NCBI RefSeq assembly: GCF_964355755.1
Contig: NC_092672.1
Coordinates: forward strand, 6,572,001 to 6,636,000
Reading direction: 5' to 3'
DNA: 64,000 nucleotides
Source of the DNA: Antedon mediterranea
Taxonomy: Eukaryota > Echinodermata > Crinoidea > Comatulida > Antedonidae
This document shows positions 1-64,000 of the stretch, in pieces (the stretch's first letter is position 1; each line of letters opens with the position of its first letter). The notes under the pieces are model-generated. The model had not been told where the DNA came from. It ran no database searches and was given only the letters and a program-made list of their open reading frames with translations. Both the position numbers and the translations under genes were made by a program.

Positions 1-3000
1 AGAACACCCGCAAGCACTCATTGCGCCATACTCTTACAAAACTTGTTGGTGTCGTAAACCGATCCGGTGTAGTAAGCAGCAAGCCTTGACATACTCGAGA
101 TAAGTCACGCAAGTTGAAGATGTAGTGGAACTTTGACGGTGTTGGTGGTAGATCTATAATGATCTGTTTGTAGAGGTCTAGAGTGGCTTGTGTGATCTTT
201 GGTGCAATTTCCTGAATAGGTTCTTCAAACGACTGCAGATGACCAGATAAGATGGAGCTGTAGATGTTCTTGAGGGAGTCGTCTGATGGAAAAGTGATGT
301 TGAAAACACTGAAAAGTGAGATGAACCGTGGGTCAACTTCGTTACGTCCACCTCCAGCCTATACAAAATATAAGTAAGTGTTCTTAATAATATAAAAAAT
401 TATTGCACCCTTGAATAACAATGTTTTCATGATTGAACAATTTTTGACACAACTAAATATTAACCAATAATGCATACCTTTCCCATGGAAGCAATGTATC
501 CAATATCTCTGATATACTTCATGATAAGATCCTTGCCTCTGTCATACATTCCACCTTTCTCAAGTAGCAACTTCAACAATGCAATGGGCTGCTGGGTACC
601 ATACTCATCAACCTACAGAAAAATAAACACATACTGTTGTTTACATTCTAAGGGCAAAGAGTCCCCAAATGAGAAACTAACCTCTAAGTAAAGGAAAGAT
701 AATGGCTTAAAGTTCAGGATACACATCCATAATTACAGTGGCCTTGTTGTCAATCATATTTTACCTGAGGCATGTTCATATCATCCATAAAGACCAAGAG
801 ATGCTTGCCCGGTGGTGGCCCATATGTGTCTTTAGTACGCTTTTCTACATTAGCCTCCAAATTTCTCTGTAAATCCATAGAGGTTGTTCTGGATGAAAAG
901 TTGATGTTCAAAATTAGCTGAGAAAAAAAACAATATGTTAATGAATGGAAACAGCAATGTATGTTTTGGGACAACATTCAATGGACACTCTTATTCAGGG
1001 GACTCTTTTTTGGGCCCTAAACAGGGACATCATTATTATATTTGCAAGACATATTTACATGTGCATCTTGATCCATGTTCCTTAGGAAGTCCTGAATGGT
1101 GGCAGTCTTGGAAGTTCCAGTATCTCCTACAAACACAACTGGATGTTTGATCTTTGTCATCATCTCAAGCAGCCAGGTGCTGCGGACTGTATCCACGGTT
1201 GGCACCAGAATCTCATTAAACCTTCTGTCTGGGTCATGGATGTACTTTGGTACCAGACGATTCCATGGGATCCACTGGTAAAAGGGAAAAAATATGATAC
1301 CGATAGCTATTTTATTCACAGTAAGGAGTTTATTTTAATTCAATACAAACATGAGATTATTTATACCAGTTTGAACTAGTAATTGGTCCACTGGTTCCAC
1401 AGTAAACCAATTATAGGCCTGTTAAACACTCAGTAACAGGCCTGTTTTGTTTAGGACCATATATATATGATAACTAGTAAATTTTAATTCGGGCCAATTA
1501 AAAAACAGGTGTATATGTTTAGATTCAATCTGTTAGTGGCGGTTTCATCGCTGTTGGTTGACAACTAAATAAAATTTAAAAAAAAAAATAAATAAATAAC
1601 CTTAAGGAGGACGCCTGAACCATAATTTAGAGAAAAATTGCCTTTGATAAAAGCAGAAAGAAATAGAGCAACCATAATAGCGAAAGCTAGATATTCTTAC
1701 CAGACGTTTATCTCCATCAAAGAAGTACTCAAACAGCGTGTCATACTGAGCCGGTATCTCCCCTGATTTTGCATCAACACCTTCATCCGTCACTGAAGTC
1801 ATAGAAGCAAGATACTTAATGAAGCCGTCAAATTTTACTCGGCCATCTTCCAGGAGTCCAGCACCAAGAGACCAAGTCAGAGCCTGGAGGAAATGTGCTT
1901 CAATAACATCACTCTCAAGGTTTTCTTTGTCCAAGACCGCATCTAACATTCGACTTAGTTGAGTAACCTGAAAATAATCATAAGTTATGATACACTAAAT
2001 GCCCATGACTTGTCTGATGTTGTATATCAATGTATTAGTTTACAATATAGTTCTTTATAATTAAAAGTACAAAAAAGTCTGATGTGCCCAAATATGGTAG
2101 TAATATGACCAAATGGTAGTGATATGACATCATCATGTCCATATCATCATCATCCCATCACATTCTTTTGTCACCCAAATGTTGATAGTGTAAACAGAGC
2201 TTAATACAAAATATGAATAAAATATTCTTCATACCATATTGAGTGTTGTCAATGGCACAATCGTCTTTAGTTTTTCTCCTTGCTTGCCATCCACAATCCC
2301 TTCAACGATCAGGTCAAGTGCTGGAGGAACATACTTGTTAAACAATCTCATCAGATCCTCTTGTTCCTTTTTGTTGGATCGACTGTTGACCCATTTGGTC
2401 CAGTAGGGGTGGTACCCAAGATTTTTGGGGTCCACATAGACCATACCACAACGGGATACAGTTGCAGGTGAGGCATATTGAAGATCAGAAACCTAAAAAT
2501 AGATTATACTGTATTATTAATGTTTATTAAAAATATAGTATCTTGGTATTACTGTAGATCACCACCTGTATACAATTAGGTTATTATTAACATGCATCGT
2601 TTTTGCATGAAAAAGTTTGTTTGAGATTTAAACAACAAACTTGTTGTCTTACACTACAAGGTGGCCTATCCCTAGTGTTGTAAATATATAGTAGGACATT
2701 TCATAAAGGGAATTTTAATTAAGTTTTATGGCTTTAAACATGAAAACATTTAGCAAGGAAATTTTGTGTCACCTCAAATAAAAGAGCACAGTGTTTCTGA
2801 AGACGAATTCTCTCTCCATTTGCTAATGTTAGCAGTCTGTTGTCATCCATAACAGAGTTCATGTTCTCCACCCATAGGGCATCAACATCACCATCAAACA
2901 GAATATACTTTCGCTCATTCTTGTCTGTTGGTTTGTTGATGTCTCGGAAGATATTTGACAAGAGACCGTCAGTCCAGTCACGAGTCACAGGGTCTAGGAT

Positions 3001-6000
3001 ACCGTAAAGCTCAATTACGGTCATTGCTTTTGGGTTCATTATATAGATTTTTGTATTTAAACCAAGTCTGAAAAAAAAAAAAAATAAATGTAATGGTTGA
3101 TAATTTGTAACATGTTAAAATACAATTGTATCACACCAACACCTAGAATTGCAGTAACATGCATGCAAGTTATATATGAATACCGTAACACCACTAAAGC
3201 GCTTACTTTGTTTGTGACTGTGCCAATGTGTTGATGACAACAGATTTGCCTCCACCAGTTGGACCTACAATCATTGTGGTGTGCCTTGTTAACATAGTCT
3301 CGTACATCTGAACAACTTTATCAACCTATGAATCAAAATAATATTGTAATGAAGAAAACAATACCAAATTCATCTGGTTTTTACTAAACAATTACAAGAT
3401 CAAAGAGCTAGATTAACAAAGAACTGGATTTAACGCTTAAACCAAAATCTAACCTAAATCAATTCTTTACCAAACCAAGACTAATAATAATTAAACCTCA
3501 CTATAAAGACAGGTTACAATGTGTTGTCCTACAAAGACTCCGAAATAACCATACTGTACATATAAGCTTTATGTCTGAATTACTTACTTAATAGTGGACT
3601 ACTGTAAATGCGTAAGCTACACCATTATAACCATGTCCAACATTAGCCAGTTATTTGTTAGGACATTATTGCAATTGACACACCATACCTGATCTGGAAG
3701 CAGCACATAGTTATTCTCTTCCAGAACTTGCTCCACAGCATCATTGAAATTAGGATAACGAACACGAGGACAATCTAGGCCTGGGAACAGATCGGAGATC
3801 AAGCCAAGGAACAGCGGCACATCCTCAAAGACAAACTTGGGTAAATTCATATCACGAAGAGCTCGCATTAACACCACATTCTGCAAATAATAAAAGAAAA
3901 ACATATTTACCATTTACACATTGGAACACTATCAAACTTGTTTGACAAAAAAAGTGCGATGTGCCCAAATATGGTAGTGATATGCTTAAATATGGTAGTG
4001 ATATTGACATCATCTCTTACCTCTGGCAGATCTGGAGAGCCTCTCTTCAGTTCACCAGCCATGACCAGTACAGACTTTAGAGCTCTCAGACCAAAATCAT
4101 AATGATATTGTTTGGATAACTGTTCCTTTGCTAGCTTGTATAAAACAGTCATCTTTTTGGCCAACACCTAAATGCAAAAAAACATAACATTTGTAAAATA
4201 CATGTTCAACTTTCTACATACAGTGACGGTGGATGTCCAACCGCCAGATTAAGACTTTAGCCTCTCTAATACAGTGGCGTATCCAGGATTTTGAAGTTGG
4301 GGGGGGCCGGGAATTGCCAATTTGCCGACAAAATTGGTGTCATTATCTGTACATACACGACGTCTCTGATCAATATGTTCTAGGATTACATAGTCATATT
4401 GTCTTATATGGGATAACGATGCAAAATTAAAACCAAACCAACATTATCTGTTAGTATGTTGTATTCATATTACAATAAAGAAAGAATTAGGAAAATCTCA
4501 CTTGTAGTTTTCGAAATATAGGGTCTAAAACATGGCCGAAAATGATAGTTTTTAGCCACGAAAGAAGTAAAACAATTTGCGGCCTCAGTCGACAATTCTA
4601 TTAACTACGCCATTTTTGGTTAAAATAATTACATATAATTACGTTTTTTAGTAATTTATTTTATATATCACCATTGGAAATATCAATAAAACATGTTATT
4701 AAATGCTTATAAAATATATAAAGTTGTTTACTTAACGGAATTCGGACAAATTCATTTCTCTAACTTTGTGTAGTAACGATCAGAGAGATTCATGGTACAC
4801 GCGCGAGAGAAAACATTCCGCTGCGGGTGATTCGCATCCACCAATCAAATCAGCTAGAATCCTAAATCATTCAACCGTGAGCAATGCCAATCGCGAGAAA
4901 GCTCAGCTTTGATTGGCTTACGATGACATCATATCACAAAATGGTGGTTTTGTAGTTGAGCCTCACGGAATATTCTGTTCCAAAAATGAAATACATGGAT
5001 ATTTCTTATGGTATATGTGCTTTTTCTTTAAAAATTTTGAATAATAAAGGCCTCATATCGAGAAAAAAAAACCGGGTTTTTGGCACTTATAATAAATATA
5101 TCTTAGACAAAAAAGCACATGGCATGTGGAACTATATAATCTCTTAGCGTAGGAAGACATACAAATCTCAGGTCATGAGAGGCTCAACTGCATGCAAAAA
5201 AAAGGTTTTAGGGTAAGGTCAAAGACTTTTGAGTAAACAATCTACCGCGTACGGCCGTACGTACGTGCTACACATTTTTAACGTGTTTCGTTAGATGAAA
5301 ATAAAAAATAGTTGATCTGAAGGGATCAATGATATGATATGTAAATAAACAAACACTCAAAAGAATTATGTTTACAGTTCAATTATTGTCAGAATAAATA
5401 GTTTATTTTTTTCCCCGGCACCTTTGTTTGCCGACGGCCGCGATGATGTGCCGACGGAAACGAAATCAGGGGGGGCCCGGGCCCCCCCGGCCCCCCCGGC
5501 CCCCCTACTGGATACGCCACTGCTCTAATATAGTTTCTTTTTTTATTAATGCTGTAGCTCATACAAGTTTAGGACCCACCTTTTTATTTTATACCTACAG
5601 TATTTCTTTACACTAATATAAAATTTAATTAATATACCTTTGCATAAAGGAATCCCTCAGAAAATAACATAATCTCACAGATTTGATTGAGATCTGGTAC
5701 AATGACAACAACTGGTCTGAACAGGGCTTTAACAGACTCTGGCAGCTCAGTTCTCCCAGCATAACCTGGGTTCATTGTGATGAAAATACCCATACGATTG
5801 TCCATTGTTATTTCAGCACCTTCAAACTATAAATAAATGTATATATGCAGTGTTATTAAACCAGGTCACCTATAAAACCGTGCTCAATGCACACATACAT
5901 TCACAGCGTACTGTTTGATGACAGAGAATAGATTATAAAGCATGCAGAAGATAGAACTGTAATATTATGTTGATTGTAATCACAATAACAAAGTTAAAGC

Positions 6001-9000
6001 TAAATACATCTCTGTTAAAATGTTATATTTTTTTATTTTGTTTCATAGGAGGCAGGTTTACTCACATGGAATTTTTTAAGGTTGTGAATGAGGGCATTTC
6101 TAATAGTCTGAATCTGTGATGAGATTACAGACAAGACAGAGACATCAATCCGATTAAACTCATCAAAACATCCCCAAGCACCACACTGAGCAAGACCAGA
6201 AAAGATCTTTCCAACAGCCTAGAAAAAGAAAGAAATGGAAATATCAGTATATGCCTGGAAAAAATAGCTACATTGGTTTTCGAAAAAACTGCTCAAACTT
6301 GTTGGTTATACTTTGGTATACCTTATAATCCATGCCCTCTCCACAGTTTGTGACCACACACAGAAGACCAAGAGCTTTGGCTAAATCCTTGGTTGTCTCA
6401 GTTTTTCCTGTACCAGCAGGACCAGCAGGGGCACCACCAAGTTGCATTGACAAAGCCTACAAAAATAATAAAGAGTAATACAATTTCATATACTGCATAA
6501 AAGGCAGCATTGCTTTCATATTTTTCAGGATTTAGGATTGTATTATGCCTAGCATATGGATAATGTCTTATTCAATTGCATATATAGTATTTTGATATAG
6601 CAATTTCATTATATTTATTACCTGTGTTAGTGTGAGGTAGATTCTGTCTGTCAGCGGAGTAATAACAAGTCGGCCGTTAAGGCCCATGTACTCGTAACCA
6701 TAGCCAAACGTTCCAGTACACTGTCGGATGTTTAACTCGTCTGGGTCACGATCCCAAAAGAATCGTAACTGGCTCTCCCACTCAAACTCACGCTCATTAA
6801 GGATACTAGAAGGACAAGATGAATTAAAATAAAAACAGAACCATTTTAAGGAATTCAGTGAAAAAAAATTCAGGAGATACGATATCATACAACACTTATA
6901 CTGCAAAATATGTTTTTTTTTAAATTAATTTTATTTAGTTTTTAATTCCAATTTATTTAGAGAGGGCAATCCTACCAGCTGAACCTGCAGGCCAGCTGAT
7001 ATCCATGGGACCTCTGTCAAAGTATAAACAAATTTACCTGTCCCTAACAAATCCATCAATGATGTCTCTTGCATGAACATCAATAATTAGCACTGCATTG
7101 AACTTTGACCGGTCATTCTTGGATAATGGTGATCTCACCTAAAATATAAAGACAAAATCTGAGTTTTAAAACCCTATTACTCTTACTCTATCAGCAATTA
7201 GGCAAAAACCTAATATAAAAGGCGTTTTTTAATAGGGTGTCCGCATATCAAGCAGAACATTATTAGAGAGTCCCAACTTGAGAGACGTATCACTTGCCAA
7301 TAATTTCTCATCCATTTACAGATCTAAAATGTTTGTTTATTTTGTAATTTTATATCTACCTGAACAACCAGACCATCAATCTGTTTATGCATCTTTTTAG
7401 CGTATGTCTTCATTGCCATCTTATCTCCTAGTTTCACTTTGTTGAACACGTCAGCTACCTCCCACGTCCACCAAACCTGATTGGCAGCTAGCACCACCAT
7501 ACCTTGGTACAAGTACATCCACTCAACCCTAAAATAGTTATTACATATATTTAGAAATGAAATTACGGTACTAGATAAATGCGATCAAGCCATGCATATT
7601 ACATGGGTCCATGTCTGAGCTATATTGTTTGTATCATTAGGCAAGACACCTTACTCTGTGATGTAGGTTAGTAGGTTGTACATATATTGCACATGTGCAC
7701 ACAATATAGATTTAAATACACTTTTAAAAATGAGTATGGTGTGCATGGTCCTGGACCTTGAGAGGAAAACAGTCTTGAAGTAAAGAGGTCAGTCAGTAAT
7801 TCAATCTTGTCCTGTTGACATGTCTATGTTAATCATCTCTAATAACTAATAACATTTTCTCAGTTCAAATATACCTTGTTTTGCCATCACAATACTTGAA
7901 AATAGCCTCTTTAGTAATGAGCCTGTTAGTCTTCCTCATCTCAGCCAGGACACCAGTCATCCAATCCTCCACACGACCTTCAGCTGGCACATTCTGCCTA
8001 AACATCATCTGCTCACCTTCTGCAGAGTTCATTGCTATTGCTAGGGTTTCACGGTTATTGCCTTGTTGAAATTGAAGTGATGCTATGTTGTCAAACATCT
8101 GGTATTAAAATAAATGGTAGTTATAATGAAATGAAATAATCTTAATATTTATTATCACAACTACTACTACTACCACCCACCACCAACTCATAGTCTGTTT
8201 CTATTGAGCAGGGTAATACAGTTTTTTAAATAATAAAACAATTATTTATGACAAACTGCCAAAATTGGTTATGAAGAATATATTAATAGAAACAGGCACT
8301 TAATAACTGATGCAGAATTTCTTGCTCCTTTGGGGTACAATTTACCTTGATCATATGTTCCTGGACACACGATGGATCACTGCTACCCAGAATAGACAAC
8401 AGTTCATCATCGGAGATAAAGAAGAATCTAGGAAAGGCATTCCTCTTTGAGTCTAGGTAGTCATTAAGACTCTTCTGACATTTCTCAAGACCACTACTGA
8501 TCATCTCCAGATCTTGTAGTCGATTGGTCACATGGCATGCATCCTTAATCTTTGGGTTGTTTGCAGTCTCATGCATAATCTGTAAAGAAATGTAAAGATA
8601 AAATGATAAATTAACAATTTTTATTTCATGACATAAGAGATTCATCAATGTGAGTAAAATTGGTGAGAACAGTATCGTATAAAGTGCTGCCCAATATCAT
8701 ATTTACAGAGTTCATTCTTGATTACATAACAGGATATATGCCCTGTATAAACTGAAATATTCCTGTGGAAAGTATTTAGCCAAAAAAATTTATGTAGAGA
8801 ACTTGAAAAAAAATGGAACCTTTTTGAACATCTTATCAATACTGTCAAACTTCTTGGCTTCTTCTGGCAATTGGGATCTAATGTCACCACCAATAAAGAT
8901 GCTCTCCAAATACATCCACTTCCGTTGGACTACCAACCAGACCTGTAGAATGAAAAAATGCCATTAGTAATCTGATATTTTGTAAAGTTATTTGCAAAAT

Positions 9001-12000
9001 CAAAATATGGCATGGTAAAACAAGAATTGTTGAAGAAAATTCCCTTACCTCAAGGACTTCTCCAATCAGGGAAAGACTTTTCTCCCAAGTCTGGACAGTG
9101 CTGAGAAACGGTCCAATAAACCTAGAAGCCGACATGCTCTGAAGGTTCATGGCATTGTCATCTAGAATCTGCATGACATCATCTACCGCACCAAGGATCT
9201 TTCCTCGCTCCTGTGTGCCCTTCATGTACGCCATTACGTTAAATTTCATGTGATCCCATGTGTCATTGACCTCTTTGATACCCTGAAAATTAAGAGAATA
9301 ATTAAAAAAAATAATTTTAAAGATAAACTTTTACTTCCATATGGGAACATATTTTTATTCTGTGTAGTTCAAGCAATTTAATTTCCTCTTGTAGGATGAA
9401 TACATGCTTTAAAATCTTGAAAGAATACAGTATAGAATACCAAGCTATGTTAGTCTTACCTTCTCTATACTAAGCTCTTTCGATGCACTGGTTACAATAT
9501 CACCAATTACTTCTTTGAAGTTGTGGAGCTCCATAGCAAAGAGATTCTCCAAAGTGAAAGTTTCAGGATTCATATCAAAAGCTTTACCCGTCTTCTGCAT
9601 TAGTTCTTTCCAATGCCTAAAGATGCAGACAACATTTTTTTTGTATATCATTTTATTTCCAAAACAAAAGGAACTACTTTTAACTATACGGTAGATATCA
9701 AAGGGATCATCACACAAAATCATGAGATTTAAAAGAGATGTAAAAAAATTCTTTATGACGAACTCCCTCACACACCACTGAACTACTTTTTACTGTATTT
9801 ATAGGCATTTTTATTTATTAAACTAGTTTATCATTATGTTATTGTATATTATATGTACAGTATGTTATAATGTGGAACAGATTGAAATTGAAGTATATAC
9901 AAGTATAATATGCCACCTACCTTTCTCTCAATGCTTCATTTTTCAAGTCAACAAACAGCGGAATAGAGTCTTTGAACTCTTTCATACGCCCTTCCACCAT
10001 CCTTGATGTAGGTGTGTTCTTGACATCTCGAGGAAGCTTCTTGAGAGACTTGATGAATCCATCGATACCCTCAACAAGGTGACCTACATTCAGATTTGCC
10101 CAAAGGGTCTGAGCCCACTCTTCCCTAGCAGCCTAAAGCATATAGACATGTAACATCAATATAACAATACAGTAAGTGTTTAGTAATAATAGTGACCTGT
10201 GTATTAATTTTGCAATACTGATTACCTCAAGTGGGGTTCTAAAGAGGAATAAGTATCAAACAACCAAAGTAACTAAGTAATAAAGTAATCAATAATGGGT
10301 AAAATGAGAAACTATAATTATGAAAACATACCTTTTGTTCCTTGTAGATGGTATAAATTTGATCTAATCCATTCATCTCTTTCTGAACTTGCATCAGTTC
10401 TGTGTATGACGTGATAGGTAGATCAAACAGCTTCTCAGCATTGGCCAACTCCTGTCTGTCTCTATCATAGGCAGCCACCTCTTTCTTATATTTTTCAAGT
10501 AACTCAAGACCTAGTGTGACCAAAATACTTCAGTTTAGCCACTTTCAGATTGAATACAAGTACAGCAGGCACTCAGACCTGCCAACTATACATAAAATGC
10601 AACATAACAAGTTTATATCATTTAGGAGAGTGAAGATGTGTATGCGCCATACCTTTATCGAGATCATTGCCAACAGCACCAGGTCCTTCCATCTTAAACT
10701 TATCTTGGAAGTTTGCCAGTTCCTTCCCAAATCCTCCAATCTGGGTGAGTGTAATCTATAGAAAAGTATCGGAAACATCCAAGTTACAGAGTGAGATATT
10801 GGAAATTAAATGTTTCCCTATGTACAGTTTTAAACACTTGATTGGTGCACTTGGATAATTAAAGATCTGTGACTTACCTCTGTAAACTTCCTCTTGACAA
10901 TTATCAGACTAGCATCTACATGTTTTGACTCCAAGAAAAGGTCATGCCACATCTGCATGATCCTGTTGCACAACTCTGTCTCTTCTTCAGTGACTGCAAT
11001 GTCATACATTCCTAGCGTACGATACCTCTCGATAATGTCAGTGATACGAAGCTCGACCTCCAGAGACATGTCCCTGATGTCAGCGATGATCTTCAGGACA
11101 AACTTTAGGTCTTCAAGGGTTTCTGGTGACTTCTTTAGGTCAGAACCTAGAGTCTAATATAAAAAAGTTTTTCAACATCACCATCATTTTTGCTTTTTAC
11201 AAAAGATACCCAGAGGTCTCTATTACTTATGGACTGTCTGCCGCATTAAGTGTAAATAATAGTTAAATTTACCTCAAGTGTTGTCTTTAGAATAAAAAGC
11301 TCCTCTTTTGCAGAATCATTAAGCAGCTTTCCAAGAGACTCAACCCACTTCTTAGCATGTTCTTCAATGGTACTGGCAAGAGGAGCAATGTTGAGCCGAA
11401 TACACTCCTGGTCCTTGATCATTAGTTGAACATTAACCTGTTTTAAAACATCACAACTGGTATTTAAAAAAGGGAAGGTAGGGAAAGACACATTTTCATT
11501 TCAGGTTGGGAAGCACATCAATTTACCAGCATCACAGTTTATGTGTGTATACAGATATTTAATAATTAAAGACAAACTACCTCTTTGGCCAAGTTGTTAT
11601 AGAACTGCAGTTTCTCATCATACTGGACACAAGACGGTTTCTTCAGAGCAAATTTATCAAGCATTATGGTTTTCTCAAGCTTCCATAGAGGTCGATATCT
11701 CTTCCACCTTGAGGAAAAAAAAAGTCAAATTGAGTTGGAAAACAAAATAGCTGTTAACTCTGTATTTGTGAGTATAAGAGGAAACCTGCAGGAAAATGTT
11801 AAGTAAATGTTTTTTTTAACACTAATTTTGTTTTTAAGAGCAAGGAATAACAGTAGTTGAGCGGTTAAGGCAGGGATACCGCAAACCATAGCAATAAAAA
11901 TAGCACAGTTTCAAGGCTATCTCCTCATCCAATGTTCTAGTGGTAGAACAAGATGACTGTGCACATTTGTTGTCTCTAAAGAACCAAGCGCATCTTTCGG

Positions 12001-15000
12001 AAAAGAAGACACCAGTGTAATGGTCCATCTCAACACCTGTTGTGATAGATCGAAGGAAGAATTCTTATCATACCTGCTGAGGTATTTATTTATGGAAGTT
12101 AGTGTCTTCTGCATGTTGCTAGAGATGTTCATAACAAGCTCAAGAATGTTAGGGTCAACTCCAATGTCCCTGCTAAAGCTGAACACAAATGGTTCATCTT
12201 CTCCATCAACTATCTGTGGTGGCGTTTCAATACAGGTACCATTCATCCAACGTATGAAATTCTTGGATCTACAAAAATAGGTGTATTCAATTAAAAAAAT
12301 AAATTTCTTGAGAAAAAAAACTGTGTAAAACAATAACTTAAATCCTGACAATTTAAAAGAGCTGAAGTTGAACGAAATGATGTAAGGACCATTGAAGACC
12401 TGTATAAACATGTACAAATAAATATACTGTATCTATCAAAAACGTGTAAAATGAAGAGTACAAGAATTACATTAAATGAGTATTTGATAATAATAATACT
12501 TAGTTTGATGTTATTTTTTGTTAGCATGGTGACATCCCATAATAATAATAATAATAACTTACATATCTACACAATCACGCACAGACTGCATGCTGAGCTT
12601 GTAGATTTCATTGACGGCTGGAGTCAGGATAATCTCAGGAGCGGACAGCATTGCCTCAATTTGGAAGATGAGGTTGTTACTTGAGACAGCTGTATTGAAT
12701 TCGTTCAGACTGCGCATGATAAGCTAAAAGAAATAAACAACCAATATATTTTATGAATCATACAATTAGTGAAAACAGATAAAATTTTAAACAAAGGCAC
12801 TATGTTAAGCCTTGTCTACATTATCAAATGAGTTTGACAATAAAAATGTGATTTGCCCAAATAAGGTAGTAATATGCCCAAATATGGAAGTGATATGACA
12901 TCATGTTCATATATGAGCACATTTTTTGTCACATCCAGTTTGATAGTGTAGACAGAGCTTTATATGTTATAGGTACAGTACATTAACCAACAGCAATGTA
13001 CATTGTACAATTAGCTGGTATGCACTTTCAGTCCCGGATCAGACTATCTCTAGCCTATCAATATACTTGTTGTTGTTGTTGTTTATTAGTTTACTTAAAA
13101 TTATTAGTTTACAAACCCTAATCGTTTACTTAACATTGCACATGATAATTCAACTGACAATTATATTAAACTTTGGCATTATGTAAATGTGGCCAGTTGC
13201 TTTTCACATTCAGCTGAACGGACAGTGACTTACTGATGTTAAGGTATCATACACTCTCCTTTCCCAATAGCGATAATAAGCATGAAGCCTTGGTGACCTG
13301 CCAGTGTTTGTGTGGACAACAAGACCTTCCATCTTGGTTAGGAGTGGGCCTATTGCACGGTATTTTACTGCAAGATTCTCAACAACATGATTGCGATCTC
13401 TTTCAACATGGTCAAAGTATTCCTGTCAAATGAAAATAAGTAAAAAAAAAATGTTTAATAATTTAATTATTTAATAATAATAAAGAAAATATTTTATCAA
13501 TCATAACATATTTTTGATTTTCATTTTTAATTAGCATTTGCAAAGTTTGTCCAATTGAAGTTATGTTCATCGCAAGTCCAGATTCTGGTTAGACCCGAAA
13601 AAATATGAATGAACAAATTGGGTGTGTGTATTTAGAAATAGTATGGTTCACATTAACCCACTGTACAAAACGTGTGTATGATGAAAGAAAAGGATTATCT
13701 TCTTCAATCACTTAATAAAATCTGGGTTCAATGTGAATATACAATCTTTAATTGTTTTCTTTGTTAGTAATTGTAATTTGAAAATTCTAAGGACTTCTAT
13801 ACCTTGCAACCAGGTAATGTTTGACCAGGTTTCATCAGTGGTCCTCTGAACAGGTTAGCTTCTAAAATAACATCTAATCTGGTATCAATATCTTTAGCAT
13901 TCTTCTGAATCTGGTTAACCAGAGACTCAAACTTTGCGATGGCCTGACCGCACTTAACGATGTAATCATAGATGCCGAGTGAATTCCAATTGAGACGTCG
14001 GTATCCTGGTTTGAGTGTGCGCCTCAGGTCTTTCATATGATCCTCTAAGAGTTGTGTCTCTGCGTTGTTGAGAGATGCGATGACGGCATGGTAACGATCA
14101 AGCATGTGTTTTAATCCATCATTCCATCTAAGGTATTTATCATCCTGATTGCAAGAAAGAAGAGAATACAAATTAATAATAAGAATAAAAACAATTAAGA
14201 AATGTTAAATCAGTCCGACAAACTGCCATCACAAACTACTATATTCAGTTTTTTTACTGGCCGCATTAAATTGGTTGGTTGGTCAAACAAATAATCATGA
14301 GATATTATGTACAGGGCATCCAATGTCCCTTGCCAAAAAGTAGTGACAACGCAATACGATTGGAAAATGTTAAAATACAGCAATTGTTTTGAGATTAAGC
14401 GTGGTTTCCACTAGCGACGCAACACAAGGACATAACGCAACGCAAGTGAATTGACCAATCACAAGCGATGGCTTATTCGCTTGTGATTGCTAACTGTCTA
14501 TAACTTCGCTTGTCATTGGTTAAAACGCTTGCGTTGCGTTTACGTCCTTGCGTTACGTTCTAGTGGGAACGAAGCTTAAAATACTGTATACAGAGTATCA
14601 TGCACAATACAGAAAACAAATAGCTAGTGGCAAATATTTAAAAGCTCATTCTGGATGAAAGGCCTTTATAAAGCTATAAAGAACTTTATTGTACGCAATA
14701 GGACATTTTGTATCTAACCTGTAGAGCGACATTACGAGGCAGTTCTGGAATTGAAAATCCAAGGTGTTCAAGATGTTTGGTCTCAGTGATAATTTCAGAC
14801 AGTTCTGGTGCAAAATCTACAACATATTTTAGTTCTAATGCTGTAAAACAAAAATAAATAAAATCCATTTAAACTGGATCTTTCTATTGTACTGTACTGT
14901 GTCTACATGTACAACAATAATGAGCGACCACTTTTCTGTGGCACAGATGACCTTTAAAACTATTCCTGTACATTTGGAGGTATGTCGATAAAGTAATTCT

Positions 15001-18000
15001 TACTAGGGTTTTTTATAATTCCTTTATTATAACTTCTTGCTTTATATGCTGGTTTTTTAGTCTTAGGGGCAAAGAGAGAAACCCACTACTAAGAATTGTT
15101 AACTTAAGTTCTAAATTAATAGGTTGTCAACTTCGTAGGTTATCTTCTTTCTTGACATGCAAACTCTATAAAAAAGTAGAGCTATTCTAAAAAATGTTAA
15201 CCATGCCTTGTTCAGTGATTGCGAGCTCATGCCTCATGGGCGGCGCTTTCGATGCCCGGCATGTAGAACAAATCGGATAAGAAATTTGTTTTTGCCAGTG
15301 GCCATCCGACTCTTAAATTCTTGAACTTTGACTCTTGTTATATTGTACTGTGTATTGAAATATTTTGTAAGATCATTTTAATCCAGACCTTTTTATTTAT
15401 ATTGCCCCATGTGGGATTATTAAAGAATTTTGAATTGAATTGTCTGCATGTCTCCAATATCAGTAAAAAACTTAAATAATAAATTGTTAGAAAGTGGGCA
15501 AACCTTGGTTACTCTCATGATTGGCTTCTCCTGATGCTGTCGGGAGTCGCTGTCCTGTTTCTGAGGGTTTTGCAAGAAGATTCCTCTTCAGTAGGCCGGG
15601 TAGGATGCTCTCCACATGCTCTCGCCACACTTCATACTTCTTGTCCTCATACTCTTTCATCTGCTTAGCAACTCCAAGGTATTTACTTCTGGCCTAGGAA
15701 TGTCAATTAGGAAAAAGAACATTAACTATCACTAAATTACAAAAATCCCTTCTAGCTTAAGCTTGGTTGTTATTGGATGCAATGTGTGGGTGTACAGTAG
15801 TTGACCATTCACACACAATTCGGATGATCCATTGTGTCAAGATTGGTAAAATTATTTGTGTATGTCCTTGTGGGAACAGTGCTTTAAGATCTAATCATAA
15901 TAAGACATAAGAAAGCAATACTCACTGCTTTGCCATATTCACTGGCCATCATCTCTTCCATTGACTGAAAGCGTATAATGGTGTGCTTGATACGATAAAA
16001 CAACGACCTTTCCCAGGCTATAGCTCCAGCAACTGGAGGTTGATTCTTGGAGACTGGTGGATTGTTATTATGTTCTTTGAACAGGGCATGGACCATATCC
16101 ACCTTAAAAAATAAAAAAATATATTATTATCCCACTATAATATTTGAAATGACATGGGCTGACACATTCAAAGATCAATCAAGAAGAGAGTAGTAGTAGC
16201 AGTACTAGGATTCGTAACTTGGCTCCAGTGAGTATATCATTTCTATCAAACAATACAAGTTTAAAATTAAGGATTAGCAAAATCTCACAGAAACCACTTT
16301 ACCTCTTTGCCATATTGTAATAATATGTCATTGAATTTCTTCATCATTTGTGAGTTGATTGCATCTCTTGATCGAATGTGTTGAAAGTTGAGCAGCATAT
16401 CAAAAGCGCCCTCTGCAGAGCGTAGAGTCTTGAAAGACTCATTGATAAAATGTTTGGCTTCATCTTCTATAGCGCCAACCTCTTTGTCGAACCAGTCCAT
16501 CACTTTACGCCACTTGCCTGGTTCATCAAGACTAAAAGGATTGAAGCTAACCTAAAGAGGATAGTATTAGATTCTTAAATATAGAGATTTTGTGACAAAA
16601 TAACATGAATAATAAGAAATAGATAGGAATTACGTTGAAATTGGAAGAAATCAACATGCTGGGACTCTGGGAAAACAGTCTTAGATTGAAGAGGCTACCC
16701 AGTATAAAGAATAAATAAATAAAGAAAAAATCACTGTATGCTAAAACAACTCACTTCTTCAAGCGGTTCAACCAATCCATCAACTCTTTTCAGGACATCT
16801 TCAATTCGTTTAGGGTCTCCAGTAACAGACTTCAATTCTGGGCCAAAAATGTTGTAAAACTCTTCTAGCACCTAAAAACCAATATAATGTAAGTGAATAT
16901 CAACGAAGCATAGCTCAACAGGAAATAAAAGAATCAAATCGTCATTTAGTACTACACTGTGTAAAATAAACCAGAGTAATTCATCTGTGCTTTAAATGAA
17001 TGTATGATGAAGGTAATCTTAAAAAGAGGCACAGTGAGATCTACAAATTATCGAAAAAAATTCAGATAAAGGCAACACCTACTTGGGCAACATTGTAGAT
17101 GTCTTCACATATTGTAGCCATGTAGTCAGTTCTTTCAAACAGCCTCTTACGATCAAACTCCCATCTGGAGTCTCGTCCTGATGCTTCAATCTTCTGACGT
17201 ACTTCAAAGTAGGACTGTTTCCACAACTCTAAGGTTTTCTTAGCTTCAAAGGTTTTGGCTTTAATTTGTATAGGTGTCTCTCTATTATAACATTAAAAAA
17301 ATTACTTCAGTAAAACCCTCAATTGAGACATCCCTATTATGTCAAGACACTAAAGGTAGAATATAAATTTAACACTACAGAAAAACCCATATTCACTCCT
17401 TTTTTTGGGTCCCCTTATTAGAGGTTTTATTTACTGTATTTCATTATTTCTATGATCATTCTTAAAAAAAAAAATACAGTACTGATTGGCCAGAAGGGTG
17501 CCCTGGAACAAATTGGTTTCTCATTGTATTATCATGAACTTACTTGAAAATGGTTCTAATATTGATAACTTTGGCAACTCTCTCAGCCAACTCCCAAGCA
17601 ATTCGCTCCATCAGTGGTATCATCCTCTCGTCCCGATTGTAATGCCTTGAGATGATCCAGACCATCCGCAACGCATTCATCATTGGTGGAATTGTGTCAA
17701 GAACAATCTGAAATCCAGCCCCATGTGTGATGTTCTTGAAATGTCTTTCTAAAGTGCTCAGGAACCGTACGTTATCTTTTGCTTCCACGTAGTATTTATT
17801 GAGATCTGATCGATGACCTTCAAAGGTCTGCAGGACATGGTTTTCACCTTGAGTGTCTTTAATCTGTAAAATTTCAAGCATTTTTTTTACAGGTCCGAGC
17901 TTAAGCTGTTCTGACAGAGCACTGAGACCAGCATTCCTTTCTCTCCAGAAATCAATTTCAGCTAGAGGTCCATTTCCTTGTGGTGTCTTCTTCTGCTGAA

Positions 18001-20285
18001 CTTCAAGAGCTGCTGAAATCTGTTTATTCCACTTAACAGCTGTGTTCTGCACCTGTGCAACCAGGTCATCATTTTTAACAAGTTCATTAGCATCGCCCTC
18101 TATAGGTAGATCTGGTATATCTAATCGAACTTCACCATCTATCTGTTGAATTGTACGTGATATGTGAGTTGCAAACTTCTGCATATTAATCAGGAATTCA
18201 TCTCTCAGAAGTGCTCGTTGGTGAGATTCAAGAACATTCATCTGCTTTGGAAGGTCGCTGGATTCGGACTCGGAATCGTTATTTGAGGCAGAAGAAAGTG
18301 CAGCCTGTTGTTCTGCAGTTGTTGGAGCTTCATTTTGTTTGTGCGAATTGAACGACAGAAGTGGAATATATACCTAAAAGAAAAAATATAATGTAAAAAG
18401 GACGTAACGCAACGCAAGCGTGTTAACCTATGACAAGCGACAGTTCGAATAATCCATCGCTTGTGATTGGTCAATTCACTTACGTTAATGCATTATTCTA
18501 GTTCTTTTATTTCTACCTGCAGTATAAATACAACATGAGTACATGATACTCAGAAAGAGTTCCATATTTTATTTTTTCTTCTGAATATAAAACATACACA
18601 AATTAGTGTCAAAATTAGAAATATCACCTGGCTAATAATTTGTTCCATCATCACAAGCGAGTTTCCATTGAGGACACCAATTTCGAAGAACATGGGCAGC
18701 ATTTCGCTGGCTTCACTGATAGTGGCAGGTAGCTCTACCATACCTGGAGTATTGCGTAGGAAGTAAACAGACTCCTGCTCGGTTGCAGCATCAGGAACAT
18801 GGCCATGAGAAAGATGCAACAGTGTGCGGTAAAACATCTTTTTTACAATTCTCTGAAGGTTGAAAGAAACTTGTTTAGTACATATATCAACTTTATTAAA
18901 ACCAGCAAATTCTTAAGGTCCCAAATTCTTTCTTTCATTTCTAACACCATTTTGAGAAAGCAATGATGTGTCTGGTTTTAGGATAGTTGAACACAATAAT
19001 TAAAACAAGATGACTATTTATGACATTTTGATGGACTTGAACTGGTCAAAATCAAATAAATTGAAGCTACTCGGCTCATGTTACTAACCATTTGAGGAAC
19101 TTTCTCAACTGGTTCAGAAAACACACCATCAGCATCCTCTTCCCCGGTGATAGCTGGTTGATCGTTGCTGGTAACTGGTCTAGATTCATCAGCTTTTTCT
19201 GGCTCAGCTTCTTCTGCCTTGGCTTCTTCTGCTTTAGCACCTTTCTTTTTCTTCTTCTTTTTTTCTAATGAAAAAATGGTTTGATATATTAAACAATGTC
19301 TGGTTTATGATGAAACTTGTCAGCTTCTGCCTTGGTTGGGTATTTATTGCTGTTTATCACTATAAACTATCTTTCAATCATGGTATAAAGTGGATACAAT
19401 TGTTTATATGACTTTTTTTTTCCAAAAATGCTTTGTGAACTGTTGATCAAGGGGTGTCTGTAGATATTTAAACTGTAGTGTCAATCTTGATGGGGAACAT
19501 TATTATCATATATGAGTATCTGTAGCAGCAAGGGATTATTATACAGTAGTAGACCCTATAGAATTTGGAAAAAAATTAGGTGGGATTATAATATGATTGC
19601 ATTTCTTTGGTGAATGTGACATACTTTTGCCTTTTTCATCAGCTGGAGTGTCTGATGTTTCTGGTGCTGGAATTTCAGCGCCCTCAAGAGCTGGTGTAGA
19701 ACCCCCTGCCGTTTCTGCATCATCCCCATCTACAGTAGTTCCATCTGGTATGTCAATTTCTGAAGGTTCTAAAAAAGTGAATTAATATGGAAACATTTAA
19801 AATCAAATAAAAAAAAAATATAATTTAAATTAATTAATTGCAGTGTACTCGACCTTTGTTTTTCCAATCCAATTGAAAGTAATTTTATTATTTATTTGTA
19901 ATTATTTATTAATAATTTGATCTTCAAATTCCCACCAACTTTTTATGCATTTATTTTACAAACACACACACAGTCAGGCATTGCTTTTGCTGGCATTATC
20001 TACCACTATTATTTAAATACACATTTATCAATCATTTTTTTTTCTCTTAGACAAGATGTTATACAAACCAATTTCTTCTTCTACTTCTATTTCTTCTTCT
20101 CTGATAGTTTTGTAAAATATTGCTGCAGCTCTTCCTTCTTCTGGTGTCTCATTCAGAAACTTGGCAAGTTGCAATTCAAACTCGCCATCATCCCGGCTGA
20201 GGAGTTCCTCAAATACTTCATTATCATCGATATCTAAGGCATCATTTACCCTATCACGCATCCATTCGAATCTAACATCATCCAT
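1..20285 (-). CDS. DNAH10: Axonemal dynein heavy chain, DNAH10-like (5' part; continues beyond window start)
   Basis: Motor subunit of ciliary inner-arm dynein I1/f (alpha heavy chain family). Seen: 42 coding exons, 8638 nt, 2879 whole codons, all bounded by GT-AG. Start ATG at 20285 opens [17 protein letters not shown], as DNAH10 proteins begin. Order: acidic N-terminus; Lys/Glu-rich exon 19089-19264; tail DHC_N1 (exons about 18852 down to 10878); linker DHC_N2 (about 10132 to 6622); AAA1 P-loop GPAGTGKT (6322-6456) and Walker [10 protein letters not shown] (6066-6218); AAA2 P-loop GPTGGGKS (3207-3325) and Walker B ILFDGD (2773-3067); AAA3 P-loop GDTGTSKT (1059-1274) and Walker [10 protein letters not shown] (765-917). 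AAA4-6 and the stalk lie outside. Exons in translation order: 20285-20069, 19768-19625, 19264-19089, 18852-18628, 18373-17544, 17281-17083, 16871-16755, 16551-16303, 16102-15926, 15693-15504, 14840-14719, 14144-13803, 13422-13234, 12723-12563, 12268-12074, 11707-11581, 11437-11273, 11153-10878, 10755-10653, 10510-10332, 10132-9921, 9616-9460, 9282-9049, 8942-8820, 8579-8346, 8098-7875, 7528-7360, 7138-7038, 6805-6622, 6456-6322, 6218-6066, 5826-5638, 4167-4021, 3880-3689, 3325-3207, 3067-2773, 2492-2235, 1967-1701, 1274-1059, 917-765, 612-478, 358-1. DNAH10 rather than DNAH2/5/8 rests on near-identical AAA1-AAA3 stretches recalled from the vertebrate protein. No disabling change seen. Confidence 0.93.
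2063..2204. mobile_element. MITE family 1 (TTAAGCTCTGTCTACACTAT ends), partial
   Basis: Right end GATAGTGTAAACAGAGCTTAA and internal GTGATATGACATCATCAT are kept; the left end is missing. In a DNAH10 intron. Confidence 0.6.
3924..4014. mobile_element. MITE family 1, right-truncated copy next to a splice donor
   Basis: Carries ACACTATCAAACTTGTTTGA and the doubled ATATGGTAGTGATAT core, then stops about six bases from the donor of DNAH10 exon 4021-4167. Confidence 0.6.
4272..5522. mobile_element. Non-autonomous hAT-type DNA transposon with 8-bp target duplication
   Basis: The ends are inverted: CAGTGGCGTATCCAG at 4272 and CTGGATACGCCACTG ending 5522. Both sides carry the identical 8-mer CTCTAATA (4264-4271 and 5523-5530), the target-site duplication expected for hAT elements. 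Subterminal runs of G (left) and C (right) match the poly-G style of many hAT ends. The 1251-bp interior has no transposase frame. It lies inside a DNAH10 intron (4168-5637) and should splice out. Confidence 0.9.
11850..12030 (+). mobile_element. tRNA-derived SINE, copy in DNAH10 intron
   Basis: Box A-like GAGCGGTTAAGGCAG at the start, box B-like GTTTCAAGGC, then the body motif TAAAGAACCAAGCGCATCTT. The same body is at 28100-28330. Lies 44 bp from DNAH10 exon 12074-12268. Confidence 0.65.
12806..12960. mobile_element. MITE family 1, near full length
   Basis: Opens TTAAGCCTTGTCTACATTAT and closes TTTGATAGTGTAGACAGAGC; ends are inverted repeats. In a DNAH10 intron. Confidence 0.75.
14395..14579. 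mobile_element. MITE family 2, palindromic, TTAA at both ends
   Basis: Left TTAAGCGTGGTTTCCACTAG mirrors right CTAGTGGGAACGAAGCTTAA, and the inner arms repeat CGCAACGCAAG against CTTGCGTTGCG. The 185-bp element is nearly one long hairpin, in a DNAH10 intron. Confidence 0.85.
15190..15442 (+). mobile_element. LINE 3'-end fragment
   Basis: Contains the CAGTGGCCATCCGACTCTTA segment typical of the end of a LINE ORF2, then a 3' tail TTGCCCCATGTGGGATTATT followed by TTGAATTGAATTG repeats. In the DNAH10 intron 14841-15503. Confidence 0.55.
18397..18495. mobile_element. MITE family 2, partial copy
   Basis: GACGTAACGCAACGCAAGCG followed by the shared ATCGCTTGTGATTGGTCAAT core; both outer ends are missing. 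In the DNAH10 intron 18374-18627. Confidence 0.65.
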
Positions 20286-20957
20286 CTTGAAAAATATATA
20301 ATATTATTTGTTTCTAATTACTAAAAAATGTACAAAATGTGCTACATTTTGGCACTAGGAAGGACACTCTTCTCACCACCTGACTTGTTATTGTAGCCTT
20401 ATAACATTTTATTAATGCGCACAATAGTAAAATAAACACTGACATCATTTTGTTCAACAAACTTAATTTCGTAACATTTGCACCACTAAGAATTAAAATA
20501 ATATAACTATTGATAACTAGTTTGGTATTGTGCTGTTTTAGTTTGATATGACTGAAATTTAAAAGTACAGATCATTTTGCCCATTGATATTACTAAGATA
20601 CTTAGGTAAAAAGCCCATAATGAAAAATTATAGTTTACTACTGTCAGGACGGTTGCTAGGGGCCTAAATTACTTGATTTGCTAATAATTATTGTAATATA
20701 CTAGCAGAAGAGCACTTCTTATATATGTAAATTAATTATTATACCATTGTTAAATGTTATTTTATAGAAATTACACCAAAATATCTATCTTTTTGTAAAC
20801 TTCGGTTTCTTTTCCAATCAGTCACGGTTCATTAGGTTTGCGGTTATAGTTGAAAGGTCAATTATATCAAAACAAAGTTCATTGGAAAAAACAGTCTGGG
20901 TTGAAGAACAACAAAACAACGACAGAAAGAGAATGATGAGAGTATTATTTTCTAAAA
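20286..20957. promoter_or_regulatory. Shared 5' region between divergent DNAH10 and Deltex genes
   Basis: The 672 bp between the two start codons must hold the 5' untranslated regions and promoters of both genes, which are transcribed away from each other. I see no clear TATA box with a defined start site and no transposon here, unlike most introns around it. A bidirectional promoter is inference from geometry. Confidence 0.5.
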
Positions 20958-23900
20958 ATGGCTAACGTTATTGTTTGGGAATGGCAAACAGAAAATGATA
21001 ACTGGAAGGCTTATGATCCTCATGTTTGTAGTGCAATAGAAACATCATTTCGTACAACGAAAGCATTAAAATTAGGGGAAATCGAGCCTGCTCTCTCTGC
21101 TTATGAAGTCGATCTGTCGAGTCTACAGCAAAAACGAATCGATACAGGTATGTAGCCTAGCCTAATTGTATGAATTAAAAATGAATAAAAAACGTAGCAT
21201 AAACTCATTAACTAGGAACCGAACTTTTACAGTGATAATAATTATATTTTCAATAGGCACATGTATTTTTATATATTGTGTAGAAAGAAACATACGTGTG
21301 TGGTCAGTTTTTAATGATAAAAACATGTTGTCATTTTGTGGGACAGGAAACGATTCCTTTGTTCTCCAAAAAATCAAGGCCTACCATCATCATTATTTTT
21401 TATTGTATCCTTTGTTCATGATTCTTTATTCCTTTAATCATGGAGGAATTAATTTCTCTCATGCTTTAATTACAGAATCACAGCGATATTAACCATCAGA
21501 TAAAAGTCTACAAAACAACCAGTTGACCATATAAATAAAATAAAAATCTAAATATTTAATTTTGTTCATTGCTAAACTAACTTTTCATTTCATACTGTAG
21601 CATAGTTAGCATCAGATCGTACCAAACCTACCTCTTCTGTTTTACCATTGATCCCTGTTGATTTTGTATATTTTATTTTCCTGCGTTTGTTCCATTTTTG
21701 TATTCCATCATGATCATGTCCATCAATGTTCTATTGTCTCAGAAATGTGCACATTTTTATTAATTAAAAAAAATGTATTTATTTTATTGAAAATGTGAAT
21801 GAAAATTTTGTTAATAAAACGTGAACGTATTCATCTGGTTTAAACTTGAATGTGAAATAAAAAAAAAAAATTAAATTATTTCAACCAGTAGTTCACATTG
21901 ACACTCCTGGGTGGATGTACTGTATGAGGTTTTATTTATCATTTTTAGACGGTACATTTATATTTTTTTTATATATTTACTTTCATGCCAGTCCATTACA
22001 TAACTTATAGGTTACTGTATGAAAAGGAAGTGTAATATTTCTTCAGTAGTTAAGTAGTAGTTAAGATACAATACATTTTTATCTTTAGCAATTTCCTTCC
22101 TTATTTTACAACATTGTTATTGTACCAGTACCTGCACAAGTTGCTGGTAGCCAACCCAGGCTTGTACTAGTACTTAAGCGAAAAGGAAATGTTTACAGTA
22201 TATATATATTGCTAACTTTTCTGGCTGTTTACTTTATCGTTTTGATTTAGCTTTTCGCTTTTTTTTTTGTATCCATTGAGATCCAGCCACTGATACCCAC
22301 AGCATTGTCATTTTTTCAGTAATTTGCCTTTGGATTTATATATATATTATATAATAGTAAACTGTTCCAAAAACGAAATGAGTGAATGCCACACATTTTA
22401 ATTCAAACTATAGCCAAATATTTGTTCAGTTAAAAAGGAAAAAGGATCGATTATTATAAGTTAATATAAAATAATGCTAATTATAGAAATCATTGATTGT
22501 TGCAAACATGTTTCCTTTTTGTAGTCGAATCGCTTTATGTAACTATTTGTATTACTTTTTTGTACTTTTTTTGAAATAAAATTGATATGAATTGAATTTT
22601 TTAAATACAGTAATTTGTTACTATTTCATTATTGTCAGTTAAGCTCAGACTGTCTACACTATCAAACTTTATGTGACAAAAAATGGACATAATGATGTCA
22701 TAATGATAGTGATATGACATCATCATATATGGACATGATGATATCATATCAGTACCATATTTGGGTATATCACTGGGTACATCACACTTTTTTGTAAGTG
22801 TAGACAGAGCTTAAAATAGTATGCCATAATAGTCTAATCTCACTTGTCATCGTCGTCGTACAATAAAGCCTGTTTTCCATTAGACAATCTATTCATGCAA
22901 ATCAAAGGTGTTATCATATTCATATTTCCAACAACTGTCTACTAAAAATAAGATACAAAATAATAATAATAAACTTCCTACGTTTTTTTCAGGGACTGTT
23001 CGGACAGTAAGACAAAGTATATTTCCACCAAAGTCTGCTCCTGCCAAGAATGTTACCTGGCAGTGGTTTGACGACAGCAGTCAGAAATGGCTGCCATATG
23101 ACCTTAAATCAATGTGTATAGTTGAGGAAGAGTACTGCAGTAAGAATTATAGAATAGATTTATCAAAGACCAAATGCGCACTTCCGTATGTTGTAGACAC
23201 AGTGAACATGATTCAGACGCGCATCGATTCAGGATATCGTCGTAGAATCCGTCGTATACCGCTCACGTCGCCATACCCGATACAAGATGAACATTTTGAG
23301 GTTAGCAGTAGTGGTGTCGCTGCGGTAGATTTGTCCGAATGCGAAAATAAAGCAGATGATAGTGACGATGATGGCGATGGAGATTCAGGGGACGTTGCAA
23401 CCATAGAGCAGGTTTCAAACGATCAAACGGTTGAACAGACTCAACATAGTAGAAAGTGGAAGTCTAAACAGACGGTTGCTGCTGTCCATGGTGTGCACAA
23501 AACTCTGGCATGGTCATCACCAGAACCTACTGGTCAGCAGGATGACATTCCAGTAGAGGTCCAAGAACCCAGTAATGACAGCAAGAAGGTGCCAAGATCT
23601 ATGAGTGAACCAGGAGCTGTGGGTGGGTCAGATTTGAAAGCATCGGAGACCGATAGCATTGGTCAGTTACAGGGTCCGTCGACCTCAGGTACACGACCTA
23701 AGGTCAAAGTAGCTTCAAGTCGTAATGGTAGTAAACGTGGAATGAGCAGGTACAGTAATATTATTAAGCTTTTGATCTACGAGGAAAACATTTGATTTTT
23801 TTACCTATTTTTCATTAATTCATATAGTTATATCCAATATTTACATAATAGGAGTGTCCCCTTAATAGGATGTGTCCTTGTATGCATTGCCCAAACTTTT

Positions 23901-26900
23901 TTTTCAAAACACCATTTAATTTAACCAGAGAAATAATTTTTTCATGACTCAACTGACCATTAATTTTCATCTCTTTATAAAGTATATTTCACAGTGAGAT
24001 CATATAGAATAAAACCAAAAAATTTATATTATAAAATTTGATAAACACTCCTTTGTAGACATACTTTATGTATGCTGAATATAAACAAGGTAAAAACAAT
24101 CTTTGTATCTATAAGTGTAAACTTTACCCTTTGCAATAAATGCAAGATACATTTATCATTCAGTCAGTGACCTCTTCAACTAGGGATCATTAATAGATTT
24201 AAGAAAGGAATTACGTCAGCTGATCATGTAAAACGTCACAGTTTCTAGTAATTCGTTTAAAAAAGAATTAATTTTCCCTGGAGTGTCCTCATAAAACTAT
24301 AAAGAATTGATGATATTAATATTTTGCAATGTGACAGTTTGAATTTTAAAGTAACAAAAAAAATATGGATGCATTGCGCTAAATAATTTATGCCTACTTA
24401 GAGATGAATGAAAATTTCAGATATTGGAACTGCATTACAACTAAATTTTTTATTTTTAAGAAATGTTATATATTGAAATTTTATATAGTATACACATATT
24501 GCCAAAGCCTATAGTGTATTAATGTATAATTGTTTAGCTTCTGGGTGAAAGAGTAAAGACAAAAACAGAAGCAAACAAATTAAAAATTGTAAAAAAATTA
24601 GACTTTTTAACGAATGAAATCCCACTTTATCTACAAACTGCTGATATCTTTTGTGCCATACAACAAAACTAATTGTTTCTTTAATTCTGAATTACAATAC
24701 ATTTTAACAATCACTGTACTGAGATGTGAATATGAAAATTGGACTGTACAGAGTGGTGTCTGAAATGAGGTGTGACATTCGCAGCAACATAACTAGCTTA
24801 TAATTGATTTAAAGTTTATACATTTTTAATTACGATATAAATCATCATTAATATCAGCTTTGTGTCAACCATATTCACTTCAATATCAGAAGTATTCAAA
24901 TTACTGTGAAATTATCAAACACAGTTTTCAATATGTAGGCAATAAATTTTACTGAGACGCTTGACTTTATTCCATCAATGTTTCACATAATAACCTATGC
25001 AATTGAAATGGTGTTCTTGATAGGCATGTACTAAAAAAAGACTGATTTATGATTCTGAATAATTCTTAATATAATATAGTATTTATATTACTCATGTCTG
25101 GCTTAAAAGTAGCTGTAAAATCGAAACAGACGTGCTCAATAAAAATTTGATTATTTAGTAAATACTGTAAAAACAATAATTTTGACACTAATCTCCACCT
25201 TGCATCAAAGAGGAAGCTTTGTTAATTGCTCTTGATGTTTTGTGCTGTATACTGTGCAAAAAAAATTGTTTTGAACCCACCACCTCCATATCACTAGCCA
25301 GGCAGTCATACCACTAGACCACCTGGCTTGTGCTGATGGCTGGGGTTAGATTAAAGCCCAAAAGAGCAGCGCCAATATGACAATAATTGTTTAACTACAA
25401 TTAAATAAGGATCGAGCTAAGATAATTAGATTATTAGTTAATCATATGTTTTGCCATAATCTAATGTTATTGTACTGTATATCAGTATGGCAAAACATCT
25501 GACCAAGTGATATTCATATTCACTATCACAACCATTGTTTATCATAATCTTGTCATTTTTCATTTCATTTTTCTTATAGGTCTCAATCTATGCCAGTCAC
25601 CATCACTGCTAGAGCAGCACATGCTGCTGGGCCTCTTCTTAGCCCCGTCATGACATGTACGTCATATAATAAATATTTATTTTTGAATGTGCTTACTGTA
25701 TTTATTCAAATAAACGCCTAGATTTGAATAAACGCCTCCCTCCCTCGAATAAACGCTGCAGCCCCCCTCCCCATAGAACATCATTTCGAATAAACACCTC
25801 CCCTTTGAATAAATGCCTGGGGCCTTTATTTATTTTTTTTTGGAATAAACGCCCCGCCACATGCATTATATACACATTAATAAAAATTCTACTGCAAATA
25901 GATCTACTGTACAATTCACCAAGCATGTATTTTTTATCATTTCTCAATATTAATTGTTGCCATAGTTTTTCATATCTTTGGGGTATTTATTTGATATTAC
26001 ACCTAAAAATAAACCCCTCCACCAAATAAACGCCTCCTTCGAATAAACGCACTCCTAAAAACCCTCTTGAACAATAAACGCCCCAAGGTATTATTCTAAT
26101 AAATTATACGAAATATTATCAACTTTAAGAATACATATTCACTATAATGCAGTACAGAATTCAATGAAATTTGAATAGTGGAGAAAAGAGTAAACACCAT
26201 TTGCTTCATTCACGTTTTCTGGGTTTTGGAGACTGAATATTGATTTACAATTTCATGTTTTGTTTCCCGATGACTATGGCTAAATGAATAAAAAGGCTAA
26301 ATGAATAAAAAGGCAGGGAATGGTGTAGTAGGGGATGGCCATTGGAATTATCCCAGTATCATGGTTAGCCATAGCAAATTATCCAAAGTATGTGGGGATA
26401 CAGTATAACATAAATGACAGTCTAATGTTGACCGTGGGACTATATTTGGATCAAGCATAGTGACTTAATCAATCTGAATTTGAGGAAGGGATTATATTCG
26501 GATATTAAACTATCCACTGTCAAAAACAGTATTTATGAAGTATAGTGTTTATTTTTGCAGGCATTACCAGTATGTTAATGTCACCTGTTATACCATCTAT
26601 ACGCATCAACCATACACCTGTCCCAGTCTTCAACCCTCCACATACATCTAGAAGTGGTATAAAACCTGTACCTGGTATTAGGCCCAGCAAAAAAAGGAAA
26701 AGAAAGTCATTTTTAAAAGGTAGTAAAGTTTACTTAGTGTTAGTCTAAAATACAAATTAGGTTAAATTCTTATAGTCTACAATGTGATCTCTTCAATTAC
26801 CCAACCCCTAATAATTTTATAGAGCTAAAGTAGTAATAGCTTATTAAATAGCTTAATAATAGCTTAAATAAAGCTTCTTCTTTGTTATTTACAGTAAATT

Positions 26901-28687
26901 GCCCCAATGAGGTGGTGAAGAATTATGTAACCAAATTGAAGGAGGCACCAGATGAGGTAAAGTATAATTGGTATATTCACTTACTACTTCTAGCGACCTG
27001 GAAGTAAAAAGCAAAATACCATAATATGTCAATTTAGGGGGTACTGTAATAACATAGTTCTTTTGCATTGTAATTTTGGTCTGGTATTAGAGGCGTATTC
27101 CCTCTTCCTATGGAGGTACAGCTGTTACATTTACATTTTGTAATTTTGGTTGGTAAAAGGCCATCTATTCTGCTCTCAGGGAATAATATTTTATACTGTT
27201 ATGTATGTTTCAGAATTGTCCTATATGCGTTGGTCCTCTAAAAGAGAGCTCAGATTTTCAGGAAGACAACGAAGATGAGGCGTTGAAGTTGAAGAAATGT
27301 GGCCATATATTCCATAATAGCTGTCTACAAGCCATGTACCTAGCTGGACCTAAGGTAATGTTTGTGAATACAGGAATGAGGGAGGTGGGTAAAGCTCTGT
27401 ATACACTATCAAACTAGTTTGACAAAAAAGTGTGATGTGCCCAAATATGGTAGTGATATCACATCATCACATTTTTTTAGTCACAAAAGTTTGATAGTGT
27501 AGACAGAGTTTAAGAATAGGAAGATGGCCTCTGTTGTAGTGAAATAAAAAGTTTTCTAACAATGCAAGTAGATACCTTATATAAAGGCTTAAATCATGAC
27601 ATTATTATTGTAAAGATAAATATATTTACATGTTTGTTGTGGTTTCTAGGATGGCAGTATACAGTGCCCAACTTGCAAGACCATATATGGTGTAAAGCAT
27701 GGCAACCAGCCTCCTGGCCATATGGACTACCATGTGATACCACATTCACTACAAAGCTTTAACGATTGTAGTACAATCAGGATCATATATGAAATTCCTC
27801 CTGGAACCCAGGTAACTTGAATTTAAAAAAAAAAAAAAAATACTAAATATACTTTTTCACAATCTATAAATAAAATACAGTAATATAATAGGTATTATTA
27901 TATATCTATATTCTGTTTTATTTTTATAGGGCCCAGAACATCCGCAACCAGGTAAAAAATACACAGCCAATTTTCCCCGGCACTGTTATCTACCGGACAA
28001 TGAAATGGGACGAAAGGTAATGGTAGTGGATCATTCATTGGTACATTTGAAGTTTTTAGTGTGAAACTGAACATCTAAAAGTTTAAATGATACTGCTTGA
28101 GCGAGCGAGTGGCAGAGTGGTTAAGACAGTGAAACCTTAATACGTAGCCATAATATCGGCAATGGTTCAAGCTTCACTTGCTCCATAGTTCTGGTGGTAG
28201 AACAAGTCTTCATGGATAAGGACTATAAACCGTAGGTCCAGTGTACACAAAATGCTTGTTTGCACTTTAAAGAACCTAGAACATCTTTCGAGACGAGTAG
28301 GGGTTGCCCCGGTGTACTAGTACATCACAGCCACTAGTAGGCCTTCTAGTACATCACAGCCACTACTTAAAGTAGGCCTTCTAGTAGGCAACTCAATAGA
28401 AGAGCTTACTTCATACTGAAAGATATAATAACCCTACTATCTATCAATCTGTTTTGTTTTTTTAGATCTTAAAACTTCTGATTGTTGCATGGGACCGGAG
28501 GTTAATTTTCACAATTGGGACATCAGCAACAACTGGACAATCAAATACAGTGGTCTGGAACGAGATTCATCACAAGACAGAGTTTGGTTCAAACGTCACT
28601 GGACACGGATACCCCGATCCAAACTACTTTCAAAACATTTTAGCAGAGTTGAAGGCTCAAGGAGTCACAGAGGATTGTCTAGACTAA
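20958..28687 (+). CDS. DTX: Deltex-type E3 ubiquitin ligase (WWE-WWE-RING-DTC)
   Basis: Predicted cytosolic/nuclear RING E3 ligase of the Deltex family, known to bind the Notch ankyrin domain through its WWE repeats and, through the Deltex C-terminal domain, to recognise ADP-ribosylated substrates. Nine coding exons join in frame to 618 residues, close to vertebrate DTX1 (about 620): 20958-21147, 22993-23749, 25580-25656, 26561-26719, 26895-26956, 27214-27354, 27650-27811, 27930-28016, 28466-28687. Seen: WWE 1 at about residues 5-75 ([17 protein letters not shown]), WWE 2 at about 83-155 ([17 protein letters not shown]), an acidic then Ser/Thr-rich linker at about 170-315, a basic cluster KKRKRK near residue 388 that may be a nuclear signal, RING from CPIC (about 417) through CGHIFHNSC to CPTC, then the C-terminal domain with [24 protein letters not shown] and a terminal TEDCLD. 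The start is the first ATG before the WWE fold. Paralogue (DTX1/2/4 type) cannot be fixed; DTX3 types lack WWE domains. Confidence 0.93.
22500..22598 (+). repeat. Probable LINE 3' tail
   Basis: TGTATTACTTTTTTGTAC followed by GAAATAAAATTGATATGAAT and TGAATT; tail style like the fragment at 15190. Weak; in Deltex intron 1. Confidence 0.35.
22639..22814. mobile_element. MITE family 1, full length, TTAA at both ends
   Basis: TTAAGCTCAGACTGTCTACA at left and GTGTAGACAGAGCTTAA at right. The clearest TTAA-bounded copy. In Deltex intron 1. Confidence 0.8.
25270..25340 (-). mobile_element. tRNA-like SINE head
   Basis: On the minus strand: box A TGGTCTAGTGGTATGACTGC and box B GGTGGGTTCAAAA at tRNA-like spacing. 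No cloverleaf acceptor stem closes, so I treat it as a SINE or tRNA relic. In Deltex intron 2. Confidence 0.5.
25697..26095. repeat. AATAAACGCC-rich repeat element
   Basis: At least nine copies of the AATAAACGCC/AATAAACACC motif cluster at both ends (25710-25855, 26012-26085) around an unrelated AT-rich centre. Looks like subterminal repeats of a DNA element; the class is not identified. In the Deltex intron 25657-26560. Confidence 0.6.
27390..27513. mobile_element. MITE family 1, near full length, short
   Basis: AAAGCTCTGTATACACTATC to TTGATAGTGTAGACAGAGTT, about 124 bp, in the Deltex intron between the two RING exons. Confidence 0.8.
28100..28400 (+). mobile_element. tRNA-derived SINE in last Deltex intron
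   Basis: Box A GTGGCAGAGTGGTTAAGAC, box B GGTTCAAGCTTC, body TTTAAAGAACCTAGAACATC and CTTTCGAGACGAGTAGGG. The tail holds a short duplication of CTAGTACATCACAGCCACTA (28317 and 28349). Confidence 0.7.
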
Positions 28688-29009
28688 AAGAGAACAAATC
28701 TAGACATTGAGACAAGATTTGAAGGATGTCAGAGGCTAGCGTGAAGATAAACTTACTGGTGAGACTGAACCAACCAATCAAGTCTAGCCTAGTCTACACA
28801 AGGAAACTTGACAAAACTTTTGTTTGCAAATTCAGCGAAACTATGGTCCATCAGTTTGTTATTCAGCAGAATCACATGACTACAAGGATTGATTTGATTG
28901 GTTGAGTACACAAACTAGTTTAGTTCACGGTCTACTTTTCAAAACTGCTTTTCATCCACACTAGCAAACTGGAACACTTTCTTGCCAAACTTTTACTCAA
29001 GTTTGCTAG

Positions 29010-29573
29010 TATATTTTATTTTATTTATTTTTTTATTTATTCAATTTCTGCCATATACATACAAAGAAGACAAAACAATTGGAGGCACGGAAAGACCAAA
29101 CAGGTGCTAAACCAGAACCGAGAAAAATAAATAAATTACGTTCTACAATAATAGCATCGACAAGGAAGCGACCAACTACACACATTTTCAATATCAAAAT
29201 TATTTTAAAAATAAATACTGAGATAATTAAGTAATTTGGTTTTAAAAGAACTAACAGAAATATTTAAGTTGCGGATTTCACTGGGTAAGTTATTCCAAAT
29301 TCTGGTAACACGTGGGATATATGATTGAAAAGAAGATTCAGTTCTGCAGCGACGAATATCAAAAAGAGTACCAACAGAAGAGGAGCTACGAGTAACACGT
29401 TGTGGATTACGAATATTAAATAAATTGTCAGTATTAATTATATTAGACTGGTATAGATATACTGCATGCTTTAAATTACTGTAAATGTCACCATAAATAA
29501 CATAAAATACGAGACCAAACTTAACAGTAAAAGCAACAGCTAAAAGAGAGTTTTGCAATGAATTTATGAACAA
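29010..29573 (-). mobile_element. LINE C-terminal/3' fragment
   Basis: The minus-strand frame 29573-29205 ends with the block usual at LINE ORF2 C-termini: QRVTRSSSSVGTL, SFQSYIPRVTRIWNNLPSEI, SFKTKLLNYL, stop. It is followed by a 3'UTR ending in an AATAAATAAA-rich tail near 29013. Upstream RT motifs are not recognisable. Lies just after the Deltex 3' end. Confidence 0.7.
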
Positions 29574-30907
29574 AAAGATTTTTAGATATATTTATATGTG
29601 TTATGGTTTTAATTTTTTAATTATTTATCGCAAGTTAGCTAAAATAATTTTTTTAATGTAAAAAAAGAGATCTTGAATTGAAGGGAAGAGTATAATTTGT
29701 TGTTATTAAATGTTTGATTTTATTGTAGAGAAGGTTAAGTGCTGTATTGAGAAAACATTGAACTGCTGAATTTAAATATAGATTTTGATTAATTTGTATT
29801 AGTGGGTGATAAATATTACAAAGATGTTGAAGTTAAAAGGACATTAAATGTTCTGAATGATATAAGAAAGAGAGAGATTATTTATTTAACGAAAGAGAGA
29901 AAATGTAAGCAAATAAAACTTGTAAATATACAAATTTATTTTTTTTGTCGGCTAAAATTAGGTAACTTATTGCTTGCTTGTACTACATGTTTAAAATCAT
30001 GTGTAAATTAAACCTTTTTTTTTTAAACTTATTTTTTTGTAAAATCATTTTAGTCAATATATTGGACAGGATAAATAATGCAACTAAATTAAAATAATTA
30101 AAAAACTGTATATGATTATTTACTCTATTGAATGGCTATAAAAGCATAAAAAAATATATGTGCATCATTAATTTTCTATGTAAGTTGATTTTTATAAATA
30201 TATTTGGTTTACATAATGTCAAATATAATATTTTGTTTAAATCTGGTAACATGCATACACATACAAAAACATGTTTGTTGGTTATCCGCACTTGGTGGAT
30301 ACCCTCCTTGTTATTGTTGGGATCTTTTTTTTTTCGTCAGTGACGAGTTCAAATATAGTTTAAAAACTGTTAGTGTAGCAGACTTTTTTTTTCTAAGTTC
30401 ACAAATTGTAATCATTGTCAATAAATAGTAATGCTGTAGGTCATTTTTTAAACAAAAAAAAATGTAAATGTAAATGTAAGTAAAGTACAATAGAGGTACA
30501 GGCAATTCAATAACTGGTGGCTTTAAATTTCTGTGTGCAAAAAAAAACTTTTTACACCATTTTAAAAATTTATCAAATAATTGATTTATCAATAATTTAT
30601 CAACTGTTAACATGAAGTTTAACATTTTTACTTTGACTTTAAATTTTTAACATTTAAATACTTTTTCGTCCTTTATGTGTGCTTTTGCTTTGTGAAGTAA
30701 TTAGTCAGTAACAACACTGTAAAATATGTTTCACTGCGAATAAAATAAAATGCAATTATTTAACTTAACTTCTGTATTTTACTTATCTCAACACGTACAA
30801 CGAGATTTATGCTTCGGAAAAATACATTCCTCACCGTGAAAAATATTATTCCTTCGCAGAATTTTATGTTACACGGTACACTTTGTGATGCATTTGTTCA
30901 TAAGGTG

Positions 30908-31045
30908 TTAAGCTCTGTCTACAGTACACTATCCAACAAAAAAAGTAATGGTAATGATATGCTTAAAAATGGTAGTGATCATCATGTCCATATATGGGCA
31001 TATCGCATTGTTTTGTCACAAAGTTTGATAGTGTAGACAGACTTT
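30908..31045. mobile_element. MITE family 1, near full length
   Basis: TTAAGCTCTGTCTACAGTAC to TTTGATAGTGTAGACAGACT, in the space between Deltex and MED31. Confidence 0.8.
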
Positions 31046-31133
31046 ATACTGTACAGATGATGCATTCATCATTCATGAAAATATACAAATAGTCTTGACT
31101 ATTATTTTAACATTTATTTTTTACAAAATAGTA

Positions 31134-31345
31134 GTGGAGTTGTAGCTTGGTGGTTAACATGCTTGCCTTCCAATCCCAAGGTCCAATCCTGACCTAGTGC
31201 CAGGGTTGTAACTCACGACTCTTTCAACTCCACTCCCTAAGCCTCAAATGAGACTTAGTTTATAAGCATGATAAATTATTAAATAGTTTATCCATCCTGT
31301 AAGTTGCTCGCTGTTGGATGAGGATGAAAGTGTTTATCTAATACT
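31134..31345 (+). mobile_element. SINE (GTGGAGTTGTAGCTTGGTGG family), long copy
   Basis: Box A-like TAGCTTGGTGGTTAACATGC and box B-like AGGTCCAATCCTGAC. The body carries CAACTCCACTCCCTAAGCC and the tail AATAGTTTATCCATCCTGTA, shared with 34632-34722. The head is shared with 42261-42385. Confidence 0.65.
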
Positions 31346-31539
31346 GATAGAAAGCTTTATATACATATATACAAATACAGTACTGTATGTTCATTTCAGG
31401 ATTATCGCTTTGTGGTTTAGATTTCTTCTCTAAGACGCAAGAGAAACAAAGATTTTGGCTTATAAAACATAAACTTGACACTAGTTTCATTCACAGATGG
31501 TCCAATCGCAAATGTTATAAGATCCTTGAAAATTCCAAT

Positions 31540-31900
31540 CACCAATTGATTTCTGATCTGGCAACTCTGAAGTTGTTGAAAGAGCTGTAGGAAGTCATTT
31601 TATCTCTGTAGCAAACTAATTTTGATAATTCTGAAAAGCTCATGTTGAGAGAGGCATGGTCATATCTCTGTGGCACACTTCTATTGTAAAGGATTAAGTT
31701 CCGGTTCACCGGTTTTAGCAATCATGAAGCTGTATGATGTCATACCTCTGTGATCATAAAGTATCATGATTCTTGCTTCTGATTTTGATATTTCTGAAGA
31801 TACTGTTGAAATAGGTATAGTCATTTTTCTGTGGCACACTCAAATGTTCATCGATTCTTGCTTCATTTCTGGTTTTGGTGATTTTGAAGCTGTTGAAGAG
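31540..31900 (-). repeat. Degenerate tandem repeats in MED31 3' end
   Basis: Reading the minus strand, variants of TTTCAACAGCTTCAAAATCA recur every 70-90 bp from the last MED31 codons into the 3' flank (for example TTTCAACAGTATCTTCAG and CTCTCAACATGAGCTTTTCA), several preceded by GTGCCACAGA. Confidence 0.5.
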
Positions 31901-34900
31901 GTGGCACATCATTTCCTTGCTGCATCATCGGTTGAGCAGATCCACTCTGTTGTGGTTGCTGCTGCTGTTGTCTTTGCTGGTGAGCTTCCAGCTGCATCTG
32001 TTGAAGACGGATTCTCTTTCGTGCATAATGCTGCCAGTGCAGTAACTGCTGGTCATCGATGAACTTGGCGCACTGAGAATTAACAAGTTCTTTTCTGAAG
32101 TGTTCATACTGAAGGAGCTCAAGAAAATGTAAACATTGTGGGTATCTGTAGAGCAACAAACGGAAATTTCATATTAATTTCATAAATTTAAATAATTTAT
32201 TTGCCAATTTTTAAACATTTTTGTAGTGAAATATGAATTTCTTTAAATATGAATTTACAAATAAGTTTTTTTGATTTTCAAATAAAAACTATACATGGAT
32301 TTGGGTGTGCTATGCTGTTTGGAATAATTTGTAGACCATGCCTAAAAGTAATATATGGTTTGTGGTACTACAGGCCCGCTTTAGGCCAAGTTATTCACCC
32401 CGGGTCTCATGGGCCACCGACTATAACTAACTTTTGCGGATAGGTCACCAACTTACTGTACCCAGGTAAATAATTAAGCCTGACTGCACTATCATTTCAA
32501 ATGTCAGATTTCAAACACATATTAGTGGGTTGTGGCTGCTTACTTGAGAAACTTGGCGTATTCTGATTTACGCCAATACTGCAAGTACACTAAATAATTG
32601 ATGAATTTAGGATCCTTGAAAAAACCTCGTTGAGCAAGAACTGAAAAAAAAGATAAAACAATTTTAAATACTCTAATTAAAAAAAAACATTAAAAACATT
32701 ATTGGAAAGAATGTGTACAGTTCTAACATTCAACTGTTACTATGTTACACTTCTCTCTCAAGGGCCATATGCATAGCCACTACAGGAGGTTCTCACTCAT
32801 CTACCCAAGACTAGGTTGCTGTTTGAACCACTACACACAAGGAAGTAACACTATTGTAGGCACACTTACAGTTCAGATAATGTGGATTGGCGAGGCACTG
32901 CACAAACTCCAGCTCAACTTGAAATCTTAGGTTTTCATGCTCGACCTCTGTTATGAAAGTAGAGACAATTTTAATACCTTGTCTTCATTCTAGTTTTCAA
33001 AATATATCATACAGTTACACATAAAAGTCGCTCCCTATATAATCAATAATTACCTGCAGTTTTGGCGATACCTCTTGCAAACTTATCAACTGCTCCACCT
33101 CTTAAGAAGGTGCCTCGGCCTTTAAATACAATTATATTATTAGTTAGTATAGGACCTAGTAAATTACCTGATCGACCATTAACTACAATAAAATAAAAAT
33201 ACAAAACAAATAACCAATCTCTAGTAGGCCTAGGGGTGTCAGATGAAATCGGTCGCGTTTGAAATCGGTCGCGATAAAATCAACTTCCGGTATTTTGTAT
33301 GGCGCGCCGCTAGAGCTATACGTTTAATGATATCGGTCGCGTTTGAAATCGGTCGCGCTATTTTGCATGGGACGCACTAGATACATTTTTAATGAAAAAG
33401 ATAATTATGTTTTTAGTTAATTTTGAATATAGAATTTCTAATACTATTAAAATTTTTTTTACCTCGATCGTTATTATTTTTTTAGTACAGTAAATATAAA
33501 TATTTTTCTCATTTTTTATAAATAATTTGTGTTTTCATTTTATCTTACAGGTGTCAATGAATAATTGTAACGTGTTCGTTTAGAAAATCGTTTTAAAAAT
33601 TGTTATTGAATATTGTTTATGTTTTTGAAAAGATTAGCATGCCACTGTTTAAAGTTTTAAAAATGTTGAAATAATTTAATATTAAACAAGTAGACGCGCC
33701 TATTGCGTATTTTTTAATCACAGTTTATTACAAAACTAGTTCTATACCTGCAAATGGATACCAGCTCAATGAGGTTTATGCAATAAAGGAAGATGATGTA
33801 TGACGATGATTTTTACGTTCGATATCCGCCACTCTTACGTGAGCATGGTTTTAGGATAATTAATACTAACTAGATGGCACGCTCGCTTCGCTCGCGTACC
33901 ATCTAGGGGTGCTCACAGATGGTTCTCGAATACAGTAGAATCCACGGACGGGGACTTTTTTGGGACACTAAACAAAAACGGAAGTGTCCCCCTAATTGGG
34001 GTATTCAGAAATAGAGACAACAAAACTAATACTGGATTCCATAAAGGACAATTAATTTATGTGGATTAAAGAAATTAGGGAGAAATGGAAATGTATGTAC
34101 GGGAATTGGGCGGCACGTGGTGGTGGTGATGGAACCGCAGTAATAAAGTTGATTGTATTTATATATTATAAGAACCAAACTAAATAAATAGACCTAGACA
34201 TTCTGCGAAATGGAAATCGGAAATTCAAGCTCCTATTCAGTGAAAAATTAAACTGTAGTCTACCTAAATATTTAGGGCAAATCATCGGTTGTGGTGTTGA
34301 AATTCCTGTAAACATTTGTGTGAACCAAACTGGGTCGAATTTCTGTCATGAGTACTGATTTGTTGGCCTGTGATTTATGACGCCTAAGGGATCTATCTAG
34401 ACTTATTTTTTAGAATAATGTACGTACCTGTCAGATACAATTGTCTTGTGTCGTATAATAAATAAGTACTGTAATAGTTACTGAAGTTACTATTACAATC
34501 TCGTCAATGAAAACACGAAAATGTATATGCACTTACTTATGAAAACGTATACAGTATTATACTCAGTTATTGAAACAGTAGGTTTAAAAAAGTTTCGTTT
34601 GTCTGTAAAATGATGTAATCAAGCTGTTTACATGAGTCTTAATTTATAAGCACATCAATAATAAAATAGTTTATCTATCCTGTAATTGGCGAGATTATGG
34701 TCGCTGTTGAATGAAATAAAGCCAATCGGTATCATATTTGTACAGAAACGTTTTCGCGGCCGAAGGGTGTAACCTAAATTCGTTGTATTATCGTCAAGAA
34801 CTAACTGTAACTAAACTTACATAGAAAGTAGGGTATCATAAATTTGGCCTTAGCACTCGGGGGAGTGGCTAAGATGAAGTCCGTGGGACTACTAAATATA

Positions 34901-37889
34901 AATTGTAATGAACCTCGAGGGACATAAATAGGAATATTTCATGTTTCATTATCAATGTATAATAAATGGAAACTGTTTACCGATTCAAATAATAGAAATT
35001 GGTTTTTAACATTTTCCGAACCTATTGCAAGTTTATTCTCAAAGGGCCCATATATTTACCTACCGTATGTGTTAAACCAAGGGCTCATAAATTTACCTAC
35101 AGTACTTGTGTTAAACCAAACTCTGGCAGACTGAGAGATTGGGATGTTCCATTCATCGCAAATCAATACATTTGTATAATCGTATATTAAATCTATCAAA
35201 ATAGTATTTTTTAAAGAAAATCGGCCTGTCTTCAACATTATGATGGTGTACTCTAGCAATCTATCAAAATAGTATTTTTTAAAGAAAATCGGCCTGTCTT
35301 CAACATTATGATGGTGTACTCTAGCTGTTCAACCGGTTTTCAGCTATTAAAAACAATTATCGTAGGAGGAGATAGGAAAATGCGAAGCCTCCTCGCTATG
35401 TAACATTAGGGTTGAGGGATGGGAAAGCGGATAGGTACAAAGAGGAACAATTTTTAAATATATTCTTTATCCACTGAGTAACGAAATATTTTGTTCATGT
35501 TTTATAGGCCTATAAATAATATACCTCTAAATACAGTAGGCCTAAAACATTTGCGATTTAATACTTTGTTAAAACTGTCACTGTCATAATCGATTGAAAT
35601 ATTAAAGTACATGTCACGATACACCACTACGACGTTTATATTTTTGGTAATTATTAATTAATACAAACGTTGAGAAGGAACTGTCAGTATAAAGTTTATT
35701 TGTATACCTAACAGTAGAGCCTATCCACAGTCTCAGTAATAAAGTTTATTTGTATATATTTTTATATTACATCTAACAGTACGAACATTCACAGTAAGAA
35801 ATGTTCGATTCAAATGAAAAATAGTTAATAGGTATTTACAGTATTGTCAAAGTATTGCAAGTTTATTCTCAAAGGGCCCATATATTTACCTACCGTATGT
35901 GTTAAACCAAGGGCTCATAAATTTACCTACAGTACTTGTGTTAAACCAAACTCTGGCAGACTGAGAGATTGGGATGTTCCATTCATCGCAAATCAATACA
36001 TTTGCATAATCGTATATTAAATCTATCAAAATAGTATTTTTTAAAGAAAATCGGCCTGTCTTCAACATTATGATGGTGTACTCTAGCTGTTCAACCGGTT
36101 TTCAGCTATTAAAAACAATTATCGTAGGAGGAGATAGAAAAATGCGAAGCCTCCTCGCATTTTTTGGCGGGTATTTTTCAAGATGGACATCCATTAGACA
36201 GTGTATACCACGATCGGAAAACACCCCTATTTGGGGCAAATCGTTGAACCTAAATTCGTTTTAATCGTCAATAACTAATTATCTAACTCAATTTAATTAG
36301 TAAACAGGGTTACATCAGGCGGTTAAAATCAGTACCGAAAGTACGAACCAACTTTACATACCATCGAGTAAAAATTCTAGAAGTAAGGCGCGATTTACCG
36401 AATTTTGCCCTTACGTAAATTTATATATAGATAAAATAATATGCCGTTATAAATCAATCTACCGGGCCTATACAGTAGACTATGAAGTATGCTGTACAAT
36501 GATAGGTCTAGATGTGAGAATAATAATGGATGGATACGATTCTCAAAGAGGTAATCTTGCACTGATATTTAAACATTTAGATTTACGAACGGCGTACGGA
36601 TGTGAGACACTGAGGAGTGGTACTTAATTATTTACATTAAGAAAGTGATTATTATAAATGAAGAAATAAAAGATATAAAGATGTATTGTCCCTTGAAACA
36701 CAAAAAAATTAATTAATTATTACTAAATTGAAACTGGCCATATCAAAGTAATATTAAAGTTATTCACTTTAAGTCGAACATTTGAGCAAAAAAAAACAAA
36801 TATTTCGTCTGGAAAATCGTCGTGAGTGAAAGTAAACAAAGATTTCAAACCACGAGTATGCATTATGCATGATGCTAATTAGGATTGTTTACAACTCGTC
36901 ACGGTTGAGAAAGTGTTTTCACACAGATCGCGAGGAAGTTTTATGATAATGCATATGTCAGAGTAGCCAAACAAGCATGTTGCATTATGAAATATGTTTT
37001 GATCGAAAACTTTGAACAAAAAAACGTCTGTATTTCAGTTAAATGATTTTTTTTTGTGACTAATTTTTGGTGAAAGTTAATAACTATTATGATACTTCAA
37101 AATGACCCACTTTTTTTCAAAATCTTTTTAAAAAATTTTTATTTGGAATTACCGTAGTCAAAGGGACAATACATCTTTAACCAAAATAAAAAATATCCAC
37201 ATAAATAATCTGGTTCCTAAAAATATCAATTTAATCTAGACTATTATATAAACGAAAAAATGTATATCCCGCTAGCATGCATCTGATCGCTCCATACAAA
37301 ATAGCGCGACCGATTTTAAACGCGACCGATTTCAAACGTATAGCTCTAACGGCGCGCCATACAAAATACCGGAAGTTGATTTTATCGCGACCGATTTCAA
37401 ACGCGACCGATTTCATCGTAAACCGGCCTATATAGGCTAGGCCTAGGTCCTATATATTAATTATAATTACTAGGCTACAACAAAGCATGATATGTTGAGC
37501 CTACTCTAGCTACAGTAGCTACGAGTACGACTAACTGACGTCTCACTCGATGCTTTACTATTTTAAGGCTGCCTTGCTAGGCCTACTTATTCTAAGCTCG
37601 AGCAGCAGGCCTGGCCGGGGAGAGTCTCTAGTCGGGGTGCGGAAAGAGGCATAATACTAATACTAGGCCTAGCTAGGCTAGTACTATAACTTTATTATGT
37701 GAGAAAGAGACGCCTAGGATAGCTAACTAAGCCTGGCCTAACGATTTAGGACTAACCTAGGCTCAGCTAAGCTAGAGAATAAATGCGTTATCATTATAAC
37801 ACTAAAATTAGATTAATTATAGAACTTCAAAACTAGAAAGGAATGACTATAAAAATGAAATACGTACCCTGTTCACCGGAGGCCGCCAT
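31863..37889 (-). CDS. MED31: Mediator complex subunit 31 (Soh1 family), with an extra 22-codon exon
   Basis: Subunit of the Mediator middle module, a nuclear coactivator linking transcription factors to RNA polymerase II. Five coding exons: 37889-37868 (MAASGEQ), 33119-33054, 32947-32870, 32640-32544, 32145-31863; 546 nt, 181 residues with stop. The conserved Soh1 fold runs from about residue 35 to 125: LRFQVELEFVQCLANPHYLN, LAQRGFFKDPKFINYL, YPQCLHFLELLQYEHFRKEL, QLLHWQHYARKRIRLQQ. A Gln-rich tail of about 55 residues follows; the protein is longer than human MED31 (131) because of this tail and exon 2. Exon 2 (66 nt, phase 1 on both sides) encodes a Gly/Arg/Lys-rich stretch ending GIAKTA that I do not know from MED31; skipping it keeps the frame. 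Identity of the Soh1 domain is certain; use of exon 2 needs transcript support. Intron 1 is 4.7 kb of nested transposons. Confidence 0.93.
34632..34722 (+). repeat. SINE tail fragment
   Basis: ATGAGTCTTAATTTATAAGC and AATAGTTTATCTATCCTGTA match the tail of the SINE at 31134. Nested inside the MED31 intron Helitron. Confidence 0.55.
35023..35396. repeat. Direct repeat copy 1 inside Helitron, with 68-bp internal duplication
   Basis: Near-identical to 35853-36158 (TATTGCAAGTTTATTCTCAA to GCGAAGCCTCCTCGC). The length difference is an exact 68-bp tandem duplication at 35191-35258/35259-35326. Confidence 0.85.
35853..36158. repeat. Direct repeat copy 2 inside Helitron
   Basis: Matches 35023-35396 without the 68-bp duplication. 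Confidence 0.85.
36678..37177. mobile_element. MITE with AAGATGTATTGTCCCTT ends and TA duplication
   Basis: Inverted ends AAGATGTATTGTCCCTT and AAGGGACAATACATCTT, each bordered by TA, as in Tc1/mariner-derived MITEs. Exactly 500 bp, between the Helitron and the right arm of the inverted-repeat element. Confidence 0.75.
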
Positions 37890-37979
37890 TGTTATTTGTT
37901 CTACAATAAGCGAGAGAGGGCGCTAATAAAAAATTATGGTTGATATCCTATTGTTATGCGTTACAAAATTTTAAAAAGG

Positions 37980-39010
37980 GATGTTGTATATTTTCTATGG
38001 ATTATAGCAATTAGAAACTAATAGTCTTTTCATGCACAATGCAACTTTTAGATAATCGGCTGCATATAGGCCTTATGTATCTTAAAAAATATATTATGTG
38101 TTAGCTCTAATATAACTATTAATGTATACTGGTTGGCATATCAATCTCGATCCTAATATACCGATTTTTGCTTGTGAAGTATCTTTCAATATTCTACTGT
38201 AGGCATAATTATATAATAACTTAATAATTAATTTGTTCATTTTACCAATGAATGGAATAAAAAAAGTTTAACATTTTCAGTATTTATTTAATACAGCTAA
38301 AAGTATTGTAACATTAAAACAACAAGTTCTTCTTTGGGATTTTAAAATTCCAACCTTTTTAAATCCTAAATACAAAAGTATTGACATTATATAACTACAG
38401 TATCACCAATGTTGTCTCTGAAAGACCAGACACTCATTAAACTTTGCTCAGAATACATGGACTCAAGATTGAAATGTACATGAGGAAATAATAAAATTGT
38501 AAAAAGTGTATTAAAAATACAACTTCTAATAATATGGGGACTTTTCTTGATAACACAGTGAAACAAGCTTTTGTTACATACCTACAAATATGAAAGATAA
38601 AAGCACACAAAAGAGCAAAGAAAGAAGCATTTCCTGATTTTCTAAATACCAATGTTGTTTTGTTGAACTGTTTCTCATAATAAAAGATATGTGCAGTGAA
38701 CCTGGTACCTTTTTGCAATACACCTTTATAACAGAAGTTGTAGCAGAATAGCCACACACCAACTGATCGCAAGTAGAAGGTATACACAATAGTTGAATAA
38801 AAATAGTTGAAGGAGGCCAGAAGGTACATTGACTAACACACATCAGACAGGAACACAAGTAGAAGGTTCGCCTAAATATTGCAGTCAACATTTCCAATGT
38901 AAGTAATATAACTTTTGATACATTGGTTCCGATACAATTTTGTATTATAGCACACCTACTGTATGCATATCTTTGCCGTTTGATTGGTTGATTTTGTATT
39001 CGTCACGTGC
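37980..39010 (+). promoter_or_regulatory. TRIM upstream module, copy A (before TRIM 1)
   Basis: A block about 1 kb long that recurs through the array. Landmarks: CATGCACAATGCAACTTTTAG near 38033, TCTCTGAAAGACCAGACACT at 38413, TGTACATGAGGAAATAATAA at 38475, the candidate 5' exon and donor at 38899, and an E-box CACGTG at 39004. Related blocks begin near 42860, 47630, 52360 and 58850. It lies directly before the intact TRIM gene, so it probably contains its promoter; this is inference. Confidence 0.45.
38800..38898 (+). other. Candidate non-coding 5' exon end of TRIM copy 1
   Basis: A sequence ending CAGTCAACATTTCCAAT is followed by a consensus donor GTAAGTAA at 38899. The same exon-donor block recurs upstream of TRIM copy 2 (donor 48196) and in two orphan modules (43787, 53291). 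Paired with the acceptor at 39514 it gives a 616-bp 5'UTR intron. The 5' limit given is arbitrary. Inference from repeated conservation of the donor. Confidence 0.5.
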
Positions 39011-39514
39011 CATGTATTATTTTCTCCAATTTTAACGATTGTAGATACTTGTACTCTAATAATACTTTTGTTCGACAGAGTAAGTTGGTTAATGCGTGAA
39101 ATTGAATACAAGTTTAGATGTACAAATAGCCTAATGAATGTTTTTTAGTTGTGAGTCTCTGAATGACCTAAGCTTCATTCCGCCTCGATATTTCAAATCA
39201 TGAAAATTTTCCTTATCCAACTCAAACACTAAACATTCTTTATTTGTACTGTATATAGTTGTTGATCTATGCATTATTATCGTGTATTTAGTTTGTTTCT
39301 GTAAATTAACAGGGCGCCCTGTGTACATGCCCTTTTATTTATGTCTGTTTCTCTTTCTTTTAGGGAACTATTTTCTTTCTCAAACATTCATATTTTAAAA
39401 CACCTTAAATGTGTTGGTCACGCATCATAAACCCCTTTTCATTGTATTTGAAATTATCTTACATATTACACCGAAAGAAAAAAAAAACATAAAACAATGT
39501 ATTCTATTCCACAG

Positions 39515-41671
39515 ATGTCTGCTGAAACAGTATTGACGTTTTTTGATGAAAAAGATCTGGAATGTTCCATCTGTCTAAAAAGATTCACAGATCCAAAAGC
39601 ACTTGAGTGTCTTCATACTTACTGCCTTAAATGCCTGCAATATTTGATGAGAAAACACGGCAAGATACGATGTCCAAAATGCTGTAAGGCATACACTCTA
39701 AAGAATGATGATTTGAAACATTTGCAGTGCAATGAAACAATACGTTATCTGGTTGAATTTGTTGAGAAGATTGAATCTGAAAAACCAGAAACATGCTCAA
39801 GATGTGAAGATCGACCTCAGCACTATTGTTCTGAATGTGAAATGTATATGTGTAGGCAGTGTATCCAACAGCATAAGACGGAGAACCATTCACTGTACAC
39901 ACTGGATACAGACATAGAAGAACAAGGTCAAGATTTACCAAATTGCCAAAATCACCCTGATAAAAAACTGGAAGATTACTGTCGTACATGTAAACTTACT
40001 GCATGTGAAGATTGTAAACATATTGTCCGTTGTTATAGAAATCAACATAAGGTGATTCCAATGCTGACTGCTCTGAATGAGATTAATCAAACGGTTATTG
40101 AAACTATGAAGACAGCTGAAGAAATTAAGGGAAAACTAAATGAGAGATTAGATGTTATCACTAAAGAAAAATCAGATTCTGAATCTGATTTCTCGTTTAG
40201 CAGAACGGCGATAGAATTTCAAGAGATTACAATCATCAAAAAGGTGAAGCAAGAAACTAAGATAATGATGGCAAATCTTACACATATATATAAAGAAAAA
40301 GGCAACATTATCGATCGTGAAGTTAAAAATATTGAATCAAAGCTGACACAAGTAACCTCATTGATGGACTCAATTAAAAAAACAATGAATAAACCAACAG
40401 AAACAGAAAACCTTGCATCATACCAGACAATTATCAATGCAGTTAGGAATGCCGCTGCAGCAGATGAATTGGATCAATCATTTGCTAAAACAAGAAATAC
40501 ACCAAAGTTTATTCCATCTCAAAAGCTGGTTGACTTGATGAATCATGAAGGTATTGGTAGACTTATCACTGTTGGTGGTGTATACAAGGTTAATAAAGAA
40601 GACGAGAACATTTCAGTCACAAAAGGGCAGCCATTTAGTGTGAGAGTATCAAGCCAAGCAGAGAATGATGTTGGTCCATTAACAGCCACACTAAGCAACT
40701 CATTAGGTGAGAAATCAGCCACTGAAGTAGCACATAAAAAGGGAGAGTACACAGTAACAGGTAGATGCAAGGAAGGAGACTGGCACATGGATATTACTGA
40801 TGGAGATAAGTCACACGTCATCGGTTCACCAGTGAGTATCAAGGTGGAAGCTCTTGGACTTGTAAATACCATAGATAACATATCAGAGTATAAAAAAAAC
40901 GATAAAAGACAAAAAGTGATAGATGTAGTATTAGATACTGATGGATGTATGTTAGTGTCAAGCTGTAACAGTAAAGATCTAATAAAGTTCGATCAATCAG
41001 GTTGCTTTGTTTCTAAGATACAAATACCACAACGTGTCAAAGTCAATCGCATGCATCAATTAGGCAATGGTCACATGGTGTATAGTGATTATGTAGACAA
41101 ATGTGTTGTAATGTGTGATAATCAATATCATGAAATCCAAACCTTTGGTAAAGTATTATTGCAAAAGCCAGATGGAATAACAGTAAACAAAAAGACCAGG
41201 ATGTTATATGTAGCAGACCGTGAATGTCACTGTGTGTTTAAATTCAATATTGATGATGGTAGTCTACTGGGTAAGATAGGTTCTGAAGGTAGTAAACCAG
41301 GTCAAATGAAAACACCAATGGATATTGCTTTAACAAAAGATGGTCATGTGTTTGTTGCTGATTGTGATAATAGCAGAATACAAATGTTTGATGCTAATGA
41401 TAAGTTGATTAAAATCCTAATAGGATATGGTGAAGAAGATGGTAAAGTCTGGGGTCCTCAAGGTATAATCCTAGATATGGATGAGAATATAATAGCATCC
41501 AGTAATCATAAACTACAACTATTTGATCAAAATGGTAAATTCATTAAACGAATAGATAACAAAGATGATTGGTTGGATGTCCCAGCAGGGATTGCTGTAA
41601 TCTCACAAAGACCACGACGAGTTGTAGTGGCAAACCACAGAGCAAACAATGTAAAAATATTTAATTATTAA
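39515..41671 (+). CDS. TRIM protein, RING/B-box/coiled coil/filamin/NHL (array copy 1)
   Basis: Likely cytoplasmic RING E3 ubiquitin ligase of the TRIM2/3/71 architecture. 718 residues from ATG at 39515, one coding exon. An in-frame ATG lies six codons upstream (39497), but a splice acceptor (TTCCACAG) ends exactly before 39515, and copy 2 has the same junction, so I choose 39515. Seen: RING C17-x2-C20-x11-C32-x-H34-x2-C37-x2-C40-x12-C53-x2-C56; B-box 1 about 94-125 (CSRC...HYCSEC...CRQC...H); B-box 2 about 144-185 (CQNH...CRTC...CEDC); coiled coil about 190-310; filamin/Ig-like domain about 335-450 (VGGVYKV to VIGSPVSIKVE); six NHL blades from about 455, ending VKIFNY. NHL propellers of TRIM2/3/71 bind RNA or protein; the target here is unknown. 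This copy has no lesion, and is the best reference for copies 2 and 3. Orthology to a single vertebrate TRIM is not implied; such TRIMs are often lineage-expanded. Confidence 0.9.
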   Translation: MSAETVLTFFDEKDLECSICLKRFTDPKALECLHTYCLKCLQYLMRKHGKIRCPKCCKAYTLKNDDLKHLQCNETIRYLVEFVEKIESEKPETCSRCEDRPQHYCSECEMYMCRQCIQQHKTENHSLYTLDTDIEEQGQDLPNCQNHPDKKLEDYCRTCKLTACEDCKHIVRCYRNQHKVIPMLTALNEINQTVIETMKTAEEIKGKLNERLDVITKEKSDSESDFSFSRTAIEFQEITIIKKVKQETKIMMANLTHIYKEKGNIIDREVKNIESKLTQVTSLMDSIKKTMNKPTETENLASYQTIINAVRNAAAADELDQSFAKTRNTPKFIPSQKLVDLMNHEGIGRLITVGGVYKVNKEDENISVTKGQPFSVRVSSQAENDVGPLTATLSNSLGEKSATEVAHKKGEYTVTGRCKEGDWHMDITDGDKSHVIGSPVSIKVEALGLVNTIDNISEYKKNDKRQKVIDVVLDTDGCMLVSSCNSKDLIKFDQSGCFVSKIQIPQRVKVNRMHQLGNGHMVYSDYVDKCVVMCDNQYHEIQTFGKVLLQKPDGITVNKKTRMLYVADRECHCVFKFNIDDGSLLGKIGSEGSKPGQMKTPMDIALTKDGHVFVADCDNSRIQMFDANDKLIKILIGYGEEDGKVWGPQGIILDMDENIIASSNHKLQLFDQNGKFIKRIDNKDDWLDVPAGIAVISQRPRRVVVANHRANNVKIFNY

Positions 41672-41679
41672 AAATAACT

Positions 41680-42244
41680 ACAAAGCATGAAAACATTTAG
41701 GCATCCAGATAACTGACAAATTTCTGTTAAATGTTCGTAATCAGATCAGTAACAATCACATGAATATTGTTATTAAAGCAAATGTACACAAACTAAAATG
41801 TTACCATTTATATCTTAATTGTTTAAGTTGTGTATTTGAATGTTCTGTTGTTATCTTAATGTTTTTGCATATTGACTTTTATTTAATTATAAAATTAATA
41901 CATTTTTTGAATTTAAGGCGGAGGTGGGGGGGGGGGGGGGTGAGGGGAGAGATACAGTACATTATCAAAGGTTATACAGATAAAATGATACAGTAACGTT
42001 GTGACCTGTAATTTTACAATAGAAGCCCTAATTTGAGAACCCCTAAGAAGACGGGACACCCCTATTAAAGGGATATTTTCCCGCGAAACGACGATTGGGT
42101 AATACTATGGTTTACTGTTTTAATACTATTCAGAGGACTGCTTTTTAAAAGGGAACGTTTGTTGGTTCTTGATGATGTCCCCCAAGGGTTCTCTACTTTA
42201 TTTGTAATGTAATCAATAATAAGATGTTACATAATAATATAATT
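41680..42244. other. 3' flank of TRIM copy 1
   Basis: Shared with the 3' flanks of copies 2 (51480-52130) and 3 (57777-58620). Contains a G-run at 41928-41940 and a GATATTTTCCCGCGAAACGA block repeated at 51952 and, diverged, at 58456. No gene. Confidence 0.5.
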
Positions 42245-42260
42245 ATTGACACTAATAATT

Positions 42261-42385
42261 GAAGTGGAGTTGTGGCTTGGTGGTTATGATGCTTGTCTAC
42301 CACTCCAAGGGTCCTGGGTTCAAGTCCCGTCAAATGTCAGGATTTTTTTCTAAGGACCAAATTACTCCACTCCGAAAGACTTAAT
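42261..42385 (+). mobile_element. SINE with 16-bp target duplication and known empty site
   Basis: Starts GAAGTGGAGTTGTGGCTTGG with box A and box B (GGGTTCAAGTCCC). Flanked by ATTGACACTAATAATT at 42245-42260 and 42386-42401. The duplicated array unit has the same 16-mer once and no SINE (near 52128). Confidence 0.9.
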
Positions 42386-42599
42386 ATTGACACTAATAAT
42401 TTTATATACATGTTACCTAAATCATTTTGTAAATATCTCCAATAACGATTATAATTATTTTGCTTTTTATTATATAGGCCCTATTGACAGAAGAAGACAT
42501 GGTGTTGACACTCTGACATTGTTGTTTAGTCTGTAAATCGCGCTGGTAATAGAAATAAAAACTCATATAGGCCTAACGATAATTATTATATCACTGTAG

Positions 42600-42842
42600 C
42601 ATCCATTAGACAGTGTATACCACGATCGAAAAACACCCCTATTTGGGGCAAATCGTTGAACCTAAATTCGTTTTAATCGTCAATAACTAATTATCGAACT
42701 CAATTTAATTAGTAAAGAGGGTTACATCAGGCGGTTAAAATCAGTACCGAAAGTACGAACCAACTTTATATACATCGAGTAAACATTCTAGAAATAACGC
42801 GCGATTTACTGAATTTTGCCCTTACGTAAATTTATATATAGA
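42600..42842 (-). mobile_element. Helitron 5'-end fragment with empty-site counterpart
   Basis: 243 bp nearly identical to 36188-36431, including the TCTATATATAAATTTACGTA 5' end. The paralogous unit near 52338 runs through the same flanks without it. The 3' hairpin and CTAG are missing. Confidence 0.75.
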
Positions 42843-43990
42843 TTATATTTGTATTAAAGTGAAATAAATGATATCTACAAAAATGAGAAAAGGGATGATC
42901 TAATTTATCATATGTATTATAGCACTAATATTATTAAAGACTCATTAGCCTGTTCATGTACAATGCAACTTTTAGGTTATCGACTACATAGGCCTTATTT
43001 ATCTGCAAAATGTGTTGCTGTAATATAATTATTAGTGTTATGTATCTGAAATATCAGTCTCTATCCTAATTGTTGATTGTTATGTATTTGTCAATATACT
43101 ACTGTAATTACTGATTTGTTTGGTTTACCAATAAATGGAATAACAATGTGTAACATATTTCAGTATTTATTGCTACTGCAACTAATAGTGTATATATTAA
43201 AACGACAAGTTCTTCTTTAGGATTTTAAAATTCCAACCATTTAAAATTCTAAATACAAAAGTATTGATATAATAGATGTTGTCTCTGAAAGACCAGGCAC
43301 TCATTAAACTCTGCTAAGAGTACATTGACTCAAGATTGGAATGTACATGAGGAAATAATAAAATTGTAAAAAGTGTATTGAAAAATATACCTTATGATAT
43401 AGAAACTTTTCTTGATAACACAGTGTAAACCGGCTTTTGTTGCCTATCTACTTCATTAAATATGAAAGAAAATTACGCACAAAAGAGCAAACAAAGAAAG
43501 ATTCACGACCCTGATTTTCTAAATACCAATGTTGTTTTGTTGAACTATTTATCATAATAAAAGATATGTGCAGTGAACCTGGTTCATTTGTGCAATACAC
43601 CTTTATAACAGAAGTTGTATCAGAAAAGCCAACACCTACAAACATCAACTGATCGCAAGTAGAAGGTAGGCCTATACACAATAGTTGAATTAAAATAGTT
43701 GAAGGAGGTCAGAAGGTACATTGACTAACACACATCAGACAGAAACACAAGTAGAAAGTTCGTCTAAGGTCTACATAATTGTCAATGTAAGTACATGAGT
43801 GATACAACTTGTCTACAATAATCATGGTGTTTTACAAATGAGGATTTATACAATGTTGTATTACAGCACAGCTAATGCATGCCTTTGTCATTTGATTGTT
43901 TGATGTTGATGTTTTATCGCTCACGTGCCATGTATTGTTTTCTCTCATTTTAACGATTGAAGTTTTACCTTTTTTCAATTTTCAATTCAA
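42843..43990 (+). promoter_or_regulatory. TRIM upstream module, orphan copy B
   Basis: Close copy of the upstream module, with the TCTCTGAAAGACCAGGCACT block at 43287, donor GTAAGTAC at 43787 and CACGTG at 43922. No TRIM coding exon follows for 5.5 kb; instead there are Helitron-like elements. Nearly identical to copy D at 52360-53500. Confidence 0.5.
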
Positions 43991-44390
43991 TCATGGATAA
44001 AATAAGTGATTCAATTTAGGTTGGCACAGTTGGTTGGTTAATGCATGATTGCGCTGTATTTGACTGAGCATGCTCACCATTTACAATGAATTTGAATACA
44101 AGTTTGGGTGTATTATAAAACAAATCATGAACATTCACCTCCTCTTGTAAATTGAAAGGTTGGTATTAACACATTTTTTTATTTTATCAGGGTTACGATT
44201 GACAAAAAAACCCCCAGACAAATACTGTAGCAAAATATGCACCCAGTAGGAAGAAATAGCAGTGTGGTACCCTGCTGGCATAGTTTTAACCAAACATTCA
44301 TTCAATAGCCTTATTTTTATGCAACAAAGGCTAGTATCCTATACTTCATTTAGTTAACTTGTGTTGATTGAAATACAAATAAAAAGTTAA

Positions 44391-45797
44391 CTAGATTTAA
44401 TTCGTCACTATGACGAATTATAGGTTATATGCATTGATTTAAATAAAGATAATTGATTTTTAAAAGATATATTGATTGATTGATTTTCTCAGAATCTTTA
44501 ATTATTTATAATATATGATAGGACCTTGCTAACGCGAATACAATAGCCGGTATCACAATCCGATCAAAGATCCATATGCGTATAATGTCATAAACCACAT
44601 TTGTTGTTACATAATAATAAAGACATAAGTTACTTTTTATCTAGATTTCATTATAAATCATGTGTATAATCTATACACTAAGAAATAAATTTGAACAAAC
44701 AATACGGATAATAAAAAATTTACTATGCAGTAACCACTTTGGTGCAAATAGATTATTACATACCGCAATGAATTATAATTTTTTACTATGATGACATCTT
44801 TAAAAATGTAAAAAAATTATGCACTGTCAAACTATATACTTTTAAATTTAATATATGAACTTCTTAAGAAAGAAAGTTAATGTTAAGTTTGTTATTTCGG
44901 CCTAAGAAAATGTCATAATTTGTTTGATTGTCGAAATTATTTAAAAAAAATTTAATATGCAATTAATGATGACTTAATCAACTTTTTTTCTCTTAATTTG
45001 ATAATAAATCATACATATGATACATACACTTCAAGAAAATGAAATACAAAATAGGTGTTCCTCTGCATTCTGACGATATATATTATTTTTTTTGGAGGGA
45101 AACCTCCAAATGTTATTACTTTCTGGGTGTTGCCTCTTAATTATTTATATTTAAATTGTTATTTTGTTTACTTTGAAATGATAAGAAATAAATGTTATTA
45201 TGAATAAATTTTAAAATTTAGCATATTTTCACCATTTTGTTAACTTATACGTGCGTAGCCTGTCACTTTTGACGTGCTCATATAACGCAATTTCGAGTTG
45301 AAACGTGAATCAAATATGATGATATTATTAAAGAAAGATTGTAAAACAGAAATCGGCCAAAAAGAGTTCGCATCAACGTTTAACGCGCAGTGCGCGTGCA
45401 AAAATCTGCGCACTCATAGCAATTTTTTAAACGCTTAAAATTGCCTGAAATGTACTCTAATTTCATCGAAAATAAATTTTGACAATTTTGAACATTTTAA
45501 GCGCGCGTACGCAAGCGTTATATGCGCTACGCACGTAATTGTATTGCCATATGATGAAATATGACCTGAAATTTATCAGTACCAAATTTTGTTTAATTGT
45601 GATTCATGCTTGTGAAGATATGATTACAAACGTGATTTCGTTAAATCGCGCGTAGACCGCGTAATTTTTGATTGCGCATCGTGAAAATATAACCACATCG
45701 ATTCCTGGCCATAAGAAATATACTCTGAAAACTTGACTTAGCTAGATGAAACTGATGCCAAGATAATTCACGGACAAAATAGTGCTAAGGAAAGAAT
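44391..45797 (-). mobile_element. Helitron-like element, copy 1
   Basis: Minus-strand 3' end at 44391: hairpin ATTCGTCATAGTGACGAAT, then TAAATCTAG|TT. The other end is near TCTTTCCTTAGCACTATTTT at about 45795. The GC-rich CGCGCGTACGC interior has no coding frame. Contains a private 125-bp insert at about 45085-45210. Copies 2 and 3 share most of its length. Confidence 0.6.
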
Positions 45798-45804
45798 AAA
45801 TAAA

Positions 45805-47213
45805 CTAGATTTAATTCGTCACTATGACGAATTATAGGTTATATGCATTGATTTAAATAAAGATAATTGATTTTTAAAAGATATATTGATTGATTGATTT
45901 TCTCAGAATCTTTAATTATTTATAATAAATGATAGGACCTTGCTAACGCGAACACCATAGCCGGTATCACAATCCGATCAAAGATCCATATGCGTATAAT
46001 GTCATAAACCGCATTTGTTGTTACATAATAATAAAGACATAAAGTAACTTTTTATCTAGATTTCATTATAAATCATGTGTATAATCTATACACTAAGAAA
46101 TAAATTTGAACAAACAATACGGATAATAAAAAAAAAAATCTTATTTCGTTTCCCAAGGTGAGACTCGTACTCGGTACCTTGAATGCTATAGACACGAGCA
46201 CAGCCCATCGAGCCATACACAACTGACTAAAAGTTGGAGAAAAATTCCTCCGTGTATTTACTATGCAGTAACCACTTTGGTGCAGATAGATTATTACATA
46301 CCGTAATGGATTATAATGTTTTACTATGATGACATCTTTAAAAATTGAAAAAAATGATGCACTGTCAAACTATATACTTTTAACTTTAATATATGAACTT
46401 CTTAAGGAAGAAAGTTAATGTTAAGTTTGTTATTTTGGCCTAAGAAAATGTTATAATTTGTTTGATTGTCGAAATTAATTTTGTTAAATTTAATATGCCA
46501 TTAATGATGACTTAATCAACTTTTGTTCTTCTAATTTCATAATAAATCATACATATGATACATACACTTCAAGAAAATTAAATAAAAAATAGGTGTTCCC
46601 GAGCATTCTAACGATATATATTAATTTTAAAATTTAGCATATTTTCACCATTTTGTTAACTTACACGTGCGTAGCCTGTCACTTTTGACGTGCTCGTATA
46701 ACGCTGTTTCGCATTGAAAAGTGAATAAAATATGATGATATTATTAAAGAAAGGTTATACAACAGTAATCGGACAAAAACAGTGCGCATTAACGTTTGAC
46801 GCGCAGTGCACGTGCAAAAATCTGCGCACTCATGGCAATTTTTTAAACGCTTAAAATTGCCTGAAACGTATTCTAATTTCATCGAAAATAAATTCTGACA
46901 ATTTTCAACATTCTAAGCGCGCGTACGCATGCGTTATATGCGCTACGCACGTAATTGTATTGCCATATGATGAAATATGACCTGAAATTTATGAGTACCA
47001 ATTTTTGTTTAAAAGTGATTCATGCTTGTGAAGATATGATTACAAACGTGATTTCGTTAAATCGCGCGTAGACCGCGTAATGTTTGATTGCGCACCCTGA
47101 AAACATAACCACATCGATTCCTGGCCATAAGGAATATACTCTGAAAAATTTACTTAGATAGATGAAACTGATATCAAGATAATTCACGGACAAAATAGTG
47201 CTAAGGAAAGAAT
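45805..47213 (-). mobile_element. Helitron-like element, copy 2 (abuts copy 1)
   Basis: Begins CTAGATTTAATTCGTCACTA directly after the A/T-rich end of copy 1, the same orientation, and carries the tRNA-like insert at 46126. Confidence 0.6.
46126..46258 (-). mobile_element. tRNA-like insert in Helitron-like copy 2
   Basis: Minus strand: box A-like TGGCTCGATGGGCTG, box B-like GAGTACGAGTCTCACC, then a poly(T)-side tail. The insert is also present, slightly shorter, at 54217-54330 and absent from the matching place near 44710. Confidence 0.55.
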
Positions 47214-47400
47214 AAATAAAGAAATAAATAAAGATTCTGACAGAATCAAGAGGTTATATGCATATCATGCATATAACCTAATAAATAAATAAATAAAGAT
47301 TTTGACAGAATCAAGAGGTTATATGCATTAATGCATATAACCTAATAAATAAAGAAATAAATAAAGATTGTGACAGAATCAAGAGGTTATATGCATAGAT
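47214..47400. repeat. Three tandem hairpin units (GATTCTGACAGAATC) with AAATAAAT spacers
   Basis: Each unit has ATAAATAAAGATTCTGACAG-type sequence, a palindromic GATTCTG/CAGAATC stem, then AAGAGGTTATATGCAT. The second array unit has one such unit (55226-55310). The same GGTTATATGCAT follows the hairpin at the Helitron-like 3' ends. Confidence 0.7.
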
Positions 47401-47409
47401 CTGGATGAC

Positions 47410-48195
47410 GGTGCTTTATTTCTATCTAGTTGCTAAGCGTAAATGGCAAACACAAAGCAAGTCAATCAGAAGCCTGGATTTTCCCAATTACAAATTTAGT
47501 TACAAATTGTAATGGTCATGAATTCAAATTAAAGGGCCAAAATATGTCAAAGTTAATTTGTGTAAACATTCACAAACTGTACTGGGTATTTAATAATAAA
47601 AAAAATTATTAAAACAATAATATTATCAAACATATTGTCTCTCGAGGAGGACCTGGCACTCATTCCAAAGTTTTAATATTGTTAACTTAAAATTGAAATG
47701 TACATGAGGAACATCAAAATTATATAAGTGTAGGCCTATTCACTAAAGTTTGAATCAACTTCTCAAAAGGGACTTTTCTTTTGTTAAATTGCAAAGTTAA
47801 TATCTTATGATAACCTAATGTAAACCGACTTTGTTTACTTCTATTTCAAAATTAACAAAAAGGGCAAACAAAGAAGTATTTTAAAAATTTATTTTCTACC
47901 CGGGTTTTCTACATACAAATGTTATATTATCAAGATATGTTTACTTTTCAGTGAACTTGGTACCTTAAATTGTGCAATAGGCCTACACCCTTAACAGCAG
48001 AGAATATAAACTACGCATACACACATTCAACTGATTGCAAGTAGATGGTACACTACACATCTCCAGTCCTAGATGCAAGAACTTGATACAAATATTTGAA
48101 GGACAGAAGGAACATTCAGACAGGAACAAAAGCAAAAGGTTCATCATCTGAATATTTGCAGTCAATACTACGGAAAAAATCTACAACATTTTAAT
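47410..48195 (+). promoter_or_regulatory. TRIM upstream module, copy C (before TRIM 2)
   Basis: Diverged copy of the module: CTCTCGAGGAGGACCTGGCA at 47640, TGTACATGAGGAACAT near 47698, and donor GTAAGAAA at 48196. Paired with the acceptor at 49345 it would give a 1150-bp 5'UTR intron for TRIM copy 2. The first 300 bp are nearly identical to 55318-55634, which runs into TRIM copy 3. Confidence 0.45.
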
Positions 48196-48929
48196 GTAAG
48201 AAATTAACCAATCTTCTTTTTATTCTTTGAAACCTGAAAACTAAACCACATTCAACTAAAATATAATTTGTATATCGTTACAGTGACAACATGAATCGAC
48301 ACTAACCGCGTTGTGGTTTGATAAAAAAAAAACACAAAAACTTCATTTAGTACAGGTGCTTCACAAAACGCATAATGAATAACTACATTTTCATTTAGCT
48401 ATTTAAATGCCTGATAATTTAGCTATTAAAAAGTGTAGTTTAATTACAATCTTTTTAATTAATGATTATAGTAAACATTATATTAGTGTCTGTTCGTGAA
48501 AATACGAAATATTTTACGTGCGTTACTTATTGTCTCTATTAAAGAGAGTGTCAATTCGTGTCGTCACTGCTGACGATTATTTTTGTTGATGTGTGCATTA
48601 TTATAGTGATTGATTTAGATGGTTCGTAATCTTACAGGGGTGTACATATACTTTATGTCGGAATTCTTCCATTTAATAGTTTAATTCATTTATACATTTT
48701 TTAGGGAAACATTTTTCTATTTTCTTTCTCAAACCATCCATACACATCTATAACAAGACAACTTTAGGGTTATGTTTATGTATCGCTTCATCTTTCCAGA
48801 AATGTATTTGTGTCAACAGAGTCCAGGACTAAACAAAAGAAACAAAACACCGAAATGGATGGAAAATGTCATTTATTTATTAAATGACGAAATAACTAAA
48901 TATATAATGTAAAACTAATGTAATAATAA

Positions 48930-49015
48930 TAAAGGGGGCAGCCACCTTATATAAGTAGATTATGGTATTGATATTACATCTAATACCTTACATTACGTGA
49001 AGGCTGCCCCTGTTG
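48930..49015. repeat. Short inverted repeat (GGGGGCAGCC/GGCTGCCCC)
   Basis: An 80-bp stretch with 10-bp inverted ends inside the presumed 5' intron of TRIM copy 2. Possibly a small MITE. Nothing else notable in 48196-49345. Confidence 0.4.
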
Positions 49016-49345
49016 AATATATAGTATTAACAATTAGCATTCACCATTGTTATATATATACGCACCATTAATATATTTGTAAAATAACTGATACTATAAT
49101 ATAAAAGTTATAGGTCTATAGAGAATCGTAATTAACATATCGTAGAATTAATAATACATAAACAAATTGAGATATAATTTATTAATTCCATCATGAAGCG
49201 GTGGAAAGAAGAGGTGGATGGAGGGAACAACAATTTATTGACGTGTTGGTCCGAAGGAAGTCAAAAGGAAAAGGAATGTCCATTACTTTTGGTGAAAAAT
49301 GTTCTTTAATGTTAAATGAATGTATAAATGTATTATATTTTACAG

Positions 49346-51479
49346 ATGTCTGCTGAAACAGTATTGAAGTTGTTTGACAAAAAGAGATCTGGAATGTTCA
49401 ATCTGTCTACAAAGATTCACAGATCCAAAGGCGCTTAACTGTCTTCATACTTACTGTCTAAGATGTTTGCAAGATCTGATGAGAAGACATGGCAAGATAC
49501 GATGCCCAAAATGCCGAGAGACGTACATTCTAAAGAATGATGATTTGAAACATTTGAAGTGCAATGAAACAATACGTTATCTAGTTGAATTTGTTGAGAA
49601 GATTGAATCTGAAAAACCAGAAACATGCTCAAAATGTGGAAATCAACAGCACTATTGCTCTGAATGTGAAATGTATATGTGTCGACAATGCATCCAACAG
49701 CATAAGATGGAGAACCATTCACTGTACACACTAGATACAGAAATAGAAGAACAAGATCAAGATTTACTAAACTGCCAAAATCACCCGGATAAAAAACTGG
49801 AAGATTACTGTCGTACATGTAAACTTACTGCATGTGACGATTGCAAACATATTGTCCGTTGTTATAGAAATAAACATGAGGTGATCCCAATTCAGACAGT
49901 TCTGAATGACATTAATAAAACTGTTACTGAAACTATGAAGACAGCTGAAGAAATTAAAAGAAAACTAAAAGAGAGATTAGATGCTATCACTAAAGAGAGA
50001 TCAGAGTTTGAATCTAATTTGAAGTTAAGCAGAACAGCAATTGAAATTCACGAGAAGACAATTATCAGAAAGGTGAAGGAAGAAACTAAAGCAATGATGG
50101 CAAATCTTACACAGGTTTATAAAGAACAAAGCAAAATTATTGATAATCAAGTTAAAAGTATTGAATCAAAGCTGACACAAGTAAACACGTTGATGGAATC
50201 AATCAAGAAAACAATGAATAAACCAACAGAAACAGAAAACCTTGCATCATACCAGACCACTATCACTACAGTTGGGAATGACGCTGCAGCAGATGAAACA
50301 AGAGTTACACCAAAGTTTATTCCATCTCAAAAGCTGGTTGAGTTGATGAATCATGAAGGTGTTGGTAAACTTATCACTGTTGGTGGTGTATACAAGGTTA
50401 ATAAAGAAGATGAGAACATTTCAGTCACAACAGGGCAGCCATTTAGTGTGAGAATATCAAGTCTAGCAGAGAGTGATGCTGGTCAATTAACAGCCACACT
50501 AAGCAACTCATTAAGTGAGAAATCAGCCACTGAAGTAGGACACAGAAAGAGAGAGTACACAATAACAGGTAGATGCAATTTGGAAGGAGATTGGCACATG
50601 GATATTACTGATGGAGACATGTCACACGTCATAGGTTCACCAGTTAGTATCAAGGTGGAATCTCCTGGACTTGTAAATACCATAGATAACATATCAGAGT
50701 ATAAACAAGATCGTAAAACAGAACAAGTGACAGATGTAGCATTAGATACTGATGGATGTATGTTGGTGTCAAGCTACAGTAAAGATCTAATAAAGTTTGA
50801 CCAATCAGGTTGTTTTATTTCTAGGATGCAAATACCACAAAATGTAAAAGTCAATCGCATGTATCAATTAGGCAATGGCAATGTGGTGTATAGTGACACA
50901 ATAGAGAAATGTGTTTTAATGTGTGATAATCAATATCATGAAATCCGTACCTTTGGTAAAGGAGTATTAAAATATCCAAAGGGAGTAACAGTAAACCAAA
51001 AGACCAAGATGTTATATATAGCAGACAGTGAATGTCACTGTGTGTTTAAATTCAATATTGATGATGGTAGTCTACTGGGTAAGATAGGTTCTGAAGGTAG
51101 TGAAGCAGGTCAAATGAAACAACCACAAGATGTTGCTTTAACAAAAGAGGGTCATGTGATTGTTGCTGATTTTGAAAATAACAGAATACAAATGTTTGAT
51201 GCTAATGATAAGTTAATAAAGATCCTTGTAGTCTATGGTCAAGAAGATGGTAAAGTCTTGGGTCCTCATTGCATAACCATAGATATGGAAGGGAATATAA
51301 TAGTATCCAGTAATCATAAACTACAACTATTTGATCAAAATGGTAAATTCATTAAACGAATAGATAACAAAGATGATTGGTTGGCTGTCCCAGTAGGAAT
51401 TGCTGTAATCTCACAAAGACCAAGAAGAGTTGCAGTGGCAAACCATGGAGCAAACAATGTAAAAATATTTAATTATTAA
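49346..51479 (+). CDS. TRIM protein (array copy 2), N-terminal frameshift
   Basis: Same architecture as copy 1. The homologous start, ATG at 49346 directly after acceptor TTTTACAG, encodes MSAETVLKLFDKK, then a 1-nt insertion in an A-run near 49380 shifts the frame and stops at TAA 49436. The main frame is open from 49366 (just after a TGA) to the stop at 51479: from 49374 it reads LTKRDLECSIC and keeps a full RING, both B-boxes (CSKC...HYCSEC intact), coiled coil, filamin and six NHL blades, about 700 residues with no other lesion. No in-frame ATG precedes the RING. Relative to copies 1 and 3 it lacks about eight residues in the coiled coil-filamin linker. Either a young pseudogene, a gene using a non-AUG or alternatively spliced start, or an assembly error in the A-run; the clean 2.1-kb frame argues against long neutrality. 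Confidence 0.75.
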
Positions 51480-52339
51480 AATAACTATAAAACATGAAAA
51501 TATTTATGCATCCAGATAATTGATAAATTTCTGTTAAATCAGATCAGTAACAATCACATGAATCTCGTTATTAAAGCAAGTGAACACAAACCAAATTTTA
51601 GCATATTAACTTTTATTTAATTGTAAAATTAATTAAAAATACTGTGTATTTTACATTTAACTTTACTTTGGGTATATAAATTGGATGTTTAATATTTCAA
51701 TTTTCAATGTTTTATTTAAATGTACAAAATTATCATCTGTTATGTTTTATCATTGTGCTGTGTATTCTAATGTATTACTTTAAAGGGAGGAGGAAGAAAT
51801 ACATCATCGAAGGTTATACAGATAACATGATACAGTAATGTTGTGACATGTACAGTAACTTGGAATTGTTATTGAATTTACACAGGTTTCTTAAGTACAG
51901 TAGAAGCCCTCATTTGGGACCCCCTAAGAAGACGGGACAACTCTATTAAGGGGATATTTTCCCGCGAAACGACGATTGGGTAATACTATGGTTTACTGTT
52001 TTAATACTATTCAGAAGACTGCTTTTTAAAAGGGAACGTTTGTTGGTTCTTGATGATGTCCACCAAGGGTTCTCTACTGTATTTGTAATGTAATCAATAA
52101 TAAGATTTTACATAATAATATTAATATTGACACTAATAATTGGCTTATATACATGTTACCTAAATAGTTTTGAAATACATCTCCAATAATGATTATAATT
52201 ATTTTGCTTTTTATTATATAATATTAACAGAAGAAGACATGATGTTGACACCCTGACATTGATGTTTAGTATGTAAATCGCGCTGGTAATAAAAATAAAA
52301 ACTCATATAGGCCTAACGATAAATATTATATCACTGTAA

Positions 52340-53500
52340 ATTATATGTATTATATTATATGTATTAAAGTGAAATAAATGATATCTACAAAAATGAGAAA
52401 AGGGATGATCTAATTTATCATATGTATTATAGCACTAATATTATTAAAGACTCATTAGCCTGTTCATGTACAATGCAACTTTTAGGTTATCGACTACATA
52501 GGCCTTATTTATCTGCAAAATGTGTTGCTGTAATATAATTATTAGTGTTATGTATCTGAAATATCAGTCTCTATCCTAATTGTTGATTGTTATGTATTTG
52601 TCAATATACTACTGTAATTACTGATTTGTTTGGTTTACCAATAAATGGAATAACAATGTGTAACATATTTCAGTATTTATTGCTACTGCAACTAATAGTG
52701 TATATTAAAACGATAAGTTCTTCTTTAGGATTTTAAAATTCCAACCATTTTAAATTCTAAATACAAAAGTATTGATATAATAGATGTTGTCTCTGAAAGA
52801 CCAGGAACTCATTAAACTCTGCTCAGAATACACGGACTCAAGATTGAAATGTACATGAGGAAATAATAAAATTGTAAAAAGTGTATTGAAAAATATACCT
52901 TATAATATGGAAACTTTTCTTGATAAAACAGTGTAAACCGGTTTTTGTATCTACTTCATTAAATATGAAAGAAAATTACGCACAAAACAGCAAACAAAGA
53001 AAGATTCACGACCCTGATTTTCTAAATACCAATGTTGTTTTGTTGAACTATTTATCATAATAAAAGATATGTGCAGTAAACCTGGTTCATTTGTGCAATA
53101 CACCTTTATAACAGAAGTTGTATCAGAAAAGCCAACACCTACAAACATCAACTGATCGCAAGTAGAAGGTAGGCCTATACACAATAGTTGAAATTAAAAT
53201 AGTTGAAGGAGGTCAGAAGGTACATTGACTAACACACATCAGACAGAAACACAAGTAGAAAGTTCGTCTAAGGTCTACATAATTGTCAATGTAAGTACAT
53301 GAGTGATACAACTTGTCTACAATAATCATGGTGTTGTACAAATGAGGATTTATACAATGTTGTATTACAGCACAGCTAATGCATGCCTTTGTCATTTGAT
53401 TGTTTGATGTTGATGTTTTATCGCTCACGTGCCATGTATTGTTTTCTCTCATTTTAACGATTGAAGTTTTACCTTTTTTCAATTTTCAATTCAATCATGG
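52340..53500 (+). promoter_or_regulatory. TRIM upstream module, orphan copy D
   Basis: Almost base-for-base copy of module B, with donor GTAAGTAC at 53291 and CACGTG at 53426. The next TRIM coding region (copy 3) begins 2.3 kb downstream after a Helitron-like element and lacks the usual acceptor. Confidence 0.5.
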
Positions 53501-53892
53501 ATAAAATAAGTGATTCAATTTAGGTTGGCACAGTGGGTTGGTTAATGCATGATTGCGCTGTATTTGACTGAGCATGCTCACCATTTACAATGAATTTGAA
53601 TACAAGTTTGGGTGTATTATAAAACAAATCATGAACATTCACCTCCTCTTTTAAATTGAAAGGTTGGTATTAACACATTTTTTATTTTATCAGGGTTACG
53701 ATTGACAAAAAAAACCCAGACAAATACTGTAGCAAAATATGCACCCAGTAGGAAGAAATAGCAGTGTGGTACCCTGCTGGCATAGTTTTAACCAAACATT
53801 CAATCAATAGCCTTATTTTTATGCAACAAAGGCTAGTATCCTATACTTCATTTAGTTAACTTGTGTTGATTGAAATACAAATAAAAAGTTAT

Positions 53893-55229
53893 CTAGATTT
53901 AATTCGTCACTATGACGAATTATAGGTTATATGCATTGATTTAAATAAAGACAATTGATTTTTAAAAGATATATTGATTGATTGATTTTCTCAGAATCTT
54001 TAATTATTTATAATATAATGACAGGACCTTGCTAACGCGAATACAATAGCCGGTATCACAATCCGATCAAAGATCCATATGCGTATAATGTCATAAACCA
54101 CATTTGTTGTTACATAATAATAAAGACATAAGTTACTTTTTATCTAGATTTCATTATAAATCATGTGTATAATCTATACACTAAGAAATAAATTTGAACA
54201 AACAATACGGATAATAAAAAAAAAATCTTATTTCGTTTCCCAAGGTGAGATTCGATCTCGGTACCTTGAATGCCATAGACACGAGCACAGACCAGCGCGC
54301 CATTGTAGAAAAATTCCTCCGTGTATTTACTATGCAGTAACCACTTTGGTGCAAATAGATTATTACATACCGCAATGAATTATAATTTTTTACTATGATG
54401 ACATCTTTAAAAATGTAAAAAAAATGATGCACTGTCAAACTATACACTTTTAACTTTATTATATGAACTTCTTAAGAAAGAAAGTTAATGTTAAGTTTGT
54501 TATTTCGGCCTAAGAAAATGTCATAATTTGTTTGAATGTCGAAATTATTTTTTAAATTTAATATGCAATTAATGATGACTTAATCAACTTTTGTTCCCTT
54601 ACAAAATAGGTGTTCCTCTGCATTCTGACGATATATATTAATTTTAAAATTTAGTATATTTTCACCATTTTGTTAACTTATACGTACGTAGCCTGTCACT
54701 TTTGACGTGCTCATATAACGCAATTTCGAGTTGAAACGTGAATCAAATATGATGGTATTATTAAAGAAAGATTGTAAAACAGTAATCGGCCAAAAAGAGT
54801 GCGCACTAACGTTTAACGCGCAGTGCGCTTGCAAAAATCCGCGCACTCATAGTAATTTTTTAAACGCTTAAAATTGCCTGAAATTTACTCTAATTTCATC
54901 GAAAATAAATTTTGACAATTTTGAACATTTTAAGCGCGCGTACGCAAGCATTATATGCGCTACGCACGTAATTGTATTGCCATATGATGAAATATGACCT
55001 GAAATTTATCAGTACCAAATTTTGTTTAATTGTGATTCATGCTTGTGAAGATATGATTACAAACGTGATTTCGTTAAATCGCGCGTAGACCGCGTAATTT
55101 TTTATTGCGCATCGTGAAAACATAGCCACATCGATTCCTGGCCATAAGGAATATACTCTGAAAAATTGACTTAGTTAGATGAAACTGATATCAAGATAAT
55201 TGACGGACAAATAGTGCTAAGGAAAGAAT
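53893..55229 (-). mobile_element. Helitron-like element, copy 3
   Basis: Single copy at the corresponding place in the second array unit. Its left flank matches copy 1 and its right flank matches copy 2. Confidence 0.6.
54217..54330 (-). mobile_element. tRNA-like insert in Helitron-like copy 3
   Basis: Same insert as at 46126-46258, with box B GAGATCGAATCTCACC on the minus strand. Confidence 0.55.
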
Positions 55230-55616
55230 AAATAAATAAATAAATAAAGAAATAAATAAAGATTGTGACAGAATCAAGAGGTTATATGCATTATATAACC
55301 TAATAATAAATCCATAGACCTGGATGACGGTGCTTTATTTCTATCTAGTTGCTAAGCGTAAATGGCAAACACAAAGCAAGTCAATCAGAAGCCTGGATTT
55401 TCCCAATTACAAATTTAGTTACAAATTGTAATGGTCATGAATTCAAATTAAAGGGCCAAAATATGTCAAAGTTAATTTGTGTAAACATTCACAAACTGTA
55501 CTGGGTATTTAATAATAAAAAAATTTAATAAAACAATAATATTATCAAACATATTGTCTCTCGAGGAGGACCTGGCACTCATTCCAAAGTTTTAATATTG
55601 TTGACTTAAAATTGAA

Positions 55617-57776
55617 ATGTACATGAGGAACATGTTTTGTTTGACAAAAGAGATCTGGGAATGTTCAATCTGTCTACAAAGATTCACAGATCCAAAGGCC
55701 CTTAACTGTCTTCACACTTACTGTCTTAACTGCATGCAAGATTTGATGAGAAGACATGGTAACATACGATGTCCAAAATGCCGTGAAACGTACAATCTAA
55801 AGAATGATGATTTGGAACATTTGAAGTGCAATGAAACAATACGTTATCTAGTTGAATTTGTTGAGAAGATTGAATCTGAAAAACCAGAAACGTGCTCAAA
55901 ATGGGGAAATCAACCTCAGCACTATTGCTCTGAATGTGAAATGTTTATGTGTCGACAATGCATTCGACATCATAATATGTTCCCAACGCTGAAGAACCAC
56001 TCACTGTACACACTAGATACAGACATAAAAGAACAAGATCAAGATTCACTAAACTGCCAAAATCACCCGGATAAAAAACTGGAAGATTACTGTCGTACAT
56101 GTAAACGTACTACATGTGAAGATTGTAAACATATTGTCCGTTGTTATAGAAATAAACATGATGTGATCCCAATGCAGACAGCTCTGAATGAAATTAATAA
56201 AACTGTTACTGAAACTATGAAGACAGCTGAAGACATTAAAAGAAAACTAAAAGAGAGATTAGATGTTATCACCAAAGATAGATCAGAGTTTGAATCTAAT
56301 TTGAAGTTAAGCAGAACAGCGATTGAAATTCACGAGAAGACAATTATCAGAAAGGTGAAAGAAGAAACTAAAGCAATGATGGCAAATCTTACACAGATTT
56401 ATAAAGAACAAAGCAAAATTATTGATAATCAAATTAAAGGTATTGAATCACAGCTGACCCAAGTAAACACGTTGATGGAATCAATCAAGAAAACAATGAA
56501 TAAACCAACAGAAAACCTCGCATCATACCAGACAACTATCACTGTAGTTGAGAATGACGCTGCAGCAGATGAATTGGATAAGTCATTTGCTAAAACAAGA
56601 ATTACACCAAAGTTTATTCCAACTCAAAAGCTGATTGAGTTGATGAATCATAAAGGTGTTGGTAAACTTATCACTGTTGGTGGTGTATACAAGGTTAATA
56701 CAGAAGACGAGAGCATTTCAGTCACAAAAGGGCAGCCATTTAGTGTGAGAGTATCAAGTATAGCAGAGAGTGATGTTGGTCAATTAACAGCCACACTAAG
56801 CAACTCATTAGGTGAGAAATCAGCCACTGAAGTAGCACATAAAAAGGGAGAGTACACAGTAACAGGTAGATGCAATTTGGAAAGAGATTGGCACATGGAT
56901 ATCACTGATGGAGATACGTCACATGTCATAGGTTCACCAGTTAGTATCAAGGTGGAACTTCTTGGACTTGTAAATACTATAGAAAACATATCAGAGTATA
57001 AAGAAGATGATAAAATACAAAAAGTGATAGATGTAGTATTAGATACTGATGGATGTATGTTAGTGTCAAGCTACAGTAAAGATCTAATAAAGTTTGACCA
57101 ATCAGGTTGTTTTGTTTCTAGGATACAAATACCACAAAATGTAAAAGTCAATCGCATGTATCAATTAGGCAATGGCAATGTGGTGTATAGTGACACAATA
57201 GACAAATGTGTTTTAATGTGTGATAATCAATATCATGAAATCCGTACCTTTGGTAAAGGAGTATTAAAATATCCAAAGGGAGTAACAGTAAACCAAAAGA
57301 CCAGGATGTTATATGTAGCAGATCGTGAATGTCACTGTGTGTTTAAATTCAATATTGATGATGGTAGTCTACTGGGTAAGATAGGTTCTGAAGGTAGTAA
57401 ACCAGGTCAAATGAAAACACCAATGGATATTGCTTTAACAAAAGATGGTCATGTGTTTGTTGCTGATTGTGATAATAGCAGAATACAAATGTTTGATGCT
57501 AATGATAAGTTGATTAAAATCCTAATAGGATATGGTGAAGAAGATGGTAAAGTCAGGGGTCCTCAAGGTATAATCCTAGATATGGATGAGAATATAATAG
57601 CATCCAGTAATCATAAACTACAACTATTTGATCAAGATGGTAAATTCATTAAACGAATAGATACCAAAGATGATGGATTGGATGTCCCAGCAGGGATTGC
57701 TGTAATCTCAGAAAGACCACGAAGAGTTGCAGTGGCAAACCACAGAGCAAACAATGTAAAAATATTTAATTATTAA
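55617..57776 (+). CDS. TRIM protein (array copy 3), rebuilt N-terminus and altered B-box 1
   Basis: 719 residues from ATG 55617: RING starting at C16 (CSIC...CLHTYCLNC...CPKC), B-boxes, coiled coil, filamin domain and six NHL blades ending VKIFNY. The normal N-terminus MSAETV and the acceptor before it are absent: sequence identical to that 1.6 kb upstream of copy 2 (47600-47712) runs directly into the RING exon, so the first residues MYMRNMFCLTKEIWE are new. Two small indels (one A fewer, one G more than copy 2) keep the RING in frame. Codon 96 (55902-55904) is TGG where copies 1 and 2 have a B-box 1 zinc-ligand Cys. An insert of about four residues (MFPT region) follows the CIRHHN segment. 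Whether it is transcribed without the usual 5' exon is open; alternative starts at residues 3 and 6 exist. Confidence 0.8.
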   Translation: MYMRNMFCLTKEIWECSICLQRFTDPKALNCLHTYCLNCMQDLMRRHGNIRCPKCRETYNLKNDDLEHLKCNETIRYLVEFVEKIESEKPETCSKWGNQPQHYCSECEMFMCRQCIRHHNMFPTLKNHSLYTLDTDIKEQDQDSLNCQNHPDKKLEDYCRTCKRTTCEDCKHIVRCYRNKHDVIPMQTALNEINKTVTETMKTAEDIKRKLKERLDVITKDRSEFESNLKLSRTAIEIHEKTIIRKVKEETKAMMANLTQIYKEQSKIIDNQIKGIESQLTQVNTLMESIKKTMNKPTENLASYQTTITVVENDAAADELDKSFAKTRITPKFIPTQKLIELMNHKGVGKLITVGGVYKVNTEDESISVTKGQPFSVRVSSIAESDVGQLTATLSNSLGEKSATEVAHKKGEYTVTGRCNLERDWHMDITDGDTSHVIGSPVSIKVELLGLVNTIENISEYKEDDKIQKVIDVVLDTDGCMLVSSYSKDLIKFDQSGCFVSRIQIPQNVKVNRMYQLGNGNVVYSDTIDKCVLMCDNQYHEIRTFGKGVLKYPKGVTVNQKTRMLYVADRECHCVFKFNIDDGSLLGKIGSEGSKPGQMKTPMDIALTKDGHVFVADCDNSRIQMFDANDKLIKILIGYGEEDGKVRGPQGIILDMDENIIASSNHKLQLFDQDGKFIKRIDTKDDGLDVPAGIAVISERPRRVAVANHRANNVKIFNY

Positions 57777-59224
57777 AATAACTACGAAACATAACAACAT
57801 TTATGCATCCAGATAATTGATCAATTTCTGGTATATGTAGAGCAAATAAACACAAACTAAATTGCTATTATTTATGCCTTTAAAATTGTTAAAGTTGTGC
57901 ATTTGTATTGTCTGTTGTTATCTTAATATTTTGGCATATTAACTTGTTTAATTATAACATTAAGTACGATCACCATTTAACTACGTAAGACACATCACGT
58001 TAATAAAGTGTATACAAATGGGATGTTTAATATTTCAATTTTCAATCTTTTATTCTAATGTACAAATTAATAACTTTTATGTTATATTATGTGCTGTGTA
58101 TTCTAATGTTAACATGTGTTGCTTTAATAGTAGTGGGATAGGTTGGGCGGGAGTGATATTTCTTTTCGTACATAAGTTGGGGACCCGTCATGAAACGTCA
58201 CAAAATAAACATGAATATTCATTAGTCATATTGTGGGACGTAAGAATTGAACTAACTACAATTCGCTAATGCAAGCGCTTTCTGTCGAGCCGTCTGTGTA
58301 GTCGATAAACATTATCAAATGTTATACAGATAACATGAAACAGTAACTTTGTGACCTGTAACTTGGAATTATTGATAAATTTACACAGGTTTCTTAATTA
58401 CACTGAACCCATCATTTGGGACCCCCTAATCAAGAAGGGACACCGGTATTAAGGGTATATTTCTCGCGAAACGACAGAGGGGGGAATAATATGGTTTATT
58501 ATTTTAACTATTCAGAGGACACCTCTTTGAAGGTGTCCCCAAGGGTTGCCTACTGCATTTGTAGTGTAATCAATAATAAGAAGTTACATAATAATATTAA
58601 TATTGACACGAGTATAATTGCCTTATATTCATGTTACTTGAATCATTTTGTAAATACATCTTCATGGTGGTGATGGTTATAATTGTTTTACTTATTATAT
58701 AATTTTAACAGAAAAAGGCATGGTGCTGACAATCTACACTGATGTTTAGTCTGTGAATTGCGCTGGTAACAGAAATAAAACTCGTATAGGCATAATAATA
58801 AATATTATAATATTATCACTGTAAATTAACAATTCTGTTGCAGTTATGTATTAAAGTGAAATAAATGATATTTCCAAAAATAACAAAAGGGATGATCTAT
58901 TTTATAATGTATTATAGCACTAATATTGTTAGAAACAAAACAACCTGTTCATGTACAATGCAACTTTTAGATTTTTACACTACATAATATGCCTTAGTTA
59001 TCTGCAGCATTATATTATGTATTAGCTGTACTATAATTACTAGTGTATCATGAGTATTTATGTAACATATCGGTCTCTATTCTAATATACTGATTTTTGC
59101 TTTTTAAGTTTCCAATATAGGCCTACTACTGTGTGTGCTGTATTACCAAATATTCATTTGATACGGAAATAGATAGTATGTGGAAATACAGCACTAGAAA
59201 TCGGGTGTTGATTTCGGTCACTTA
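57777..59224. other. 3' flank of TRIM copy 3 and truncated module E
   Basis: Diverged copy of the TRIM 3' flank, a degenerate tRNA-like patch (58225-58290, minus strand), then the first part of a fifth upstream module (58850-59110, with TGTTCATGTACAATGCAACT) cut off by the LINE at 59225. No gene. Confidence 0.5.
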
Positions 59225-60690
59225 CCTTTAGTAATTCTTACCTTTAGTAAAGTTAAGAGGCAATGAGTTTTTTTTTAAACTCGTAGGGAGCCTCTTCTCT
59301 CATATGTGTGTATGTGTGTGTATTTGTCAAGTTTGTTTTTGAATGAATTTACACTCTTGCTATTGACAACAGATTCGGGCAGCGAGTTCCACTTGTTAAT
59401 TACTCTAGTATCAAAAAAATTATTCCGTTTAGTTGAGTTCCATCTAGGTTTCTTTAAATTAAAAGTTGAGCCTCGAGTGATATTTGGACCAACTTCAGAT
59501 GCTAATTTAAAAAAGGAGTGGCGATCTATATTTTCGTAACCATTCAAAAATTTAAAAACTTCGATGAGGTCTCCGCGTTCCCTTCTTTCCAGTAAAGTTG
59601 GTAAACCTAGCTGTATCCTGCGCTCTTCATAGGGCAAGTTTCTGAGTTCTGGTACAAGTTTTGTTGCTCGTTGTTGGATTTTCTCAAGTTTATTGATGTC
59701 TTGTTGTAAATATGGTGACCAGGCTTGAACTGCATACTCCATAACCGGACGCACAAGAGAAGTATAGAGCGACATGAACATCTGTTTATCCATATATGTA
59801 AAGGATTTCCGTATTCGGCCTACAATTGAATTGGCTTTGGCTGCAACTTTAGAAACTTGTGTCGACACTTTAAAGTCAGACGTTACATAGACTCCGAGGT
59901 CTTTCTCAGCAGAGGTTGTATCAAGAACTGTACCATCAATTGAATAAGTGTGTTTTGGATTTCGATTTCCAATGTGCATTACTTTACATTTAGATTTACT
60001 AAACTCCAGTAGCCACTTCTTACTCCACTGCTCAAGTTTACTCAAATCATTCTGCAGGGCATCTCGGTCGTTAACTGAATCAATCTTACGATAAATCTTA
60101 GCATCGTCTGCAAATAGTTTACCATCTGATTCAATATTATCAAGTAGATCGTTGATGTAGACTAAAAATAAAGCCGGACCAATAACTGTGCCTTGAGGCA
60201 CGCCACTGAACACAGGTAACCAACTTGAAACCGAACCTTTGATTGAAACACATTGACGTCTATTTTCTAAAAATCCACTTATCCAACTTAGAATATTACC
60301 TTGAATGCCATAAGCTCGCAATTTAATTTTCAGCCTAATGTGCGGAACTGTGTCGAAGGCCTTACGGCAGTCCAAGTATATAACATCAACGGGATGTCTG
60401 TCGGCGAGAGCATTTTCTACATCGCGGAAAAATTCAAGCAATTGTGTTAAACAAGAACGATTAGTACGAAAACCATGTTGATGTTTGGTGAGTATATTTT
60501 TAGTTTCGAGATGGATCATAATTGTGTTAGTTATGATTTTTTCTAAAATCTTGCAGATAACTGAAGTTAAACTAACAGGGCGGTAATTTAGAGGATCAGA
60601 CTTGCTGCCATTTTTGAAAATTGGTGTAATGGTTGCGTCTTTCCAGGCAGCACTCTCATTAAACAAACTATATATAAGCAAAATAGTAGG
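59225..60690 (-). mobile_element. 5'-truncated non-LTR retrotransposon (LINE)
   Basis: Encloses the RT frame. Its 3' end (left on the plus strand) carries a short tail of a repeated ACTAAAGGTAAG-like unit at about 59222-59255, the kind of short-repeat tail used by CR1/L2-type elements in place of poly(A). The 5' end breaks at a 68-bp tandem repeat. The insertion interrupts the diverged module that follows TRIM copy 3. Confidence 0.75.
59275..60681 (-). CDS. LINE reverse transcriptase, 5'-truncated but open
   Basis: 468 codons without a stop encode the C-terminal two thirds of a non-LTR retrotransposon ORF2. Seen: WKDATITPIFKNGSK and NYRPVSLTSV (RT motifs 1-2), QHGFRTNRSC, VIYLDCRKAFDTVPH (motif A), SGVPQGTVIGPALFLVYIND (motif B), KLFADDAKIY (catalytic motif C, FADD), LGVYVTSDFKV, then a C-terminal WN-LP-like block. 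The N-terminal endonuclease is missing: the frame starts where the element breaks off near 60690, so the Met is not a true start. CR1/L2/Jockey-like by motif style; the clade is not certain. An open frame implies a recent insertion. Confidence 0.85.
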   Translation of the reverse strand: MLIYSLFNESAAWKDATITPIFKNGSKSDPLNYRPVSLTSVICKILEKIITNTIMIHLETKNILTKHQHGFRTNRSCLTQLLEFFRDVENALADRHPVDVIYLDCRKAFDTVPHIRLKIKLRAYGIQGNILSWISGFLENRRQCVSIKGSVSSWLPVFSGVPQGTVIGPALFLVYINDLLDNIESDGKLFADDAKIYRKIDSVNDRDALQNDLSKLEQWSKKWLLEFSKSKCKVMHIGNRNPKHTYSIDGTVLDTTSAEKDLGVYVTSDFKVSTQVSKVAAKANSIVGRIRKSFTYMDKQMFMSLYTSLVRPVMEYAVQAWSPYLQQDINKLEKIQQRATKLVPELRNLPYEERRIQLGLPTLLERRERGDLIEVFKFLNGYENIDRHSFFKLASEVGPNITRGSTFNLKKPRWNSTKRNNFFDTRVINKWNSLPESVVNSKSVNSFKNKLDKYTHIHTYERRGSLRV

Positions 60691-60868
60691 CCTAATTGGA
60701 AATCAACAATTTGCACATAGTGTGAACACATGAAAAATTTTGTCTATTTACTAGTAGGCCTATTTGGAAATCAACAATTTGCACATAGTGTGAACACATG
60801 ACAAATTTTGTGTATTTACTAGTAGGCCTATTTGGAAATCAACAGTTTGCACATAGTGTGAAAACATG
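60685..60868. repeat. 68-bp tandem repeat, about 2.7 units
   Basis: Units start at 60685, 60753 and 60821, each beginning AGTAGGCCTA, with few mismatches. Abuts the truncated 5' end of the LINE. Confidence 0.85.
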
Positions 60869-61389
60869 AATACTTTAAATGAAAGATAAGACGGCTAGTG
60901 ATTAAATAGTAATCCAAGGTGATATAAATTATATTAAAAGTGCAAGTGAAGGCTTGGTCGGATTAATAAAGTATAAATTATTGTCATATTGTATAATAAA
61001 CTCATTTCAATGCATGCACTAGTCATACAAAGGTACGCTGATCTCAATTTTATAGTATTTATTTTTATTTTTTGAATTTATAGTATTGTAGGCCCTATTT
61101 ATTCATATTATTTTATTTATTGTATTACTTTTTATTGTTTTTATTATTTATTATTATTTTTTATTATAAGGTGCGTAAAGTAGTCCTCTCAAAATTAACT
61201 AAACTATATATTATGTAATTAGGCTTATGTAATATTTTTATTATTTAATACCAAAATATTCTCGGCATCGAGAAAGATATTATGATTATGAATGTTTCAT
61301 GGAGGGAACGAGTACTTAAACAAAAAGTTTAACAAAAAAAACATGATTTTAAAGAAATATAGAACAGTAAAGATTCATCAACCAAACAT
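60869..61389. other. AT-rich intergenic DNA, nothing recognised
   Basis: T/A-rich runs (TTATT repeats around 61100-61160); no coding, RNA or repeat signal I can support. Confidence 0.5.
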
Positions 61390-61600
61390 CAAGTATGACG
61401 TCAAAAAAAGGAAGTCTAAATCAATAAATGTATGGCTATGTTTCTGGCAGACGACAAAGCAGACCACAAGAGACTGAGCAAGTCAGTGTCATGTCACGTG
61501 TCAAATTCTGAAGCCACAGAACACTCGGTAGACGGCCGGCAGGGCATTCACACTATTTGAAATTTGCTCATTGCTCTAACCAACTCAATTTACTTTTTAG
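61390..61600 (+). promoter_or_regulatory. Upstream region of the YHYH gene
   Basis: Contains TGACGTCA-type (61396) and CACGTG (61495) sites within 210 bp of the start codon, in otherwise AT-rich DNA. Suggestive of a promoter, unproven; these short motifs occur by chance. Confidence 0.25.
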
Positions 61601-62657
61601 ATGATTGTTGTCTACGTTATTAGTTTAATTGTAGGCCTATTTGCTGGCACCGTTCATGGGCTTACAAAAGCCGAAATTCGTAAGTTCGTGACGAAGACTC
61701 ACATAGAACATAACACAGGTCTACAAGGGACAGTATCAATAACATCTCACAGAGGAGTTCACACGCTTGTCAGTAATGGTATTCCAGATCACGATACTGG
61801 AACCTACCCCAGTCAACACACACCAAACAGTATCATTGAACAGGACTACTACTACCAATTTCCCAGAAATCCAATCGTTGCCAGCGAATCCACCGCCTTA
61901 AATCAGGGGCCAGTTGGTAAAAGATTTAATTATAATTTTTATCTTCACAATTATTATGAATGTATAGCCAAGGCTCTAATCATTCATTATATAATAATTG
62001 TATCTGATATTTGTTAAAGAAGGCACGCATTTATTGAAAGTTGTATAGGATGTGCGTATGGTTTCCACAATATTATTGTAAATAACAATATAAATTTAAA
62101 ACTAGAAAAGAAAAAAAAAAATAAAAGCACTAATAGAAGTGGGTGTACTGTCAGTAAACATTATTTCAACAATTAAAGGTATTAGGCCTATTTGGTAAAA
62201 TAATATTATTACATTATTCCCATGACTGTAACATTACAGCTGAGGACAAAAGTATGCATTTAACATAGTATATTTAACAATGTACTTTACTACAGGAATT
62301 TCTATCAACGGTATACCATTCTACAATCCATGGACCAATGATGGACAAAATGCTGTCCTCGGGGAGAGATTCGACGACTGCGATGGTCACCCGGATAAAC
62401 GAGGTCGATACCATTATCACAAAATGCCGAGTTCATGTGTCTTCACCGTAGAGGAGGGCGTTGCTTCGACTATTATAGGTGTTGCACTCGATGGATTTCC
62501 GATCTACGGACCAATTGACGAAGATGGCTCTCGACTGAGGACGACCGATCTTGACGAATGCCATGGCAAACACGGCACAGACGGAAAGTATCGGTACCAC
62601 GTGACCGACGATTTTCCCTACATACTCGGATGCTACAAGGGAGAAGTTGGCAATTAA
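61601..62657 (+). CDS. Secreted YHYH-domain protein, function unknown
   Basis: Two exons, 61601-61916 and 62296-62657, join in phase 1 to 225 residues plus stop (678 nt). Residues 1-20 (MIVVYVISLIVGLFAGTVHG) form a clear signal peptide, so the product is probably secreted. The YHYH family core is in exon 2: GISINGIPFYNPW, DDCDGHPDKRGRYHYHKMP with the name-giving YHYH, GVALDGFPIYGP, DLDECHGKHG and KYRYHVT, ending ILGCYKGEVGN. The family is widespread in bacteria and marine invertebrates; its conserved His/Asp/Cys residues suggest metal or ligand binding, but no activity is established that I can name. TTTTTAG directly before the ATG is a possible acceptor, so a 5'UTR exon may lie upstream. An AATAAA signal lies at about 62732. 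Confidence 0.85.
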
Positions 62658-62659
62658 TA

Positions 62660-64000
62660 AAAGCCAAGATGGGGGAACACACCTCACCCAGTGTCACTAG
62701 ATAGCATCTAACTGAATATTGCAAGTCAGTTAAATAAAAGTGTAGGTGTGGGCATATTTGATAATGTTAATGCGTGTTGTTCCTGTGCCTTTTTCCAGTG
62801 CTTCGGCCATTTTTCGAAAATTTCCCTGTACTATTAAACTAATTTTGTTTTTCTTCCGACAAATAAATACATATTTTCGAAATAATTTCTATTAATGAAT
62901 TGTATTAATATTAGTATGTCTCATTTGTTGTGATCCGTTTAGGATTTAAATTTGCATTTATAAATTAGTAAAAGTAGGCCTACAGTATAACAAATAAATA
63001 TAGACAATTATTTGTCTTTTGTCATCATATTTTGTTTCTGACTATAATATTTCAAATTATTATACATTACTAATGACTATTATATTCATTTACTGGTATT
63101 TTTTTTTAAATCTCTAAACTGATTTAAAAACCAACTAATCTCCTGATTTGACACCAATAAAGAACACTCCCACTAATACCGGAATGAAAAAGTCAAACGG
63201 ACAATTGTAAAGCCTCATTCTCACTGGACTAAGAGATAAGGATCATTGTATTATTGCGATTATATGTGACCTTGTGATTACTATTTTTATAATAAATTAG
63301 AAAAAAAGTGATACAAATACACACATACAAATGTCCTATAACTGAAGGAAAGACGGAATGAAAACTAATATATTTTACTATTATTGTTTTGACGGATTCA
63401 TCTCATCAGTTTTGAGAAAAACAATTACAAATGGTCATTTTAATTGAGAAACAAACAATTAAACAACGTCAAATTTAACCCATCTATAAAAAAAGACAAA
63501 AGGCTTTCACGTGATTTTACGCTAAATAAAACATACTTAAAGAATTGGTTCGGTAGTAGTAACAATAACAAGTTACCAGTTTTAAATGTAGCTCAGGGTT
63601 TAAATATATTGTTTATTATAAAATATAAACATTTACAACAACATGAATTGTAACTTCAGTTACCTTTTGTCAGCAGAGAAGCAGAACGAAAAAGTCATTA
63701 CAAAAAAGTTATGTGTGGCACCACTTTTTAAAATTAAATATAGGCCTATGCATAGCGAGTTATCAAACGTGGTTTGCTCGATTTTTGTGTGGACAAAATG
63801 CGAAATTAAAGTTAAGGGTATTTCTCGTTCTTGGTCATGTCAATGCAAGTATTATAGTTATTAGTATGCAGAAACACAGCATTCTTGCTGGTATTCCGAC
63901 AAGTATTCCGAGTCTACTAATATAAGCCTGTATATTGTTGTCAGTAGGAAGCCAGTTATGAGACAAAGAAGAACAAAAAGGTATTTTTTTGGCCATCATT
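62660..64000. other. Region after YHYH gene, nothing recognised
   Basis: Holds the YHYH 3'UTR with AATAAA near 62732. Beyond it only short, composition-driven open frames on both strands. Confidence 0.5.

Follow-up and report, generated by a model that had tools for sequence, protein, structure and literature searches.

Organization of the three-gene array

The window, by which we mean the whole 64-kb stretch analysed (C3:6572001–6636000 in a 354 Mb assembly), contains three open reading frames of 739, 703, and 723 codons on the plus strand (39452–41671, 49368–51479, and 55605–57776). They form an array on one 39 Mb contig, and all three have Pfam matches to RING, B-box, and NHL domains. No TRIM coding remnants outside the three genes and no Rfam match were found in the window. 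The features of the array are as follows.

37962–39044 (+): promoter/exon-1 module P of gene 1, 75% identical to 42876–43962 and 52386–53466
38761–38898 (+): untranslated 5' exon of gene 1, with a GTAAGT donor at 38899 and an approximate 5' limit; a block shared with C2 paralogs and two orphan copies
39515–41671 (+): gene 1 (w1), 718 aa, with RING, two B-boxes, putative coiled coil, filamin-like domain, and six-bladed NHL; from the open reading frame, Pfam, and PDB matches to Thin, TRIM71, and TRIM2/3
40856–41668 (+): NHL propeller of gene 1, residues 448–718, holding most of the positively selected top-face codons
41199–41615 (+): stretch of gene 1 in NHL blades 3b–6, identical in gene 3 at 37 distinguishing sites (gene 3 counterpart ~57304–57720)
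42826–47714 (+): spacer copy A, with a second P module, an internal tandem duplication (44377–45848 / 45791–47263), and an upstream element (47388–47714); much of it ~98% identical to copy B
43650–43786 (+): orphan untranslated exon with an intact GTAAGT donor at 43787, in a distal promoter module upstream of gene 2
48000–48195 (+): proximal untranslated exon of gene 2, with an approximate start and the donor GTAAGA at 48196
49346–51479 (+): gene 2 (w2), with the canonical ATG at 49346, a 1-base insertion in the A-run 49379–49383 before the RING, and an open downstream frame (49368–51479)
52336–55633 (+): spacer copy B, from self-comparison, with an orphan exon at ~53150–53290 and an element at 55307–55633
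55617–57776 (+): gene 3 (w3), a conversion mosaic in which the upstream element is fused directly into the coding exon

Genes of this family consist of an untranslated exon 1, followed by a GTAAG donor, and of a coding exon in which the ATG comes immediately after the acceptor. Gene 1 keeps this whole plan, with an intron at 38899–39514 and the acceptor CACAG immediately before the ATG, and judged from its sequence it looks to be the only intact gene of the array. A preliminary description had recognized three TRIM genes with a single coding exon each. This holds for gene 1, with its untranslated 5' exon and acceptor; it is open to doubt in genes 2 and 3, where the damage to the 5' ends had been missed, as had the mosaic structure of gene 3.

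In gene 2, the extra base of the A-run is absent from those paralogs whose start can be aligned. A TGA at 49365–49367, downstream of the acceptor, lies in the productive frame, so that initiation farther upstream could not restore the RING. Gene 3 has lost the proximal exon 1, the acceptor, and the canonical ATG through the fusion and has new in-frame ATGs at 55617, 55623, and 55632; in its B-box1, Cys97 (gene 1 numbering) is replaced by Trp. Genes 2 and 3 may not make normal TRIM proteins.

The RING is matched by PF13445/PF00097 in all three frames, in gene 2 downstream of the frameshift, and PF00643 matches two B-box stretches in each frame. After the B-boxes, where a coiled coil would lie, long helices are predicted with low confidence (residues 183–224 and 230–290). 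The filamin domain of gene 1 lies below the Pfam threshold; PF00630 is matched in 13 of 21 family members, and the family profile matches filamin A (profile positions 382–447, E 4e-12). The NHL assignment is based on the Pfam match and on Foldseek matches to the NHL domains of TRIM2/3/71. With both a filamin-type domain and a six-bladed propeller, the proteins group with the filamin-bearing TRIM-NHL class (TRIM2/3/45/56/71). An AlphaFold model built from three sequences has a mean pLDDT of 48 and is poor outside the propeller; its coordinates were not used, and structural registers were taken from sequence alignment.

A large family in multiple clusters

Five protein searches, merged by position, identified at least 163 related loci, spread over 11 chromosomes. 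Of these, 132 are grouped in 21 clusters, each with three or more loci. All counts are minimum values, and broken copies are among the loci counted. Stops are present in several members. The proposal that the array belongs to a lineage-specific TRIM expansion is borne out. The three genes form a clade (support 99) whose sister is the eight-gene cluster at C2:37.2 (support 99), and the copies on C4 fall outside both.

Modules around the genes are common to C2 and C3, the trio sharing promoter modules with C2, which points to DNA-level copying between chromosomes. Parts of the P module of gene 1 recur on C2 and C4, and only in the neighbourhood of family genes. A retrocopy origin of the intronless copies is disfavoured, as the untranslated exon, its donor, and the upstream modules are common to clusters. 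Three genes of the C2:37.2 cluster (L003, L007, and L010) have both a distal and a proximal copy of P with the untranslated first exon upstream, an arrangement that suggests the use of dual promoters or of alternative first exons. Both spacers of the array also contain additional copies of the first exon, each with its donor intact.

Some members depart from the common domain order. In the clusters at C7:26.53–26.67 and 27.33–27.39 Mb, matches skip query residues ~63–120 and 325–419, and the open reading frames have 500–625 codons; from these alignments, they are apparently TRIM-NHL genes without B-box1 and filamin. Five single-exon relatives (L047, L048, L056, L061, and L062, on C5, C3:26.3, C10, and C9) start at the second B-box and have no RING, making them possible non-ligase or decoy members.

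Positive selection in the filamin–NHL half

The RING-to-coiled-coil half is conserved, with omega values of 0.27–0.37 in four cluster sets. The ratio for RING and B-box is 0.19–0.39 in all nine clusters examined, and that of filamin or NHL is usually higher. In the young C3:31.9 cluster, pairwise Ka/Ks, for which no tree is needed, reaches 2.56 in filamin and 1.85 in NHL, with 0.19 in RING and B-box.

Codon site models were purpose-written, checked by simulation, and compared as M1a–M2a and M8a–M8. For the filamin–NHL half, the respective 2ΔlnL values are 95 and 94 in C3:31.9, 61 and 53 in C1:4.0, and 143 and 149 in C9+C3:30.4; C2 (97 and 96) and C2+window (123 and 130) are overlapping sets and not independent. 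In null simulations of the C2 set, 14 each, the maximum 2ΔlnL was 6.9 without conversion and 12.7 with six conversion events. The N-terminal halves give values of 0–18, near the range of the conversion simulations, and for this reason we do not claim these signals as selection.

Selected codons lie in the contact registers of the NHL face

In LIN-41, RNA is contacted by the residues immediately flanking the blade proline on both sides and by those one or two after the blade aspartate (PMC5908797). The zebrafish contacts are Arg564, Arg581, Ser582, Arg611, Lys628, Asp629, Tyr658, Trp660, Arg676, Arg707, Phe722, Arg752, and Arg770, with Cys563, one residue earlier, as a further contact (PMC5908797). 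Checked against the aligned human TRIM71 chain, these registers comprise 24 positions. NHL codons with a posterior above 0.95 were taken as selected.

Selected codons fall in the contact registers in 8 of 9 cases in C1 (p 4e-9), 12 of 20 in C9+C3:30.4 (p 8e-10), 10 of 16 in C3:31.9 (p 2e-8), and 5 of 12 in C2+window (p 1.5e-3), with 0.7–1.8 expected by chance across the four sets; these p values are somewhat optimistic, since the four register classes, each a published contact class, were put together with the selected sites already known. The recurrence of register sites in separate clusters is unaffected by this grouping. Many of the remaining selected codons are one or two residues off the registers (466, 512, 620, and 646).

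Disjoint pairs of genes show a higher ratio of replacement to silent change at the contact registers than elsewhere in the propeller (odds ratio 2.7, p 1.4e-9), with a pooled register N/S of 1.18; replacement change significantly exceeds the neutral expectation only in the C-terminal half of C3:31.9 (p 2.5e-3). Within the trio alone the signal is weak: the contact ratio between genes 2 and 3 is 1.58 (12 N, 2 S), and the comparison of C-terminal and N-terminal halves gives p 0.19.

The conserved basic and aromatic RNA-contact set of LIN-41/TRIM71 is absent. The registers are hypervariable and not enriched in basic residues, Lys and Arg accounting for 14% against 12% in the remaining propeller positions, aromatics for 16% against 7%, and His for 8% against 2%. 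A face that is not basic and is rich in aromatics and His leans towards varied, perhaps protein, ligands. RNA may also be a ligand of the face.

Gene conversion and the top face of gene 3

Genes 1 and 2 differ at 224 sites informative for gene 3, and the parental assignments of gene 3 at these sites fall into 52 runs against 101 expected (runs test, p 5e-5). Gene 3 is gene-1-like at 37 consecutive distinguishing sites in residues 562–701, beside gene-2-like residues 507–559. An independent permutation test detects a gene 1–gene 3 conversion tract at 41219–41449 (p 5e-4). Among the contact-register positions that separate the parents, gene 3 follows gene 2 at all five lying between residues 485 and 553; it follows gene 1 at the two before 485 and again at all eight starting from residue 569. 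From this parental switch, a new top face appears to have been assembled by conversion.

A candidate recognition repertoire

The family, its clusters, the gene conversion, and the selection with its location are established directly here. On our reading, a conserved RING half combined with a diversifying binding face is the pattern of a recognition-type TRIM. We infer, with a probability of about two in three, that the family is a germline-encoded recognition repertoire of TRIM-NHL E3 ligases with a top face diversified by selection, the immune role, ligase activity, and ligand being putative. The trio would be one small, partly decaying outpost of this large family. The RING/B-box/coiled-coil half would be kept as a module for ubiquitin transfer and assembly, and the NHL propeller would serve as the binding module, in which, once genes have been duplicated in tandem, recurrent positive selection diversifies the residues ringing the top face. 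Stretches of the face would be recombined through gene conversion, as in the gene-2-like and gene-1-like blades of gene 3; conversion would also homogenize promoter-bearing spacers and leave damaged copies. The likely role would be to recognize fast-changing non-self or conflict molecules, such as pathogen protein or RNA, followed by ubiquitylation. The immune function guessed at in the preliminary description gains indirect support from the selection.

A more far-reaching version, which we put forward tentatively, is an anticipatory-style repertoire of more than 160 NHL TRIM ligases, in which tandem duplication, blade-level conversion, and selection at ~24 top-face positions might generate many specificities, perhaps towards foreign RNA in addition to protein.

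The same selection pattern could also arise from reproductive or transposon conflict. The repertoire would then recognize transposon, germline-conflict, or gamete molecules, and its change would be driven by reproduction or genome defence. The selected positions correspond to the LIN-41 RNA-contact registers (PMC5908797), and many TRIM-NHL proteins regulate RNA in the germline (PMC9070667, PMC5908797), but the composition of the face, not basic overall and enriched in aromatics and His, argues against this alternative, which we consider rather unlikely.

An improbable explanation is ordinary birth-and-death evolution, with drift under relaxed constraint and an apparent positive selection that is a by-product of conversion and pseudogenisation. 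The frameshift of gene 2, the damage of gene 3, the stops elsewhere, the detected conversion, and an overall Ka/Ks of ~0.5 are compatible with it. However, the RING-to-coiled-coil halves are conserved, pairwise Ka/Ks exceeds 1 in the C-terminal half of C3:31.9, and the test statistics lie far above the conversion simulations. Furthermore, the selected sites are not scattered, but occupy corresponding registers in different blades, and do so in independent clusters. The array by itself is a case of ordinary birth-and-death evolution with conversion; the interest lies in the family-wide diversification of the NHL face.

Relation to known TRIM proteins

TRIM2/TRIM3 and Thin are few-copy genes. 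Their NHL folds (PDB 7QRV, 7QRW, and 6D69) are the closest solved by structure and among the closest by sequence; they are ~23% identical to the array protein in structural alignment, and orthology is not supported. TRIM71/LIN-41 (PDB 6FPT/6FQ3; PMC5908797) shares the order RING, B-boxes, coiled coil (here putative), filamin, NHL, as well as the fold and the top-face registers. In contrast, its contacts are a conserved basic RNA-binding set (PMC5908797), while here these positions are the most variable and not basic.

The closest parallel is found in the finTRIMs, a large lineage-specific TRIM family in multi-chromosome clusters with near-identical RING/B-box regions (PMC2657112). In the finTRIM B30.2 domain, the selected positions coincide with the recognition motif of TRIM5alpha, so that in both families selection acts at binding-domain positions matching a known recognition site (PMC2657112). 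The binding domain differs, being B30.2 there and filamin plus NHL propeller here. TRIM5alpha likewise combines a conserved ligase half with a selected binding surface (PMC2657112 and general knowledge), but has a SPRY/B30.2 domain and few copies. Recognition followed by ubiquitylation has been proposed for finTRIMs and shown for TRIM5alpha, and would here involve a different binding domain. The best reading of these comparisons is that the family may be the NHL counterpart of the teleost finTRIMs.

Marin 2012 (PMC3503706) places NHL-bearing TRIMs, as here, in TRIM subfamily C and reports rapid tandem TRIM expansions in animals with a suggested defence role; the sections consulted give no account of NHL-face diversification in tandem arrays. 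Nor was a description of it found in PMC papers, to which the search was confined. NHL TRIMs have mostly been described as conserved regulators of RNA in development, while here the top face is the fastest-evolving part in several independent clusters. This points to the recruitment of a second fold of propeller or sheet type, alongside B30.2, as a recognition surface of TRIM proteins. The selected registers directly predict the residues that set specificity, and the family is a testable candidate for an unrecognized invertebrate recognition repertoire.

History of the spacers

Self-comparison of the window confirms the near-identical spacer recurrence noted previously: 42826–44718 and 52336–54221 are 97.9% identical over 1897 columns, and 47388–47687 and 55307–55606 are 98% identical. 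The repeats are direct, with 9.5 kb spacing. The flanking pieces are less similar (41958–42261 versus 51800–52142, 83%; 42381–42598 versus 52121–52338, 91%). Along the pair, identity is 83–95% in the 3' flanks, 96–100% in a block from ~42.9 to 44.7 kb, 89–95% in the next stretch, and 97–98% in the last 400 bases, and a 1.4 kb internal tandem duplication is present in copy A only. Identity near 98% is confined to the outside of the genes, the coding exons being mutually only ~88% identical. The spacers are not a dispersed transposon, as all occurrences of the modules tested are close to family genes, on C2, C3, and C4.

Ks is 0.179 between genes 1 and 2, 0.176 between genes 1 and 3, and 0.101 between genes 2 and 3. 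Gene 2 is as close to genes of the C2 cluster (Ks ~0.15–0.18) as to gene 1. With spacers differing by ~2% and genes at Ks 0.10–0.18, the spacers were homogenized after the genes had diverged, and the latest event, as read from the alignments, is copying or conversion of the promoter-bearing spacer, not of the genes. Growth of the array by recent tandem duplication of gene, promoter, and 3' flank as whole units, as initially proposed from the spaced direct repeats and their 98% identity, is therefore very improbable: the units are not equally young, which refutes it unless the genes were later replaced. Scarcely credible is an assembly artefact, with haplotigs joined as a false tandem of a single locus or a consensus error behind the gene 2 frameshift, a one-base lesion in a short A-run that could still be an error, because the 10–18% silent-site divergence of the genes is well above usual heterozygosity and the spacer copies each join different genes on one contig.

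Several further elements lie in the window. A 96% direct repeat (36188–36432 versus 42600–42843) connects spacer A to the sequence preceding the array, and 34981–35257 and 35806–36087 form a near-identical direct repeat (94%). On the other side, a non-LTR-like reverse transcriptase frame of 475 codons (59278–60702, minus strand; PF00078, E 1e-32) adjoins the truncated last promoter module of the array. Farther upstream are a WWE-domain open reading frame (22884–23795, plus strand; PF02825, E 1e-15) and an axonemal dynein heavy chain exon with a best match to DNAH10 (17543–18373, minus strand).
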